From a virus, in IMG/VR virus record IMGVR_UViG_3300037089_000228, positions 1 to 45,325 of that record: a stretch of 45,325 nt of DNA, one strand, 5' to 3'. Positions 1-45,325 of this stretch are shown one piece after another. Under the pieces are notes generated by a model. The model saw only the letters and a list, made by a program, of their open reading frames with translations. It made no database searches and had not been told where the DNA came from. Within the stretch, counting starts at the first letter, position 1; every line of letters begins with the position of its first letter. The position numbers were made by a program, and so were the translations under genes.

Positions 1-108
1 TGCGGGGTGGAAAGCGTGACGGCGCCGAGCAGAGTACCAAACCGGCAATCCAAGGTCTGCCCGGCCGGCAGGATGTAGTAGGTGATGCCCGGCGTGTTGA
101 AGGTGCCG
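1..108. repeat. Left contig-end repeat, identical to 44316-44423
   Basis: These bases match 44316-44423 without a difference; the two sequences diverge from base 109 onward. They lie in the 5' part of the exported fibre-like gene. Together with the 863-989 / 45199-45325 match they bracket two alleles of the fibre locus. The repeat may extend left of the window edge. Confidence 0.95.
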
Positions 109-200
109 TTGCCGGTGCCGTCGCCCTTGACCGTGACGCTTTGGTGCTGGGCGAAGGCAATGGGGCCGGAGAGCAGAAAACAGAACAGTAGTCTTTTCAT
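1..200 (-). CDS. Exported fibre-like protein, allele 1 (3' part missing)
   Basis: The first 66 or so codons of a gene that runs off the left edge. The start ATG (200-198) overlaps the stop of the fibre gene as TAATG. The N-terminus has two basic residues and a hydrophobic core (KRLLFCFLLSGPIAFAQ), a clear Sec signal peptide. Mature sequence then reads VTVKGDGTGNGTFNTPGITY, nearly the same as the complete homologue at 43673-44533. The last 36 codons before the edge are identical in DNA to that homologue, while the signal peptide region differs. Seen directly: truncation by the window edge and identity with the right end. Inferred: this is the alternative allele of the 43673-44533 gene, not a second gene. 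Confidence 0.85.
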   Translation of the reverse strand, partial: MKRLLFCFLLSGPIAFAQHQSVTVKGDGTGNGTFNTPGITYYILPAGQTLDCRFGTLLGAVTLSTP

Positions 201-853
201 TAGGAAACCCTCACCCAGATGAGGCTCAGGGGATTGGTGACAGGAACGGTGAAGACGCCGCCCAAGCTGGCGCTGGGATCGCCTACCTGCATCGCCCGCA
301 GCTTCCAGATTTCAAAGTCATCCACGAGCGAGAGGGCGACAAAGAGCGGCAGTTGCGCCGTGGGGATCGCCGTCACGTTGAGCGAGTCGAGCGAGGTGCG
401 GATGCCCCCCGTCTCGGCGGTGATCCACCCCAGGGTGAGCAGTTGCGGCGCGCCGCCCACGGGCGGAAAGGGGTTGTACTGCTGGCCCAGCAGCTCTTGC
501 ACGAGCAGGGTCAGCTTGTCGTCGTCCTGCTCGATCATCAGCGGGGTGAGGATGCCGGTCGAGGCAAAGGTTGTGGTCTGCACCGGGCTGATGCCACGCG
601 AGATGGTGATGACATCGGACACCTGCACGGCGCTGGAGCCGGTGCCGACCACGGTGACGGAGCCGCCCTGCAACTGATTCAGGGCGTTGTAGCCGCCCCC
701 CGTGACCGTGTAGTCGCTATTGAGGACGAGGACGGTGGCGCCATCCGTGACCAAGAGGTCCGCCGCCACGTTGAAGGGGAAGGTGACGGCCAGCGTTTGC
801 GGCAGGCCGGTGATGGTGAACTGCAACCGCGAGACGGTGGATGCGACTGACAT
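200..853 (-). CDS. Tail fibre / adaptor protein, T7-fibre-N-terminus-like, allele 1
   Basis: 217 residues with a strong ribosome site (GGAGG seven bases before ATG). The pattern is that of the T7-type tail fibre N-terminal domain that binds the tail nozzle: a beta-rich start (LQFTITGLPQ), a DGATVLVLNSDYTV hairpin, ITISRGISPVQ, then a conserved PLMIEQDDDKLTLLVQELL helix near residues 103-122. The remaining 95 residues have no recognised receptor-binding fold, and the protein is much shorter than a full fibre. It probably serves as an adaptor for further tail proteins such as the exported fibre-like and glycine-rich proteins encoded next. It shares about 72% of residues with the 44538-45188 product (hand count of 60 differences). 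Differences concentrate at residues 74-80 and 163-190. It follows the ATP-grasp gene by 32 bases. Confidence 0.8.
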   Translation of the reverse strand: MSVASTVSRLQFTITGLPQTLAVTFPFNVAADLLVTDGATVLVLNSDYTVTGGGYNALNQLQGGSVTVVGTGSSAVQVSDVITISRGISPVQTTTFASTGILTPLMIEQDDDKLTLLVQELLGQQYNPFPPVGGAPQLLTLGWITAETGGIRTSLDSLNVTAIPTAQLPLFVALSLVDDFEIWKLRAMQVGDPSASLGGVFTVPVTNPLSLIWVRVS

Positions 854-862
854 GGGTGCCTC

Positions 863-989
863 CTATGCTTTTTTGCTGCGTTTGTCTAGGTTATTGCCAC
901 CGCCGGGTCGGGTAGCGGCTGGTCTGAAAACTTGATCCCCTTGGCCTGCGCCTCCTCGATTTCCTGAATGAGGTCGGCAAAGCCCCCAA
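863..989. repeat. 127-bp contig overlap, copy 1 (equals 45199-45325)
   Basis: Exactly 127 bases here equal the last 127 bases of the window; base 862 (c) differs from 45198 (t). The stretch covers the fibre gene leader and the C-terminal codons of the ATP-grasp gene. An overlap of exactly 127 is the usual largest k-mer of short-read assemblers, so it most likely marks where a circular or permuted genome was closed. Confidence 0.95.
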
Positions 990-2166
990 GTTCAATGGCT
1001 ACCGGTTCGTTCTTCATGACTTCGAAATTCTCCTTCAGGTGGTCGATGGCCTCCTCGACGGTGTTGCCGTTGCCAAGGACAACCCCCACCTCATCGCTCT
1101 GACGGGGCGGGAAATGAATCAGCCCGTCGTCCTCGGCATAGTGATAGAACTTGAACCAGCGGCGCGAGTCCTCGGGTACGCGCAGCACCTTCCAATCGTC
1201 GGCCTTGGTGGTGTAGTGCATGGTCGCCTCCGCTGCAAACTTGGCGGCAAACTGAGGCTGCACCAGCCGACCCTCCGCCCCCTCAACAATGATTTCAGGG
1301 AGATTGGTGCAAGTCTCCAGATAGTGCTCCTGCGTCTGCCCCGCCATGCGGAAGGTCGGATCGGTGAAGAACTTCCCGCGAATCTCGGTCGCCGTGAAAT
1401 TGCGGTAGCCAATCTCCTCCAGCAGCGGAGTGATGGCCTCGTTGACGACCCTCACCTGTTTCGGCAACTGCGTATCGTGCAGCCAGGCCCCCAGGTAAAG
1501 CTCGTTCTTCTTTTCAAAGCCAAAGAAACTCTTGTTGGGAAACTGCCCGTCCACCGAATAGCCGTCGTACCCAACTTCCTCGACGTCCTTGATCGGCTCC
1601 TGCACGACAAAGACCACGTTCTCAGCCAAGCCCCCGAAGTTAGTGGCAAGCCGCGTGAACTCCGCAAGGCTGTGCGCTTCATCTAGGTGGTGGAATGTCT
1701 CCATATCACGGCGGAAACGGTTCACCTTCACCCAAAGGTCAGTCTTGTCCTTCAAGTATTCGCGCAGCGCCGTGAGACCCGTGATGACCTTGGACGGAGG
1801 CACCGGCAGGCCCACCTCCGCCAGCATCTTCAGGAAGCGCGTGCGGAATAGCTCGTAGTCGCTTGCTCCCATCGCCCCCCAGACCGGCTTGCCGATGGAG
1901 CGCAGGTATTGCTGGAAGCCGCCCCAGCCTACATCGGGAAACACCCAATGAGTGACTTCATCAATGATCTCGGGCGACATCAGGTCGTCCAGCCGCTCGA
2001 CGTTCTTCATGCCGGTGCCGATGGCGCATGTCTTCAGCGTCCGGTATTCCTCCTCGAACGGGGTGTAGTAGTAGCACTTGCCCACCCTCTCGGCAAGCTT
2101 GGTGGACAAGCTCTGGAACGTACCGTAATCGACTACGGCGCAAACTATGTCGCTTATTTCTGGCAT
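886..2166 (-). CDS. ATP-grasp enzyme, PurD/GARS-like
   Basis: 426 residues. The arrangement is that of an ATP-grasp ligase related to phosphoribosylamine-glycine ligase. It has a Rossmann-like pre-domain (residues 1-95) and a substrate/ATP-binding middle with the LWVKVN strand near 145-150 and FVVQEPI near 186-192. It also has the late TATEIRGKFFTDPTFR segment (about 260-275), which resembles the GARS metal/ATP-binding TEIR...DP..R pattern. Such ligases couple ATP hydrolysis to formation of an amide or peptide-like bond. The substrate here cannot be deduced, and other purine genes are absent, so a role in nucleotide synthesis is doubtful. The ATG overlaps the upstream gene by 13 bases and lies directly before the tail fibre gene. 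A role in modifying a virion or surface component is speculative. Confidence 0.65.
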   Translation of the reverse strand: MPEISDIVCAVVDYGTFQSLSTKLAERVGKCYYYTPFEEEYRTLKTCAIGTGMKNVERLDDLMSPEIIDEVTHWVFPDVGWGGFQQYLRSIGKPVWGAMGASDYELFRTRFLKMLAEVGLPVPPSKVITGLTALREYLKDKTDLWVKVNRFRRDMETFHHLDEAHSLAEFTRLATNFGGLAENVVFVVQEPIKDVEEVGYDGYSVDGQFPNKSFFGFEKKNELYLGAWLHDTQLPKQVRVVNEAITPLLEEIGYRNFTATEIRGKFFTDPTFRMAGQTQEHYLETCTNLPEIIVEGAEGRLVQPQFAAKFAAEATMHYTTKADDWKVLRVPEDSRRWFKFYHYAEDDGLIHFPPRQSDEVGVVLGNGNTVEEAIDHLKENFEVMKNEPVAIELGGFADLIQEIEEAQAKGIKFSDQPLPDPAVAIT

Positions 2167-2564
2167 GGCTTGAGGGCCTTCGGCCCCGGATAGGTTTCAG
2201 CGAGTTCGCGGTCATAGTCCTCCCAGTTCACCCGCAGCTCGGCGCAGAGGATGCGCTCGATGGCCGTGGCGAGGCAGTGCTCGTGCTCGTAGGGCGCCTC
2301 GGGGTCGTCGCCCGCATCGCAGTCGTCCGCATGGGCGAGGTAGTAATCCTGGTCGAACTTGTCCACGGCGGTCTGTGGGACGCGGTTGAACTTGCACATG
2401 ATGGCCTCGACCGCCTCATGGATGCCGAGCAGGGCCTCGCGCCGCCAGTCGCTCATGGGCGAGACGCGCACCTGAAGGTCGCCGCGGGCGTCGAAGAACC
2501 AGTCGGCACCGCTGACCTCCTTGCGCTGCTGGGCCTCGGGGATGGTCTGGATGGAGATGTTCAT
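2154..2564 (-). CDS. Hypothetical acidic protein in the virion operon
   Basis: 136 residues. The ATG at 2564 overlaps the stop of the 1135-residue virion gene as ATGA, which fixes the start; an open frame continues upstream but only as a shadow. The protein is acidic, with a Asp/Glu/His-rich centre (DDCDAGDDPEAPYEHEH, about 80-96) and a tail ending KALKPCQK. No signal peptide, membrane segment or known domain is seen. Its place between the ejection-type proteins and the ATP-grasp gene suggests a tail or virion accessory function, but this is position only. Confidence 0.75.
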   Translation of the reverse strand: MNISIQTIPEAQQRKEVSGADWFFDARGDLQVRVSPMSDWRREALLGIHEAVEAIMCKFNRVPQTAVDKFDQDYYLAHADDCDAGDDPEAPYEHEHCLATAIERILCAELRVNWEDYDRELAETYPGPKALKPCQK

Positions 2565-5500
2565 CGGTCGTAGGGGGACTTGTTGGGGAAGGTGAGGGTG
2601 CGGCCTGTGGTGGCTGCGGGCTTGCTCGTATCGGGGCTGACGCGCACGCCGCTTGTGCCCATAATGGCCGCGTCGGTCAACGCCCAAAGCCAGTGATCGA
2701 TCTGGGTTTCGTTCATGCCCTGCTGCCGCCAGACCTCGCGCACCGCCTCGGAAACCGGGATGGGGGTCAGCTTCTCGGACATGTACTCGCCGTAGGTGTA
2801 CGGCCCCACACCCTCACGGCGCAGCCGGGCGGGCACCTTGTCCTCGGAGAAGGGGAGTGGGCGCTGCTGGAAGTCCGCCTGCGTCAGCAGGTCCGCCATG
2901 AGTCCCGTGAAGGGGCTCAACTTGGTGCGGCCATACTCATAGGCATCACGGGCCATTTCCTCGCCCCGTCCGCCCTCGGCTTTCTCGAACTGCGTGCGCG
3001 TGCCCAGCGAGGCGTGGAGCAGGTTAGCGAAGAGGCGCACCATGCCGATCATGGGGCTGATGACGCCGACCTTGTGCCCGGCAACCTTGAAGGCCAGAAA
3101 GTCCGCCTTCTTGGGGTCGGTGAAGTTGATGGACTGCTCCGCCCCCACGGCGGAGAGGAGCCCCTGATTCATGGCGAGGAGCCCCAAGTAGGTGCCGGTG
3201 ATGGCCGCCTTGTGCTTGAGTTCGCGCAGGGCAAAGTGCTGCTCGGCGGGGGTGGCGCTGCCCCAGTCCCACTGGCCGTCCTTCAGCCGCAGCTTGGAAA
3301 AGGTCTTGGCGGCCTTGGCGGGGTCGGCAAACATCCACGCCCAGCGCGAACCCTCGAGCCGCGGGGCAAAGAACGTCCATTGCGACCATTCTCGGAACCG
3401 CTGCCGGATGACCCCCGTGGCGTGGTTGGCCCCGTCCGCCAGCAGCTTGGCCTCGTCGGGCGTGCGCTCGCTCTCGGGCAGCGCGTTCCATTCCTTGTTG
3501 AACCAGCCCTGCCGCGTCAGCTTGATGGCGTCGTAGCCCCGGTTGCCGAGGAGCCCCAGCTTCTTGAACCATGTCTGGCTCCACGCGCTCTGGTAGTCCT
3601 CGGTGTAGCGGCGCGGGTCGTTCTGCAAGCCTGCCCGGCGCGCCGGCGTCCAGTTCGGGTCGCGCACCATGTCCTGCATCGTCCGCTCATGGTACGCCCC
3701 GTCATCGGTGAGTCCCATCATCCGGAAGGCCCGGAAGAAGTTTGTCCACCACGTCCCCGCCACCATCGGGTCAAAGACGTTGATGGCCCCGTGCGTGATG
3801 GAAATCACCGTGCCGTGCCCGAGGGTGGCCAGCCGGAAGAAGAAGCCGGGGACGGAGCGCGCAAACTTGATCCATTCGGGGTTGGCCTCGTTGCGCAGCC
3901 ACGTCTTGGCATCCTGCACCACGTCGCGCCGCTTGGAGAGCTTCTTGTACATCTCGTCCGTCATGCGGCGGAGGCTCTTGGGCTCGGCCAGATTCTTCGT
4001 CACCTCGTCCACCGACAGCCCCAAGTCCTGCGCGATCTTGTGGCGCATGTCGTCGAAGTTCGACTCACCCTCGTCGGCATACTTCTTGGCGAGGTTCCAC
4101 ACCGCCTTGACCTGCGCGGGCAGGTCTTTGAAGTCGGGGGGCATCTCCTTCAGGAAATCAAAGACCAGCTGCGAGGCCGACTCCGCCTCGTTCGTGGCCG
4201 TGCGCACCTTGCCCGCAATCTCCTTTGCCGCCTTGGCCTGCTCCAAATTGAAGTCCTCGCCCGTGGCCTGCTGGTAGCTACGGCGCAGGCCGTGGAAGCT
4301 GCCGGTGTCGATTTCCGCCTCGCCCTGCTGCGCCTCGCCGATGCGGTGCCACTCAGTCTGCATCGGCTTGATGGCCTGAATCCAGTCTGAATCAGCCTTT
4401 GCGGCGGCGGTGTACTCGGGCGAGTCGAGCCCGTGCTGGTCGGCGGCAAGATTTGCGGCCTTGGCCAGCTGCTCGCCGTGCGCCCGCACGAGGGCCATGT
4501 CCTCGCTGGACAGCTTGCCCGTCTCGGTGAAGGCTTGCAGGGTGGCGAAGGGGTTCTTGCCCGACTTCAAAAGCTCCCTCCCCTCGGCCACCGACTCCTC
4601 CCACGACATGCCCTCGCCGGGAATGACCGGCTCGATCTTGCCCTGCTTGGCGCGCATTTCGCTGACGCGGGCGGCAATGCCGTAGTCGCTCGGCGGGTTG
4701 GGCTTGGACGCCTTCCACTCGTCGATTTCCGCCTGCTGCTGCTCCAGCATGACCTTCTCCTTGGCGGTGGGCTTGCCCGTGCCGGTGGAAACCGACTCGT
4801 CGCGCTTTCCGATGTCAACAGGTTCGGCCTCCTCCGCCTTGGCGTCACCCGGCTTCAGGACGGCGGTGTCCCCCGGTGGCACGACATGCTCGGAATGAAG
4901 CTCGCCGCCGGGCGTGTCCGGGTCAACCTGACCAGCCGCCTTGGCGATGGCCATGCCCTGCTTGCGGTCAACAAACCTGCCTGCGGTCGTGGTGAATCCC
5001 TCCTTGCCCTCGGCAGCCACGTCGCGGTGGTGCAGTCCCTCGTGGACCTGCCCCGCGTCGTCCTTGATGGCGGCTGACTTGATGGCCTCGATGCCCGACA
5101 TGCCCGCCAGCGTCTTGGTGCCTGCAAAGGCACCGAGCGCATTGATGAAGAGATTGAGTTCGTCGCCCGCCAGCTGCCCCGCCGTGGTGGGCTTCCCGCG
5201 CAGTGCCCCGATGAAATCCTCGCCCGCCTGCTTGGCGGCGTCCCAGGTCTTGGCGGCAAAGAAAGGCACCGCATAGGCCATGGTGCCGGGCACCGTCAGC
5301 ATGGACACGCCGCCCGACGAGGTGGCGGAGCTCACAAGCCCGCCCGCCACATTGGCGAGCTTGGCCCCGACTTCGCCCGCCTCCTGCAAGCCGACCGGCA
5401 GGCCCTTGGGCATCGAAACCTGGGGAATCCTGACGGCAGGCTCGTCGAACGACTGCTCAACGCTCTGCTCGTACCGCTTCCACGGGGACGAGAAATACCG

Positions 5501-5968
5501 ACCGTAGACGCGCAGGGCCTCCTGCCAGCTCCCGTCCTTCACCGCCTGCTGCCACTGCTGCTGGTAGCTGGGCTCGGCCTCCACCGACTGCTTCTGGATT
5601 TCCTGCTGCCGGAACTGGTAGAGCTTTTCGTCGGTGATGTCGTCGCCCACGTAGCCGTACTTGGCCTTGGCGATGGCGAGGCGGGCGGCGGGCCAGTTGG
5701 TGGCCGGGATGCCCTGCGTGCCCCAATAGCCTTGGTTGATGGCGCGCGCGCGCGCCTCCTTGGGCTTGTCGGAAATCCGGTCAAGGGCGTCCCACTCCGG
5801 CCCCTTCAGGCGGTCCACGCCCTGGAACAGCCGCTCAAATTCCTGCGGGGGTTCCGCCTTGGGCGCAGCGGGACCGCTCACCTCGTCCCATGACGGCTTG
5901 CCCGCCGGAGGCTGCGGCGCGGCAGCCAAGGTCGAAACCGCATCCCAGTCTGTGGCGGTGGCAGGCAT
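2561..5968 (-). CDS. Large internal virion / DNA-ejection protein candidate
   Basis: 1135 residues, the longest gene. The N-terminus is Pro/Ala-rich with two short WD-type repeats (DWDAVS near 7, SWDEVSG near 26). Most of the protein is predicted helical by eye, with long charged Ala/Glu/Lys stretches (350-650). A hydrophobic/aromatic section (about 720-960: GFFFRLATLGHGTVISITHG, WTNFFRAFRMM, WTFFAPRLEGSRWAWMFADP) could insert into a membrane. No lytic transglycosylase or protease motif is seen. In podoviruses the gene after the nozzle and two smaller internal proteins is typically the largest ejection protein, forming a channel through the envelope. Start TAATG overlap with the 532-residue gene. 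Family assignment rests on size, composition and order. Confidence 0.65.
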   Translation of the reverse strand: MPATATDWDAVSTLAAAPQPPAGKPSWDEVSGPAAPKAEPPQEFERLFQGVDRLKGPEWDALDRISDKPKEARARAINQGYWGTQGIPATNWPAARLAIAKAKYGYVGDDITDEKLYQFRQQEIQKQSVEAEPSYQQQWQQAVKDGSWQEALRVYGRYFSSPWKRYEQSVEQSFDEPAVRIPQVSMPKGLPVGLQEAGEVGAKLANVAGGLVSSATSSGGVSMLTVPGTMAYAVPFFAAKTWDAAKQAGEDFIGALRGKPTTAGQLAGDELNLFINALGAFAGTKTLAGMSGIEAIKSAAIKDDAGQVHEGLHHRDVAAEGKEGFTTTAGRFVDRKQGMAIAKAAGQVDPDTPGGELHSEHVVPPGDTAVLKPGDAKAEEAEPVDIGKRDESVSTGTGKPTAKEKVMLEQQQAEIDEWKASKPNPPSDYGIAARVSEMRAKQGKIEPVIPGEGMSWEESVAEGRELLKSGKNPFATLQAFTETGKLSSEDMALVRAHGEQLAKAANLAADQHGLDSPEYTAAAKADSDWIQAIKPMQTEWHRIGEAQQGEAEIDTGSFHGLRRSYQQATGEDFNLEQAKAAKEIAGKVRTATNEAESASQLVFDFLKEMPPDFKDLPAQVKAVWNLAKKYADEGESNFDDMRHKIAQDLGLSVDEVTKNLAEPKSLRRMTDEMYKKLSKRRDVVQDAKTWLRNEANPEWIKFARSVPGFFFRLATLGHGTVISITHGAINVFDPMVAGTWWTNFFRAFRMMGLTDDGAYHERTMQDMVRDPNWTPARRAGLQNDPRRYTEDYQSAWSQTWFKKLGLLGNRGYDAIKLTRQGWFNKEWNALPESERTPDEAKLLADGANHATGVIRQRFREWSQWTFFAPRLEGSRWAWMFADPAKAAKTFSKLRLKDGQWDWGSATPAEQHFALRELKHKAAITGTYLGLLAMNQGLLSAVGAEQSINFTDPKKADFLAFKVAGHKVGVISPMIGMVRLFANLLHASLGTRTQFEKAEGGRGEEMARDAYEYGRTKLSPFTGLMADLLTQADFQQRPLPFSEDKVPARLRREGVGPYTYGEYMSEKLTPIPVSEAVREVWRQQGMNETQIDHWLWALTDAAIMGTSGVRVSPDTSKPAATTGRTLTFPNKSPYDR

Positions 5969-7566
5969 TACTTGGCATACCTGATGTTGCCCTGCGGGTC
6001 GAGGAACGGCATCCCCGAGGGCAGGTTCTTCACCTCATCGGGCGAGGTGATCTGCACGGGGGCGCGGCGCTGCAAGGTCTGCTTCACCGCCTCCTCGACA
6101 AAGGGGCGTTCAATCGTGTGCAGGTGATCCACGGCCTTGTCCAAGTCCGCCTTCTGCCCCTCCTCGGTCTTGAACCACTGCGACATCTGGCTGTGGATTT
6201 CGGCGGCGTGGACCTGGGCGGCCTGGGTGGCCTTCTCCATGCTGACGCCCGGCAGCGGCCAGTCCTTGTCGGTTTCCAGCTTCTTTTCCAAGGCAGTCAA
6301 GCCGCCCACCGCCATGTTCATCACGGTTTTCGGAGGTGTCGCCGCGCCCCAATGGAACAAGCCGCGCTGCTTCGCCGGAATGTCCTCCAGCGCCACCGGA
6401 ATCATCGCCCCCTGAGAGCGCAGGTCGTCGTTAATAAGTTGGTGAATCTGCTGCTCCACCGGCTTCTCCTCCGTCTGCCCCGTCTTCTTCACCGCCGCCA
6501 GCTGCTTGTTGATCCGGTCGGCGGTATCCTTGCGGGTGGTGTCATCGCGGATGAGGGGCAAGTCCTTGGCGAGATCGTTCGCGTAGTTGTCGGGATTGTC
6601 CGCGCCCTTCCACGCCACGCTGTCATGCACCCCCGCCATGATGCGGTTCGCCACGTCCCGGTCGGCCCGGCTGGACTCCAGCTTTTGCGTCTTCTTGAGG
6701 AGTTCGCCCTGCTGCAGGTCAATGGTCCCGCCCGCGATGGCGTCGTCAATGGTCTGGTCGTCCACCTGCCTGGTGAGCGGGTTGGTGGGGAGCAGGTTCA
6801 GGTTGGCCCGTTCCTGCGTGGTGGCCTGCGTGGTCAAATGATTCCTCAGGTTCTCGGGGATTTCCTTCCAGTCGCCCGCCGCGAGCTTTTCCTTCACCCG
6901 CTGCGGCTTCGTCTCGATCAGGTTGGAAGCCTGCCCCACGGCAAACTTGGTCTGGAACTGCCGCAGCTTGTCCTCCCCCTGCTCTGGCGTGAGGTCGCCC
7001 GTCTTGACCGACATGCCGATGGCCTGTTTCACCGCGGGCACCACAGACTCGTCTCCCGTCGTGGCCCCCTTGTCCATGAGCGCGTTCAGGTTGCCGTTGC
7101 GAGTGGTGATGCCAAGGTGGTCGGACGTGACCTGAAAGTCGCTGGTCGTGCTGGCCTGCCACACCGCCGCCTTCTGCCCCCACAGCCGCTTAGCGGCGGG
7201 AGACATGGCCTGGTACTGGTCGGAATCGCGAAGGGAGTCCATCGTGCCCTGCGCCGCATGCGACCAGTTCTCGGGAATCTTCTCGTAGGGCTGCTGCCGC
7301 AGGGTCTTGGTGAACTCGGTCTGCGCGTTGATCTGGTGAAGGGTGGTCTGGTTGAAGAACGCCGCCTCCTTGGCCCGGCGCTTGCGCTCCTCGTAGTCCT
7401 CGACCACGCCCACCATGCCTTGGATGGACTGGTCGGCGGCTTGGATGGCCCCGCGGGCGGCGGAGAGCGGACCCTCCTCGACGGAAAGATTGCGCTTGAC
7501 GCCGCGCTGGACGGACTGGACCTGCTCGCTGTTCGGGATGGTTGGGATCGCAGCCATGTTAGCCAT
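5968..7566 (-). CDS. Internal virion protein candidate (helical, 532 residues)
   Basis: 532 residues, rich in Gln, Lys, Asp and Ala throughout with few hydrophobic blocks, so probably an elongated helical protein. It contains repeated degenerate helices such as DYEERKRRAKEAAFFNQTTL (about 57-76) and many heptad-like spacings. No enzymatic motif is evident. It lies between the 184-residue Ala-rich protein and the 1135-residue protein, the usual place of the middle ejection protein of T7-, P22- or BPP-1-type phages. The start overlaps the upstream stop by eight bases, and its own stop overlaps the next ATG as TAATG. Annotation as an ejection protein is by synteny. Confidence 0.65.
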   Translation of the reverse strand: MANMAAIPTIPNSEQVQSVQRGVKRNLSVEEGPLSAARGAIQAADQSIQGMVGVVEDYEERKRRAKEAAFFNQTTLHQINAQTEFTKTLRQQPYEKIPENWSHAAQGTMDSLRDSDQYQAMSPAAKRLWGQKAAVWQASTTSDFQVTSDHLGITTRNGNLNALMDKGATTGDESVVPAVKQAIGMSVKTGDLTPEQGEDKLRQFQTKFAVGQASNLIETKPQRVKEKLAAGDWKEIPENLRNHLTTQATTQERANLNLLPTNPLTRQVDDQTIDDAIAGGTIDLQQGELLKKTQKLESSRADRDVANRIMAGVHDSVAWKGADNPDNYANDLAKDLPLIRDDTTRKDTADRINKQLAAVKKTGQTEEKPVEQQIHQLINDDLRSQGAMIPVALEDIPAKQRGLFHWGAATPPKTVMNMAVGGLTALEKKLETDKDWPLPGVSMEKATQAAQVHAAEIHSQMSQWFKTEEGQKADLDKAVDHLHTIERPFVEEAVKQTLQRRAPVQITSPDEVKNLPSGMPFLDPQGNIRYAK

Positions 7567-8113
7567 TTAATTTAGCGGCGGTTCCACCCACGATGTTGGC
7601 CATGCTGCCGATGCCCCTGAAGATGTCCGCCGCGCCCTCCAAGTGGTACATGCTGGCCTCCTCCTGCCCCTCGTAAATGCCCATCTTTGCCGCGGCGTAC
7701 TCCGTGTCCTCCCTCTCCTGCACGGTCGTCCAGTACTGCTGGATGTTCTGCTCCATGCGCCCGGCGGTCGTGGCCTCCAGCGAGAGCGGCGAGCCGGTGT
7801 TTTCGAGGACGCCCGAGGCGGCAAGGGCCGCCCGCTGGCTGGACATGTAGGTGGCGTCGGACTGCCTCTGCTTGGCGATGTTGGCGTTGGCGTCCATCGC
7901 CTGCTGGTTCGCGTTGGCGATGTCCACCTTGGCATTGTAATCGGCAACCTGCGTGGCCGTGGAAGCCTGCCGACTGGCGGCCTTGGCGCTCATCACCGTG
8001 GCGGCAGCAGTGGCCCCCACGGCAACAGTCGTGACCGCCCCGACCGCCGCGGCGCTGCCGGCGCTGGCCCCAAGGGCGGTTCCGATGGCTGCAAAGACAG
8101 GAATTACGGGCAT
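7559..8113 (-). CDS. Small internal virion protein candidate (gp14-like)
   Basis: 184 residues. It begins with a long Ala/Gly/Val hydrophobic segment (residues 5-42) capable of crossing a membrane. A Gln/Ala/Asn-rich helical body follows (SRQASTATQVADYNAKVD, MDANANIAKQRQSDA), then a Gly-rich end. This layout (hydrophobic head, coiled helical body, about 180-200 residues, just upstream of two larger helical proteins) is typical of the smallest podovirus ejection protein, as in the T7 gp14 position. Gap to the upstream GNAT-like gene is three bases. Function is inferred from layout and order. Confidence 0.7.
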   Translation of the reverse strand: MPVIPVFAAIGTALGASAGSAAAVGAVTTVAVGATAAATVMSAKAASRQASTATQVADYNAKVDIANANQQAMDANANIAKQRQSDATYMSSQRAALAASGVLENTGSPLSLEATTAGRMEQNIQQYWTTVQEREDTEYAAAKMGIYEGQEEASMYHLEGAADIFRGIGSMANIVGGTAAKLNG

Positions 8114-8116
8114 GGC

Positions 8117-8518
8117 TTAAAGTCTCTTTCCGTACATTTTGTGGGCGGTCCCCTCGGAGGTTTCGTAGCCGAGCCGGCCCATGATGCGCTCCTCGCTGCT
8201 GCCGGGTGCCACCATGGAGATGATGGCCGAGCACCCCTGCTCCTTGGCCAGCTTCTCAATGTGCTCCAACAGCAGATGCCACGCCTTCACCGTCCGCTTG
8301 GTGAAGGAAAAGGCCGGGTTGGTGGTGAGGTATTCCACCATCGCCATCTTGCCCGAGGCATCGAGGTAGAGGAAGCCGGCGGCGATTTCATCGGCGCCAT
8401 CAACGGCCATGAAGCCCCACGGCAGGAACGCCTCGGGCACGGGGATGGCCCCGTGCTTCAGCCACCACTCCTTGAGGGTGGGAAAATCCTGCTCGGGAAT
8501 GAGGCGGCGGATGTTCAT
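8117..8518 (-). CDS. GNAT-like acetyltransferase fold protein
   Basis: 133 residues. The order resembles a short GNAT domain. An N-terminal MNIRRLIPEQDFPTLKEWW helix is followed by central strands with GFLYLDASGKMAMVEYLTTN (about 48-67). Next comes a helix with HLLLEHIEKLAKEQGCSAII (80-100), then ERIMGRLGYE (109-118), a typical GNAT end (helix then GF/GY). The acetyl-CoA loop (Q/RxxGxG/A) is not clear, so catalytic activity is uncertain. Similar small GNAT-like proteins often lie between the nozzle and internal virion genes of podoviruses, possibly as structural proteins. The start overlaps the nozzle stop as ATGA. Confidence 0.65.
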   Translation of the reverse strand: MNIRRLIPEQDFPTLKEWWLKHGAIPVPEAFLPWGFMAVDGADEIAAGFLYLDASGKMAMVEYLTTNPAFSFTKRTVKAWHLLLEHIEKLAKEQGCSAIISMVAPGSSEERIMGRLGYETSEGTAHKMYGKRL

Positions 8519-11412
8519 GGCGGGGTTATATCATACTTGACCGTGATCCCCAAGAGGCAAAACGGCAGCGGGTCATTGCCTTGGAGGGCAAACTGCGGGT
8601 CGAGCGAGTACCCGAAAAGCCCGCCTGTGTCCACCGGAATGTCCACCGGCAGGTTGGGATACCATGGCGGCGGCGAGCCGGGGATGGCGGTGATGTCGTA
8701 GGTGGGCAGCGGCGTCACGGTGCTCAAGGTGCCCAAGACCGGCGGGGCGCCCTGCGTGGACCAGTTGCCCCCAAGGGAGTTCAGGACGCGCAGGTAGAGG
8801 CGGGCGATGGACTTCGTGAGGCCCGCAATCGGCCCCGCCTTGGGGTCGAGATCGAGGCGCATGGGCTGCACCGCCCAGTTGACGGGGAAACCCACCACCA
8901 GCACGTCGCCAAGGGCGGGAACGTAGTTGGCAAGGGTGATGTTGCCGTTGATGTCGATGGCGCCGGGATAGTCCAAATTGTTCCACGCGGTGCGGCCATT
9001 GAGGGAAACACAGCGGACGCCGTACTGCCAGTAGACCGACGTCGCTGCGATGACGTTGGTGGCGGGGCTGGTGATGATGGCGGCGCTGTCGGCATAGACC
9101 GCCTGCGTCAGGTCCGGCTGCCCCACATTCGCGGTCTGCCAGTCCACCGGCCACAACCGCTCGATGTAGCATTGTCCGAGGCCGTTGCGCAGCACGCTCA
9201 CCCACACCTCGTCATCCTGCCCGTTTGCCCCGTAGATGACTTGCACGGACAGGAAAAGGTCGGTCGTGTTCACCCCGCTGACGACGCCGTGCGTCTCGTG
9301 CTTTGCCCAGCCGAACACCTCCTGCTCCATCGCGTAGGTCATCGAAATCAGCGACCCGTCGCCGCACACCGCCCAGAGGAGCGAGTGGTTCTCGAACTCC
9401 TGCTGGAAGTCGAACTGCTCCACCCGCGCCGCCGTGAGGTGCTGGGACAAGACCTGCATGTCCTGCGACATGTACTTGTTGGTGAAGACCGAGAAAAGCA
9501 TCTGCTGGAAGCGGGTGCCCTTGCGCGTGACATAGAAGGCGGCGTTGCTGACGATGAGGCCTGGCAGGTTGGGCGCGGAGCCGTTCGCGCTGTGCTCCAC
9601 CGCCAGCACGGCGGAGGGGGTGATGGCGGCGCTGCCGCCCTGCCCGCTGTTCATGATCCACTCGGCGCCCGCCAGCCCGATCATCAGGTCGGTCTGCGCG
9701 GTGAGCCACTGGATGGGGCCGCGCCCCGGCGCGTTCAGGTCGAAGGCGAGCCCGTAGGTGGCCTGCGACTGGTCGAGCAGGGAGAAGTTCTCGATGTCGT
9801 CCGTCTGCGTGCCCCAGATGCGCTGCGGCTGGTAGGTGCTGCCCCCATACCAGACCCGCTCCTGAAAGACCGCCACCGCCTGCGGGTAGCCGCGGTAGTC
9901 CGACCATGCGCCCTCCGACCAGTAGATGGTGGCCCCCGTGGAATAGAGCGGGGTGATGACCTGAGCCGTCTGGATGTAGGGGCTGCCCAGCATCCAGTGC
10001 GTGGGATCGCTGGGCGGGATCGTGGTGCCCGAGGTATTGACGATGCAGGTGTAGCTGTGCGTGCCGTAGTTGACGACATTGCCCACCACGTAGGCATTGC
10101 CCGACACCCACGCCGCCCACAGCTCGGTGAGCTGCAGGAGCCCGTACACAAACTGGTTGTCCGCCGTCAGGCTTAGGCGCGGCACCGAGGCCGAGGCCGA
10201 GGCGACGGGGTTCGTCACGACGAGGCGGTAGAGCCCGCCCACGATGTCCTGACCGGAGATGTTGAAGTTGGCGTCCGACCGGCTGGAGACCGTGGTGATG
10301 ACCTGCCACGTCACCCCGTTGTCGTAGCTCGCCTGCACCGACACGTCGGCCTGCCATGTGCCATAGGTGATGAACTCCCACGTGCCGATGATGAAAAGGG
10401 TCGAAACCGAATTGTACCACGCGCCGCCCGAGAAGGTGTAGTTGGGCCCGGACACGGCGGCGTCGTATTCGATGAACGAGGTGGGACGGTTGTAGGCCAG
10501 CTGCCAGTAGGAGTTCTTGTGCCCCTCCTGAAAGACCGTCACCAAGGTCCACAGGCCGTGCGCCAGGTCGGTCGAGAACAGGGCGTTGCTGACGTGGACC
10601 GCCGTGCAGGAATAGATCAGGCCGCCCGAGGTTACGGAATTTCCCGGCGTGTAGTACGTACCCGTGACCCACGCGGGAGCCGAGGCCGTGAGGGTGATCG
10701 CCCCCGTGAGCGCCGAGGCGGTGAGGCTCGTGTCCGTGGCGTTCTGGTCGAGCATGGCCGGCGTCATGAACTGCACCTGCTGCATGACCCAGTTGGTGTT
10801 CGAGTAGCGGGTCAGCTTGTAGACCGGATAGGAGGCGTGGACGAGGTAGACGACATCGTTGATCTGGATGCACTGGACCTTGAACACGTCCGCATCCCAG
10901 TAATTCGGCGGGGTGAAGTTGGTGGCGGAATAGGGCGCCGGCACCTCGTAGGTGTTCTGGTAGGCCCAGTGCGCGCTGTCGGTGCCCGGCGAACTCGTGG
11001 AGTTGATGAGCGGGCCGTTGTAGAGGTAGTAGATGACGCCCGACTGGCTCACGAAGGCACCCGCCGGGTAGGAGGTGCCCGTGACCCACGCCGGCGCGGT
11101 GGCAACCGTGACCTGCGCCCCGTTCGAGAAGAACCGGATGCCCTTGTCACAGAACTCCAGCATGAAGGTCGTGCCGGGCGCGTACTGGAATTTCTGGAGG
11201 CGCGAGACGGACTTGACCAGCGGGAAGCCCTCCTTGCCGAGGCCGATGAACTGCGTGCCCGGACGGCGCAGGGCGCCCCCCTGCTTGAGGGGAATCATGT
11301 TGCGCAGCTGGCGGCAGCCCTTGCGATAGGCGGGCAGGTCGAGGCGGGCGTCAAGGGATGGCGACAGCTCGCCCGAATTGAAGCAGACGAGGGGTTGCAG
11401 GGAGTGGGACAT
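8515..11412 (-). CDS. Tail nozzle / tubular protein B-like with carbohydrate-binding-like inserts
   Basis: 965 residues. The N-terminus matches podovirus nozzle/stabilisation proteins: FNSGELSPSLDARLDLPAYR (11-30) followed by RQLRNMIPLKQGGALRRPGT (34-53). Such proteins form the distal tail tube. Three similar aromatic segments interrupt it: APAWVTGTSYPAGAFV (about 106-150), APAWVTGTYYTPGNSV (245-290) and WAAWVSGNAYVVGNVV (about 433-478). Each begins W-V-G-Y-G and ends with an H-W, resembling chitin-binding type-3/CBM5-12 modules (W..G..Y..G..V...G..Y.C). These would place sugar-binding surfaces on the tail. The later part (RVWYGGSTYQPQRIWGTQTD, about 525-545) is typical of the family. Start TGATG overlap with the tail tube gene. 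Confidence 0.8.
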   Translation of the reverse strand: MSHSLQPLVCFNSGELSPSLDARLDLPAYRKGCRQLRNMIPLKQGGALRRPGTQFIGLGKEGFPLVKSVSRLQKFQYAPGTTFMLEFCDKGIRFFSNGAQVTVATAPAWVTGTSYPAGAFVSQSGVIYYLYNGPLINSTSSPGTDSAHWAYQNTYEVPAPYSATNFTPPNYWDADVFKVQCIQINDVVYLVHASYPVYKLTRYSNTNWVMQQVQFMTPAMLDQNATDTSLTASALTGAITLTASAPAWVTGTYYTPGNSVTSGGLIYSCTAVHVSNALFSTDLAHGLWTLVTVFQEGHKNSYWQLAYNRPTSFIEYDAAVSGPNYTFSGGAWYNSVSTLFIIGTWEFITYGTWQADVSVQASYDNGVTWQVITTVSSRSDANFNISGQDIVGGLYRLVVTNPVASASASVPRLSLTADNQFVYGLLQLTELWAAWVSGNAYVVGNVVNYGTHSYTCIVNTSGTTIPPSDPTHWMLGSPYIQTAQVITPLYSTGATIYWSEGAWSDYRGYPQAVAVFQERVWYGGSTYQPQRIWGTQTDDIENFSLLDQSQATYGLAFDLNAPGRGPIQWLTAQTDLMIGLAGAEWIMNSGQGGSAAITPSAVLAVEHSANGSAPNLPGLIVSNAAFYVTRKGTRFQQMLFSVFTNKYMSQDMQVLSQHLTAARVEQFDFQQEFENHSLLWAVCGDGSLISMTYAMEQEVFGWAKHETHGVVSGVNTTDLFLSVQVIYGANGQDDEVWVSVLRNGLGQCYIERLWPVDWQTANVGQPDLTQAVYADSAAIITSPATNVIAATSVYWQYGVRCVSLNGRTAWNNLDYPGAIDINGNITLANYVPALGDVLVVGFPVNWAVQPMRLDLDPKAGPIAGLTKSIARLYLRVLNSLGGNWSTQGAPPVLGTLSTVTPLPTYDITAIPGSPPPWYPNLPVDIPVDTGGLFGYSLDPQFALQGNDPLPFCLLGITVKYDITPP

Positions 11413-12257
11413 CAGCCGTTGGTGGAATTATAGCGCGAGCGCACGAAGCGGCTCTCGGATACGGGATTGTAACGCCGCAGCTTGATTTCCGCTCCATCCT
11501 TCATGCGGGCGTCGGAGAGGTATTCCTTGTATTCCTGCCGCAGGCCCATCGACAACCGGGCGTCGTCCTTGCGCAGGTGCGTGGCGATGATGCAGGCGAG
11601 GTTGAGGACCAGCGCCCCCGTGAACAGCGGGTCATAGTTGGTCGTGTCCGGCTCCCACCGGCTGTACTTGATGTTGGCGTAGGCTGCGTTGGTGTAGAGC
11701 GCCTTCTGGAAGATTTCGCAGGTGCGCCCGTTGTGGCTGCCCCACGCGCAGGTGCCGTTGAGTTCCACGAGCAGCACGAAGTCCCCTGGCAGCTCGTAGC
11801 CGAAGGTCCACTCGTACAAAAGCCCGGCGTTGCCCTGCGGCGGCCCGAGGTAGTTGGGCGAGTAGGTGTCAGTTTGGAACCAGCACCCCCGCGTCAGGTC
11901 GTAGGCGAAGCTCGTGCTGGCCGTGTTGGCGATGAGGCACTGGTAAAGGTAGCCCGCGTAGATGACGTAGGCGTTGACCGCGTAGGCCACCCCCGGCGTC
12001 CATGTCGTGGCGGTGGAGGGCACGGGCGGCCACACGGGGGGCGACGGGTTCTGCCCCGGCGTCAGCTGCCCAAGGAAGGCGCGCTTCTTCAGGCAGCTCC
12101 ACGGCTGCGCCCGCGAGACCTCGCCCAAAGCCTGCCCCCAAGCCACGTTGCAGGCAATCGCGTTGGGATCGCTCTGGTTGGTGAGGGACGAGATGGTCTG
12201 CTGACCAATCCGCATCAGGGCCAAGTTGGCGATGTCGGTCGATGAAGTAAGCTGCAT
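11412..12257 (-). CDS. Tail tubular protein A-like / adaptor with an inserted sugar-binding-like module
   Basis: 281 residues. The beginning (SSTDIANLALMRIGQQTISS, then SDPNAIACNVAW and LGEVSRAQPWSCLKKRA, residues 5-60) is the hallmark of the gatekeeper/tail tubular A family that joins portal to nozzle. An inserted segment at about 85-126 (TWTPGVAYAVNAYVIYAGYL, YQC, ending in a tryptophan) interrupts the usual fold and resembles the CBM5/12-like segments of the nozzle protein. The family fold resumes at LLYEWTFGYELPGDFVLLVE. The C-terminal half has LACIIATHLRKDDARLSMGL, also usual for the family. The start lies ten bases after the terminator-like hairpin at 12267-12300. Confidence 0.8.
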   Translation of the reverse strand: MQLTSSTDIANLALMRIGQQTISSLTNQSDPNAIACNVAWGQALGEVSRAQPWSCLKKRAFLGQLTPGQNPSPPVWPPVPSTATTWTPGVAYAVNAYVIYAGYLYQCLIANTASTSFAYDLTRGCWFQTDTYSPNYLGPPQGNAGLLYEWTFGYELPGDFVLLVELNGTCAWGSHNGRTCEIFQKALYTNAAYANIKYSRWEPDTTNYDPLFTGALVLNLACIIATHLRKDDARLSMGLRQEYKEYLSDARMKDGAEIKLRRYNPVSESRFVRSRYNSTNG

Positions 12258-12266
12258 AAAATGAAA

Positions 12267-12300
12267 GGCCCGCCCACCCTAGTGACAGAATGAGCGGGCC
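12267..12300 (-). terminator. Terminator-like hairpin between head and tail genes
   Basis: On the minus strand GGCCCGC (12300-12294) pairs perfectly with GCGGGCC (12273-12267) across a 20-base loop, followed by TTTCATTTT. The long loop and broken T-run make it a weak or partial terminator. It could reduce tail-gene expression relative to the capsid genes. A second small hairpin CCCC-TGT-GGGG lies at 12319-12329. Confidence 0.5.
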
Positions 12301-12341
12301 ATATCTAAGTCCCCCTAACCCCTGTGGGGAATGGTTGGTGG

Positions 12342-12977
12342 TTAATGCTTGATGACCTTGAGCCGGAACACGAGCACTGCGCCCGCGGTCGGCGTGGCGA
12401 CCTTGTTGAGGTACGCCTGCACCCACGCGCCGGCCACGCCGGTCAGCGGGTTGCCGCCCTGCGGTTCGTAGGCCGTCGCCCCAATCTGGTAGGGATTGAT
12501 CTGGGCCGAGCCTCCCGCGAAGCTGACCGGGTTGGTCTTGCCCGTGGAGATGTCGACGGGAGCCGAGTAGCGGACGGCGGAAGCCCCGTCCGTGAAAGTG
12601 GAGACCTGCGTCGGGTTCGACACCAGACCGGAGCCGGTGACATCATCGTCACCGACCGACAGGAGCAGGGAGGCGGCCACGCCGCTCACCGTGGGATTGC
12701 CCCCGGTAGCGCCGCTGCCACAAACCGTGCCCACGACCGACACCATCGTGCCCGGCTGCGCCAGGTAGAGGTTGATGATGTCCGAGGAAGCCTCGTTGCC
12801 GTACATCTGGTAGATGGCCGTGACCTCACGGACATTGCCGATCTCGATACCCGGATCATTGAAGCCCACATTCCCGAACGGCGTGCTGCCCTGTGAAATC
12901 GGGCCGCCGCCGGGAAAGTTGGCGAAGGGAATCTGCTCAAACGCGATTTGCGCGTAACGTGTGATGGGTGTTGCCAT
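12342..12977 (-). CDS. Second head protein (decoration/stabilising) candidate
   Basis: 211 residues, beta-rich and Gly/Ser/Thr/Val-rich, no charged helices, no enzyme motif. It contains PFGNVGFNDPGIEIGNVREV (about 33-52) and a C-terminal VFRLKVIKH. Good ribosome site (AGGAG, eight bases before ATG). It is 18 bases downstream of the major capsid gene and is followed by a terminator-like hairpin, so it is probably made in quantity. The position and composition fit a capsid-stabilising or decoration protein, but no family was recognised. Confidence 0.65.
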   Translation of the reverse strand: MATPITRYAQIAFEQIPFANFPGGGPISQGSTPFGNVGFNDPGIEIGNVREVTAIYQMYGNEASSDIINLYLAQPGTMVSVVGTVCGSGATGGNPTVSGVAASLLLSVGDDDVTGSGLVSNPTQVSTFTDGASAVRYSAPVDISTGKTNPVSFAGGSAQINPYQIGATAYEPQGGNPLTGVAGAWVQAYLNKVATPTAGAVLVFRLKVIKH

Positions 12978-12995
12978 GGTAGTGTTCTCCTTGCG

Positions 12996-13907
12996 TTACT
13001 GCGTTTCGTCGCAGGCCATCTGCACGACACCGGCCTCTTCCAGCCGGGTGCCCCCGGCGAAATAGGTCGTCCGCACCTGAATCGCGTGACTCTGCATGGG
13101 CAGGATGTCCATGCGGGTCGTCATGTCCTTGGTGGTGCCCAAGAGCAGGAATTTCTTCTGGTAGACGATGCAGCTCCGAATCGACGGGGTGCCCACGGTC
13201 GGGAGCAACTGGGTCCGAATCCAATGGAAGCCAAGGAATTCGGTCAGCCGCCCCTGCATGAGGGCGCGCACGTCGGCGTAGAGCACGTTGTCCACCTGAT
13301 CCACGTTGAGCAGCAGGTCGTAGAGCTGCTTGGCCGCGTAGACCATGACGCGATCCGTCTCCGGCACGTCGTTGGAGTCGAGCAGGAACAGCGCCTCGAT
13401 CATCTTGGCAAGCGTCATCCCGGTGTTGGTGGAGCCGGGAAACTGCACGCCAATCTGCTGCGCTGCGGGGAGCGGCGTGGGGTTCAGGCTGCCCTGCGCC
13501 CCGGTCTGGTTCGTGCCCAGCGCCGCGTTGATGAGTAACTGGTCCTTGAGCCGGTTGACCGCGATGGCGTGATTCATCGCAATCGGGCTCTGCGGATCAG
13601 GCAATGAACCGAGGAGGATGGGGTCATGCTCGTCGATCCATGAGGCTTTTTGGAAGCCGGTCGGAATGACCCAGCGGATGGCAGTCGGCACGTCGGACGG
13701 CTCCGTGACCGCGGCCCGTGCCGTGATCTGGCTCATCCCGTAGGACTGCGAACCCATCTGGTCATACCGCTTTTCGTTGCCGACAATCGTGTCGGATACG
13801 TAGTGACCGGCCAGTCGATGGTCGATCTGCTGCGCCATAATCATGAGCCAGTTCGTGTTGAACGTCGGCTCGTAATGCGGAGGCAGCGTGGTAACGCCGG
13901 AAGGCAT
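12996..13907 (-). CDS. Major capsid protein
   Basis: 303 residues. The N-terminal part (TFNTNWLMIMAQQIDHRL, residues 15-32, then GNEKRYDQMGSQSYGMSQIT, 43-62) and the C-terminal part (MDILPMQSHAIQVRTTYFAG, about 268-287, with TRLEEAGVVQMACDE) fit the HK97-type capsid proteins of BPP-1-like podoviruses. In that family the end typically reads as a beta strand with VR...GATR.E. Length is in the normal range. An AGGAG ribosome site precedes ATG by nine bases. Preceded by a 192-base structured leader with no gene, and followed by the second head protein, as expected for the capsid gene. No other candidate in the window fits. Confidence 0.8.
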   Translation of the reverse strand: MPSGVTTLPPHYEPTFNTNWLMIMAQQIDHRLAGHYVSDTIVGNEKRYDQMGSQSYGMSQITARAAVTEPSDVPTAIRWVIPTGFQKASWIDEHDPILLGSLPDPQSPIAMNHAIAVNRLKDQLLINAALGTNQTGAQGSLNPTPLPAAQQIGVQFPGSTNTGMTLAKMIEALFLLDSNDVPETDRVMVYAAKQLYDLLLNVDQVDNVLYADVRALMQGRLTEFLGFHWIRTQLLPTVGTPSIRSCIVYQKKFLLLGTTKDMTTRMDILPMQSHAIQVRTTYFAGGTRLEEAGVVQMACDETQ

Positions 13908-14099
13908 AGGAAAAATCTCCTGACAAAGGTGGCTGTCAGCCTGCCCCCGGAGTGTCGGGGAAATCCCGGTCCGGTTCTCGGCATCTCAAGTCCGAGGCGC
14001 CTCCGGTCCGGACTATGTCCGGGTCTCCCTCAGTTGTCCTCTACGCACACCGACAAAGGGTTTGTCGGCAGATGTCAAGCCCCAATTTTCACGCCCCGC
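13908..14099 (-). promoter_or_regulatory. Structured leader of the capsid gene with promoter-like -35
   Basis: 192 non-coding bases. Five perfect inverted repeats are visible. They are CTGACA/TGTCAG (13920-13939, next to the ribosome site), CCCCG/CGGGG (13945-13960), GAGGCGCCTC (13994-14003), CCGGAC-TAT-GTCCGG (14008-14022) and CCGACAAA-GGG-TTTGTCGG (14050-14068). On the minus strand TTGACA stands just upstream of the last hairpin, a perfect -35 match, but no clear -10 box is seen. The region could contain the capsid promoter, an operator, a processing site or a translational control element. It isolates the capsid genes from the glycan cassette. Confidence 0.55.
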
Positions 14100-14765
14100 T
14101 CAGTACTTCGCAAAGAGCGTGTGCTCCGGCTTCCACAGCTGGTCCCAGACCCGCTCCCATTCCCACGGTCCCGCCGAGACGGGCGGGCCGGGATGGCGAT
14201 CCCCGTAGAAGGTGGCCCCCGGCACGACCGGGCGGGCCAGCAGGATTTCCTGACACTTCTCGTAGAAAGCCTTGCTGCGCGTAAGTAGCGCCTTGCGGGA
14301 GGCGACGAAGAACGGGTGAGGCGAAAAGTACATGACCGGCGGCGCCGGACAGGTGAACAGCTGCACGAAGATTTCCCACACCGCCCGGTCCCAGACGTGC
14401 CCGTAGCAAAGCCCCTCGACGCGGTGGGGTTCGCACGACGCCCAGAAGTAAATCCCCGTCGCGGGGGTGAGGCACGCCCAGATCGCGGAGGACGGGAAGT
14501 GGTTGATGACCTCGACGGCGTTCTGGCACCCGTCGAACGGGTTGGCCTGCGCAAAGAAGGTCCATTCCGCGAGTGAGTCGTAGCGGTCGATGATGTGGTG
14601 CAGGAAGGTGTGGTCCTCCAGCCCCACGTTGGGCAGCGGAATCTCGCCCGGAACCTCCAGCCCGCCCTTGTTGTAAATCGTGATCTTGATATCCGGGCGC
14701 AAGGTGTTCATCCACGCCAGCTGCATGGGGTCTTCCTTGTAACGGGCAATGACGAGTTCGATCAT
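14100..14765 (-). CDS. DUF3431-like protein (glycan cassette, copy 1)
   Basis: 221 residues. It starts IELVIARYKEDPMQLAWM and continues with DIKITIYNKG (25-34), LPNVGLEDHTFLHHIIDRYD (44-63) and WTFFAQANPFDG (68-79). This is the DUF3431 signature: 'YNKG ... LPNVGxExxTxLxHIIxxYDxLA ... F.Q..PFDH'. The family is found near glycosyltransferases and is considered a glycosyltransferase-like fold, with no proven reaction. It is the last gene of the cassette. The next 192 bases lead to the capsid gene. It is a diverged paralogue of 14769-15386; both share the HI(I/V)xRYDSLAxWTFF core. The gap to that gene is three bases. Confidence 0.75.
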   Translation of the reverse strand: MIELVIARYKEDPMQLAWMNTLRPDIKITIYNKGGLEVPGEIPLPNVGLEDHTFLHHIIDRYDSLAEWTFFAQANPFDGCQNAVEVINHFPSSAIWACLTPATGIYFWASCEPHRVEGLCYGHVWDRAVWEIFVQLFTCPAPPVMYFSPHPFFVASRKALLTRSKAFYEKCQEILLARPVVPGATFYGDRHPGPPVSAGPWEWERVWDQLWKPEHTLFAKY

Positions 14766-14768
14766 GGG

Positions 14769-15386
14769 TTAAATCCTCGCTTGGTCTTTGTATTGACTGA
14801 GCCAAAGTGATCCCAGCAGTCGTTCGCACTCCCACGGACCCATCTCGCGGGCCTGAACGAGTGCCAGCAACCGCTCATAAAAGGCCCGGCTGCGCGTGCG
14901 CAACAGTTCACGGGTAGCGGCGAAGTGGAAGCCGGGCGAGAAGATCATTTCGGTCGGCGGCTCGCAGGCGTAGAGTTCCCGCCAGACCTGCTCCACCCGC
15001 TCCCTGACCGTCAGGGCAATCAGTTCGCGGCTCACGGCCCGGCCCCGCCCATCGCCCAGCGCCCAGCAGCTTCGCTCCACGTTCATCGGCTCGGTGGGGC
15101 ACAGGAAGCACAGCCCCGGCTCGGGCAGGTGCGTCAGCTGCCCCATCGAGAAGGGCCAGCCATTCATGATGGGCACGATGCGCGGCTCGTGGTCGAAGGG
15201 GTCGGCCTGGATGAAGAACGTCCAGTCGGCCAGCGAATCATAGCGGTTGACGATGTGGCTGAAATGCACGCCGGGGTCGAGTCCGTTGTCCGTCGTGGGA
15301 TAGACCGTGACCTTGATGAAGGGGCGCAGGAACCGAGTCCATCCAATGCGCTCGGTGGAGCGGGCGATGCAAACCTCGATGCTCAT
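14769..15386 (-). CDS. DUF3431-like protein (glycan cassette, copy 2)
   Basis: 205 residues, ATG at 15386 fixed by ATGA overlap with the fucosyltransferase stop; the open frame upstream is a shadow. MSIEVCIARSTERIGWTRFL is followed by IKVTVYPTTDNG, then HFSHIVNRYDSLADWTFFIQ and ADPFDH (41-66). These match the same DUF3431 core as the neighbouring gene, but the YNKG loop is replaced by YPTTDNG. The C-terminal half keeps a conserved arrangement with the paralogue (EMIFSPGFHFAATRELLRTR, then FYE, then WECERLLGSLW). A tandem duplication followed by divergence is the likely origin. The substrate is unknown. Confidence 0.7.
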   Translation of the reverse strand: MSIEVCIARSTERIGWTRFLRPFIKVTVYPTTDNGLDPGVHFSHIVNRYDSLADWTFFIQADPFDHEPRIVPIMNGWPFSMGQLTHLPEPGLCFLCPTEPMNVERSCWALGDGRGRAVSRELIALTVRERVEQVWRELYACEPPTEMIFSPGFHFAATRELLRTRSRAFYERLLALVQAREMGPWECERLLGSLWLSQYKDQARI

Positions 15387-16210
15387 GTTTCCTTCAGGCG
15401 AAGCTCGGTGCAGAACCAGTATCCCCTCGCCATCGGCGTGTGGTTGCCCTCGATGAAGGGCACCTTCTGCGGGGTCCGCAGGAGGCCCTTGGCGCCGGCG
15501 TCCGCGTCCACCCCCGAGAGGTCGGGGCAGAACACGCGCTCGTGGGTGCCCAGTTCCGCGCCCCACCATGAGAAGGTCGAGTTGGGCCGCAGCAGCACCT
15601 TGGCGCGCAGGAGCACCGCCCAGTCGGGCAGCCAGTCGAGGCGGCACTTGTCGCCCTCCAGCTTCCCCTTCTCGTGGTCATTCAATTCGTTCCACGGCAA
15701 CCCCACCGGGATGGCCGGGATGCGGTAGTGCGTTTCGCCGTCCAGCCAGTAGAGCTTGCTCTTGTCCAGTCCGTACTGGTCGCAGCAGTCCGTGAAGGAA
15801 TTGCGGTCAATCAGCACCAGCGGGTTGCAGGAATAGGTGTAATCCCCCTCCCGCACGTTGGCGACCAGTTCCATCGCGGGCACGTCCTTGACCAGCTCGG
15901 CGTACTCCGGGCGAAGCGTAAACCACTCCCGCGCCTTGGCGCGGCTGTAATAGTCGAGGTTCTTCTGCATCTGCCCCATGCCGATGATGGTGACGCCGCT
16001 CTCGCCGTCCCACTTCTCGCACTCGGTGTTGGGCCGCTCGGGCAAATCCTGGTCCGCCGGGGCGTTGGGCGGGATGACGAAAAACTTGTGCAGGATGCCG
16101 GTCAGGCACCGCAGCTCGAAGCCGTGCTTTTCGGCATAGGCGCGGGCGAAGGCGTACTCGAACATCTGGTTGCCGAGGCCGCCGGCCAGTCGTACTTGAA
16201 CGAAGCTCAT
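15383..16210 (-). CDS. GT11 family fucosyltransferase (alpha-1,2-type)
   Basis: 275 residues. The N-terminal nucleotide-sugar motif LAGGLGNQMFEYAFARAYA (8-26) is the hallmark of GT11 alpha-1,2-fucosyltransferases. The central VREGDY (119-124) corresponds to the family HxRRGDY motif, with the leading His replaced and one Arg replaced by Glu. RPNSTFSWWGAELG (208-221) matches the family NSSFSWWxA motif. The enzyme would transfer fucose, or a related deoxyhexose, from a GDP-sugar to a glycan. No GDP-fucose synthesis genes are present, so the donor must come from the host. It is ATGA-coupled to both neighbours. The altered central motif may affect activity or donor choice. Confidence 0.85.
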   Translation of the reverse strand: MSFVQVRLAGGLGNQMFEYAFARAYAEKHGFELRCLTGILHKFFVIPPNAPADQDLPERPNTECEKWDGESGVTIIGMGQMQKNLDYYSRAKAREWFTLRPEYAELVKDVPAMELVANVREGDYTYSCNPLVLIDRNSFTDCCDQYGLDKSKLYWLDGETHYRIPAIPVGLPWNELNDHEKGKLEGDKCRLDWLPDWAVLLRAKVLLRPNSTFSWWGAELGTHERVFCPDLSGVDADAGAKGLLRTPQKVPFIEGNHTPMARGYWFCTELRLKET

Positions 16211-16767
16211 GGGTAGAGAAAATCCCGAATGACGAGGAGTACGTCATCGAACCGGTTGTGAATGTCCCGAAGGTCAATGAGTTCGACTCGACGGGTAGGA
16301 TCAAGCTGCAAATAAACGTCGCGGTTCTCCCGCTGGCCGATGCGAGGCTCGGTTGCCAGATCAGCCACGTCCTCGATGACGTAGATGCCGTCCTTGGCGA
16401 GGTGTGGGGAAAGGTTGCGGTAGATGGCGATCTGGTCCCAGATGCGGTGGCTGGCATCGTCAATGATGATGTCGAACCTCATGCCGCCCAACTTGGTTTC
16501 CACCTCAAACGAGCTGGTCGCGTCCAGAATCTTCACCCGGTCGTCCTGGTAGGCGGTCGGGTCGTTGTCCACGCCGTAGACCTTGCCGTTCGGGAAGTAG
16601 GCGTCCCACATCCTGAGCGAGTCACCGGAGCACACCCCGATTTCCAGCAGGGTGATGGGCTTGAGGCGCAACCGTTCAAACAGCCGCTCATAGACCTCAA
16701 GGTAGGAGTGGATGGTCCCCTTGTCGGTCAGGGGAAACCGCGCTGCAATCTGGGCGAGGGTTTCCAT
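16207..16767 (-). CDS. SAM-dependent methyltransferase, class I (sugar O-methyltransferase type)
   Basis: 186 residues. The SAM-binding loop is LLEIGVCSGDSLRMW (40-54), followed by GKVYGVDNDP (61-70) with an acidic residue for the ribose. FDIIIDDASH (98-107) is motif IV, and DGIYVIEDVADL lies near 125-136. This combination (LEIGVxxGxSLxMW, then IIDDxSH) is typical of the macrocin/mycinamicin O-methyltransferase type that methylates sugars. Placed between a GT-A enzyme and the fucosyltransferase, with TGATG and ATGA overlaps, it is best read as capping a sugar with a methyl group. Confidence 0.8.
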   Translation of the reverse strand: METLAQIAARFPLTDKGTIHSYLEVYERLFERLRLKPITLLEIGVCSGDSLRMWDAYFPNGKVYGVDNDPTAYQDDRVKILDATSSFEVETKLGGMRFDIIIDDASHRIWDQIAIYRNLSPHLAKDGIYVIEDVADLATEPRIGQRENRDVYLQLDPTRRVELIDLRDIHNRFDDVLLVIRDFLYP

Positions 16768-17516
16768 CAGGGCACCACCTGATCCAAGAGCGGGAAGATG
16801 TAGTTGCGCTTCTCCTCAACGTGGACCATGCCCTTCTTCAGGTTGCCCCAGCCCTTCTCCCGGTTCTCCGCGCACATGCGCTCGATGTTGCCCTCATAGC
16901 GGGCGGCGATGGCCTCAGCGGGGCCGATCTGATGGTAGTGCAACAGGTAGGCGGAGGGCGTGGCGAAGGGCCAGTCATGGCCGACGCGCAGCTTGCGCCC
17001 GTCATGCAGCACCGGATCGGCCTCGTGCTGCCCGATGCCAAGGGCGCTGTCCCTGACCAGCTTCGGGTTGAAAAGGCATGGCTTCGCGTACCACTTGTCG
17101 TCGGGCGCGCCGAACTTGATCTCGTCGTAAATCTGGCCAGGACCGGTCGGCAGCCGCCCCGAGAACATCTCGAAGCCGTGCGTCTTGATGACCGCGGCTC
17201 CCTTAGCCATGTACGCCGCCAGCGTCTTCGCCGCACCCTCGGGGAACCAGATGAACTCGTCGGCGTCCACCACGATCACCCAGTCAGCGGTCGTGGCCTT
17301 CCAGCAGGAATTGCACAATTCCATGTACCGCGTGTTGCTCACCTCGGGGCAGTCCCACGGGATGATGACCACGCCCTTGGGCAATCGCAGTTTCAGCGGT
17401 TGCCCTGCGTTGTGGATGACCAGCTTCGATGCGAACGTCCGGTAGTGCCGGATGATGTACGGCAGCAGCCAGGTCTCGTAGTAGAACAGAACGTGAACCT
17501 CGACCTTGATTTTCAT
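16767..17516 (-). CDS. GT-A glycosyltransferase (Glyco_tranf_2_4-like)
   Basis: 249 residues; ATG at 17516 overlaps the stop of the upstream gene as TAATG. The protein opens KIKVEVHVLFYYETWLLPYI, a family-2-type beginning ('N E..LL.ywl.Hy'), and has IVVDADEFIWFPEG (81-94), where DAD is the metal-binding DxD. HDWPFATPSAYLLHYHQIGP (about 195-214) contains the late His pair usual in this family. It lacks a signal peptide and transmembrane segments, so it acts in the cytoplasm. Acceptor unknown. Its neighbours are a GT2 enzyme upstream and a methyltransferase downstream. Confidence 0.8.
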   Translation of the reverse strand: MKIKVEVHVLFYYETWLLPYIIRHYRTFASKLVIHNAGQPLKLRLPKGVVIIPWDCPEVSNTRYMELCNSCWKATTADWVIVVDADEFIWFPEGAAKTLAAYMAKGAAVIKTHGFEMFSGRLPTGPGQIYDEIKFGAPDDKWYAKPCLFNPKLVRDSALGIGQHEADPVLHDGRKLRVGHDWPFATPSAYLLHYHQIGPAEAIAARYEGNIERMCAENREKGWGNLKKGMVHVEEKRNYIFPLLDQVVP

Positions 17517-18184
17517 TAGACACCCGCCAGTTTCCGCAAATCCTCGTCTGACTTGAAAAACGGTGCATACGCCGCCGCGTCCTTGCCGATCAGCTTGCGC
17601 AGCTGCTTCAGGTCCGGGTCGGGGTTGGCATGGTTGGGCAGCATGGAGACATGCTCCCCGGAATATCCTATCGTTCCCGGCAGGGACTTCATGCCGATCA
17701 CCCGCCGCTCCCCGTCGCCGGGCAGGCGCAGGTGGCGGTTGCGCTCCAGCCTCCAGAGGCGCGTGTCGAACCACTGGTTGTCAAAGGCAGTGATGATGGA
17801 GCAGAAGGTCGGGATCAGGTCGGAACTGAGCGCGGTCTGACAGAGCGAGGCATGCCGGGCGTTCTCGCAGTTCGACCACCAGCGCCAGCGCACGTTGTAG
17901 TAGATGGCCTGCCCCTCGCCCACGATTTCATAACCCTTGGCCAGCCACTCCTCGCACCATTCCAGCCACGTCGGGGCGTACCAGTCGTCGTCCTCCCAGA
18001 TGACCAGACCGTCGCCCTTGACCCTGCCGCCCTCGAACGCCTTGAGCAGCTTGAAGCCCATTTTCTCCGGGCCGTCCAGCACGAGCCACTGGTCGGGCGG
18101 GCGCGTCTGCCGCTCGATGTACTTCCGGCAGAGCTTCATCGCCTCGGGGCGCTTCCACGTGGCGGTGATGACGGTCAGTTTCAT
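17516..18184 (-). CDS. GT2-like glycosyltransferase
   Basis: 222 residues, start set by ATGA overlap with the methyltransferase stop. MKLTVITATWKRPEAMKLCR is the classic N-terminal nucleotide-sugar strand of family 2. It is followed by DQWLVLDG (31-38) and VIWEDDDWYAPTWLEW (61-76), the D-x-D metal site with an aromatic follower. Basic residues RLERNRHLRLPGDGERRVIG come near 150-170. No membrane segments. The C-terminal part includes SLPGTIGYSGEHVS, which may form the acceptor site. One of three GT-A enzymes in the cassette, which suggests an oligosaccharide of at least three to four sugars. Confidence 0.8.
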   Translation of the reverse strand: MKLTVITATWKRPEAMKLCRKYIERQTRPPDQWLVLDGPEKMGFKLLKAFEGGRVKGDGLVIWEDDDWYAPTWLEWCEEWLAKGYEIVGEGQAIYYNVRWRWWSNCENARHASLCQTALSSDLIPTFCSIITAFDNQWFDTRLWRLERNRHLRLPGDGERRVIGMKSLPGTIGYSGEHVSMLPNHANPDPDLKQLRKLIGKDAAAYAPFFKSDEDLRKLAGV

Positions 18185-18774
18185 GGCTTGCCGTTGCGGT
18201 ACGCCCGCATCCCGTTCTGGTGGTGGTCGAGCGGATACTTTTCCATGAACAGGAACCACGGCTCCCACGGGAAGCCGATGAGTTCCAGCGCCTCGTTGAC
18301 GCAGATGCCGAACTCGGGAATCTCCGGGCCGGTGTACTCGTAGCCCGTGCGCTGCGACTTCGGGTTGGTGTCGTGGTACAGCATGAAGCCGCCCCTCACC
18401 ACCTTGCTAAAGAAATTGAAGGTGTCCAGAATGACGCCGTTGCGCGAGTGGTTGCCGTCCACAAACACGAGGTCGAGCCCGCCGGGCACGAGGTAGAACC
18501 CCTCCTCGGACTTGGTGCGGATCATCACGGCGCCGGGAAACGGGTCGGGACATTCATCGTGCAGGAGGAGGCTGGGTTCCACCCCCCAGTAGCGGATGGT
18601 TGAGCCGCGGTCCTCCAGAAACTTCTTCATGCCCCGCGCCGTGGCGCCATTGTAGGTGCCGATCTCGCAGACGCGCACCTCCGCCTTCTTGCAAAGCTCC
18701 GAGAGCGCGGCGTCCATCACGTCGCAGTCCTCCTCGAACATCATGCCATACCGCTCAAATAATGTGTGCTTCAT
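18181..18774 (-). CDS. SAM-dependent methyltransferase, class I (Methyltransf_24-like)
   Basis: 197 residues, ATG 18774 chosen because AAGGA precedes it at good spacing; the longer frame upstream is a shadow. Motif I is VRVCEIGTYNGATARGMKKF (33-52), then RYWGVEPS (61-68), and LDLVFVDGNHSRNGVILD (100-117), the Methyltransf_24 'D..fiDG.Hs' motif. An HDTNP sequence near 134-138 is the usual late His-Asp. The family includes enzymes acting on sugars and small molecules. Two bases separate it from the upstream glycosyltransferase stop, and ATGA couples it to the next glycosyltransferase. Confidence 0.8.
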   Translation of the reverse strand: MKHTLFERYGMMFEEDCDVMDAALSELCKKAEVRVCEIGTYNGATARGMKKFLEDRGSTIRYWGVEPSLLLHDECPDPFPGAVMIRTKSEEGFYLVPGGLDLVFVDGNHSRNGVILDTFNFFSKVVRGGFMLYHDTNPKSQRTGYEYTGPEIPEFGICVNEALELIGFPWEPWFLFMEKYPLDHHQNGMRAYRNGKP

Positions 18775-18776
18775 GG

Positions 18777-19532
18777 TTACTTCCTTGGTTTCTTGAGGTG
18801 GATCACCTTGTCCTCCGTGGGCTCCTGCCCCGGTATCGGCGGCCATTCGCCCGCAGGGTAGAGCGTGCCGTCCCCGTCGCGGTGCTTCAGCTTGACCGCC
18901 GTGTCCACCCAGACCGAGATGCGGCACATGCGGCAGAGATAGTCGCAGAAATAGTCCTCCGGCAGCAGGTCGCCCGCCTTCTGGAGGTCGTGGTAGACGA
19001 CGAGGTTTTGGAAGAAGCCGTTCACCACGCTGCCGGTGTCCCGGTCGGTGTAGGAAATCTGCGGGTAAATCTTGGCAAGGTTTTCAAACAGCTGGCGATG
19101 GTAGAGCTTGAGGCCCGCCCCGCACTCCATGACCTGAAGCACGGTCTCCTTCTGCTTCTCCGCCTCAAACAGGAAGGTCGCCACCCAGTGCGGCCTGACC
19201 CCCTTGGTCGTGTAGAGCGCGCCAATGACCGGCAGCTTCTTGGACAGCAGTTGCAGGACGTGCGCGGCGTTTGATTCCACGTCATAGTCGCGGAAAAGGA
19301 GCCACTTGCACTTGCTCTTGAGAAAGTTTTCCACCAGCCGGTTGCGGGCGGGGATGAGCCCCTGGTCGCAAAAGGCCAGCACGAACTCGTAGGGGCAGTC
19401 CGGGTCGCGGGAGAGCAGGGTCAGGTCGTCCAGTTGCGCGGCGAACTGCGGGTTGAGCTGCTTGAGCGTCCGCAAATCCTTCAGCGGAGTCGCCACCATG
19501 ACCTGAATCTTCTTTGGGCGTTTATGTTTCAT
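18777..19532 (-). CDS. GT-A-like glycosyltransferase, first gene of the cassette
   Basis: 251 residues from ATG 19532 (a TTG twelve bases upstream is also open). A basic start is followed by KIQVMVATPLKDL and PYEFVLAFCDQGLIPARNRL (47-66), then WLLFRDYDVE (77-86). The order 'P..RN.l...Fl....llf.D.D' is typical of phage and bacterial GT-A glycosyltransferases; DYD is the probable metal site. YHRQLFENL (near 147-155) and LLPEDYFCDYLCRM (about 191-204) also fit. It overlaps the GroES-like gene by 11 bases, so the cassette is transcribed with the head genes. Confidence 0.75.
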   Translation of the reverse strand: MKHKRPKKIQVMVATPLKDLRTLKQLNPQFAAQLDDLTLLSRDPDCPYEFVLAFCDQGLIPARNRLVENFLKSKCKWLLFRDYDVESNAAHVLQLLSKKLPVIGALYTTKGVRPHWVATFLFEAEKQKETVLQVMECGAGLKLYHRQLFENLAKIYPQISYTDRDTGSVVNGFFQNLVVYHDLQKAGDLLPEDYFCDYLCRMCRISVWVDTAVKLKHRDGDGTLYPAGEWPPIPGQEPTEDKVIHLKKPRK

Positions 19533-19800
19533 GGGCCAGTCCAACTAGGTCTTGTTCTCGGAGCAGGGTGAAGGTGCGGTTGTCCCAGTGGTAGTGGTCG
19601 CCCGCATAGTCCTTCAGGGCCACGCGGTCGCCCACCTTGCACGCCGTCACGCGGGCGCCGACGCCCACCACCGTCGCCAGCACGGTCGGGGCGTAGCGGG
19701 TCGTTTTCTCAAGGCACTCGGGCACGAGGATGGCCCCCACCTTGAGCGGCTTGGCCGGGTCTTTCTCGACCAGCACGCGGTTGCCAATGGGCTGGATCAT
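19522..19800 (-). CDS. GroES-like co-chaperonin (Cpn10)
   Basis: 92 residues, the normal GroES length (about 95). The start IQPIGNRVLVEKDPAKP matches Cpn10 'I.PL.DRVLV...'. The mobile loop carries hydrophobic GAILVPE (22-28; GroES has GGIVL). ATVVGVGARVTACKVGDRVA (42-61) matches 'G.V.AVG.G......VKVGD.V', and the end FTLLREQDLVGL matches 'Y.i..E.DILA'. It would cap the host GroEL during folding of phage proteins, as T4 gp31 does for its capsid protein. It sits in the head operon, two genes after the scaffold and before the glycan cassette, ATGA-coupled to the upstream gene. Confidence 0.85.
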   Translation of the reverse strand: MIQPIGNRVLVEKDPAKPLKVGAILVPECLEKTTRYAPTVLATVVGVGARVTACKVGDRVALKDYAGDHYHWDNRTFTLLREQDLVGLAHET

Positions 19801-20228
19801 CTGTGAAAATCCTCCGGTGTCTTGCGAACCGCCTTGACCGGCTTCACCTTTTCGGGCTTGCGGGCAAGGTGCTGGAACTTGTCGGGATTTTCCACGATTT
19901 CCTTCACTACATCAGCCTCGCTCGGACCGATGTGCGCAAAGCTATCAGTGGGATCAACGATCTCGCTCTCGGGCAATTCCTCAATCTTGTCCTGCCCGGT
20001 GATCTTGAGCCACCAGTTTCTCCACCGATTATCGGTCGTAGGCAATCCCGCGGCGATCCGGCGTCGAGCCTCCAGAACCGGCTTGATTTCCAGCTCGTAC
20101 CGTTGCTCGGCGGTGAGTTCCGGCTTTGCAGTTGGCGGACGCCACGCTATCTGGATGTTCATGATTTTGGTTTCCTCTTGCGCCACGTGGTCATCATATT
20201 CACGGCGCAAGGCTTCATTGGATGGCAT
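19797..20228 (-). CDS. Hypothetical protein between scaffold and GroES
   Basis: 143 residues. It is charged, with a basic start, a central RYELEIKPVLEARRRIAAGL (about 43-62), NRWRNWWLKITGQDKIEELP (67-86) and a Lys/Pro-rich end. An internal ATG (codon 23, MNIQIAWRPP) is an alternative start. No domain was recognised. Its stop overlaps the GroES start as ATGA, so the two are probably translated together. A head-assembly accessory role is possible from context. Confidence 0.7.
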   Translation of the reverse strand: MPSNEALRREYDDHVAQEETKIMNIQIAWRPPTAKPELTAEQRYELEIKPVLEARRRIAAGLPTTDNRWRNWWLKITGQDKIEELPESEIVDPTDSFAHIGPSEADVVKEIVENPDKFQHLARKPEKVKPVKAVRKTPEDFHR

Positions 20229-20231
20229 GGC

Positions 20232-21203
20232 TCAGGTTCCCGATTGCCCCCGCTGCGGGCGGTTTGCGTGCGCCAGCCGGCGCAGGCTGTTGACCTTCTC
20301 CACCGCCGCCTCGTGCGCCTCCGCCGAAATGTTCCCCTGGTTCCAGTAGGCCGCCCAGTCGGGGTTGTTCTTGTTCGATTGGATGTCCACCGCCGCCGCC
20401 TCCGCCGTGGCCGGCGTAAGGTTGCCCGCCAAGGCGATGTTGCCCATGTCTCCCGTCACGAGCTTGGACTCGCTCATCAAGCCGCCCAGCCGCGCCAGCA
20501 TCATGAAGATCGTGGCGTCCTTCATGTACATGCTCTTGGCGTCCACGCCCCAGCGGCGCCCGGCGCGGGCCGCCAAGTCCTGCGCCTTCTCGTAGCTGAC
20601 GCCGAGTTCCTTCTGGATGTGCTCGCGGATCAGCTGGTCCTGCCGGGTGAGAAATTCCTGCTCGGCCTGCTGCTGCGCCGCCCCCGCCTTCTTGGCCATG
20701 TCGATCTGGAGCTTGGCCAAGCCCTGCAATGCCTGCGGGGAAAGGCCGTTTTCAAAAGCGAGCTTGGCCGCTTGGTCGGCAAACTCCTGATTCCACTGCG
20801 CCTCGGGGATGTCATCGGGGCGCTTGAGACCGTAGCCCTCCGGCTTCTCGGGCGCGCCGTTCACCTTGCGCAGCAGCGCCTGCCGCTCCGCCACCATCTC
20901 GGGCGTGGCGTTGGGCGGCAGCGGCTCCACGATGCCCTTCTTCGAGGCGAAGCTGGCCTTTTCCTTGAAGCTCTTGATGAAGTCGCCGGGCGTCTTGTAG
21001 ACGGACAATTCCTTGGCCAGCGCCTTGATGTCGTCGGGAGCCTTGTCGAGGCGGGTGTGGTCGAAGGTGCCGTCGTTCTTGACCCAGCCCTGCTCCCAGT
21101 GTTCGGTCGAGGCGGGTGCGCCGCCGCCGGCCTGCGCATTAGGGTCCAGGCTTTGGGCCGGCTGGGTGTTGGGGTCGGATGACTGGCTGGTGGGGTCTGG
21201 CAT
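20232..21203 (-). CDS. Scaffolding protein candidate
   Basis: 323 residues. The N-terminus (1-35) is Gln/Pro/Ser/Asp-rich and disordered. The body is highly helical and charged, with EFADQAAKLAFENGLSPQAL (about 139-158), a QQQAEQEFLTRQDQLIREHI coiled stretch and a basic end (RRLAHANRPQRGQSG). The same layout (acidic disordered start, helical body, basic C-terminus, about 300 residues, downstream of the portal) is usual in podovirus scaffold proteins. In most relatives the capsid gene follows directly; here about 6.3 kb intervenes. Its 5' end is overlapped by a small coupled frame (21139-21312). Confidence 0.75.
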   Translation of the reverse strand: MPDPTSQSSDPNTQPAQSLDPNAQAGGGAPASTEHWEQGWVKNDGTFDHTRLDKAPDDIKALAKELSVYKTPGDFIKSFKEKASFASKKGIVEPLPPNATPEMVAERQALLRKVNGAPEKPEGYGLKRPDDIPEAQWNQEFADQAAKLAFENGLSPQALQGLAKLQIDMAKKAGAAQQQAEQEFLTRQDQLIREHIQKELGVSYEKAQDLAARAGRRWGVDAKSMYMKDATIFMMLARLGGLMSESKLVTGDMGNIALAGNLTPATAEAAAVDIQSNKNNPDWAAYWNQGNISAEAHEAAVEKVNSLRRLAHANRPQRGQSGT

Positions 21204-21312
21204 GAGGGGGAATGATTGGGGGTTTGGGAGCGAAGTTTTCCACGGTCAGGCGGCCATCCGCAAAGCGCGTGGTCTTGGAGAAGATTTGGAAGCGCGGCTT
21301 GTCCTTGGTCAT
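21139..21312 (-). CDS. Small frame coupled to tailspike stop, overlapping scaffold start
   Basis: 57 residues (MTKDKPRFQIFSKTTRFADG, then RLTVENFAPKPPIIPP). The ATG overlaps the stop of the tailspike gene as ATGA, and the frame runs 65 bases into the scaffold gene in another frame. The first 30 residues look like a real beta-rich peptide; the remainder is Pro-rich and dictated by the scaffold codons. Possibly a small virion protein whose translation leads ribosomes to the scaffold start. No homology is claimed. Confidence 0.5.
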   Translation of the reverse strand: MTKDKPRFQIFSKTTRFADGRLTVENFAPKPPIIPPHARPHQPVIRPQHPAGPKPGP

Positions 21313-22586
21313 GTCGTGACGAAGCCGCCGTTGTTTACGAGCAGCGTGCCGCCGCCGTTGATGCGGTTGGTCGAGCCGCAGCTGCCGTTGGAGCAGGAGG
21401 CGTCGACGTAGACGCCGGTCTGGTTGGTGTCGGCCCAGAAGACGTTGCCGAGGATCGACACGCAGACGCAGCGATAGAGCTTGACGCAGCTGACGGTGTA
21501 GTTGCCGGCATCCTTGGGGGAGAAGTCGCTGCCACTGATGACGAGGTTGTCCACCCAGGCGCCGTAGGCCGAGGGGGAGAAGTCGATGTACTGGCAGTTG
21601 CCGCCGGGTTCGAACTCGCAGTCGGCGATGATGACCCGCGTGAGACGGCCTGAAGTTGCCGGCCCGTTAAACTCGCACGCCCCGCTTGCGAAGTCCTCGA
21701 ATTGACAGCCGGTGAACCAGAGATCGGCGGAAACCTGACCGTTCGTATGTTGCCATGTAAATCCCCACCCACCGCCCTGAAATAGGCAGTGATCGAACTT
21801 GAGGCCGTCCACGTAGGCTAAAACCCCGGTGGTCGAGCCGTCAAAGGTGCAATTGACGAAAGTGCCTCCGCCTTTATCCAGACTGACCACGTTGGTGATA
21901 TTGACGCCGTTGGTGCCCTGCGTGAAGATGCTCTTGGACACCATGATGCCAGCCACGTTGAGGTTAATGGAGTTGGTGCCACCGATGAACGAGCAGGCGT
22001 CGATGATGCTTCCGCCGTTGTAGTAAGGGGGCACAGAGGAGGCGGTGATGGTGCAGGAGCTAGTGCCGCCCGTGGTCTGCAGGGCGATGCCCCGCAAGGT
22101 GACGCTGTAGACCGTGTCGATCTTGAGGGCCTCGGAGGCGTTGCTCTGCTGGACCTTGGTGCAGTCCCGCCCGTCGCCCAGGACCGTGCACGGGACGGTG
22201 ATCGAGCTGATGGCGGCGTTGACGTAGTAGATCCCAACCCCGCCGCCGGGGAAGTAGAGCGTGCCACCGCCGTTCGCATTCAGCGCAGCGATGGCGGCGT
22301 TGATGGCGTTGGCGTTGGCCGTCTGGACGGTGCTGGTCTGGCCGGACCCGTTGACGGCGCCATAACTCTGAACATTGAAAAAAATGGAACTACTGCCCGG
22401 ACCAACTACATCGCCGGCTCCACCCGTGGCTGTCACTTTCACAATGCCCGTGCCCGGCTTGGGATCAACCGTGATGCCCGTTCCCGCAAGAATCTGCGAG
22501 ACCCCCGGCGCCGCCGTGCTGGGCTGGACTACGGCAGAGGACCGGGCCTGCGCGCTCAGTCCCGATGAAAAGACCTTGCGGGCCAT
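21309..22586 (-). CDS. Tailspike-type beta-helix protein (pectate-lyase-like)
   Basis: 425 residues. An N-terminal Ser/Ala/Gly-rich segment (1-70) leads to FFNVQSYGAVNGSG (about 69-82) and ANAINAAIAALNANGGGTLY (91-110). This is the start of the pectate lyase_3 / GH28-type right-handed beta helix ('v.dfGAkGDG.tDdt.Ai..Ai.a.....g..v..P.G.Y'). Repeating turns rich in Asn, Gly and Cys follow (SIIDACSFIGGTNSIN, FVNCTFDGSTTG, VIIADCEFEPGGNCQYIDFS). There are many cysteines for a phage spike. Such proteins bind or cut surface polysaccharide. Its location among portal and scaffold genes rather than with the fibre is unusual. No clear catalytic Asp pair could be assigned. Confidence 0.75.
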   Translation of the reverse strand: MARKVFSSGLSAQARSSAVVQPSTAAPGVSQILAGTGITVDPKPGTGIVKVTATGGAGDVVGPGSSSIFFNVQSYGAVNGSGQTSTVQTANANAINAAIAALNANGGGTLYFPGGGVGIYYVNAAISSITVPCTVLGDGRDCTKVQQSNASEALKIDTVYSVTLRGIALQTTGGTSSCTITASSVPPYYNGGSIIDACSFIGGTNSINLNVAGIMVSKSIFTQGTNGVNITNVVSLDKGGGTFVNCTFDGSTTGVLAYVDGLKFDHCLFQGGGWGFTWQHTNGQVSADLWFTGCQFEDFASGACEFNGPATSGRLTRVIIADCEFEPGGNCQYIDFSPSAYGAWVDNLVISGSDFSPKDAGNYTVSCVKLYRCVCVSILGNVFWADTNQTGVYVDASCSNGSCGSTNRINGGGTLLVNNGGFVTT

Positions 22587-22591
22587 GGGAC

Positions 22592-23284
22592 TTAGAAGTT
22601 TGCGCCCGCGCTTCCCGCCGCGTGCTTGCCGCGGTACACCACCTCAATCTCGCCCCGCTTCTCCATCAGCGCCAGCTTCTCCGGTCTGTACGGGTCCTCG
22701 TAGGGGATGACCTGATCGGTCGCCTTGTCGCCCTTGAAGATTTCCTTCTTGGTGAAGGTGATGTGGGTGGCGCGCCGGGCGATGACCTGATCCTTCATCT
22801 TGAAGCGCGTCGAGCGGTACTCGCCACCGTGCGTGCCCTCGACCGCCCGCGAGTCGGTGCGGATGACATCGGCGCGCAGCCAGCGGTCCCGCGGGTCCTT
22901 GGACTCGGGTTCACCCTGCGCCGGCGGCACCAGGTACACGCCGTAGGTGTTTTGGAACTTGATCGGCTCGTACTTGAGCAAATCCTCGACATAGGCGGGC
23001 GTGCAGTCGCCCTGCATGAAGTGAATGATTGGCCGGGATGGCGCATTTTTGGGACGCACGTCCGGCGTCTGACCCTCCATCAGCACGGTGTCGGCGGTGA
23101 CTTTCTCGGCTTCCAAGAAGCCCTCGACCGACTTGTGGAACTTCTCCCATGTGTCGGCGTCCTTCCACCAGATGATCTTTAGCTCCCGGTCGAGCCGGGC
23201 CAGCGGCTCGGCGCGGTTGCGGCGGACGTGGACGATCTCGTCCTTTTCGTTGATGTCCAAAACGACGTTGCGGCGGTCTTCCAT
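22592..23284 (-). CDS. Hypothetical protein of the head operon
   Basis: 230 residues, strongly charged, no signal peptide or membrane segment. Notable segments are LARLDRELKIIWWKDADTWE (about 28-47), APSRPIIHFMQGDCTPAYVE (80-99) and ITFTKKEIFKGDKATDQVIP (about 173-192). No family is recognised. It lies five bases upstream of the tailspike gene and seven downstream of the Bbp19-like gene. A head-completion or connector accessory role would fit the order but has no sequence support. Confidence 0.7.
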   Translation of the reverse strand: MEDRRNVVLDINEKDEIVHVRRNRAEPLARLDRELKIIWWKDADTWEKFHKSVEGFLEAEKVTADTVLMEGQTPDVRPKNAPSRPIIHFMQGDCTPAYVEDLLKYEPIKFQNTYGVYLVPPAQGEPESKDPRDRWLRADVIRTDSRAVEGTHGGEYRSTRFKMKDQVIARRATHITFTKKEIFKGDKATDQVIPYEDPYRPEKLALMEKRGEIEVVYRGKHAAGSAGANF

Positions 23285-23290
23285 GATGGG

Positions 23291-23608
23291 TCAGGGGTTG
23301 GGGGTTGGCTTGCGTCTGCGGGAAATCTTGAGTGGCACCGGGTCGGGGGCCAGCGCGGCGAGCAGTTGACCGCGTGCGCGAAGCCATACCGCACGTCGCC
23401 CCTCGTTGTAAAGGAGATTATTTTCGGGGTACTCGCCGGAACGCAGCGCCTCGGCGCAAGGCCGGTAAGCGTGGCAGAAACTTTCGAGGTCGCGCCACAC
23501 GAGCTGCTGGTCGCTCGTGCGCGTCAATTCCGGGCCAAAGACGGCGAGGTACGCCTGTTGCAGCCGCCGGGTTTCGGTGGCCGCGGGGACGGGGTTGGGG
23601 GGGGGCAT
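23291..23608 (-). CDS. Bbp19-like phage protein
   Basis: 105 residues. The core ESFCHAYRPCAEALRSGEYP (about 46-65) followed by LLYNEGRRAVWLRARGQLLA (69-88) matches the Bbp19-like phage family pattern 'dL..FC......f..d......f..GrR.v.LrI...l'. The family is named after a podovirus BPP-1 gene between portal and capsid genes, and its function is unknown. It lies three bases downstream of the 118-residue gene. The C-terminus is Pro/Lys/Arg-rich. Its presence supports a BPP-1-like morphogenesis layout. Confidence 0.7.
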   Translation of the reverse strand: MPPPNPVPAATETRRLQQAYLAVFGPELTRTSDQQLVWRDLESFCHAYRPCAEALRSGEYPENNLLYNEGRRAVWLRARGQLLAALAPDPVPLKISRRRKPTPNP

Positions 23609-23611
23609 AAG

Positions 23612-23968
23612 TTAGATTCCGGCGTAGCCGGCGGCAGACCACACAATGCCGGAGGAAGTGGTCACGCACTTGATGTTCATCGCGGTGTTCTGGGAACCGG
23701 CGATGGGCGTGGAAAGGTTGATGGCCATGGGGCCAGAAGAGGCGGCGACATTGAAGGAGGCGATGACCGTGGTGCCGTCGAGTATAGACACGATAGTGGC
23801 GGTGGCCGAGCTGTTGGACAGGATGAGGTCGGTGAGGTAGATTCTCAGGTTGCGGGTCGTGGTGGGCCCGACCGCCGTCTGGGCGGTAAAGACGGCGTGC
23901 GAGCCGGTGTCGCTGATGGCGGTCACGCCGCTCGTCGCGTTGAGGGGAAATCTGGGGGATGCTGCCAT
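23612..23968 (-). CDS. Small beta-rich virion protein candidate
   Basis: 118 residues with alternating hydrophobic and Thr/Ser residues (LRIYLTDLILSNSSATATIV, VIASFNVAASSGPMAINLST), few charges and a Gly end. This fits a beta-sandwich exposed on a virion, such as a head fibre or decoration protein. It follows the portal gene. No known family. Confidence 0.65.
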   Translation of the reverse strand: MAASPRFPLNATSGVTAISDTGSHAVFTAQTAVGPTTTRNLRIYLTDLILSNSSATATIVSILDGTTVIASFNVAASSGPMAINLSTPIAGSQNTAMNIKCVTTSSGIVWSAAGYAGI

Positions 23969-23986
23969 GGGAGGAATGATTTTGGG

Positions 23987-25801
23987 TTACTGGTTGCCTG
24001 CCTTGGGAAATTGCTCCATCACGGCGTCCTGCATCCCCTGCGGGGCGCGCCCGATGTCCTTGCCTGCCTTGGCGGCCATCTGGGCCATTTCGAGGGCACG
24101 CTGCTCGGCAATCTGCTTGGCCCGCTGCTGGCGGATGGCGTCCCGCGACTTCGTGGACCGGAAATACTTTTCCCTCAGTCCAAAGTCGCGCCCGGTGCCC
24201 CGCGACAGCTCATCCGTTTCAAAATTGTCCAGCACATCCCGCGGGGTGTTGGCGGTCAGCTTGGCCAGCGGTTGCAGGACCGAGAGCGTCTTCTCGACCG
24301 CCGCGTTCTTGATCTCGTTCATGGCAAGCGTCACGCGGCTCTTGATGAGAATCTTGGGCACAGCCAGCTCGGGCGCGGCCTGCGGATCGTTGCCGGGGCG
24401 AACCATCAGCGACAGCGGGGCCTTGGGCAACCGCCCGGCGCGCAGCATGATGCCGAGGCAGCGGGGGATCAGCAGGTTGATGACCTCGGTGCGGTACTGG
24501 TCGAAGGTGCCGGTGAACTGGTCCAGCTTTTCCCCGACCCGCTGCGCGACCTCCGTGGCCGTCATGTCCTTTTCCAGCAGCATCCCGAGCGCCTTGAACA
24601 CGTCCACGAAAAAGGCGTCGTTGATGGCCTGCTCCTTGCGCTTGATGATCTCGACAATCTCCAGCGTCTCGCCCTTGGTGCCCCATTCCTGCGGCAGGCG
24701 GTTGTGTTCCATGTCCTCGCCCTTGACGACGGTGACGGAGCCGGGGGCGTACTCCACCTCGCCCGTCTGGGAGTCGGGCACGAAGAGGCGCGGGAACGCC
24801 TTTTGCTCCACGAGCGCGTCGTAGGACTCGACGACGTAGTTGAGCTGGCGGGCGTCGGTCAGGGTCTCGAAGGCCGGCGAATAACCGTAGGGCTGGTCGT
24901 CGCTTCCCCATGAGTCCCAGCGCAGGCAGAAATAGGGCATCTCCTCATAGCCTCCCAGCGCGACGATCTCCTTCGTGTCGTCGTCCTGATAGACCGAGGC
25001 GAAGGCCATGCGCGAGGCGCCCACCCCGCCGTCGTCGGGCATGGTGCCGCCCAGCTCCTTGAAGTCCTCCATCGGCAGGACGTGGTGGACGTAGGTGGCC
25101 TTCTGGTCATACTTCTCGGCAGCGATCAAATCCTGCTGCTTCGAGGGCAGGTTCTTCTTTCCCCACCGCTGCGCGGCCTGCCGCAGTGAGAGCTTGAACC
25201 AGCGGTCCACCGTGTCCACGATCTTCTGGTCGTTCTCCGCGATGGTGAAGGTGCCGACCTTGAACTGCTCGAAATGGAACGTGCTCGTCTTGCCCTCGCC
25301 GCAGTACATGAGCGCGGTGCCGAAGATGCAGGCCCCCTTGTTGAAGGGCTGCACGACGGAATAGAAACGGCTGGCCTGCAACTCCTCCGTCAACTGCTCG
25401 GCCACCTCGGCACACCAGCGCGTGGCGTCGTCCATGCCGTCCGCGTCCACCGGGTTCCCCTGCGGCTCGGCGAGGCGGGCAAGGCGCGGGTTGCGGGCAG
25501 CCGGGCTCGAGGCCATGAGGTTGGGCGGCGGGGCCAGTCCCAGCCAATTTTCGGTCGCGGGCGTGACCCAGTTGCGCACGCCAATCGCGCAAGTCGAGGC
25601 GGCGCGGATCGGCTGCGTGTCGTAAATCTGCTGCGTCCAGTCGAGCGAGCCCTCGGTGCGCTGCGTGTTGATGTCGGAGGACTGCGGGAAGAAGTACTGA
25701 GAAATCGTCTGCCACTGCGCGTCGAATTTTGCCTGCCGGTCGGACTGGCGCGCCGCGGCGATCTTGTGCAGCTTCTTGCCGATGTCCTCGAAACCGGTCA
25801 T
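23987..25801 (-). CDS. Portal (head-to-tail connecting) protein
   Basis: 604 residues; ATG 25801 overlaps the upstream stop as ATGA. It belongs to the head-to-tail connecting protein family of podoviruses. The start carries a helical DAQWQTISQYFFPQ segment (about 28-41) and the family-typical IYDTQPIRAASTCAIGVRNW (about 59-78) with TPATENWLGL. HFEQFKVGTFTIAENDQKIV and DRWFKLSLRQAAQRWGKK (near 190-225) are also usual. The later ALVEQKAFPRLFVPD, PQEWGTKGETLEI and KRKEQAINDAFFVDVFKALG complete the stem/wing region. It forms the dodecameric DNA entry ring at one capsid vertex and docks TerL. Length and order (TerL, small genes, portal) are as expected. Confidence 0.9.
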   Translation of the reverse strand: MTGFEDIGKKLHKIAAARQSDRQAKFDAQWQTISQYFFPQSSDINTQRTEGSLDWTQQIYDTQPIRAASTCAIGVRNWVTPATENWLGLAPPPNLMASSPAARNPRLARLAEPQGNPVDADGMDDATRWCAEVAEQLTEELQASRFYSVVQPFNKGACIFGTALMYCGEGKTSTFHFEQFKVGTFTIAENDQKIVDTVDRWFKLSLRQAAQRWGKKNLPSKQQDLIAAEKYDQKATYVHHVLPMEDFKELGGTMPDDGGVGASRMAFASVYQDDDTKEIVALGGYEEMPYFCLRWDSWGSDDQPYGYSPAFETLTDARQLNYVVESYDALVEQKAFPRLFVPDSQTGEVEYAPGSVTVVKGEDMEHNRLPQEWGTKGETLEIVEIIKRKEQAINDAFFVDVFKALGMLLEKDMTATEVAQRVGEKLDQFTGTFDQYRTEVINLLIPRCLGIMLRAGRLPKAPLSLMVRPGNDPQAAPELAVPKILIKSRVTLAMNEIKNAAVEKTLSVLQPLAKLTANTPRDVLDNFETDELSRGTGRDFGLREKYFRSTKSRDAIRQQRAKQIAEQRALEMAQMAAKAGKDIGRAPQGMQDAVMEQFPKAGNQ

Positions 25802-26109
25802 GGCGTGACCCAACTTTGCGCCAGCGCCTTGGCGCGGGCCTTGATGATGCGTACGCAGAAGACGGCCACCAGCTCGTCAAGCGAGTGGACCTGCTCGATC
25901 TGGTACTTGCGCAGGTGCTTGTGGTTCATCGCCTGCACCTTGAGCAGCATTTCCTCCAGCACCTTGAACTCGTGGGGGTCGAGCGGTCGGCCCAGCGCAC
26001 GAGTGCATTCGTCTAGGTGCTGCTGCGTCACGATGGGCGACATAGCCGTCTCGGGCGGGAGGGGCTGGTCGGGATGCCAGCCGGGGGCGGGTTCGCGCAG
26101 GTCGATCAT
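25798..26109 (-). CDS. Small hypothetical protein before portal
   Basis: 103 residues. A Pro-rich start (DLREPAPGWHPDQPLPPETA) is followed by helical segments (LDPHEFKVLEEMLLKVQAMN, LDELVAVFCVRIIKARAKAL). No domain recognised. ATGA-coupled to the portal gene. A 3-base gap separates it from the upstream 99-residue gene. Confidence 0.7.
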   Translation of the reverse strand: MIDLREPAPGWHPDQPLPPETAMSPIVTQQHLDECTRALGRPLDPHEFKVLEEMLLKVQAMNHKHLRKYQIEQVHSLDELVAVFCVRIIKARAKALAQSWVTP

Positions 26110-26112
26110 GGG

Positions 26113-26412
26113 TCATCCGGTCTTGGTTGGGCCGCCGGACACGCTGGGCGCGGTGGCCCCAGTCGTGCCGCTGGGGATGGTGGGTGTCCACCCGCCGGTG
26201 GCCCCGGCATAGATGGTCGAGGAAAGTGACTTGCGCCGGAGCTGCTGGCGGATCAAGTTCTGCTGCACGTCCACGACGGCGCTGGCATCGGGCGAGACGG
26301 GGGGCGTGGCGGGCGTGACCGCTGGCACGGCGGCGGCAGTGCCCCCACCTTCGCCCCCGAAGCAGTAGCGCGTATGCCTAAGAAACGGTTCGAAGGTGCT
26401 GCGGATGTTCAT
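26113..26412 (-). CDS. Small virion-type protein with Ser-Thr-Ile-Gly tail motif
   Basis: 99 residues from ATG 26412. The middle is Ala/Pro/Gly-rich, then QQNLIRQQLRRKSLSSTIYA followed by GATGG. Many podoviruses encode, near the portal, a small protein ending with a basic helix and 'R.STILTG..G'; this fits the pattern loosely. The start overlaps the upstream gene by 35 bases. Function unknown. Confidence 0.6.
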   Translation of the reverse strand: MNIRSTFEPFLRHTRYCFGGEGGGTAAAVPAVTPATPPVSPDASAVVDVQQNLIRQQLRRKSLSSTIYAGATGGWTPTIPSGTTGATAPSVSGGPTKTG

Positions 26413-26779
26413 CAGCAATAAAGGGCGGAGTATGCCTCTTTAGCATTTCCGTCAAGTAAAAGCGGAGTTCGCGCCGATCTCCCGCCAGCCGCTCAAAGCA
26501 CATCCACGGAAGTTCCCACGGCATGATCGACCACGCCTTGCTCATGTTTCCGGCCAGCGCGTGAACATACCAGCAGTCGCTTTCCTCCTTGGTAAAGAGC
26601 CGGGTCGGCTCGGTAATTTCATCAGCCGGGGCACTCCGCCGAACGTGTCGTCCCATGCAAAAGAAGTCGGGGGTGATGAAGACAAAGCCGTGCTTGCTGT
26701 GCCAGTCGAGGTAGGTCGTGAACCCGCACGCCTGCGGGTGCTGCGTGTACTTTTCGACCATGATTTCATAGGGGCTCAT
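26378..26779 (-). CDS. Hypothetical protein downstream of TerL
   Basis: 133 residues, aromatic- and His-rich: TTYLDWHSKHGFVFITPDFF (21-40), CMGRHVRR (41-48), ESDCWYVHALAGNMSKAWSI (66-85), MPWELPWMCFERLAG. Typical of a family of unknown phage proteins (DUF-type), possibly related to GNAT-like small proteins, but not firmly matched. The start is ATGA-coupled to the 59-residue gene. Confidence 0.65.
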   Translation of the reverse strand: MSPYEIMVEKYTQHPQACGFTTYLDWHSKHGFVFITPDFFCMGRHVRRSAPADEITEPTRLFTKEESDCWYVHALAGNMSKAWSIMPWELPWMCFERLAGDRRELRFYLTEMLKRHTPPFIADEHPQHLRTVS

Positions 26780-26955
26780 CGCTTGCCTTGGATAACGGCT
26801 TGAATCTCCCTAAACTCCTTTTCGCTTATCTGTGGAACGTCCTTGAGAAGTTCTTTCAGACCTTGAACCAAGGCCTGATTTCTCTTTGGATTCCAACAGT
26901 TCAGGTAGGCCGCCTCTATCTCTTCGTCGGTGTAGTTTGGTGTTTTGTCATTCAT
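26776..26955 (-). CDS. 59-residue gene coupled to TerL
   Basis: The frame MNDKTPNYTDEEIEAAYLNC continues for 59 residues to QAVIQGKR. The ATG (26955) overlaps the TerL stop as ATGA, and its own stop overlaps the next ATG as ATGA, so both ends are fixed by coupling. Acidic and helical, with an EKEFREIQAVIQ C-terminal helix. Function unknown. Confidence 0.7.
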   Translation of the reverse strand: MNDKTPNYTDEEIEAAYLNCWNPKRNQALVQGLKELLKDVPQISEKEFREIQAVIQGKR

Positions 26956-28361
26956 CGGTTGACCCTGATCCGGTTGTACCCGTCCCCGTAGTATTGCTTG
27001 CGCTGCCGGCTCACCTTGATCCGCGCCGGCCCGCCGGGCGAGGTGGCAATCTCGCTGTGCCCCTCCAGCATCCCCTGCGAGTACGCCTCCGCGAAGGTCC
27101 GCAGGGCGTCCGCCAAATGGCTGTACTGGTCATGCACGGGCACGTCGGTGATGAGTCCCGTCGAGGCTTCCTCCTTTTTCGAGTAATAGTCAAGCGCGTC
27201 GATGCCGCTGGGCATCTTCAGGTCGCCCAGCATCCACGTGCCGGAGCACCCCTCGCTATTGATGTACACCCGCGGCAGCAAAGCCCGCATCTGGTCAATC
27301 GAGCGCCAGATGTCCATCGTCCGCGCCACCGTCCGCGTCCGGTCCAGCCCCGCCTCCTTCAGGTAGTCCTGCGTCGTCTTGCCCACCTGGTTGCGCTGCT
27401 TCGCGTCGTGCGGCAGGTAGTTCTGGGCCACGCGCAGGTGGTACTTGTCCTCCCACTCCCGCACCTTCGCCGCGTAATACGCCGGCGTCTCCCCGGTGCG
27501 GCTGAAACTCTCCAAGAGCAGGATGTCGCGCTGCACCAGCTGCACCAGCCACACCGCCCAGTCGTCGCCGCGGTCGCTGTGCCCGATGTCCCAGAAGGTG
27601 TAGAGCGGGGCCTGCGTGTCCGCCAGGACCAGCTTCAGCCGCCCCTGCCGCCGCAGGTCGTCCATCTGCTTCCCGTAAATCGCGTTCGCAATCGAGGCGT
27701 TCACGTCCAGCTCCCACTGCATCAGGTAGGCCGCCTCCCCCATCATCGAGCGCTGCCTCGCCAGCTCCTCCGGCGAATAAATCCCGCTCTCGCTCGCCCG
27801 CAGGTACATCGTGAATATCCCCGGCTTGCCCACGCTGTGCTGGTACCGGTCAAACAGGTTGTGCCGCCCCGTCAGGTACCCCGAATACACCACAAACCCC
27901 TTGTGCGCCGCCAGCGCCGGGGCCAAATCAATCGAGGTGCCCGGCGGAATCTCGTCCGCCTCGTCAAAGTACACCCCGTCCAATGCCTGTCCCACCCCCC
28001 GCGAAGTGTCCGACCCGTACAGCGTGAACCGCCCCGCATTGGGGTATTCTATCGCCAGCTCGCTCTCAATCACCCGGTGCCCCGGTATCGGCTCCGAAAA
28101 GTGCTTCAGCCGCTCCCACGCAATCTCCTTCGCCCTCACCCGCGTCGGGTAGAACCACGCATATCGCGGAGGCGGATCACGCCGCCCGTTCGCGCAGCAC
28201 CGCCACTGCCCGTCATTGCAGATGGCAATGGTCTTCCCGGCCTGCCGGTGGCAGATGACCACCGACTCGTTCTCAACTCTTCGATGAAACGGGAGAAACG
28301 CAGGTCGGGGGGTGTACGGGATCCGGCACTCGGCAACTCTCGGGACGGGTTCATTGCTCAT
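26952..28361 (-). CDS. terL: Terminase large subunit
   Basis: 469 residues. ATPase: Walker A-like HRQAGKT (38-44), and Walker B GVYFDEADE (129-137) with the catalytic Glu; GYLTGRHNLFDRYQH resembles motif III (SAT/coupling region). Nuclease: YTFWDIGHSDRGDDWAVW (254-271) supplies the first acidic residue (Asp258), and HDQYSHLADALRTF near 436-449 the last. The enzyme translocates DNA into the prohead through the portal and cuts concatemers. ATGA overlaps couple it to the 61-residue gene before it and the 59-residue gene after it. Its codons are unusually rich in C at third positions compared with the small early genes. Confidence 0.95.
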   Translation of the reverse strand: MSNEPVPRVAECRIPYTPRPAFLPFHRRVENESVVICHRQAGKTIAICNDGQWRCCANGRRDPPPRYAWFYPTRVRAKEIAWERLKHFSEPIPGHRVIESELAIEYPNAGRFTLYGSDTSRGVGQALDGVYFDEADEIPPGTSIDLAPALAAHKGFVVYSGYLTGRHNLFDRYQHSVGKPGIFTMYLRASESGIYSPEELARQRSMMGEAAYLMQWELDVNASIANAIYGKQMDDLRRQGRLKLVLADTQAPLYTFWDIGHSDRGDDWAVWLVQLVQRDILLLESFSRTGETPAYYAAKVREWEDKYHLRVAQNYLPHDAKQRNQVGKTTQDYLKEAGLDRTRTVARTMDIWRSIDQMRALLPRVYINSEGCSGTWMLGDLKMPSGIDALDYYSKKEEASTGLITDVPVHDQYSHLADALRTFAEAYSQGMLEGHSEIATSPGGPARIKVSRQRKQYYGDGYNRIRVNR

Positions 28362-28543
28362 GACTCATCCAGCCCCACGGCACGGCGAAGACTTTGCCAG
28401 CGAGGAGAGTCCAATAACTTTTCCTGTTCCCATGGATCAAACATGGACTCACATTGTTTTACCAGCTCCGCGATCTCCTCCCGCTGGGTGACGCGACCAG
28501 CTTTAAAGCGCGGACGGGTCTCTGTCTTGGTTTTCGTTTTCAT
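28358..28543 (-). CDS. 61-residue gene before TerL
   Basis: Basic Lys/Thr start (MKTKTKTETRPRFKAGR) then an acidic helix (QREEIAELVKQCESMFDPWE) and RWQSLRRAVGLDES. ATGA-coupled to TerL. Size and place would suit a TerS-like or TerL regulatory protein, but no HTH is obvious. The 203-base region upstream has repeated motifs. Confidence 0.65.
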   Translation of the reverse strand: MKTKTKTETRPRFKAGRVTQREEIAELVKQCESMFDPWEQEKLLDSPRWQSLRRAVGLDES

Positions 28544-28746
28544 CGGGGTCAGGGGTTAAGCTAACTTTCACTAATCTGAAATTGCCTCCCTCACCCCAAA
28601 ACCAAAAACCACTTTCTCTGGACTGTCAAGAAAGGGTGGTCGTCCGCGCATTTCGCGCAAAAGGGGTGGTGGGAGGTGGCCTTCACGAAAGGGTGGTCCA
28701 GGAGTCACTTTGGGGATGTACCCACAATAATCAATATGTCTAATGT
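28544..28746 (-). promoter_or_regulatory. Upstream region of the TerL operon with three repeated motifs
   Basis: 203 bases without a gene. On the minus strand ACCACCC followed by C/T-rich bases occurs three times (28697-28691, 28670-28664, 28640-28634). The outer two are GACCACCCTTTC (28698-28687 and 28641-28630). The last copy abuts TTGACA (28629-28624), a perfect -35 hexamer, without an obvious -10. Spacings are 27 and 30 bases. It may be a promoter with activator sites or a packaging (pac) site beside the terminase genes. A short tandem TGTCTAA repeat lies at about 28737-28750. Confidence 0.5.
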
Positions 28747-29097
28747 CTAAGCAAGTGGCTGACTATCAACACTTGGCTTTGCATTGTCTGCGCTTATTGC
28801 GACTGGAGGCGTTACAATCGCAGGGATGAGCGCAGGAGGCGCTGCACCTTCCCACGTGAACTTGAGCACAGCCGGCCCGCCGTCTGCGCCTGTGATGGCT
28901 TGCGCTGGCTTGCCGTAGGCACGATCCATGACGGCCTGTGCTGCGCTGATAAGCGCCTGCTCACCCGTTCCTTTTGAAGCCAGCAGACCTTTCAGCCTGC
29001 GCAGGGCAAGCGGTGTGATCTTGCGCGCAGCAAGTTGCAAGCCCTTCAATTCTTTGGGCCGACCGCCAGGGTTGCCTGATTTGCCTTTTTGAAACAT
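28747..29097 (-). CDS. DUF5681-type protein, TerS-position
   Basis: 116 residues. The beginning FQKGKSGNPGGRPKELKGLQ is the DUF5681 signature (KGxSGNPxGRPK), known from phage and prophage proteins next to terminase genes. A helical stretch (ITPLALRRLKGLLASKGTGE, then ALISAAQAVMDRAYGKPAQA) follows, which is the usual continuation ('A...lldRayGkp.q'). The end is Pro/Ala-rich. It is likely a DNA-binding packaging protein, a candidate small terminase subunit. It is separated from TerL by the repeated-motif region and one small gene. Confidence 0.8.
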   Translation of the reverse strand: MFQKGKSGNPGGRPKELKGLQLAARKITPLALRRLKGLLASKGTGEQALISAAQAVMDRAYGKPAQAITGADGGPAVLKFTWEGAAPPALIPAIVTPPVAISADNAKPSVDSQPLA

Positions 29098-29137
29098 CAG
29101 CGGACTTGTTGTGAGCGTCAGACCTGCTACAAAGACC

Positions 29138-29154
29138 GCTTGCGTTTTGCAAGC
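29138..29154. promoter_or_regulatory. Perfect inverted repeat GCTTGC-N5-GCAAGC
   Basis: Six-base arms around GTTTT, in the 106-base gap between the 66-residue gene and the DUF5681 gene. No T-run follows on either strand, so a binding site or processing hairpin is more likely than a terminator. Confidence 0.4.
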
Positions 29155-29203
29155 AAATCTGATATGGAAGTTCTATCGAAGAGGACAGTGAAGCTCGAGA
29201 TGA

Positions 29204-29401
29204 TCACTGTTGGAATCTGTCCCAGTCAAACCTGCGCCACTCACGAATGAGCCTGGCCTCGCGCTGGAGCTGGGATTGGGGCAAGGACAGGTCAGTCAGG
29301 TCAACGGCAGTTGGGCCGATGAAAACACAGTTATCGCATGGCCGTGGCTCACCATGGTTCACGGTCAGGACTTGGCTGCGGAGTAGCTCGGCAAAGCTCA
29401 T
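29204..29401 (-). CDS. Small hypothetical protein with Cys pair
   Basis: 65 residues from ATG 29401; a GTG at 29407, overlapping the upstream stop as GTGA, is the alternative. MSFAELLRSQVLTVNHGEPR is followed by a CDNC pair and a helical Arg/Trp-rich end (REARLIREWRRFDWDRFQQ). A single CxxC is not enough for a zinc finger call. Function unknown. Confidence 0.6.
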   Translation of the reverse strand: MSFAELLRSQVLTVNHGEPRPCDNCVFIGPTAVDLTDLSLPQSQLQREARLIREWRRFDWDRFQQ

Positions 29402-29403
29402 GT

Positions 29404-29700
29404 TCACCAGGGCTCAGCTCCGACATACGCAAGGGTGGAGCTGCCAGAGATGACATACACGTCAGACTGTTGGGTAGGCTTGGTCACGGTCTGGCCGGGA
29501 TTAAGCGGAGTATAGACGGGATCGGATTCGGGGGCAACGGCAGTCCCGTTTGAAGTGGTGAGGGTCGAGGCCGCACCCATGGCCACGACTTGGTAAAAGA
29601 GTGTGCCAGCTCCGAGGTTGATAAGGGTGAGCTGCCGGGTGGGGAATTGGGTTGTCAGGGCCTTGACCGCAGTAGTGCCAACTGTGAGGACGTTGCGCAT
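29404..29700 (-). CDS. First gene of the leftward block: small beta-rich protein
   Basis: 98 residues from ATG 29700 (MRNVLTVGTTAVKALTTQFP); a TTG start at 29790 would add 30 residues of poor quality. Thr/Val/Leu-rich strands such as RQLTLINLGAGTLFYQVVAM and SDVYVISGSSTLAYVG resemble small phage head-surface proteins ('l.N.g..tiyyg...v.p..g..l.pG......'). Probably a virion-surface or decoration-type protein. Followed by the 65-residue gene with stop/start overlap. Confidence 0.65.
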   Translation of the reverse strand: MRNVLTVGTTAVKALTTQFPTRQLTLINLGAGTLFYQVVAMGAASTLTTSNGTAVAPESDPVYTPLNPGQTVTKPTQQSDVYVISGSSTLAYVGAEPW

Positions 29701-29903
29701 GAGATTATTTGCCGGGTGGCTTGGGATGGAGGATGTCGTCGAGAGTTTTGTCCATGCTGAATCGCATAGGCTGGGGGTGGGGAAAGTCAAGCCATTACAA
29801 AATGAGTTGAGGATTTTGCTTTCATTGGGGCTGGTGCGGGTGTACCTTCGCTCTCGTCAGGATGAGTTGGAGTTCAGTATAACCCGTAAAACAAAGGATG
29901 AAC
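29701..29903. promoter_or_regulatory. Divergent intergenic control region
   Basis: About 200 bases separate the leftward structural block from the rightward early genes. Leftward: TTGACT (29790-29785), 16 bases, TATGCG (29768-29763) is a moderate sigma70-like candidate. Rightward: TATAAC at 29878-29883 could be a -10, with a poor -35. Neither is strong. A 16-codon frame (29755-29705 leftward) is also open but has no ribosome site. Confidence 0.4.
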
Positions 29904-30092
29904 ATGAATCCCATAGCTGTTAACGCCTCTGAAGTGCGCGAGTGTGCGCTGAACTTCGCGGCTTCTCTCAATCGACCGCCCGCAAAGCGTGATTACATGC
30001 GGGCCGCTCGGATTATTCTTGCGCGTGCCGGGGCATCTGATGCCAGCGCAATCCGTATTTCGTCATTAGCTGCGCAGGCAGCAGGCCGCTAA
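29904..30092 (+). CDS. First rightward gene, 62-residue hypothetical
   Basis: The second of two near ATGs is chosen because AAAGGA lies five bases before it; the first (29898) would leave no spacing. Ala/Arg-rich helical protein (NFAASLNRPPAKRDYMRAAR, then ARAGASDASAIRISSLAAQA). No domain. Head of the first early group. Confidence 0.6.
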   Translation: MNPIAVNASEVRECALNFAASLNRPPAKRDYMRAARIILARAGASDASAIRISSLAAQAAGR

Positions 30093-30110
30093 CCCCCAAC
30101 TTCCCCGCCC

Positions 30111-30397
30111 ATGAGCACACAAGACAGCCCGCACACACTCCGACACCGTGGAGAATAGACCCCGAGATTGGCAATTATGTAATTACCGACAATGGGAAGG
30201 GCATTGCTGCCTGTCCGGCGCCGTTATCCGACGACAATGCGGCCTTCATCGTCCGCGCCTGCAACGCGCATGCGGGTCTGGTGGCCGTGCTCGAGCAAAT
30301 CCTTAGAGAGTGTGACGATTGCTGTAATCAATACCACATCAGTCCGCACGCTTACAACCAAGCCCGCGCCGCGCTGGGGTCGGCCAGGCAGGCCTAA
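30111..30397 (+). pseudogene. Frameshifted small phage gene (HTPTPWR-type)
   Basis: ATG 30111 opens MSTQDSPHT, but that frame stops after 15 codons. In the -1 frame, without a start of its own, TPTPWRIDPEIGNYVITDNG is followed by a continuous protein with NAAFIVRACNAHAGLVAVLE and HISPHAYNQARAALGSARQA, ending at TAA 30395-30397. The composite has the common start of a phage family ('HTPxPW') and its common end ('N..li.rAvNaH..Lv..le'). The shift falls in the CA-repeat at about 30129-30137. It may be a sequencing or assembly slip, a real mutation, or programmed -1 shifting; 94-95 residues if joined. Confidence 0.7.
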
Positions 30398-30515
30398 CCT
30401 TTACCGGCCTCATCCCCGGTCGCCGGTCTGGAAAGCCGCAAGGTGAGTACGGGCCGGCGTGAGGGATGGGCGGATTCAGCAAACACAACGCAACAAAAGA
30501 ACATTGGAGGATGAG

Positions 30516-30776
30516 ATGAAGCTCAATAACGCCATTAGCGCCCTTGCCCGCAAGGGTTATCAAATGCTAGAAGTCAGTACTACGGAAGCCGTCTACAATC
30601 GCCACTTTGAGGGCAAGATTAACAATTACCGCATTGTGATCTGGAGTCAGGGTGAGGATGTTTCCACGATGCGCGTCATTCCTGCCAATGACCACGACGA
30701 CACACAAAGCGATTACTGCGCCGGCAGCTTTGCCGACACGATTCCGCAACTGCTCCGCTTCGCCCAAGTATTTTAA
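30516..30776 (+). CDS. Hypothetical protein, 86 residues
   Basis: ATG 30516 preceded by TTGGAGGA at good spacing; the longer frame upstream lacks this. NNAISALARKGYQMLEVSTT, then NNYRIVIWSQGEDVSTMRVI and CAGSFADTIPQLLRFAQVF. Alpha/beta mixture; resembles small unnamed phage proteins with a 'Y.v.w...g..v..i.v........D...d...g.f...i..al' pattern. No function inferred. Confidence 0.75.
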   Translation: MKLNNAISALARKGYQMLEVSTTEAVYNRHFEGKINNYRIVIWSQGEDVSTMRVIPANDHDDTQSDYCAGSFADTIPQLLRFAQVF

Positions 30777-30779
30777 GCC

Positions 30780-30962
30780 ATGAAAAACCACGCACTAAAA
30801 ATGAAACGCCAAATGGTCAAAGCCGTGCTGTTGAATGAGCTTGAGGAAGTCAACCGCACCTTGGATGGTTGTACTGCTGGAGAAGTTCTAACTGACGTGG
30901 AGAAGCTACAATTCTCCACCGCCTTCGCCGCATTGGCAAAACTAGTGATGAGGCTACCATGA
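30780..30962 (+). CDS. 60-residue hypothetical protein
   Basis: MKNHALKMKRQMVKAVLLNE then a helical, mildly acidic rest. ATG three bases after the previous stop; its stop overlaps the next start as ATGA. No domain. Confidence 0.6.
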   Translation: MKNHALKMKRQMVKAVLLNELEEVNRTLDGCTAGEVLTDVEKLQFSTAFAALAKLVMRLP

Positions 30963-31201
30963 GACCGATGCGCTCACTGAAAGAAATCGAAGATAGGCTC
31001 ATCATGTTAAAATCGGATGAGCGGTTACAGGGTCCCCCTGCACAAGTACAAATTAACCCGCCGCTGGCTTTGGTACAAACCGATTTGGAGGCGTCTATTC
31101 ATGCGTTGGAATGGGTGCTCAAAAAAGACTTCTCTCGGTTCCCTCGGTTCCCCTTAAAGAAGAAAAGGCATGAGGAAACGTTGGATGAAGCCCTAGCCTA
31201 G
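30959..31201 (+). CDS. 80-residue hypothetical protein, last of first early group
   Basis: Helical with a basic C-terminal part (KKDFSRFPRFPLKKKRHEET). ATGA-coupled to the preceding gene and followed after 19 bases by a strong terminator. No domain. Confidence 0.6.
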   Translation: MRPMRSLKEIEDRLIMLKSDERLQGPPAQVQINPPLALVQTDLEASIHALEWVLKKDFSRFPRFPLKKKRHEETLDEALA

Positions 31202-31220
31202 CCCTACCCATCCCCCTCTT

Positions 31221-31249
31221 GCCGTGGCCCGACCCGCCACGGCTTTTTT
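31221..31249 (+). terminator. Strong intrinsic terminator of the first early group
   Basis: GCCGTGGC (31221-31228), 7-base loop, GCCACGGC (31236-31243), then TTTTTT (31244-31249). A perfect eight-pair GC-rich stem followed directly by six Ts on the plus strand. It stands exactly where the rightward group meets the end of the leftward replication-like gene, whose stop codon lies in the T-run. Confidence 0.9.
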
Positions 31250-32063
31250 ATGGCACCAACAGCCGGTCAATCTCTGCCACGCGCCGGTCAATTATGCCCT
31301 GTTCTTCTGGCGTGCCTTTGGACAGCGCCAGCAGCCCGCGCCGCTCGTCCAGCAGGGTTTGCCTTATGGCAGTATCCTGCCGGCGATTAGGAGCCGCCGG
31401 AACCCCCACTAGGGCAGGATTCTTGCCCTCCCAGGTATGGTAGCAGGTCGCCACGCAGGCTTTCCACCGCCGCACCGGATTCTTGCCTGACCGCCAGCCA
31501 TTCGCCTCATAATGGTTCCATGCCGCCTGCGCGTCAGGCTTCGGCCAGCCGGGAAACCGCACCGCGCACTCCGCCAGCCATTCAGCCTCGGATGGGGGCT
31601 TCCCCTTACCATCCCCTTCATCAGATACAGAAGAGAGAAGAGAGAGAGAAGAGGCGTCGCGTTTTGTGCGTGACATTTTCGTGACATCTGATACATCTCT
31701 CTTCCGGCGCTGGCGTTCGGTGTTTAACGCTCTGTTCTTCGCCGACTTGCCATTGTGCCGGCCTGCATGAACAAAGCACAAAACATCCCCGTTTCGGGTC
31801 ATCCAACCCACTTCAGCCATGGCTTCGGTGAAGCCCGCAACCCCCACAATGTTGTCAAGGATGTTGGGTGCGCAACATTTGAGCGTGACAAAAGCGTGAC
31901 AGGTTTCGGGGTCGAAGTCGGTCACGTTCTGGTCCACCCACTCCATCGCCACCATGACGCAGCCGGCGGCATGGGCCGGGACGATCATCAGGCGCGAGGC
32001 AAGCTCCAGAATTTCCCGCTTGGTGGTGAGGCCGATGCCCCATTTCAGCCAGTCACCGGCCAT
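31248..32063 (-). CDS. Replication-initiator-like protein (phage O / DnaD-like layout)
   Basis: 271 residues from ATG 32063, chosen because GGGAGG lies seven bases before it; an open frame upstream is a shadow. The N-terminal half (MAGDWLKWGIGLTTKREILE, then VMVAMEWVDQN, GFTEAMAEVGWM, about 65-100) has the helix-turn-helix-like order of phage replication initiators ('W.k.e..l..k.kv..ia..l......vvG.l..lW'). It continues with a basic linker (RQRRKRD). The C-terminal FPGWPKPDAQAAWNHYEANG (about 177-196), WRSGKNPVRRWKACVATCYH is the usual end ('fw.hY...gW.......m.dWkaa...w'). No Walker motifs. It would recruit host replication proteins at an origin, perhaps in or near itself. Confidence 0.7.
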   Translation of the reverse strand: MAGDWLKWGIGLTTKREILELASRLMIVPAHAAGCVMVAMEWVDQNVTDFDPETCHAFVTLKCCAPNILDNIVGVAGFTEAMAEVGWMTRNGDVLCFVHAGRHNGKSAKNRALNTERQRRKRDVSDVTKMSRTKRDASSLSLLSSVSDEGDGKGKPPSEAEWLAECAVRFPGWPKPDAQAAWNHYEANGWRSGKNPVRRWKACVATCYHTWEGKNPALVGVPAAPNRRQDTAIRQTLLDERRGLLALSKGTPEEQGIIDRRVAEIDRLLVP

Positions 32064-32271
32064 GGTCAGCCTCCCTGGTGGCACTCGTGGGCGCGGTGGG
32101 CGGCGGAGGACGTGGAGTAGAATAGACCACGACGTATTTTCCTTGGGTTGGTTCTTCGGGTTTAAGGCCAGAGCATTTGAGGCAATAAATGCCAGCCCAC
32201 GGGAAGTCCCAAGCTGGTCTCGCCCCGCAGATTTCACACGGCTCACTGCTTACTTCAAGGTCTGTGCTCAT
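32053..32271 (-). CDS. Small zinc-ribbon-like protein
   Basis: 72 residues from ATG 32271. CEICGARPAWDFPWAGIYCL then KC gives two CxxC pairs about 15 residues apart, a plausible single zinc ribbon. The tail (TQGKYVVVYSTPRPPPPTAP) is Pro-rich. It overlaps the start of the replication-like gene by 11 bases, so the two are coupled. Possibly an accessory nucleic-acid-binding protein. Confidence 0.65.
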   Translation of the reverse strand: MSTDLEVSSEPCEICGARPAWDFPWAGIYCLKCSGLKPEEPTQGKYVVVYSTPRPPPPTAPTSATREADHGR

Positions 32272-32560
32272 GTTAAATTCCCGGCCCTTGCAAGCCCTGC
32301 CGCGCCGGTTGATCTGTTCTTGCGGGGTCTGCCTCCAAGCAGACCATTGCGCCGGGCGGCCCTTGCCTTGCGCGTGGAAGTAAAGGAACCCAATAGCCGG
32401 GCTGCTGCTGAGCGTTGTTTCTTGGTCACGTCTATATGTAAAACCCACCGTTCGAAAAAAAGTCAAGATTTTATTTGACAAACCCAACGCTTGGCGTTCC
32501 ACTCGCCCCCATGGCCACCACCCTTCCCCTCTCGCCCACTCGCCGCATCACCACCCGCCC
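32272..32560. promoter_or_regulatory. Divergent region before the second early group
   Basis: 289 bases with no supported gene. Leftward promoter candidate: TTGACT (32466-32461), 18 bases, TTTACA (32442-32437), followed by ATATAGA. Rightward, TTGACA stands at 32475-32480 with no good -10, next to AACGC-TTG-GCGTT (about 32486-32498), a short inverted repeat that may be an operator. A leftward open frame crosses 32272-32502 from a GTG, but it contains the promoter candidate and lacks a ribosome site. Confidence 0.4.
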
Positions 32561-33322
32561 ATGAAACTCTACAAGCTCACCACGCAGGACGGCTATACCC
32601 GCTACCACGAAACTAACGAGACGCTTTGGTCTAAGGGCAAGACCGTCGAAAAGCCCGCCAAGGATAATCCGCGGCTTTGCACCGCGGATGTCGTGCACGC
32701 CACGGTTGACCTTGATCTGGCGCTGCTGCTCAACCTGAATCAGGGCAATATCAGCAACCCGCAACCGTGGGAAGCCAAGGGCAAACCGGTGGTGCGCGAT
32801 TACGGCAAGGTGGGCTGCTTCAAGCTCACCACGGTCAAAAAGCTGCCGGTGCCCGCATGGTACTCCAATGCAACCAAGGCGCAGAGGGTGCGCGTGCGGT
32901 TCGCCATTTTGTGTGCCCGCTCGGTGCTTTCCATTTATGAGTCGAGGTATCCGGAAGACAAGCGACCTAGCGCGGCCATCGAAGCAGCGGAACGCTGGTT
33001 GGATGGCCGCGCGTCGGCGCAAGAACTACGGAACGCCGCCGACGCCGCCGCCGACGCCGCCGCCGCCGCCTCCGCCGCCTCCGCCGCCTACGCCGCCTCC
33101 GCCGACGCCGCCTACGCCGCCGCCGCCTCCGCCGCCTCCGCCGCCTACGCCGCCGCCGCCTACGCCGCCGCCGCCTCCGCCGCCTCCGCCGCCTACGCCG
33201 CCTCCGCCGCCGCCGACGCCTCCGCCGCCGACGCCGACGCCGCCGCCTTAAAAAGCAAAATGCCGCCGATTGATTTCGGGGTCTTTGCGCGGCAGGCGGT
33301 GGCCGCTGAAATGAAGGAGTGA
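32561..33322 (+). CDS. Repeat protein with long Ala-rich helix
   Basis: 253 residues. The N-terminal 150 residues (MKLYKLTTQDGYTRYHETNE, then GCFKLTTVKKLPVPAWYSNA, RFAILCARSVLSIYESRYPE) match a common phage/bacterial unknown family with a YKLT start and a later 'Y....P.....i.aAe.wl.g'. A 71-codon tract (33035-33247) of Ala with regular Asp, Ser and Tyr (AADAAADAAAAASAASAAYA) then forms a very regular helix. The C-terminus resumes with IDFGVFARQAVAAEMKE. Proteins with the same 'AAxAAAxAA' helices occur as phage or immunity-type proteins of unknown role. No ribosome site was found. First gene of the second early group. Confidence 0.7.
   Translation: MKLYKLTTQDGYTRYHETNETLWSKGKTVEKPAKDNPRLCTADVVHATVDLDLALLLNLNQGNISNPQPWEAKGKPVVRDYGKVGCFKLTTVKKLPVPAWYSNATKAQRVRVRFAILCARSVLSIYESRYPEDKRPSAAIEAAERWLDGRASAQELRNAADAAADAAAAASAASAAYAASADAAYAAAASAASAAYAAAAYAAAASAASAAYAASAAADASAADADAAALKSKMPPIDFGVFARQAVAAEMKE
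33035..33247 (+). repeat. GCC-based triplet tract coding Ala-rich helix
   Basis: Nearly pure GCC codons with periodic GAC, TCC and TAC, in units of GCCGCCNNC. The tract leaves all frames open: poly-Pro in another plus frame and poly-Arg on the minus strand, which create long spurious frames. Slippage-prone, so length may vary between individuals. Confidence 0.9.
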
Positions 33323-33326
33323 CACT

Positions 33327-33548
33327 ATGAAAGAGAACGCCATTGCCCTCAGCCCCGACCGCCGCTACCGCGAACTCACTCCCGAAGTCTCGCCGGCCAA
33401 GCTCGCCTTGGGCCTGCTCAACCTTGGGCTGGACGAGCTGGCCGTCGCATTTCAGGGCTACGAGCGCGACTGCTTCGAGGCGGGCCAGCCCCCGCCGAGC
33501 TACGCGGAGTTTCACCGGCACCAGCTTTCACCCTCAACCCAAAACTAA
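33327..33548 (+). CDS. 73-residue hypothetical ending PPPSYAEFHRHQ
   Basis: KENAIALSPDRRYRELTPEV then KLALGLLNLGLDELAVAFQG and CFEAGQPPPSYAEFHRHQLS. Its ending recurs, frame-shifted and with changes, at 34735-34770 in the 34514 gene (PPPGFAEFHRHHHH), so the two share a C-terminal module. Function unknown. Confidence 0.65.
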   Translation: MKENAIALSPDRRYRELTPEVSPAKLALGLLNLGLDELAVAFQGYERDCFEAGQPPPSYAEFHRHQLSPSTQN

Positions 33549-33550
33549 CC

Positions 33551-34132
33551 ATGTGCCAGTACAAATCAGCCATCGTTCTCCGCGACGAGAAATGCAAGGG
33601 CGGTTTCCAGCTGCTCTTTTCGCCGTGGACGGAAAGCCATGACGAGCTTTGCATCATCCACAAGCTGCTGGTCAACGACAAGAAGCTCCAGCTTGCCAAG
33701 GTGGAATTTTCGCCCGCAAGCATGGACAAGGCCCACCTGATCGACGAGTACAAGCTTACGATAGACGAGGAGCGCACCCCGGACTGGTTCGACAAGGAAA
33801 TGCAGGAGAAGGTCACGAATCGCCTGCGTAACTATATCAAGTCCATCATCGTCGATGGCGACGTGGAGCTACTCATCGGCGGTCAGTTCGTGATCGCGCC
33901 AAGCGCCAAAATCCAATGCGCCCGTTCAATGGTGATCTCTGCGATTTGGGGTGGCACCGTGAATGCGATTTGGGGTGGCACCGTGAATGAGATTTGGGGT
34001 GGCACCGTGAATGAGATTCGGGGTGGCACCGTGAATGCGATTCGGGGTGGCACCGTGAATGAGATTTGGGGTGGCACCGTGAATGTTCATTCCGGCGCAA
34101 TCATCGTCAAAGACAATCGCCCCAAGAAATGA
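33551..34132 (+). CDS. Protein with six 8-residue IWGGTVN repeats
   Basis: 193 residues. The N-terminal 130 residues are an unknown alpha/beta domain (YKSAIVLRDEKCKGGFQLLF, HDELCIIHKLLVNDKKLQLA, DEYKLTIDEERTPDWFDKEM). At residues 131-178 come six copies of [A/E]-I-[W/R]-GGTVN, then a short end (VHSGAIIVKDNRPKK). The periodic I/W, GG and TV strongly suggest stacked short beta turns, as in solenoid or polyglycine-like folds. Similar IxGGT(V/I)xx repeats are known in phage hypothetical proteins. The 24-bp DNA repeat would permit rapid change in repeat number. Confidence 0.7.
   Translation: MCQYKSAIVLRDEKCKGGFQLLFSPWTESHDELCIIHKLLVNDKKLQLAKVEFSPASMDKAHLIDEYKLTIDEERTPDWFDKEMQEKVTNRLRNYIKSIIVDGDVELLIGGQFVIAPSAKIQCARSMVISAIWGGTVNAIWGGTVNEIWGGTVNEIRGGTVNAIRGGTVNEIWGGTVNVHSGAIIVKDNRPKK
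33941..34084 (+). repeat. Six tandem 24-bp coding repeats
   Basis: Units begin at 33941, 33965, 33989, 34013, 34037 and 34061. Consensus is G[C/A]GATT[T/C]GGGG followed by TGGCACCGTGAAT. Only two positions vary, in different combinations (units 1-2 identical; units 3 and 6 identical), which suggests recent expansion and recombination among units. Confidence 0.95.
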
Positions 34133-34173
34133 GCCACCACCACGCCGCGCAGGTGCGGCCAGTTTTAACATGA
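34129..34173 (+). CDS. 14-codon bridging frame (gene-end remnant)
   Basis: MSHHHAAQVRPVLT, with ATG overlapping the previous stop (ATGA) and its TGA overlapping the next ATG (ACATGA). The same residues HHHAAQVRPVLT end the shifted frame of the 34514 gene. Most likely the last codons of a lost or duplicated gene that still link translation of the genes on both sides. May not make a functional peptide. Confidence 0.45.
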   Translation: MSHHHAAQVRPVLT

Positions 34174-34175
34174 AA
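34134..34175 (+). repeat. 42-bp direct repeat, copy 1
   Basis: 41 of 42 bases match 34757-34798. Each copy ends with the ATG of the following gene and contains GCCGC-N6-GCGGC (a possible hairpin) ten to fifteen bases before it. Likely a duplicated gene end carrying a start site. Confidence 0.9.
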
Positions 34176-34511
34176 ATACCCAATGACGGCGGATCGGTGT
34201 TTCCAACCATCAGCGGGAAATACCATATAGATGAAGGTGCATTTGACGCTAGAAAAACGCAAAGCGGAGAGTTCACCGCACAAGGCGGCATGACCCTGCG
34301 CGACTACTTCGCGGCAAGGGCAATGCCACTCGCCCAAGAAGACGGTGGCCATGGAACCGCAGCAGAAGCAGAAAAAGAGTTTGGCATGAAACCGGGCACC
34401 TATTCGGCCCGCATACATCGGCCGCTTTTAATGGCGAAAGCAGCCTATCAATACGCTGACGCCATGATTGCCGAACGCAAGCCCGCTCGGCCCAAACCCG
34501 CCCGCCTTTGA
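34170..34511 (+). CDS. Common phage/prophage unknown (GMTLRDYFAA family)
   Basis: 113 residues from ATG 34170. DGGSVFPTIS (5-14) and GGMTLRDYFAARAMPLAQED (about 37-56), then AYQYADAMIAERKPA. This is a frequent phage protein type: 'DGG.AFP.....GmtlRDyFAa.am.......a...a...Y..ADAMl.aR'. Function is unknown. Start lies inside the 42-bp repeat. A low-complexity Pro/Lys end. Confidence 0.8.
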   Translation: MKIPNDGGSVFPTISGKYHIDEGAFDARKTQSGEFTAQGGMTLRDYFAARAMPLAQEDGGHGTAAEAEKEFGMKPGTYSARIHRPLLMAKAAYQYADAMIAERKPARPKPARL

Positions 34512-34513
34512 AC

Positions 34514-34796
34514 ATGAATACCGACCCCGCAGTTGTCTTATGGGAAAAGTTGGTCTCCTCCTGCACGCCCGAGGAACAGGCCATGTATGCCGCCCATCCC
34601 TCCTACCGCAGTATGTTCCTGCTCGGCTATACCGTCGGCGAGTTCGCCGCGAGCAGGCGCAGTCTTGAAGCTGCCGCCACCCCCTTCTCCGGTCCCGAGC
34701 GCAGGCGTCTCGGGATAGTGCCCGCCCCCACCGGGCTTCGCGGAATTTCACCGGCACCACCACCACGCCGCACAGGTGCGGCCAGTTTTAACATGA
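34514..34796 (+). pseudogene. Hypothetical gene with a probable +1 frameshift near its end
   Basis: ATG 34514 opens NTDPAVVLWEKLVSSCTPEE, MYAAHPSYRSMFLLGYTVGE, FAASRRSLEAAATPFSGPER, RRLGIVPAP. After the C-rich run at about 34720-34731, the expected ending PPPGFAEFHRHHHHAAQVRP-VLT lies in the +1 frame and stops at TGA 34794-34796, overlapping the next ATG. The original frame instead runs open to 34972 with unlikely sequence. The parallel ending PPPSYAEFHRHQ at 33327-33548 supports the shifted reading. Either a C-run indel (real or assembly error) or frameshifting. Confidence 0.6.
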
Positions 34797-34798
34797 AA
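34757..34798 (+). repeat. 42-bp direct repeat, copy 2
   Basis: Matches 34134-34175 with one difference (A for G in the GCCGC-G/A-CAGG segment). Same hairpin and same ATG placement as copy 1. Confidence 0.9.
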
Positions 34799-34972
34799 CA
34801 TCCACCCGCTTGGACAAAGTCCCTCAGTCCCGCTGCCGCTGTGTGCCTTGACGTGGCCGTGGCCGGCGTGGGCAGGGCAGACCTGTCGCCGATGGCTGCG
34901 CAAAAACGCCCATTTTCAAACCCGCTACGCCATGAACGAAAACACAAACACATCACTCGTCAATCCCGCTGA
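34793..34972 (+). CDS. Doubtful 59-residue frame
   Basis: Starts at the ATG in repeat copy 2 (MKHPPAWTKSLSPAAAVCLD) with stop/start overlap to the shifted gene before it. It overlaps the annealing-like gene by 41 bases. Composition is weak and no family is seen; the alternative is a leader with no product. Confidence 0.3.
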   Translation: MKHPPAWTKSLSPAAAVCLDVAVAGVGRADLSPMAAQKRPFSNPLRHERKHKHITRQSR

Positions 34973-35729
34973 ACTTAACCGCATCTCCACAGAGGTTGCT
35001 CACGTCTGCAAGGAAATCGTCACGCGCACCGCCATGAACATCGGCGGCCGCAAATACGTCAAGGTCGAAGGCTGGCAGTCCATCGCCACGGCGCACGGCT
35101 GCGTGGCCAGCGCCAGGGCCGTCGAGGTCGTGGAGGGCGGCGTCCGGGCCATCGGTGAAATCCGCCGCATGTCCGATGGTGCCCTGATTGCCACTGCTGA
35201 GGGCTTCGTCGGTGACGACGAAGCCGTGTGGTACGGCGGCGAGAAAGAGGACCGCAATGGCCGCACGATCACCTACCCCTCGCGGCCCATGTACGCGATC
35301 CGCGCAATGGCCCAGACCCGCGCCATCAGCCGGGCCTGCCGCACCGCCTTCGCCCATGTCGTCGTGCTCATGGACGCCGGGCTTGAAACCACGCCTGCCG
35401 AGGAAGTGCCCGCCGAGGACTTCGACGACAAGGCGGAGCGGGCCAAGCCGGTCACGCCAGCACCCGCCAAGGACGCACCCGCCGCCGAACCTGCCGAGGT
35501 ACAGCTTGAAGGCTGGCGCGGGCATCGCATCCATTTCGGCAAGAATCGCGGCACCCAGCTCGGCAGCCTCCAGTCGAAGCAGCTCCAGTGGTACTTTGAG
35601 AACTGCTATCCCGCGAAGGCGTTTAAGGGAGCGATTGAGCCCGCTGCGCAGGCTTTGGCCGACGCGCTCAAGGCCGCCGCCGATGAACTTGGCCTCAAAC
35701 CCCGACAGGAAGAACAGGTGCAATTCTAA
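34932..35729 (+). CDS. ssDNA-annealing/recombination-like protein with ExoX-like C-terminus
   Basis: 265 residues from ATG 34932. Residues about 1-160 (NIGGRKYVKVEGWQSIATAH, then GEIRRMSDGALIATAEGFVG, then AMAQTRAISRACRTAFAHVV) follow a pattern of phage proteins in the single-strand annealing/recombination neighbourhood: 'Y....GW..ia...G', 'v.....G......g.......', 'mA.TRA..RAlR'. A flexible Pro/Ala linker is followed by GHRIHFGKNRGTQLGSLQSK, a match to the ExoX-like C-terminal domain ('l.fGKykGk.l.dl...yl.w'). Role: probably binding or annealing ssDNA in replication-recombination. The coiled-coil gene follows with TAATG overlap. Confidence 0.65.
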   Translation: MNENTNTSLVNPAELNRISTEVAHVCKEIVTRTAMNIGGRKYVKVEGWQSIATAHGCVASARAVEVVEGGVRAIGEIRRMSDGALIATAEGFVGDDEAVWYGGEKEDRNGRTITYPSRPMYAIRAMAQTRAISRACRTAFAHVVVLMDAGLETTPAEEVPAEDFDDKAERAKPVTPAPAKDAPAAEPAEVQLEGWRGHRIHFGKNRGTQLGSLQSKQLQWYFENCYPAKAFKGAIEPAAQALADALKAAADELGLKPRQEEQVQF

Positions 35730-36451
35730 TGAATACCGCTATCATCACCCTCACCGGCCTTGCGCCGGAAATCACCGTCTCCGAGGCCGCACGCACCGAG
35801 CGCGACCAGTTGCTTGTCGTGGCGCACAACGTCGAGGTTGTCGCCACCGCGCAGGAGGCGGAATCCGCCGCCGAGACGCTGAAGGAAATCAAGACCTTCA
35901 CGCGCTCGCTGGAATCCGCCCGCACCGAGGTCAAGGGGCCGGTGCTAGACATTGGCCGCAAGATCGACACGCTGGCCAAGGAAATCACCGCCGAGCTGGA
36001 GGCGGAGGCCGGGCGCATCTCCAAGCTGCTCGGAGCCTACCAAGCCGAGCAATACCGCAAGCAGCAGGAGGCCGAGAAACGGGCGCGTGACGAGGAGCAG
36101 CGCATCTTGGCCGAAGCCGCCGCCAAGGCCAAGGATGCCGCCGAGCACTCGCGCACACAGGCGTCATTCGACGGCAAGCTGGAGAACATTCAGCAGAAGG
36201 CCACGGAGCAGATTGCCGACCTCAAGGCGTCCGTCGCCAAGGCCGCGCCCAAGACGTTCGCCGGCACCGCCACCCGCGAGGAAGTCTGCTTTGAAGTGCT
36301 GGACATCGAGGCGCTCTACCGTGCCGAGCCGTCGCTTGTGATCCTCTCGCCCAATAACACCGCCATTCGCGGCATCGTGAAGGCGTACCCTGACAAGCCG
36401 CTTCCCGGCGTGCGCGTCTGGAAAGAGAGCAAGATGATCGTGCGAGGCTAA
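35729..36451 (+). CDS. Coiled-coil recombination-partner protein
   Basis: 240 residues. A short start (MNTAIITLTGLAPEITVSEA), then long charged helices (EAESAAETLKEIKTFTRSLE through AEKRARDEEQRILAEAAAKA, about 42-140) with strong heptads. The end is compact and possibly beta-rich (TREEVCFEVLDIEALYRAEP, then PGVRVWKESKMIVRG). Phages often carry such a coiled-coil protein next to a RecT/ERF-type gene, as here. Enzymatic activity is unlikely. Confidence 0.65.
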   Translation: MNTAIITLTGLAPEITVSEAARTERDQLLVVAHNVEVVATAQEAESAAETLKEIKTFTRSLESARTEVKGPVLDIGRKIDTLAKEITAELEAEAGRISKLLGAYQAEQYRKQQEAEKRARDEEQRILAEAAAKAKDAAEHSRTQASFDGKLENIQQKATEQIADLKASVAKAAPKTFAGTATREEVCFEVLDIEALYRAEPSLVILSPNNTAIRGIVKAYPDKPLPGVRVWKESKMIVRG

Positions 36452-36455
36452 TCAC

Positions 36456-36468
36456 CCCCGCGCCGGGG
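36456..36468 (+). promoter_or_regulatory. Short GC hairpin CCCCG-CGC-CGGGG
   Basis: A perfect five-base-pair stem in the 31-base gap between the coiled-coil and HNH genes. AAAAA follows instead of T, so it is not a plus-strand terminator. It could slow ribosomes or protect the RNA end. Confidence 0.4.
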
Positions 36469-36482
36469 CGGGAAAAATCATC

Positions 36483-36851
36483 ATGAGACGCTTTACCGGA
36501 GAGTATGCTGAGGATGGACAGGCCAAGCGCCGCGCCGCCCGTGAGGCGGTGGGCAATCGGTGCATCCGTTGCGGCAGCCCATCGGTGCCGGGCCGCATCC
36601 TAACGACGCATCATTTCGACGGCAACAAGGCCAATGACGCATGGTGGAATCTCCTGCCGCTCTGTCAGGTCTGCCATCTGCACATTCAGGGCAAGGTTGA
36701 TCCCGAGACGCCTTGGTTTCTCGAACACTCTGACTGGCTCAAACCCTATGTAGCCGGTTTCTACGCCCATAAGTACGAGGGCAAATCAATCACCCGCCAA
36801 GAGGCGGATCAGCGGCTCGACGAGCTGCTGGCCTACGAAAGACGCGCATGA
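36483..36851 (+). CDS. HNH endonuclease
   Basis: 122 residues. CIRCG (27-31), TTHHFDGNKANDAWWNLLPL (41-60) and CQVCHLHIQ (61-69) give a zinc site (Cys27, Cys30, Cys61, Cys64) and the HNH core (His43/His44, Asn56, His65/His67). Single-domain, so either a free-standing homing-type nuclease or a packaging/recombination nuclease. It is in the recombination neighbourhood rather than near TerL. Its last bases overlap the next gene as ATGA. Confidence 0.85.
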   Translation: MRRFTGEYAEDGQAKRRAAREAVGNRCIRCGSPSVPGRILTTHHFDGNKANDAWWNLLPLCQVCHLHIQGKVDPETPWFLEHSDWLKPYVAGFYAHKYEGKSITRQEADQRLDELLAYERRA

Positions 36852-37084
36852 AAATGAACCGCCTCACCCTCCTGCTGGCATGGCTCGCGCCGCTGTGGTT
36901 TATCGTGCGCGAATGGAAGAATGGCACCCGTAAAATGCGCCTTCACCACAAGGCGGGAAGCGGCCAATGGTCGGTTGCTTTTGGAAAACATCATTACAGC
37001 ACCGCGCCCAGTCTGCGCACAGCCCTGGTTGCCGCGCTGCGCAAGGTCAAGCCAGCCCAACAGGAGAACCCGCCACATGAATAA
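36848..37084 (+). CDS. 78-residue protein with N-terminal membrane segment
   Basis: MKMNRLTLLLAWLAPLWFIV forms a hydrophobic segment at 5-21, followed by a basic domain (REWKNGTRKMRLHHKAGSGQ, then SLRTALVAALRKVKP). Inner-membrane anchored, basic side probably cytoplasmic. Function unknown. ATGA-coupled to the HNH gene, and overlaps the next gene by eight bases. Confidence 0.65.
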   Translation: MKMNRLTLLLAWLAPLWFIVREWKNGTRKMRLHHKAGSGQWSVAFGKHHYSTAPSLRTALVAALRKVKPAQQENPPHE

Positions 37085-37355
37085 GCCCGCCACCGTGAAG
37101 CCGCGCAAGCTCTGGTCATTGGTACCCGATAAAATAAAGCCCGGTGGGGTGGTTTTATTTACCCGAAAGACCAAGTTTTTTAAGTATCCAAAGCTCCTGT
37201 TCGACGCCAGCCCGGCCAGCCTCGCGGCCATGCGGGAGCGGGTGGCGAAGGCGCTACAAGTCATCGAAAACAAGGCAGATTGGATGCCGTACAGCAACAA
37301 AGCGGGGTGTATTCTTCGTGCCCTGTATCCGTCCCTGAAAGGCAAACATGACTGA
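37077..37355 (+). CDS. Basic 92-residue hypothetical
   Basis: ATG 37077 overlaps the previous stop. KPATVKPRKLWSLVPDKIKP then VVLFTRKTKFFKYPKLLFDA, very basic with aromatic residues, which suits nucleic-acid binding. No known fold. Overlaps the next gene by eight bases. Confidence 0.65.
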   Translation: MNKPATVKPRKLWSLVPDKIKPGGVVLFTRKTKFFKYPKLLFDASPASLAAMRERVAKALQVIENKADWMPYSNKAGCILRALYPSLKGKHD

Positions 37356-37809
37356 CCCACAGAACACCCCGCCCACCACCGCGCAGATACACGAGGACAA
37401 TGCGAGGCTAGCTCACAAGTTAGCCCAACACGAGGAATCGGTGCAGCTAGGCACCTCGGATTACCCGTGCTGTTTTGTTCGTCCTTACGCCGCCGCCCTT
37501 GCCCGGACCGATCAAAAGCTGAAGGAGTGCGAGGAGGATTCTGTTCAACTCGACGCATGGCAGTTCGCCTTTGGCACCACTCAACTGACTCACGCTATTG
37601 CACGGCTTGAGAAAGCCGTAGCCAACCGCGACCGGCTGGCGCGGGAGAATGAGGAGTTGCGCACCATCGTTGTGCAATTCGATGCGTGCATTAACGATCT
37701 AATCGAAGATCGAGACACGGCGGACATGATTGTTAAAGCGAGAAATACGCAATACTTCCATCGCAAGATTGTAGCCGCCCTCGCGGGCGGAAAGGGAGAA
37801 CGAAAATGA
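37348..37809 (+). CDS. Coiled-coil hypothetical, 153 residues
   Basis: Helical and acidic: IHEDNARLAHKLAQHEESVQ, CFVRPYAAALARTDQKLKEC, ARLEKAVANRDRLARENEEL. Several Cys residues. No enzyme motif. ATGA-linked to the next gene. Similar to variable coiled-coil proteins in early phage regions. Confidence 0.65.
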   Translation: MTDPQNTPPTTAQIHEDNARLAHKLAQHEESVQLGTSDYPCCFVRPYAAALARTDQKLKECEEDSVQLDAWQFAFGTTQLTHAIARLEKAVANRDRLARENEELRTIVVQFDACINDLIEDRDTADMIVKARNTQYFHRKIVAALAGGKGERK

Positions 37810-38393
37810 GCACACCTGAATCACATGACGCCGGCCAAGCTGCCGCTGCTTACTCGTTGAAATGCACAAAACTTGAAGCCCGCCTCGCCGAGGTCGCGCG
37901 CGAGCTTGACGAAGGCGCAAGATTTGCTCGTGTCAGACAACTTGAAAGCGCACTTCAGGAGTGTGAAGTTGAGCGCCACCATGCACAATCCGCCCTCGCG
38001 GCCCGCGACGCGCTGGTGGTCACGCTGAGGGAGGCGCTGAAATCAACCCGTGACAATCTTTGGGATTGGGTATTTTCGAGAGTCGAAGGTTCTAAGCGCA
38101 TCAAGGTAGACGCGGCCAGTTCACAATGCCACAAGGCAGACCAAGCCCTCGCCCTGACCCCCTCGTCCCCCGCCCACTGCGCGGTCGTGTCGAAGGAGGA
38201 ACTGGCGGAGTTGCGGCGGGACAAGGAGAGGCTGGATCGTGTACTCATAATCACCGGCGCTAAGGAGGCTGGCCTAGCTGTAGAAAGAGCACTTGCGCAG
38301 GACTGGTCATCTGAGATTGGCCGTGCTGAACTTGTTAAAATGCGTGCCTATTTGGACGCCGCCCGGCAGCACGGGGAAGGGGGCGCAGGGTGA
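37806..38393 (+). CDS. Coiled-coil hypothetical, 195 residues
   Basis: KCTKLEARLAEVARELDEGA, RQLESALQECEVERHHAQSA, SKEELAELRRDKERLDRVLI: long amphipathic helices with breaks. It resembles its upstream neighbour in style, perhaps the same origin. Coupled to the next gene by a GTG start overlapping its stop. Confidence 0.65.
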   Translation: MSTPESHDAGQAAAAYSLKCTKLEARLAEVARELDEGARFARVRQLESALQECEVERHHAQSALAARDALVVTLREALKSTRDNLWDWVFSRVEGSKRIKVDAASSQCHKADQALALTPSSPAHCAVVSKEELAELRRDKERLDRVLIITGAKEAGLAVERALAQDWSSEIGRAELVKMRAYLDAARQHGEGGAG

Positions 38394-38602
38394 GTGAGTT
38401 CAATTTAGTCGAACTTTGTACTGACTCCGACGAGCAATCCCCTGCCCCATGTCAGCACGGCAACATCGTTGATGGTCACGCCTGCTATTGCCACCACGAT
38501 CAAGGCCCCCGCAAGTGCCCAATTTGGCTAAATTACGGCCTCAACCTGAAGGAATGGAACACCCAAAACTGTCCACTTTTTGTGCCTAACCCCGCCCCAT
38601 GA
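38390..38602 (+). CDS. Cys/His-rich small protein (GTG start)
   Basis: 70 residues. Start GTG 38390 overlaps the stop of the previous gene (GGGTGAGTG region). CQHGNIVDGHACYCHHDQGP then KCPIW and NCPLF give six Cys and four His in 50 residues, probably one or two metal sites. Small disulphide- or zinc-stabilised proteins of this type occur in phage early regions. Function unknown. Confidence 0.6.
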   Translation: MSEFNLVELCTDSDEQSPAPCQHGNIVDGHACYCHHDQGPRKCPIWLNYGLNLKEWNTQNCPLFVPNPAP

Positions 38603-38796
38603 CCACGGCCCGGCTCCTCCTCGCCATGAACAAGCTCATTTGTCTTTTAGTTGGGCACAATTTCCAGCTAATTTCCAAGAAGCGCCACGGCCTTTCATTC
38701 ATCAGAAAGTACAAATGTCAGAGATGCGACTTGTTCTGCGTGGAAGGCATCCATCATAGGAGTCGGCCAACATTAAGATGCTATCGCGTCCCATGA
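38599..38796 (+). CDS. DUF1660-like small zinc protein
   Basis: 65 residues; start overlaps the previous stop. MNKLICLLVGHNFQLISKKR (10-29) followed by KYKCQRCDLFCVEG matches the DUF1660 pattern 'l.CllfGHk.......y.CkRCg' of prophage proteins: a Cys, a His and a CxxC pair bind one metal. ATGA overlap with the lysozyme-like gene. Confidence 0.65.
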   Translation: MTTARLLLAMNKLICLLVGHNFQLISKKRHGLSFIRKYKCQRCDLFCVEGIHHRSRPTLRCYRVP

Positions 38797-39233
38797 AGAC
38801 TGTTTTGCTCCTTACCATTGCCACGTTCGCCATGACCGCGCACGCCCGCGATGCTGTGCAGCCGGACTGCGACCTTACCCGCCTGCTTTCTGCCATTGCC
38901 GCGAAGGAGAACCAGCCGCAGGACAAGGTGGGACCGCACGGTGAGCGCAGTATCTATTCGATCTCCGCCGCTGTGTGGCATGACAGGATGCCAGGATGGC
39001 CGTTCTATGTCTGCACGGAGCAGTCCAACATGGCCAAGCATTGCGCGATTATGCAGTTGAACTGGCTGGCTAATGAGTGTGCCAAGGCTGGCATCCACCC
39101 CGGCGTGTACGAGCTTGGTTCAGCGTGGAATACTGGCTTGGCTGGCTTCATCAAGCTGCACTCCATGCACGTCGAAATCCAATACGGTCGGGACGTGGAA
39201 AACCTCTACACCGCCCAAAAGAGCCAATCCTAG
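38793..39233 (+). CDS. Exported lysozyme/transglycosylase-like protein (endolysin candidate)
   Basis: 146 residues from ATG 38793 (ATGA overlap); a start five codons earlier is less likely. A Sec signal peptide MKTVLLLTIATFAMTAHARD is followed by LLSAIAAKENQPQDKVGPHG (about 31-50) and YSISAAVWHDRMPGWPF. This resembles the SLT/lysozyme active region: 'l..aI...Es......G..G...iS.avw'. Glu39 is the possible catalytic residue. HPGVYELGSAWNTGLAGFIK (about 105-124) resembles the later 'A..wN.G' of transglycosylases. It would cut peptidoglycan in the periplasm after export. It is not next to the holin-like genes on the opposite strand. Confidence 0.65.
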   Translation: MKTVLLLTIATFAMTAHARDAVQPDCDLTRLLSAIAAKENQPQDKVGPHGERSIYSISAAVWHDRMPGWPFYVCTEQSNMAKHCAIMQLNWLANECAKAGIHPGVYELGSAWNTGLAGFIKLHSMHVEIQYGRDVENLYTAQKSQS

Positions 39234-39253
39234 CCACGCTACGCCACTTTCCC

Positions 39254-39424
39254 ATGAGCACCCATACCCAGCATCGCCCCAAGCCGCCTACGCCAAGTGC
39301 GCTCAAGACGCTGGCCAAATACGACAAGATCATCACCGCCTACAAGCTCCGCCAGATGGAGCGCCTAACCGCCCCGATGAAGTTCAAGTGCAACCCATAT
39401 AAGAAAGTTGCATGTGGATATTAA
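39254..39424 (+). CDS. Basic 56-residue hypothetical
   Basis: ATG 39254, 20 bases after the lysozyme-like stop. MSTHTQHRPKPPTPSALKTL then YDKIITAYKLRQMERLTAPM and a Cys/Lys end (KFKCNPYKKVACGY). Basic, perhaps nucleic-acid binding. No domain. The following 102 bases (39425-39526) hold only a pyrimidine-rich leader. Confidence 0.55.
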   Translation: MSTHTQHRPKPPTPSALKTLAKYDKIITAYKLRQMERLTAPMKFKCNPYKKVACGY

Positions 39425-39526
39425 CCTTTTGTTCTAACAGGCACAAGCACAACGCTTTGGCTTGACGCACTTGTAAAACCCCCTCCAACTCCCCTTTTCC
39501 TTACCGTTCCTTTTTTCTTTTCACGC

Positions 39527-40645
39527 ATGACCAGATGTGACATTTACTGCGGCGATGCCCTGACCGAGCTGCGTAAGCTGCCGGCCGAGTCGGTGCAGTG
39601 TTGCGTCACTTCGCCGCCGTATTGGGGGTTGCGGGATTACGGCACGGCGAAATGGGAGGGTGGAGATCCGGCGTGTGATCACGTTATTCAGGCGACTGGA
39701 TCGACCCAGAACAAAGGATGCAATGGGGGAATGGCCGTTGCTCGAGGCGACTGCCCGAAATGCGGTGCCCGCCGCATTGACCAGCAGCTCGGCCTCGAAT
39801 CCACCCCGCAGGAGTACGTCGCCAAGCTGGTTGAGATTTTCAGAGAGGTGCGGAGGGTGCTGCGGGGGGATGGGGTGCTGTGGTTGAATTTGGGGGATTC
39901 CTACTGCTCACAAGGCGGCACGCATGACGACAGAGGGGACAACCAACCGGGCGTTGGCGCTTCGCGGGCATGGCGGGATGGAGCAGGCCGCGCTGATGGC
40001 ATTGTTGACGAACGCGGACAGCGCAACCGAAACGGGAACACCGTGCCGGGCCTCAAGCCCAAAGACCTCGTTGGCATCCCATGGCGCGTGGCCTTCGCGC
40101 TTCAGGCCGACGGCTGGTGGCTGCGGCAGGATGTGATCTGGAGCAAGCCAAACCCCATGCCCGAGAGCGTGACCGACCGGTGCACCAAGGCGCATGAGTA
40201 TATTTTCCTTCTGAGCAAGGCGGCGAGCTACTACTACGACGCGGGGGCGGTGGCGGAGCAATCTATTTGCACCGAGGATCCGAGATTTGGAGGACCGCGC
40301 ATTGCTTATGACGCCAAGACCGGTCCGACAGCCAACCCCGAATATCAAGGGCAGCGCCGTGCCGTAACGATACGAGAAACCCGCAACCGCCGTTCCGTCT
40401 GGGGAATCACCACCAAGCCTTACGCCGAAGCCCACTTTGCCACCTTCCCGCCAGAAATACCGCGCATCTGCATTATGGCTGGAAGCAAGCCCGGTGACAC
40501 GATTCTCGACCCGTTCGGTGGCAGCGGCACCACGGGCGAAGTCGCACAGGAGCTGGGCCGGCACGCTATCCTGATTGAACTCAACCCCACCTACTGCGAA
40601 CTCATCAAGCGCCGCACGGCGCAAGTTGGAATGGTGCTCCCATGA
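39527..40645 (+). CDS. DNA methyltransferase, N6-adenine/N4-cytosine type (beta order)
   Basis: 372 residues. Catalytic motif IV TSPPYWGLRDYG lies at 28-39, before the SAM motif I DPFGGSGTTGEVAQE near 326-340, the beta-class order. In between is a four-Cys/His insertion (CDH near 50, CPKCGARRID near 75-84), a likely zinc knuckle. KPKDLVGIPWRVAFALQADG (about 176-195), WWLRQDVIWSKPNPMPES and the later TRNRRSVWGITTKPYAEAHF are normal for this family. It methylates adenine N6 or cytosine N4 in the phage DNA at a site that cannot be read from sequence, probably for protection against host restriction. No matching restriction gene is present. Confidence 0.9.
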   Translation: MTRCDIYCGDALTELRKLPAESVQCCVTSPPYWGLRDYGTAKWEGGDPACDHVIQATGSTQNKGCNGGMAVARGDCPKCGARRIDQQLGLESTPQEYVAKLVEIFREVRRVLRGDGVLWLNLGDSYCSQGGTHDDRGDNQPGVGASRAWRDGAGRADGIVDERGQRNRNGNTVPGLKPKDLVGIPWRVAFALQADGWWLRQDVIWSKPNPMPESVTDRCTKAHEYIFLLSKAASYYYDAGAVAEQSICTEDPRFGGPRIAYDAKTGPTANPEYQGQRRAVTIRETRNRRSVWGITTKPYAEAHFATFPPEIPRICIMAGSKPGDTILDPFGGSGTTGEVAQELGRHAILIELNPTYCELIKRRTAQVGMVLP

Positions 40646-40710
40646 CCGCCGCCGCCCTGAGAGAGCAGTTTGACCGCTTCGACCGCTCCAACCATGACCA
40701 CCACACTTGA
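40642..40710 (+). CDS. 22-codon frame after the methyltransferase
   Basis: ATG overlaps the methyltransferase stop (ATGA), giving MTAAALREQFDRFDRSNHDH-HT. It ends 17 bases inside the next gene. Likely a coupling frame that keeps ribosomes moving to 40694; product uncertain. Confidence 0.3.
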   Translation: MTAAALREQFDRFDRSNHDHHT

Positions 40711-41104
40711 ACCCTCCTTCCTCCGCTCGGTCGTGCTGATGACCAGCTTCACCCCGCACGCCATGCTGCGCACTCAGGCCACCCTGCTTTACATGGCGCT
40801 CAAGGACGTGGAGTTCAGCGCGGCGGACATCCCCGGCGAGATCACCAATGGCAACACTCACCTGGCCGGGGCCGCCACGGGTGCGCTGATTGCGCAGGGC
40901 TTGCTGGAGGTGGTGAGGCGGGTGAAGTCACCCCTGCCCAGCGCGAAGGGCCGCAAGCTGGACGTGCTGCGGCTGGTCCAGTACAAGCGGGAGACGGTGC
41001 GGACTTGGCTGGAGCGGAACGGATTTGAGGCACCACAGGCACAAGATGATTTGGCATTGCAGTTCATTGAAGATGTTAGGCGCATTTGGAGTCCATCGCC
41101 ATGA
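40694..41104 (+). CDS. Winged-helix-like small protein
   Basis: 136 residues from ATG 40694. SFTPHAMLRTQATLLYMALK, then FSAADIPGEITNGNTHLAGA (recognition-helix-like), ATGALIAQGLLEVVRRVKSP and GRKLDVLRLV follow the helix-helix-wing order of a MarR/wHTH domain. Found in phages as a putative DNA-binding regulator. Stop overlaps the next ATG. Confidence 0.6.
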   Translation: MTTTLEPSFLRSVVLMTSFTPHAMLRTQATLLYMALKDVEFSAADIPGEITNGNTHLAGAATGALIAQGLLEVVRRVKSPLPSAKGRKLDVLRLVQYKRETVRTWLERNGFEAPQAQDDLALQFIEDVRRIWSPSP

Positions 41105-41493
41105 ACCCTGTCTCGACAGCCGCCTCCAGCCGTACCACCGAAACCATGGCTTCAGTTTATGCCTTATCGGACCAGCACGTTGCGGCCAACCCCAAGGCGG
41201 CACCCCTGCCGCATGTCAACTCGCACACCTTCGCGGCGGTGCGGTTGCTGGGCTATCTTATCGAGGAAGCGCCTCCACCCGAGCCCTTGCGCGAGAATGG
41301 CCGGGGATACCAGCGCAAGGAAGGCCAGCCCATCACGCCTGAACCCGTGCGCCGCAAGGAACGCGAGCGGCAGCGGCAAAGCAGGCTCAAGCGCATTGCG
41401 GCCAAGCCGTTACGCGGTTCGCGAATAGCGAATGACGGTGGGGCGATCCACAAGGAGATCACTTCAATGTTCAGAAAACTGGAGCAAACATGA
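41101..41493 (+). CDS. Hypothetical protein with basic C-terminal half
   Basis: 130 residues. A Ser/Thr/Ala-rich start, then VNSHTFAAVRLLGYLIEEAP (about 37-56) and a strongly basic middle (VRRKERERQRQSRLKRIAAK). Possibly DNA binding. ATGA overlaps on both sides. Confidence 0.6.
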   Translation: MNPVSTAASSRTTETMASVYALSDQHVAANPKAAPLPHVNSHTFAAVRLLGYLIEEAPPPEPLRENGRGYQRKEGQPITPEPVRRKERERQRQSRLKRIAAKPLRGSRIANDGGAIHKEITSMFRKLEQT

Positions 41494-41618
41494 TAAGCAC
41501 CATCCTTAACCACCACCCGCCCGCCTTCTACTGGATTGCCTATTTCGTGGCTGCTCTCATCGCCGCCGCCTACGCCGCCACGGCTGTTTTCGGTGCCGCC
41601 AGATGCTCCAGATGGTGA
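41490..41618 (+). CDS. 42-residue membrane protein, last rightward gene
   Basis: MISTILNHHPPAFYWIAYFV continues AALIAAAYAATAVFGAARCS, with one long transmembrane segment (12-35). ATGA overlap with the preceding gene. It overlaps the end of the leftward holin-like gene by 62 bases, tail to tail. The size would suit a small holin or antiholin, but that is a guess. Confidence 0.6.
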   Translation: MISTILNHHPPAFYWIAYFVAALIAAAYAATAVFGAARCSRW

Positions 41619-41793
41619 ACAGTCCGGCCAAGCTGCCGATGCAATAGCTGAAGAACTGCGCGAACCAGAGCGCGTTTTCCTTGTTGGCCACAAGGTTGGC
41701 CAAGACACAGACCCCAAAGCTTACCAATTCCCGCGTATGATGTTTCACGGCAAGATCAACTACCGGGACAGAAATGAGTGCGCGGGGGGTCAT
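41557..41793 (-). CDS. Holin-like membrane protein with basic tail
   Basis: 78 residues from ATG 41793 (GTG 41811 also open; neither has a ribosome site). Two hydrophobic segments, ELVSFGVCVLANLVA and ALWFAQFFSYCIGSLAGLFT, are followed by a strongly basic end (WRHRKQPWRRRRRR). The form (two TM, basic C-terminus, under 90 residues) is that of class II holins. It lies at the end of the leftward block, after lipoprotein and small membrane genes. Confidence 0.5.
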   Translation of the reverse strand: MTPRALISVPVVDLAVKHHTRELVSFGVCVLANLVANKENALWFAQFFSYCIGSLAGLFTIWSIWRHRKQPWRRRRRR

Positions 41794-41825
41794 TTCAAGC
41801 AATTTTTCCACTCAATTTTGGGTAG

Positions 41826-41945
41826 TCAGCCCAGCACGCAAATGGCCACCCCCAACGCAATCGCCAGCGCCACCCAGAGCAGCCACCGCCGGCGCGGGGG
41901 CGGTCTGGGATAGCGGGTCAAACCTTGGAGGGGCAGGAAGCTCAC
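41826..41945 (-). CDS. 39-residue single-TM protein coupled by GTGA
   Basis: GTG 41945 overlaps the lipoprotein stop as GTGA. SFLPLQGLTRYPRPPPRRRW (basic/Pro-rich) is followed by one transmembrane segment WLLWVALAIALGVAICVLG. N-terminus inside by the positive-inside rule. Possibly a small spanin or holin component. Confidence 0.55.
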   Translation of the reverse strand: MSFLPLQGLTRYPRPPPRRRWLLWVALAIALGVAICVLG

Positions 41946-42370
41946 GAGCCTACGGCGGTGGGCGGAGTCTGGTAGATCACGACGGCGCGGGCCACCCCGT
42001 TCATCACGTCGGTAATGATGGCGGCGGCGGCACCCCCCAGCGGGGTCGGGGCCGTGGCGTTGGTGTTGGCAAGCATCTGCTGTACGGCGCCGTCAAGCAA
42101 CGCGGCCTGCGTGGGCGAGAGCTTGCCCTTGGTCGCGGCCACGATCTGCTCGAGCAGCGTCACCTGATCGGAGGGCAGCAGGGTGCCAGCCTGCAACTTG
42201 CCCCAGTCGGAGGCCAAGAGCGACATGACCGGCAGCAGCGACGGGTTCTTCTGGAGGATGGCGGTGGCCGAGACCTCGGCGGCGATGTAGGCGCCGGAGG
42301 CTTCGGCTTGGTTGAGGGCGCAGGCGGTGAGGGCGAGCGCAGCGATGAGTACGAGCAGTTTGTTTTTCAT
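41942..42370 (-). CDS. Lipoprotein of the lysis region
   Basis: 142 residues. MKNKLLVLIAALALTACALN has a lipobox LTAC (cleavage before Cys17). The mature part is Ala/Leu-rich and helical (LLASDWGKLQAGTLLPSDQV, then LSPTQAALLDGAVQQMLANT). Longer than a usual outer-membrane spanin but of the right type. ATGA-coupled to the holin-like 65-residue gene and GTGA-coupled to the next. Confidence 0.65.
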   Translation of the reverse strand: MKNKLLVLIAALALTACALNQAEASGAYIAAEVSATAILQKNPSLLPVMSLLASDWGKLQAGTLLPSDQVTLLEQIVAATKGKLSPTQAALLDGAVQQMLANTNATAPTPLGGAAAAIITDVMNGVARAVVIYQTPPTAVGS

Positions 42371-42564
42371 GGGGAAGCGGGGGGCGGGGGGTTGGCGCGA
42401 ATAAAGGTGTAGATGCCCGTGATGACAGCCCCTACAACGGACTTGACGACCGTCTTCCAGTCAAGCGGGGCCGTGGAGGTGATCCACTGGTTAACGACCG
42501 GGATCGCCGCACCCATGGCAGCGAACTCCAAGGCGTGGAGGTACTTCTTAAGTGTCGGGCTCAT
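42367..42564 (-). CDS. Holin candidate, 65 residues
   Basis: KKYLHALEFAAMGAAIPVVN and VVKSVVGAVITGIYTFIRAN form two moderate transmembrane helices with a short Pro-rich end (PPPPASP). Fits small phage holin families. ATGA-coupled to the lipoprotein. Enables pore formation in the inner membrane if correct. Confidence 0.6.
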   Translation of the reverse strand: MSPTLKKYLHALEFAAMGAAIPVVNQWITSTAPLDWKTVVKSVVGAVITGIYTFIRANPPPPASP

Positions 42565-42617
42565 GGGAAAGATGGTATGGGGTCTTTACCTGCTTTTTGC
42601 AAGGTTAGTTAGTCAGC

Positions 42618-42755
42618 CTACTGGAGCCAAACAACCGTGCCCACCGTGGTCGAGAGGGTCGTCGTCGTGTGGATGGACGCCTCGGCGGAGGCGGCAAGCC
42701 CCAGCGCGAGCGACGCGAGGAGTGGGATGATCTTCTTTATTTGAAAGGTTACCAA
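42618..42755 (-). CDS. 45-residue exported peptide (TTG start)
   Basis: TTG 42755 overlaps the end of the glycine-rich gene and has AAGG five bases before it. Starts with a signal-like segment (QIKKIIPLLASLALGLAASA-EA) followed by a Thr-rich tail (TTTTLSTTVGTVVWLQ). Too short for a domain. An exported or membrane peptide of unknown function. Confidence 0.5.
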   Translation of the reverse strand: MVTFQIKKIIPLLASLALGLAASAEASIHTTTTLSTTVGTVVWLQ

Positions 42756-43669
42756 ATGACCTTAATGAACCCGTTGAATCCAGCGGTGGAAGAAGATGAG
42801 CCGCCGTTGCCAATCGAGCTACCCGGGTAGTCAGGATCGCCCTGCCCGGCTCCTGTAGCCCCGCTGCCGGTGGTTGTGGAAGAAGAAAGAGGCGAACTGA
42901 GAGCATCTCCTGAACCGCCGCCGCCTTGGGCCCCGTACCCAAACCCGGCTTGCGCTCCGCCACCACCACCACCGCCGAATCGCCCGCCGCCTCCGCCGCC
43001 GCCCGGGTCGTCGTTGGAACCGCCCGTGCCGCCAGAAAGGGAAATCCCGGCCGTGGCCGCTGTGCCTGAGCCACTCGTAGCCCCTGCAGCACCGCCCGTC
43101 GAATTTGTAGCCGCACCACCGCCAGTGCCTGATCCTGCGCTGGGGTTATTTCCCGCCTGTGCAGGGCTTCCTCCACCAGCCCCCGCTGGAGTCACTACGT
43201 TGTCTTCCCAACCCCCGCCGCCACCACCGCCTGCGGTGCAATCGACCCCCGTTCCTTGGGCCCTTGCGTAGCCTCCGCCACCTGAAGCATGATAGGAACC
43301 CCCGGTGCCCGTTCCGCCCAATCCGCCACCCGGGAAAGCGGCCGAAGAACCAATTGCCAGTCCCCCTGAAGGCACCCATAAGGTGATGACATTGCCCGGC
43401 GTGAGCCCAGAATACGTGGCAGTTGTAAAACCACCGCCGCCGCCCGTGCCGTTAGCTGTGGCCGGGTGACCGCCTCCGGCTCCCCACAGCTTGAACGTGA
43501 CCGTGGTCACCCCAGCGGGAATCGTCCATGTCTGGGTGGAGCCAGTGGCGTTGAAGGAGGCCGAGCCGTGCGGTACCGGCGCGTTCCAAAAGCTGTACGG
43601 GAACGGCGTCGCGACGGCCATCGCCGCCGACATGAACAACGCGGTCAGGTAGCTGAACAGTGATTTCAT
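42749..43669 (-). CDS. Exported glycine-rich tail-tip-like protein
   Basis: 306 residues. A Sec signal peptide (MKSLFSYLTALFMSAAMAVA) is followed by STQTWTIPAGVTTVTFKLWG (44-63), which is the 'glycine-rich domain' start seen in phage tail-tip proteins. The rest is Gly stretches of three to eight residues with Ser/Thr/Ala/Asn (GGGGGFTTATYSGL, GGGGGGGWED, GGGGGGGRFGGGGGGG), typical of polyglycine-II sandwich adhesins such as the S16 gp38 tip. It ends NGFIKVIW. It probably makes contact with the host surface. The signal peptide is unexpected for a virion protein. Confidence 0.75.
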   Translation of the reverse strand: MKSLFSYLTALFMSAAMAVATPFPYSFWNAPVPHGSASFNATGSTQTWTIPAGVTTVTFKLWGAGGGHPATANGTGGGGGFTTATYSGLTPGNVITLWVPSGGLAIGSSAAFPGGGLGGTGTGGSYHASGGGGYARAQGTGVDCTAGGGGGGGWEDNVVTPAGAGGGSPAQAGNNPSAGSGTGGGAATNSTGGAAGATSGSGTAATAGISLSGGTGGSNDDPGGGGGGGRFGGGGGGGAQAGFGYGAQGGGGSGDALSSPLSSSTTTGSGATGAGQGDPDYPGSSIGNGGSSSSTAGFNGFIKVIW

Positions 43670-43672
43670 GGC

Positions 43673-44533
43673 TTAGAAATTCTGCACGACGTTGCCGTAG
43701 TAGGTTCCGGAAAAATCCACTATGGTCCAAACGTCAGTATGAGCTCCGACCGTCTGCGTCGGCTGCGATCCGGCCACCCACTTGATCGAGTTGCCCCAAG
43801 TGACGGTGTAATTCGAGGCTGTGTTCGTGATAGCCACGACGAGCGTCTGTCCATCCAGGGCGTTGCTAAACGTTACTGTGTTCAGATTCCCGTTCAGCGT
43901 GATCGAGTGGTTGTTTCCGGACGCCCAGTTGATCGTGACGGCGTTACCCGACTCCGTGTCGGCCGTCGTTACGGGCATCAGGTTCTGATTGGTTGTGCCC
44001 CTATTGGCGTTCGAGCTGACCGAGATTGTCGTGAAAGCCCCGGTGCTGGGAGCTGTGCCTCCAATTGCAGGAGGCGAAGCAAGATATGTTGAGAACCCTG
44101 TCCCCGATACCGTACTGGAAGCCGAGAGCGTCGTGAAGGCCCCCGTGCTTGCTGTCGTGCTGCCGATGGCGGGAGGCGACGCGAAAAGAGAGGTGATTCC
44201 CGCACCGCTGACCGTACTGGAGAAAGTGCCCGTGGTCGCCGATACCGCCGCAAGCGTCGAGGTGCCGGTCACCGTCAGTCCCGCGAAGGTCGGGCTGCTG
44301 CCCGTGCCGATGGTCTGCGGGGTGGAAAGCGTGACGGCGCCGAGCAGAGTACCAAACCGGCAATCCAAGGTCTGCCCGGCCGGCAGGATGTAGTAGGTGA
44401 TGCCCGGCGTGTTGAAGGTGCCGGTGCCCGTGCCATCGGGCAGCACGGTAACGGCCTGTTGCGCGTTCCCTGTGGTATCCCATAGCGCGGAACCCGCGAG
44501 GGCAAGGAGTGAAAGGAGCAGGAGCTTTTTCAT
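43673..44533 (-). CDS. Exported fibre-like protein with repeated shaft motif, allele 2
   Basis: 286 residues. A signal peptide (MKKLLLLSLLALAGSALWD) precedes a beta shaft with repeats (ASPPAIGSTTASTGAFTTLS; ASPPAIGGTAPSTGAFTTIS), two clear copies and a third degenerate one (GSSPTFAGLTVTG). This repeat style is known from phage tail fibres. The C-terminal 100 residues (VTINWASGNNHSITLNGNLN, then SNALDGQTLVVAITNTASNY) form a compact beta domain ending with TYYGNVVQNF. It follows the fibre adaptor gene by four bases and precedes the glycine-rich gene. A shaft/knob role is likely. Confidence 0.75.
   Translation of the reverse strand: MKKLLLLSLLALAGSALWDTTGNAQQAVTVLPDGTGTGTFNTPGITYYILPAGQTLDCRFGTLLGAVTLSTPQTIGTGSSPTFAGLTVTGTSTLAAVSATTGTFSSTVSGAGITSLFASPPAIGSTTASTGAFTTLSASSTVSGTGFSTYLASPPAIGGTAPSTGAFTTISVSSNANRGTTNQNLMPVTTADTESGNAVTINWASGNNHSITLNGNLNTVTFSNALDGQTLVVAITNTASNYTVTWGNSIKWVAGSQPTQTVGAHTDVWTIVDFSGTYYGNVVQNF
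44316..44423. repeat. Right copy of the 108-bp contig-end repeat
   Basis: Equals 1-108. Lies in the N-terminal shaft codons of the exported fibre-like gene; left flank of the allelic segment. Confidence 0.95.
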
Positions 44534-44537
44534 GGGA

Positions 44538-45188
44538 TTAAAGGCCGCGGGCCCAGATGAGGGCGCCGGGGTTGGTGACGGGCACGACGAAGGCCCCCGT
44601 CACGCTGACAGACGGGTCGCCCAGCGCCATCGCCCGCAGGTTCCAGATTTCGCCGTGGCCAAGGATGGTGACAAGGATGGACAGCGGCAGGAGGTAGGTG
44701 GGGATGGCCGTGACGTTGAGCGAGTCGATGGTGAGGCGCGTGCCGCCCGTCTCGCCCGTGATCCAGCCCACCGTCAGCAGGACCGGCGCACCGTTGACCG
44801 GCGGGAAGGGGTTGTACACCCACCCCGAAAGCTCCTGAATCAAGGTCGTGAGCTTGTCGTCGTCCTGCTCGATCATCAGCGGCGTGAGGATGCCGGTCGA
44901 GGCAAAGCTCGTGGTTTGCACCGGGCTGATGTTGCGCGAGATGGTGATGATGTCACCCGCCACAACCGTATTCGCCCCCGTGCCCACCACGACCACGGAG
45001 CCGGTCTGGAGCTGGTTGAGGGCATTGTAACCGCCACCCGCCACCGTGTAGTCGCTGCCCAACACAAGGACGTTGGCCCCATCCACCACGAGCAGGTCGG
45101 CGGCGACATTGAAGGCGAAGGTGGCGAGCGTCTGCGGGAGCGCGGTGATGGTAAATTGCAGGCGGGCCGTGGTTGATGCTAACGACAT
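44538..45188 (-). CDS. Tail fibre / adaptor protein, allele 2
   Basis: 216 residues with the same T7-fibre-N-terminal-like pattern as 200-853: LQFTITALPQ, ITISRNISPVQ and the conserved PLMIEQDDDKLTTLIQEL segment. One residue shorter at the AVTFPF/ATFAF position. The C-terminal region (about 162-190, AIPTYLLPLSILVTILGHGE) is the most changed part. Good GGAGG ribosome site, with a two-base difference in the leader. Its flanks are identical to those of allele 1, so the two are read as alternatives at one locus. Confidence 0.8.
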   Translation of the reverse strand: MSLASTTARLQFTITALPQTLATFAFNVAADLLVVDGANVLVLGSDYTVAGGGYNALNQLQTGSVVVVGTGANTVVAGDIITISRNISPVQTTSFASTGILTPLMIEQDDDKLTTLIQELSGWVYNPFPPVNGAPVLLTVGWITGETGGTRLTIDSLNVTAIPTYLLPLSILVTILGHGEIWNLRAMALGDPSVSVTGAFVVPVTNPGALIWARGL

Positions 45189-45198
45189 GGTGCCTCCT

Positions 45199-45325
45199 CT
45201 ATGCTTTTTTGCTGCGTTTGTCTAGGTTATTGCCACCGCCGGGTCGGGTAGCGGCTGGTCTGAAAACTTGATCCCCTTGGCCTGCGCCTCCTCGATTTCC
45301 TGAATGAGGTCGGCAAAGCCCCCAA
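45199..45325. repeat. 127-bp contig overlap, copy 2
   Basis: Equals 863-989 exactly, to the last base of the window. Confidence 0.95.
45222..45325 (-). CDS. ATP-grasp gene, 3' end only (overlap copy)
   Basis: The last 33 complete codons and stop of the ATP-grasp enzyme, identical to 886-989, running off the right edge. It is the same gene as 886-2166 seen again through the contig overlap. Confidence 0.9.
   Translation of the reverse strand, partial: GGFADLIQEIEEAQAKGIKFSDQPLPDPAVAIT

What the first reader, a model, noticed from the sequence alone, without database searches (positions are those of the whole stretch)
1..989. Contig ends hold two alleles of one fibre locus
1-108 equals 44316-44423 and 863-989 equals 45199-45325 (exactly 127 bases), while the 754 and 775 bases between differ strongly. 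A tandem duplication would need a repeated piece of the ATP-grasp gene. A circular or permuted genome of about 44.3 kb (863-45198) with two fibre alleles in the population explains it more simply. The 127-base length fits an assembly k-mer.
Basis: partly seen in the sequence, partly recalled or inferred. Interest (0 to 1): 0.75.

Follow-up and report, generated by a model that had tools for sequence, protein, structure and literature searches.

The report
Two phage fibre alleles, one contig
The two ends of this phage contig carry two different versions of the same tail-fibre anchor gene from one phage population, strung onto one contig by the assembler because the genome closes into a circle; it is a clean example of a known kind of phage diversity and a known assembly effect.

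Summary
Exactly one 127-mer occurs twice in the window, and no 128-mer does; it is the contig's last 127 bases, the signature of a k=127 assembly loop. Among 79 microvirus contigs (circular genomes) of the same collection, 28 have perfect and 21 imperfect end overlaps; two show the same 127-base pattern. An independent contig (PMZA01000513.1, in an Armatimonadetes MAG from a fen) crosses the presumed closure without a gap, in single copy, with 2 differences in 25,654 bases outside the locus. Inside, its anchor gene is a perfect A/B chimera, switching within a 32-base stretch identical in both alleles. The genome is therefore one molecule of about 44.3 kb: allele B closes the loop, allele A is a dangling path. 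The gene encodes a T7 gp17-like fibre anchor; the segment also covers the signal-peptide end of the next gene. Both alleles are under purifying selection (dN/dS about 0.26), so homologous replacement is likely. Read depth could not be tested. The biology is known (flexible fibre modules, metaviromic islands); the chimera is the most interesting part.

The parts
863..989 (.). the only 127-mer that occurs twice in the window; junction of the assembly loop (3' end of the ATP-grasp gene plus intergenic bases); same as 45199-45325
45199..45325 (.). last 127 bases of the contig, second copy of the 127-mer
1..108 (.). left shared flank, inside gene 2; identical to 44316-44423; the allele A path stops here
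44316..44423 (.). left shared flank in the allele B path
109..862 (.). allele A diverged segment (754 b)
44424..45198 (.). allele B diverged segment (775 b)
200..853 (-). gene 1 allele A, 217 aa, fibre anchor of the T7 gp17 N-terminal kind
   Evidence: fold from the allele B model, 73% identical
44538..45188 (-). gene 1 allele B, 216 aa, same gene
1..200 (-). 5' part of gene 2, allele A, cut by the contig end; starts with a signal-peptide-like sequence; in frame with 44315-43673
43673..44533 (-). gene 2 (286 aa), allele B start; fibre-like repeats, signal-peptide-like N-terminus
886..2166 (-). ATP-grasp-fold protein, 426 aa, conserved upstream neighbour of gene 1
513..544 (.). 32-base stretch identical in A and B; the switch point of the chimeric MAG contig; lies in the conserved TPLMIEQDDDKLT motif
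44851..44882 (.). the same 32-base stretch in allele B
44314..44314 (.). one of only two single-base differences between the window and MAG contig C34 outside the locus; 2 bases beyond the left end of the A path

Best explanation
The record is one podovirus-like phage genome of about 44.3 kb, circular or circularly permuted/terminally redundant, from a population polymorphic at one locus. Allele B lies on the main path (863-45198, 44,336 b), which closes on itself at the 127-mer 863-989 = 45199-45325 in a k=127 de Bruijn graph. Allele A is a second path into the same 127-mer, dangling at its far end. The assembler walked A, then the main loop, and stopped at the already used junction, so both alleles ended up on one contig. 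The locus encodes a short T7 gp17-like fibre anchor (gene 1) and the signal-peptide end of gene 2. A and B are old functional alleles; one probably replaced the other by homologous recombination within identical flanks. Shown: repeat structure, k=127 signature, an independent contig through the closure in single copy, polymorphism confined to the locus over 25.7 kb, purifying selection, anchor fold. Inferred: which allele is rarer, recombination as the route, an effect on which distal fibre or host surface is used.
For: One and only one repeated 127-mer, located at the contig end; no repeated 128-mer. Left shared block 108 b, below k. Assembler k-mer-length end repeats are documented (PMC8116208). 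Control: of 79 gokushovirus contigs in the same collection (circular genomes), 28 have perfect and 21 imperfect end overlaps; L064 and L071 have the same right-hand 127-base block behind a mismatch. MAG contig C34/PMZA01000513.1 runs gap-free from window 43529 through gene 2 and gene 1 into the ATP-grasp gene and on to 5109, then scaffolded to 26073, with 2 differences in 25,654 b outside the locus and a perfect A/B mosaic inside it (86 A-type then 168 B-type columns, no exceptions). Relatives checked whole hold one copy of gene 1; those with the ATP-grasp homologue have it directly or closely upstream. dN 0.224, dS 0.86. Terminase, portal, head, tail and replication genes are present, so the loop is a plausible whole genome. 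Relatives L003/L004 are 92-100% identical in the ATP-grasp gene, about 39-77% in gene 1 and the first part of the next gene, then 87-98% again.
Against: No reads were available, so depth and pairing are untested. C34 is a scaffolded contig (N-gaps) and carries a chimera, so no independent contig carries full A or full B. The left end of A stops 19 bases short of k without a direct explanation. Near-identical records are hidden from the collection scans, so further copies could not be counted.
Confidence: 0.88

Rival explanations
1. True partial tandem duplication: one genome carries both gene 1A and gene 1B with duplicated pieces of gene 2 and of the ATP-grasp gene.
For: Both copies sit in one contig; a repeat longer than 127 b would also make a k=127 assembly stop 127 b into it.
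Against: MAG contig C34 has one copy in gap-free sequence at 99.99% identity outside the locus; relatives checked whole have one copy; a repeat break on the left should also show 127 shared bases, not 108; duplicated gene fragments would be left behind. C34 could still be a collapsed or deleted version of a duplication.
Confidence: 0.05
2. Allele A belongs to a different, related phage that shares only short identical flanks, so the contig joins two phage populations rather than two alleles of one.
For: A and B agree in only 67% of aligned columns, far more than normal within-population variation; how far identity extends beyond the left flank of A is not visible in the window.
Against: C34 carries A-type sequence joined gap-free to more than 4 kb identical to the window, in a genome otherwise 99.99% identical. 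No other phage with A or B was found in the viral contigs, although very near records are hidden.
Confidence: 0.05
3. Programmed variation: a diversity-generating retroelement, invertible segment or cassette switch that changes the fibre anchor within one lineage.
For: Fibre genes are the classic targets of such systems (established knowledge; PMC6199706 describes one).
Against: Differences are spread through synonymous and non-synonymous sites (dS 0.86), not directed; no other copy or template in the genome and no inverted repeat of 20 b or more; no reverse transcriptase, invertase or integrase among the roughly 31 proteins scanned, though not every small ORF was scanned.
Confidence: 0.02
4. 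Side question, compatible with the main account: the chimera in MAG contig C34 is an assembly error (a short word size allowed a switch inside the 32-base identical stretch), not a third haplotype.
For: The switch falls in a stretch of 32 identical bases; Stordalen Mire metagenomes were assembled with CLC (PMC6786970), if this fen MAG comes from there; C34 has scaffolding N-gaps.
Against: The same conserved motif is a natural crossover point, and C34 differs from the window at two other bases, so it is not the same genome copy.
Confidence: 0.55

Closest known systems
k-mer-length end repeats of circular genomes in short-read assemblies (CheckV DTR contigs, PMC8116208)
   Same: End repeat equal to an assembler k, caused by a closed template
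   Different: Here the repeat is internal on the left side because a second allele dangles from the junction, so a simple end-to-end repeat test does not see it
Flexible gene modules of cryoconite phages (PMC7468147)
   Same: Near-identical core genome, strongly diverged homologous variants of tail-fibre/receptor genes coexisting at one locus, attributed to recombination
   Different: Here seen inside one contig, and in a short N-terminal anchor gene rather than a receptor-binding domain
Metaviromic islands in marine phages (PMC3909814)
   Same: Tail-fibre locus variable within otherwise near-identical phages
   Different: There the C-terminal part of the fibre varies and the N-terminus is kept; here the anchor and the next gene's N-terminus differ
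T7 gp17 N-terminal fibre anchor and its structural relatives (LME-1, Carin-1, P-SCSP1u, PhiM1)
   Same: Similar predicted fold for about residues 1-96 (VIA-align Z 8.3, rmsd 3.0, 70 aligned to 7ey9_c; Z 8.0, rmsd 2.6, 79 aligned to 8ck1_B; Z 8.0, rmsd 2.9, 77 aligned to 9efk_AE)
   Different: A separate 216-217 aa protein without a long distal shaft; the C-terminal half is modelled poorly

Membership tests
Assembly loop of a closed genome (DTR-type contig) | repeat length equals an assembler k-mer | tested here: met
   one repeated 127-mer, no repeated 128-mer; that 127 is a standard k is my own knowledge, with 127-base blocks also in L041, L064, L071, L073
Assembly loop of a closed genome (DTR-type contig) | the same sequence at both contig ends | tested here: not met
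   the right-end repeat matches 863-989, not 1-127; it works like a DTR contig with a dangling second path, but is not one by the strict definition
Assembly loop of a closed genome (DTR-type contig) | sequence continues across the closure in independent data | tested here: met
   C34 gap-free from 43529 through gene 1 to 5109
Flexible fibre module / metaviromic island | near-identical core with diverged homologous variants at one fibre locus | tested here: met
   2 differences in 25,654 b outside the locus, about 67% column identity between A and B inside
Flexible fibre module / metaviromic island | under-recruitment of reads or co-presence of variants by read depth | not testable with these tools
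   no reads held
T7 gp17-like fibre N-terminal anchor | sequence similarity to phage fibre/tail N-termini | tested here: met
   allele A matches phrog_1640 positions 1-118 (E 1.4e-10), allele B positions 43-120 (E 5.7e-10); no Pfam hit
T7 gp17-like fibre N-terminal anchor | anchor fold | tested here: met
   Foldseek and VIA-align matches to solved fibre anchors over about residues 1-96; moderate model confidence
T7 gp17-like fibre N-terminal anchor | binds the portal-tail complex | not testable with these tools
   needs an experiment
Diversity-generating retroelement | reverse transcriptase and template repeat with directed substitutions | tested here: not met
   no reverse transcriptase hit among proteins scanned (small ORFs not all scanned), no template copy, substitutions largely synonymous

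The most novel reading that the evidence does not exclude
The A/B chimera in the independent contig is a real third haplotype: the conserved 32-base stretch under the TPLMIEQDDDKLT motif acts as a crossover point that shuffles the two halves of a fibre-anchor gene within one nearly clonal phage population, so the anchor rather than only the receptor-binding tip is the exchanged part.
Probability: 0.4. Interest if true: 0.45.

Novelty: new member of a known kind. Interest (0 to 1): 0.35.

Why it matters
It turns an apparently linear 45.3 kb contig into a probably complete 44.3 kb genome with one known polymorphic locus. It also shows a pattern that end-to-end repeat tests miss: a single repeated k-mer at one contig end matching an internal site behind a diverged homologous segment. 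In the control set imperfect end overlaps were nearly as frequent as perfect end repeats (21 against 28 of 79), so more complete viral genomes and allele pairs can be recovered this way. Biologically it is one more case of fibre-locus allele exchange, somewhat unusual in touching the anchor domain.

Tried and rejected
Exact and protein scans of the viral collection for the same or a near phage found nothing closer than about 61% aa; near-identical records are hidden there. Phage GenBank records have no gene 1 relative. Relatives of the MAG hold no other copy (only short chance matches). I tested whether near-identical pairs of relatives carry different gene 1 alleles: L005/L100, L102/L103 and L092/L093/L094 are near-identical throughout the shared stretch, so they add only that some contigs break in or just after gene 1. 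Tandem duplication, retroelement and inversion were considered and set aside (see rivals). JGI assembly parameters could not be looked up, so '127 is a standard metaSPAdes k' rests on my own knowledge; control contigs with 127-base end blocks support it. End-repeat lengths in the control set are not only k values (121, 123, 144 and others also occur), so length alone is a supporting, not a decisive, argument.

Full report
OBSERVATION. Positions 1-108 equal 44316-44423 and 863-989 equal 45199-45325. The 754 and 775 bases between are homologous but diverged: 527 of 781 alignment columns agree (67%, gaps counted). The two anchor proteins are 73% identical. The window is the whole virus record.

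WHY IT LOOKS LIKE AN ASSEMBLY LOOP. Exactly one 127-mer occurs twice in the 45,325 bases, and no 128-mer does. It is the last 127 bases of the contig and recurs at 863. In a de Bruijn graph of k=127 this is one junction with two ways in (862 and 45198) and one way out (990). The path from the junction round to itself is 44,336 bases and carries allele B. The path 1-862 is allele A, which shares only 108 bases with the other path on its left side, fewer than k, so it dangles. The authors of CheckV describe end repeats equal to assembler k-mer lengths for closed templates (PMC8116208). That 127 is a standard metaSPAdes setting is my own knowledge.

CONTROL. I fetched 80 gokushovirus contigs from the same collection, whose genomes are circular. 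Leaving out the isolate record L012, 28 of 79 have perfect end repeats and 21 have imperfect end overlaps. Examples are L042 (677 b at 96%), L060 (628 b at 92%) and L023 (314 b at 94%). L064 and L071 end in exactly 127 repeated bases behind a mismatch, with a shorter exact block on the other side and exactly one repeated 127-mer, as in the window. The window's layout is therefore a recurrent result for closed genomes with strain variation.

INDEPENDENT CONTIG. A scan of bacterial genomes with the anchor-gene alignment found contig PMZA01000513.1 in a MAG labelled Armatimonadetes bacterium isolate fen_943. Its 26,689 bases run from window 43529 through gene 2, gene 1 and the ATP-grasp gene to 26073, i.e. 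across the presumed closure; the first 5,919 bases have no gap. Outside the locus it differs from the window at 2 bases (44314 and 23899) in 25,654. It holds one copy of gene 1. That copy is a perfect mosaic: from the ATP-grasp side it is identical to allele A (86 diagnostic columns), and after a 32-base stretch common to both alleles it is identical to allele B (168 diagnostic columns), with no exception. The contig is either a real A/B recombinant or an assembly switch. Stordalen Mire metagenomes were assembled with CLC (PMC6786970), which I believe can use words shorter than 32 bases; that this MAG comes from Stordalen Mire is inferred from its isolate name. In either case A and B sequence occupies the one locus of one nearly clonal genome.

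WHAT THE LOCUS ENCODES. Gene 1 matches phage tail-fibre families at its N-terminal half. Its model, built on allele B and confident only over roughly residues 10-90, matches solved fibre anchors of LME-1, Carin-1, P-SCSP1u, PhiM1 and T7 gp17. The upstream gene has an ATP-grasp fold. Gene 2 has fibre-like repeats and, in both alleles, a signal-peptide-like start. The diverged segment begins 9 bases upstream of the gene 1 start codon and ends about 30-37 codons into gene 2. Across the 44315/1 join gene 2 stays in frame with allele A. Between A and B dN is 0.224 and dS 0.86, with the C-terminal half faster (dN 0.32 against 0.16), so both look functional and old.

RELATIVES. Twenty viral loci with gene 1 relatives were found, from about 61% identity down. 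The records checked whole (L003, L004, L005) carry it once. Where an ATP-grasp homologue was found it lies directly or closely upstream. L003 and L004, from different samples, are 92-100% identical in the ATP-grasp gene, about 39-77% in gene 1 and the first part of the next gene, and 87-98% after that. A similar segment is thus exchanged elsewhere in the family.

MECHANISM. Best account: homologous recombination between related phages replaced the anchor segment within conserved flanks, giving two (perhaps three) coexisting alleles. The anchor joins fibre parts to the tail, so alleles may differ in which distal parts they carry or how they fit; this last step is inference. Close precedents are the flexible modules of cryoconite phages (PMC7468147) and metaviromic islands (PMC3909814), although in the latter the receptor-binding end is the usual variable part.

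LIMITS. No reads, so depth and pairing are untested. Records near the window are hidden from collection scans. The MAG's label is weak evidence of host, because a phage contig can be binned wrongly.

Noticed in passing
window 43673-44533, 42749-43669, 41942-42370 (-); gene 2 homologues at L003 11105, L004 11051, L095 11250; gene 1 homologues L096 7911, L098 2102, L099 7905, L101 7920, L102 7890: Fibre-module proteins begin with Sec-like or lipoprotein-like signal sequences, judged by eye; unexpected for virion fibres assembled in the cytoplasm. Both alleles of gene 2 keep one despite divergence. No signal-peptide predictor was run.
   Followed up: partly
window 44314: The only difference between the window and MAG contig C34 in the left flank lies 2 bases beyond where the allele A path ends; the left break may be a second branch point rather than low depth.
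   Followed up: partly
L003 and L004, 6700-11100: Two relatives share near-identical ATP-grasp genes but diverged gene 1 and start of the next gene, then become similar again: a similar exchange segment in another pair.
   Followed up: yes
L100 8001-8244, L093 8969, L094 9184: Contigs of near-identical relatives end in or just after gene 1; L100 differs from L005 only at two bases, both within its last 26 bases. L092 has an imperfect repeat there (8834-8974 and 9044-9184).
   Followed up: partly
window 886-2166; homologues in L003, L004, L005, L092-L096, L098, L100-L103: An ATP-grasp-fold protein with no Pfam or PHROG match is a conserved neighbour upstream of the fibre anchor in these podovirus-like phages; function unknown.
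   Followed up: partly
window 8515-11412 and 11412-12257 (-): Two tail proteins (phrog_376, phrog_394) each carry a match to a CBM_5_12 carbohydrate-binding module.
   Followed up: no
window 33034-33209 and 33940-34085: Short tandem-like repeats; weak matches to the stretch near 33.0-33.2 kb occur at several places in the MAG, possibly low complexity.
   Followed up: no
window 16767-17774 and 18777-19544 (-): Glycosyltransferase-like proteins (PF13704 above cut-off; Anp1 below cut-off) lie among the structural genes.
   Followed up: no

Follow-up and report, generated by a model that had tools for sequence, protein, structure and literature searches.

Few phages are known to have glycosylated particles; most of these are mycobacteriophages, in which one or two glycosyltransferases are involved. 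Mycobacteriophages encode glycosyltransferases, such as Che8 gp110, Corndog gp38 and that of Myrna, which glycosylate their capsid and tail tube proteins (PMC12363180). In the chlorovirus PBCV-1, virus-encoded GT-A-type enzymes and sugar O-methyltransferases (A064R and A061L) build a methylated oligosaccharide (PMC9614988). Phage genes for glycosyl transfer are also found in the Gtr O-antigen conversion cassettes of temperate phages. The locus described here has phage-encoded glycosyltransferases in common with these phage systems, in a cassette of three GT-A glycosyltransferases, one GT11-type enzyme, two sugar-type O-methyltransferases and two DUF3431 proteins.

Gene order and site of the cassette

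The 45,325 bases of DNA analysed, here called the window, make up an IMG/VR virus record of a podovirus-like phage, whose source is read as soil or wetland. A 26.7-kb contig of an Armatimonadetes metagenome-assembled genome (MAG) from a fen is about 99-100% identical to the window over most of its length and joins both window ends, so that the record may be a near-complete circular map and gene absences carry weight, some gene possibly being absent from it all the same. The minus strand reads TerL, portal, a 230-aa gene, a spike-like gene, a putative scaffold, a 143-aa gene, GroES and the eight cassette genes, followed 3' by the major capsid gene, a 211-aa gene called deco and tail tube genes A and B. 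The features that frame the cassette are as follows.

26952-28361, minus strand: TerL
23987-25813, minus strand: portal
21309-22586, minus strand: spike-like gene
20232..21203, minus strand: putative scaffold upstream of the cassette, its role suggested by position (phrog_3742, 3e-15, a family annotated with no function)
19522..19800, minus strand: GroES-like co-chaperonin, next gene upstream of the cassette, forming the left border of its insertion site (Pfam Cpn10 4.4e-11, phrog_3188)
14100-19532, minus strand: eight-gene cassette between the GroES gene and the major capsid gene
13936..14043, minus strand: conserved structured RNA in the leader of the capsid gene, right border of the insertion site (by covariation)
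12996..13907, minus strand: major capsid protein, candidate acceptor (phrog_3437, 8.5e-46)
12342..12977, minus strand: deco, the gene after the capsid gene; candidate decoration protein, by position, and candidate acceptor

The initial annotation had described eight genes at 14100-19532, lying between scaffold and capsid and all coupled by start/stop overlaps. All eight are present and lie in the head operon, but the 143-aa gene and GroES precede them and a 192-nt leader follows. From GroES to the last cassette gene, the junctions measure -11, +2, -4, -1, -1, -4, -4 and +3 nt; six of the eight are therefore overlaps and the other two are gaps of 2-3 nt, a near-zero spacing that makes translational coupling likely. 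In GC and GC3 the cassette resembles the structural genes next to it, giving no sign of a recent foreign insertion. Deco matched no family in the profile searches.

The conserved leader of 192 nt separates the cassette from the capsid gene in the window, and between cassette (or GroES) and capsid gene the leader measures 161-201 nt, with a conserved structure of about 105 nt. Across nine distinct sequences only, this structure comprises 21 pairs, with 98.4% of cells paired and 8 pairs changed on both sides, and its covariation is 0.352 against 0.116 in shuffles. Among the loci searched, every match of the RNA model belongs to this group and lies upstream of the capsid gene, and Rfam returned no match to it. 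The presence of the leader means that there is no translational coupling between the cassette and the capsid gene. A TTGACA at the start of the leader was considered as a promoter and dropped, as a consensus scan gave no promoter-like site there.

Enzymes of the cassette

The eight genes, named A to H in their order of reading, are the following.

18777..19532, minus strand: A, GT-A fold glycosyltransferase, Anp1-like, with a DYD motif at 82-84 (PF03452 6e-5, under the curated cut-off; phrog_1574 2e-10)
18181..18774, minus strand: B, class I SAM methyltransferase, Methyltransf_24 (PF13578 7e-10)
17516..18184, minus strand: C, GT2-type glycosyltransferase with an EDDDW motif (PF00535, E 0.038, weak alone)
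16767..17516, minus strand: D, GT2-type glycosyltransferase, Glyco_tranf_2_4, with a DADEF motif (PF13704 3e-8, above cut-off)
16207..16767, minus strand: E, Methyltransf_24, putative sugar O-methyltransferase of MycE/TylE type (3ssm 5.6e-14, 8ia9 5.4e-13)
15383..16210, minus strand: F, predicted GT11-type enzyme, alpha-1,2-fucosyltransferase family (phrog_2644 1.3e-9)
14769..15386, minus strand: G, DUF3431 protein, paralogue of H (PF11913 28.5 bits, cut-off 25)
14100..14765, minus strand: H, DUF3431 protein (PF11913 38.9 bits, above the Pfam cut-off)

The count of three GT-A glycosyltransferases given by the initial annotation holds, as A, C and D each have an acidic DxD-type motif along with either a GT-A fold or a match to a family profile, in C the weak PF00535 match together with EDDDW. 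The AlphaFold model of A (pLDDT 85) was matched by Foldseek to STIV A197, mimivirus R699, COLGALT1 and Mnn9, a list that includes viral and protein-directed glycosyltransferases (STIV A197, mimivirus R699 and COLGALT1); as the TM-scores are moderate (about 0.45), these matches give the fold class and not the specificity. Regarding the methyltransferases, residues 4-135 of E align with 3ssm, and its FDIIIDDASH and VIED segments fall on the DDxSH and IED motifs, conserving the residues that we take to be the metal ligands and base in the MycE structure, so that by sequence match and motif E probably belongs to the MycE/TylE type.

The assignment of F to the GT11 fucosyltransferase family is supported by its relatives and motifs, but not by a profile match of its own, as F alone gave no PF01531 match at E values up to 1 and has no Pfam match. 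It rests on homologues 39-44% identical to F, on their PF01531 matches (9 of the 10 aligned homologues, best 1.7e-24) and on conserved motifs. In the alignment, G13, N14, R120, D123, S211, T212, F213 and W216 are invariant, with G122 and N210 nearly so, and the GT11 motifs GGLGNQ, HxRxGDY and NSTFSWW can be recognised, the second as RxGDY with Asn replacing the usual His, which points to a GT11-type enzyme. The GT11 family of F is likewise what suggests that the product is fucosylated, as had been proposed; against this, no GDP-fucose pathway gene, and no sugar-nucleotide gene of any kind, was recognised in the window, and gmd was not found above its curated cut-off in the MAG that holds the same phage. 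Sequence searches of the PDB with A, D, F and DUF3431 profiles gave no useful match, and tblastn with C, F, H and one DUF3431 relative against 50,697 phage records returned none.

DUF3431 and the mutase link

The two DUF3431 proteins named in the initial annotation, G and H, both score above the Pfam cut-off. An attempt to assign a fold to the family was dropped, since AlphaFold with six sequences gave a pLDDT of 33, and a single DUF3431 scan of bacterial genomes returned nothing but the copy of this phage in the MAG. Of 25 DUF3431 loci from other phage groups or sources, 13 carry a UDP-galactopyranose mutase, in 11 of them (about 8 distinct) near the DUF3431 gene and on the same strand, compared with none of the 186 other loci fetched; in one locus (L124) the mutase was confirmed by Pfam as GLF at 7e-74. 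Galactofuranose may therefore be the sugar used by some DUF3431 proteins. The DUF3431 genes of two Armatimonadota genomes had no such mutase within about 3.6 kb around them, so the link is seen in viral contigs only. As no mutase gene was recognised in the window, galactofuranose as the sugar of G and H stays a lead.

Related phages at the same site

Relatives were found by capsid-based searches, with capsid proteins 76-95% identical. A search of related contigs, proposed in the initial annotation, yielded a complete copy of the cassette on contig 3300039412_000175, with proteins 61-95% identical, as well as re-assorted cassettes at the same site. With the full block on a second contig and its shared core recurring in more distant relatives, the cassette goes beyond chance, and the earlier description, in which the head operon encodes soluble enzymes that build a glycan, is supported, as the genes look co-transcribed and related phages hold the same core. 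That description had overlooked the GroES gene and the leader RNA, as well as the changing gene content and the existence of empty sites.

Between GroES and the capsid gene, one phage (L004) carries A, MTy and a C-D fusion; L027 and L029 read A-C-MTy-D; L016, L018 and L024 read A-C-D-MTx-F-FkbM; and L021 to L023 have A-C-UDP-glucose-dehydrogenase-like-D-MTx-F-DUF3431-FkbM. The constant core is therefore A, C and D, while F (GT11), DUF3431, MTx, MTy, FkbM and UDP-glucose-dehydrogenase-like genes vary. The fusion of C and D, seen in L004 and in L073, implies that the two act jointly.

The site is empty in a low-GC sister group of 11 contigs (L005 to L015; 43-45% GC in those checked), where GroES is followed by about 180 nt and then the capsid gene; GroES is thus found with and without the cassette. 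These sister phages have capsid proteins 79-81% identical and clear orthologues of the other head genes. In the capsid tree they form one group inside an unresolved tree, in which gain and loss of the cassette cannot be told apart. The cassette was not found in 20 more distant capsid relatives, and HTVC010P, Vibrio phage 1.182 and two Manatee Spring phages have no glycosyltransferase annotated between their portal and capsid genes.

The module at other sites

In L073 and L075, phages with related head genes, A, B, C and D stand with further methyltransferases upstream of TerL and not at the GroES site, accompanied in L073 by F. In addition, two unrelated phages (L074 and L077), with no sequence match to the head genes of the window, hold C and D, accompanied by a GT9-type gene and by F or MTy, on the strand opposite to the late genes; the GT9-type gene is confirmed by Pfam in L074 only and was called by eye in L077. 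This opposite-strand placement means that location alone does not fix the acceptor. That A, C, D and the methyltransferases occur together at different positions and in different types of phage indicates that they act on one product.

An Armatimonadota genome (G155) contains a block of GT4, GT2, a D-like gene (38% identity) and a methyltransferase between probable tail genes, directly upstream of small genes and a siphovirus tape measure gene. This puts a block of the same type in another structural operon, unrelated to that of the window.

Acceptor and alternative readings

Our best explanation is that this modular, soluble oligosaccharide-building system of the phage glycosylates virion proteins, for which we estimate a probability of about one half. 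The gene content, the intact motifs, the common site, the re-assortment and the empty site are there to be read in the contigs, and recognised membrane or DNA-modification partners are missing from the record: no integrase was found in it, no PF04138 (GtrA) match and no PF00303 match (thymidylate-synthase family, to which a hydroxymethylase would belong), and no ORF exceeds two predicted membrane segments, hence no multi-spanning membrane protein. The glycosyltransferase genes are thus virus-encoded and come without a lipid-carrier export system, the GtrA flippase and membrane glycosyltransferase of serotype conversion are lacking, as had been noted initially, and so is the hydroxymethylase of T4-type DNA glucosylation. 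With these partners missing, cytoplasmic protein glycosylation is the simplest reading.

From this, the enzyme activities, sugars, order, acceptor and benefit may be inferred as follows. Glycosylation would take place in the host cytoplasm, before or during head assembly, with sugar nucleotides supplied by the host. One core GT-A enzyme, perhaps A, would attach the first sugar to a side chain such as that of Ser, Thr or Asn, C and D would extend the chain, B and E would O-methylate it, and F (probably with fucose) and G and H (probably with further sugars, possibly galactofuranose) would cap it. As the A-C-D core is kept and the capping enzymes are swapped between phages, the particle glycan would vary like a serotype. 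A bolder version, in which a complete, exchangeable head-operon assembly line coats virion proteins with a methylated, fucose-containing, phage-variable glycan and DUF3431 is a new galactofuranosyltransferase-like family, is put forward tentatively, the odds being somewhat against it.

Virion glycosylation, as first proposed, draws on the gene content, the site, the fold matches of A, the C-D fusion, the absent membrane and DNA partners, the tail block of the Armatimonadota genome and the mycobacteriophage and chlorovirus precedents, but several points count against it. No virion protein is private to the cassette-bearing phages: portal, scaffold, capsid, deco and tail tubes all have orthologues in cassette-free ones, so that the acceptor is not marked by gene content. 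The opposite-strand copies near a GT9-type gene in L074 and L077, the 192-nt leader and the lack of sugar-nucleotide genes weigh in the same direction. When the lengths and the Ser/Thr/Asn content of head and tail proteins were compared between phages with and without the cassette, only deco was longer with it (193-217 against 187-189 aa); as its length follows clades and its Ser/Thr content is lower, the difference is weak and was not taken as evidence for an acceptor.

O-antigen and LPS-core pathways typically use soluble enzymes of the GT-A, GT9 and GT11 types together with sugar methyltransferases, and the GT9 family is known from LPS synthesis. The cassette enzymes could, on the cytoplasmic side, alter the precursor of a glycan of the host cell surface (LPS core or a lipid-linked oligosaccharide), to be exported by host flippases, and the altered surface might block other phages or stop progeny from binding debris. 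The GT9-type gene that accompanies the module in L074 and, by eye, in L077 agrees with such a role, as does a module that changes position and strand; however, a GtrA match and a multi-spanning membrane protein are lacking, no integrase was found that would give evidence of a lysogen to protect, and the late head-operon position is one fixed site in related phages, which leaves both the surface target and its benefit rather unlikely. The cassette would serve host takeover or defence, unrelated to the particle, if its enzymes made or modified a small molecule or a nucleotide sugar product, or acted on some other target in the host cytoplasm, such as tRNA or a host protein; E does resemble macrolide-sugar methyltransferases, and PHROGs files phage glycosyltransferases such as phrog_2644 under moron/host-takeover. 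Yet four serial glycosyltransferases with methyltransferases fit an oligosaccharide better than a single modification, and late genes are late for host takeover, making this quite improbable. Finally, phage DNA glycosylation exists, and decoration of the phage DNA, like the glucosyl-hydroxymethylcytosine of T4, might be thought of since the window encodes a DNA methyltransferase at 39527-40645. This methylase is an ordinary N6/N4 enzyme, though; the record has no gene of the thymidylate-synthase family, which is that of dUMP and dCMP hydroxymethylases, and no glycosyltransferase of the cassette matched a DNA-glucosyltransferase family, so that we give this idea very little credence.

Comparison with known systems

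If virion proteins are the target, constant core, variable caps and naturally empty sites in sister phages offer a built-in comparison for the function of virion glycans outside the animal immune system, where receptor binding, protection from protozoa or proteases and adhesion in peat are possible roles. The cassette also opens a way into DUF3431, which Pfam lists without a function. At the level of single enzymes, E (186 aa) lacks the N-terminal region of MycE (3ssm), the other match (8ia9) being a demethylmacrocin O-methyltransferase; F shares its motifs and GT11-matching homologues with alpha-1,2-fucosyltransferases but differs in failing PF01531 alone and in its Asn for His. Unlike the Gtr cassettes, the block lies in a head operon, with neither GtrA nor a multi-spanning glycosyltransferase and with no integrase found.

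To our knowledge, a multi-enzyme, exchangeable cassette of this type has not been described in the head operon of any phage, and literature searches, mostly outside subscription journals, found none comparable. The mycobacteriophage reports describe one or two glycosyltransferases per phage (PMC12363180), compared with four here, plus two methyltransferases and two DUF3431 proteins, placed in a head operon with exchangeable content and with candidate acceptors. The C-D fusion parallels the multidomain A064R of PBCV-1, a likeness of logic and not of compared sequences, and PBCV-1 differs in that its host is a eukaryotic alga and that its major capsid protein has been proven to bear N-glycans (PMC9614988). 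We regard the cassette as a variant of the virion glycosylation theme known from phages and chloroviruses, of which the multi-enzyme, exchangeable head-operon form is new.

Capsid gene surroundings

Two elements lie upstream of the capsid gene of the window:
13936-14043, minus strand, covarying structured RNA of about 105 nt within the capsid gene's 5' leader
19522-19800, minus strand, GroES-like gene

The GroES-like gene adjoins the capsid gene in relatives lacking the eight-gene glycan cassette, while in those carrying it at this site the cassette is placed between the two, the capsid-side position of the GroES-like gene being retained in both phage types, which suggests a role in capsid folding. 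Regarding the leader RNA, it is conserved across low-GC (43-45%) and high-GC (60-62%) phages and, among the loci searched, is restricted to the group to which the window's phage belongs; the Rfam search returned no match.

Genome ends and possible host

The window's phage has also been binned in an Armatimonadetes fen MAG (loci L207, L216 and L217; PMZA01000513.1). As contig PMZA01000513.1 connects the two ends of the window, a circular genome map is hinted at, and the binning, in itself no proof of host, hints at Armatimonadetes as a possible host. The record ends comprise:
200-853, fibre-anchor-like gene
44538-45188, similar fibre-anchor-like gene, at the opposite end
886-2166, gene of a 426-aa protein, adjoining the fibre-anchor gene

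Across roughly 630 bp the two fibre-anchor-like genes are 81% identical at the DNA level, and they are probably variants of a single locus in a circular genome. The 426-aa protein, with no Pfam or PHROG match, looks by eye like a putative ATP-grasp enzyme. Elsewhere in the window, the ORF at 33551-34132 bears in-frame repeats of the type AIWGGTVNEIWGGTVN.

Glycan genes in other loci

A UDP-galactopyranose mutase gene adjoins the DUF3431 gene in unrelated viral contigs (L124, L126, L129, L131, L135, L145, L146 and L149), being found in none of the 186 other loci fetched. In an Armatimonadota genome, a further block occurs, flanked by probable siphovirus tail genes and upstream of a tape measure gene:
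L238 (contig C190 of genome G155), 2279-7190, GT4, GT2, glycosyltransferase like that of cassette gene D, and methyltransferase genes

Follow-up and report, generated by a model that had tools for sequence, protein, structure and literature searches.

Fibre-like phage proteins that begin with signal peptides raise the question of where such proteins are folded and used, as classical fibres of the T7 gp17 type are not known to have a signal peptide and are assembled in the cytoplasm. We analysed a virus record of 45,325 bases (IMGVR_UViG_3300037089_000228; hereafter the window, meaning this whole stretch of DNA), for which an original prediction had proposed Sec signal peptides on three consecutive products at the right end and on a left-end allele. 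These proteins were thought either to be exported, joining particles or the cell surface from outside, or to use the segments as hydrophobic anchors. The major capsid protein of this virus has a distant likeness to those of HTVC010P-type and Vibrio podophages (≤34% identity among the matches listed), and the tail-region DNA had no match in phage records.

The gene order at the right end, on the minus strand, is P0004, P0001, P0002, P0003, the holin-like P0006, and the lipoprotein-like P0005, and only a few nucleotides separate P0004, P0001, and P0002, i.e., an anchor, a signal-bearing fibre, and a glycine-rich protein are tightly packed. P0004 (44538..45188, minus; 216 aa) received no signal call and matches phrog_1640 (tail protein; E 5.7e-10), a family also matched by the N terminus of BcepC6B gp18; judged by its sequence, it is a virion anchor of the type seen at the gp17 N terminus, with no tip that can be recognised. 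P0001 (44533-43673, minus; 286 aa) is fibre-like and starts with MKKLLLLSLLALAGSALWDTTGNA, followed by QQAVTV after the predicted cut. Its signal peptide spans 44462..44533 (minus); aligned relatives suggest a cut after residue 24, whereas our rule alone would put the cut at an earlier position, after residue 13. The glycine-rich P0002 (43669-42749, minus; 306 aa) starts with MKSLFSYLTALFMSAAMAVA, then TPFPYSFW after the predicted cut, and its signal peptide (43610..43669, minus; about 18-20 residues), called by the loose rule only, is directly followed by the conserved FPYSFW. P0003 (42755-42618, minus) has 45 codons from a TTG start and begins with MVTFQIKKIIPLLASLALGLAASA, then EAS after the predicted cut. 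Downstream lie P0006 (42367..42564, minus; 65 aa), which matches Phage_holin_2_1 below the cut-off (E 1e-3), and P0005 (41942..42370, minus; 142 aa), which carries the lipoprotein-like motif LTAC and overlaps P0006.

At the left end, P0007 (200-3, minus) is cut by the contig end and starts with MKRLLFCFLLSGPIAFA, followed by QHQSVTV after the predicted cut (signal peptide at 150-200, minus), and P0008 (200..853, minus; 217 aa) is the corresponding allele of P0004. A 127-nt exact repeat (863..989, plus; second copy at 45199-45325) marks map closure, and the stretches flanking its two copies are diverged copies of each other. In an independent contig, L086, which encodes P0001 at 100% identity, genes for 1135 and 426 aa run directly into P0004 and P0001. 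Because this contig joins the left-end 426-aa gene to P0004-P0001, the map of the window is closed, with strain alleles of one locus, comprising the anchor and the fibre start, at its two ends, as had been proposed for the left-end copy. The 426-aa protein (886-2166, minus, tail arm) has no Pfam or PHROG match. The source MAG of L086 is labelled Armatimonadetes (fen_943), which hints at the host only weakly. Between P0001 and P0007, 42 amino acids are kept over 45 shared mature codons, and the signal segments (24 versus 17 aa) can be aligned only with indels, so that the signal differs more than what follows it.

Elsewhere in the window, a tailspike-like protein of 425 aa (21309..22586, minus) matches phrog_9707 (tail protein, E 8e-5), had no Pfam match and no signal call, and was read as a tailspike by eye; the family match is weak, and the protein is possibly a separate signal-free receptor-binding protein. 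The structural arm also contains a run of surface-chemistry genes (14103-18927, minus; DUF3431, two Methyltransf_24, and one Glyco_tranf_2_4), amid which lies a 275-aa protein (15383-16210) without a Pfam match. We additionally noted a tandem repeat of six 24-nt copies that are 95% alike (33943-34085), a CGCCGCCGC array (33034-33247), and a plus-strand gene for a 145-aa protein (38796-39233) that has a strong signal peptide, no Pfam match, and perhaps a lysis-related role.

The signal peptides were called by a rule calibrated on 138 E. coli K-12 genes, with locations assigned by us. In its strict form, the rule passes 16/22 exported, 4/26 membrane, and 2/90 cytosolic proteins; in its loose form, it passes 20/22, 6/26, and 4/90, respectively. 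It was tightened after the BcepIL02 fibres had given two weak loose calls among 18 proteins, which we took to be false positives. Internal start codons were permitted for cases as well as for controls. Among 30 structural-arm genes scored, P0001, P0007, P0003, and P0005 received strict calls, P0002 (with one positive charge) and P0006 loose calls only, and the other 24 none, i.e., calls were limited to the fibre cassette and the lysis genes, of which P0006 specifies a membrane protein and P0005 a lipoprotein. The features expected for Sec export and signal peptidase I (positive start, hydrophobic core, small residues at -3 and -1) are present in P0001, P0007, and P0003 by the strict rule and in P0002 by the loose rule; a lipobox was flagged in none of these four, and P0005 has one. 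When the first 45 residues of each protein were shuffled 5000 times, the loose and strict rules were passed, respectively, by 6.7 and 1.1% of shuffles for P0001, 8.3 and 1.6% for P0007, 5.6 and 0.1% for P0002, and 18 and 5.6% for P0003.

The signal-bearing products had been located correctly in the original prediction, and its signal peptides hold for P0001, P0007, and P0002. In contrast, the nearest relatives, L003 and L004, are 84% identical to the window in DNA from mid-P0003 onward and lack the signal half of P0003; P0003 therefore appears to be a doubtful gene, possibly a relic, and the run of consecutive products is more safely counted as two than as three. By eye, L003 and L004 also encode a P0005-related protein.

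The fibre character attributed to the P0001 body was supported by its C-terminal domain (residues 186-286), for which a confident model was obtained (pLDDT about 90). This domain matches a phage capsid spike (9ny6_C; Z 8.5, 91 residues, rmsd 2.7; Foldseek E 9e-4) and a tailspike depolymerase (24qj; Z 8.1, 90 residues, rmsd 3.0; Foldseek E 3e-3), as well as 177 viral models at E ≤ 0.001, many of them predicted viral fibres, at 1.5-2 Å over about 100 residues. A Z near 8 alone may reflect only a common arrangement, and the 1.5-2 Å viral matches weigh more; on these models, the tip is a predicted phage spike or fibre domain. The window proteins thus share tip domain and anchor families with classical trimeric tail fibres and tailspikes. 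The glycine-rich body ascribed to P0002 is less firmly placed: it matches Pfam Gly_rich_2 (PF21722) at 21.2 bits (E 3.2e-4), below the curated cut-off of 24.3, and its AlphaFold model is poor (pLDDT 38.5). As a query, P0002 gave no match among phage records (BLAST with the low-complexity filter on) and, on viral contigs, only the two relatives already known. P0001 and P0002 each have one mature cysteine, hence no internal disulfide, which speaks against the mechanism proposed below.

Relatives among viral contigs keep the signal while changing its sequence. L002, L082, and L083 have differing signals ahead of the same mature start as P0001, and these three, P0001, and P0007 all carry a signal and align mainly downstream of the cut. 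Likewise, the P0002 homologues in L002, L003, and L004 retain both a signal and FP.SFW. L002 encodes three adjoining signal-bearing products, a fibre and a glycine-rich protein among them, and L020, L051, L052, and L053 each have two or more adjoining signal-bearing genes. More broadly, a survey with P0001 yielded 80 loci with 62 distinct frames, of which 57 were scored after leaving out five with open 5' ends; 12 have a strict signal and 45 do not (L070 and L009, though signal-like, were scored as negative), so a signal accompanies the repeat body in some frames and is missing in others. When viral contigs were scanned by alignment, the N terminus of P0001 gave no confirmed match.

Signal-bearing fibres are also encoded by cultured phages, namely, BcepC6B (gp19), PBR31 (orf35), Bcep781 (gp49), Bcep1 (gp51), and BgManors32 (gp48), and an unannotated frame of this kind occurs in Shewanella phage QDWS. 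The QDWS frame (L137:4992-7061) has 689 codons and is not annotated as one gene, an annotated opposite-strand gene covering part of it; the QDWS record (OK094664.1) and that of Hujiaoplasma phage zrk29-1 (OP650936.1) are both 47,902 long and yielded the same match statistics in spite of unrelated stated hosts. Bcep781 gp49 and Bcep1 gp51 resemble P0001 in being fibre-type proteins with a signal peptide in a tail gene cluster, and differ in their mature N-terminal type, QFAPGQ.LTAAQLN, and, for gp49, in a body that by eye is a pectate-lyase-type spike. BcepC6B gp19 and Xanthomonas phage PBR31 orf35 are podophage signal fibres that adjoin a signal-free spike and a holin gene; their N-terminal type (ATL.PIQLLNPAGS) is by eye visibly unlike the P0001 mature start, QQAVTVLPDG, although gp19 and P0001 share a repeat region (55% over residues 80-170). 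The gp19 tip also terminates ordinary signal-free fibres.

The suggestion that exported phage adhesins would be a new arrangement went too far, since the GenBank notes on Bcep781 gp49 and Bcep1 gp51 already read "possible tail fiber; possible signal peptide domain." For PBR31, the published account discusses a signal peptide for the esterase gp40, and its genome section 3.3 is silent on gene 35 (PMC10975493). Titles and abstract openings, in a search with most subscription journals outside its scope, yielded no paper on exported or secreted tail fibres. Thus, the sighting of a fibre signal peptide is not new; its extent and pattern appeared in none of the papers searched.

We then took the mature N-terminal segment of BcepC6B gp19, without its signal, as a query (type a) against 398 Burkholderiaceae genomes and found matches in 33. 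We examined 31 loci (30 from a listing of 46 matches, plus L101), of which 29 encode a signal peptide; many of these signals end exactly at the segment start, and in others a further N-terminal segment lies between. A second mature N-terminal type was found in 12 of the 398 genomes at 15 loci, 14 of them with a signal (13 strict), and three proteins are common to both sets. In contrast, a classical fibre N terminus from the same host family gave signals in 0/26 control fibres, even though six of these share regions of 11.5-16.5 kb with signal-bearing fibres, and the control region L184 also contains a signal-bearing fibre. A phylum-wide type a search matched 5/398 genomes, two of which (G003 and G005) were already among the family-search genomes; the other three were weak matches at loci unrelated by eye and were rejected. 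As judged from these sequences, the tagged-fibre arrangement recurs in cultured phages and in many Burkholderiaceae genomes, and the window is not unique.

The conservation pattern of these proteins bears on what the N termini do. For 20 second-type proteins, mean identity is 64% over the first 32 mature residues and 33% over the last 20 signal residues; the mature start is the more conserved part in 186/190 pairs, and the bodies beyond residue 150 are related in only 14/190. For type a, the contrast is weak (signal 50%, mature start 54%; signal lower in 171/276 pairs). A positive N terminus, the length, and a cleavage-type motif recur while the hydrophobic sequence varies, and starts that are variable yet always signal-like make Sec export the economical reading. 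The P0001 and P0002 signals are supported by sequence as functional-type signal peptides kept by selection. Even cysteine counts, found in 30/36 complete signal-bearing proteins with any cysteine, compare with 29/49 other ORFs of the same loci (p 0.019) and 9/29 signal-free viral fibres, an excess that is modest, with p values that are too small because the proteins are homologous. The interpretation in the original prediction was partly supported as a whole; its export half was supported by the calibrated calls, by conservation in relatives, and by two domain-anchored surveys with their signal-free control, and we consider it likely that P0001 and P0002 are exported via their signal peptides.

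Three other readings are improbable. The N termini could stay uncleaved, with no export, and within the virion either form hydrophobic anchors or help trimerisation as helices, which would suit the fibre-like bodies and the modelling of the P0001 signal region as a helix; this is improbable, given that the hydrophobic stretch is poorly conserved, that the conserved segment starts behind the cleavage motif (a pattern weaker in type a), that charge, length, and motif recur regardless, and that the classical control fibres have no such segment. Slightly less probable still are cargo genes that alter the surface of the infected or lysogenic cell for adhesion or colonisation. Lambda Lom, an exported protein encoded among tail genes, would be of this kind; Lom is an outer-membrane barrel and not a fibre. 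Many of the cases are prophages, and Acyl_transf_3 and similar cargo genes can adjoin signal fibres; against this, the genes are packed closely against tail and lysis genes, which points to late expression, regions around signal fibres show no enrichment of surface-modifying genes (3/24 regions versus 1/20, so that the idea of these fibres travelling with O-antigen-modifying genes was not supported), and the arrangement is present in the virulent phage Bcep781, among others. That the calls merely reflect chance hydrophobic N termini or wrong start codons is very improbable: P0003 is probably such a case, and P0002 passes the loose rule only, but signals recur on dozens of homologues against none in the control.

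When a conserved start is combined with bodies that can be exchanged, docking to a fixed partner is suggested, and the second-type proteins do look like a docking segment to which varying receptor-binding bodies are joined. In the mechanism that we propose, P0001 and P0002 would be late-expressed, fibre-type adhesins with cleavable Sec signal peptides; they would be exported, fold in the periplasm, probably as trimers, and be released as folded adhesins at lysis, whereupon the conserved segment behind the cut would dock each adhesin to a fixed partner on the virions set free. The tip-less anchor P0004, encoded just upstream, could be this partner in the case of P0001, which is a guess. The outcome would be an additional receptor-binding fibre added to the virion from outside. 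Given export, we regard docking on virions as an even proposition; the explanation as a whole, from export through lysis to docking, falls somewhat below that.

Alternatively, the exported adhesins may stay off virions and bind surface glycans or receptors on the cell that made them and on its debris, which would limit superinfection and keep progeny from re-adsorbing to no purpose. BcepC6B, PBR31, Bcep781, L158, and L159 encode a separate signal-free spike or fibre alongside the signal fibre, with a weaker candidate in the window at 21309..22586, so an exported fibre need not be on virions, and the signal fibre often adjoins holin, endolysin, or spanin genes; these two features bring receptor masking almost level with external addition. 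A homologous cassette encodes, directly behind a signal-bearing fibre, a protein with a signal peptide and a Laminin_G_3 lectin domain (L005:4327-5052; E 1e-30), and T5 Llp is described as a periplasm-directed exclusion protein that affects receptor use by another means (PMC9586334), although Llp is a small lipoprotein, whereas P0001 and P0002 are fibre-like with no lipobox flagged. Masking is weakened by the docking-like N termini, by the lack of enrichment of surface-modifying genes nearby, and by the tips: a comparison of seven sets gave no support to the exported tip being a copy of the spike tip of the same phage, as the two were not paralogous, the single exception being a 28-residue shaft match in L082. 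Masking is thus a tangible but minority possibility, and we rank external addition to virions slightly ahead of it.

Receptor-binding proteins set host range, and their assembly in the cytoplasm is the usual assumption. Phage DGR proteins have been described as lacking signal peptides, an absence taken in that argument as pointing to a phage origin for variable proteins (PMC6199706); by contrast, having a signal peptide is no reason to exclude a protein as a phage fibre. For some viral attachment proteins, completion or use probably takes place outside the compartment in which particles are assembled. More tentatively, there may be a widespread second route, by which fibres are secreted before lysis, folded in the periplasm, taken up outside via a docking segment, and shareable among virions that differ in genotype and tail type. 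If some fibres are indeed exported, extracellular virion completion, fibre sharing, or exported receptor blockers would become testable in BcepC6B, PBR31, and Bcep781.
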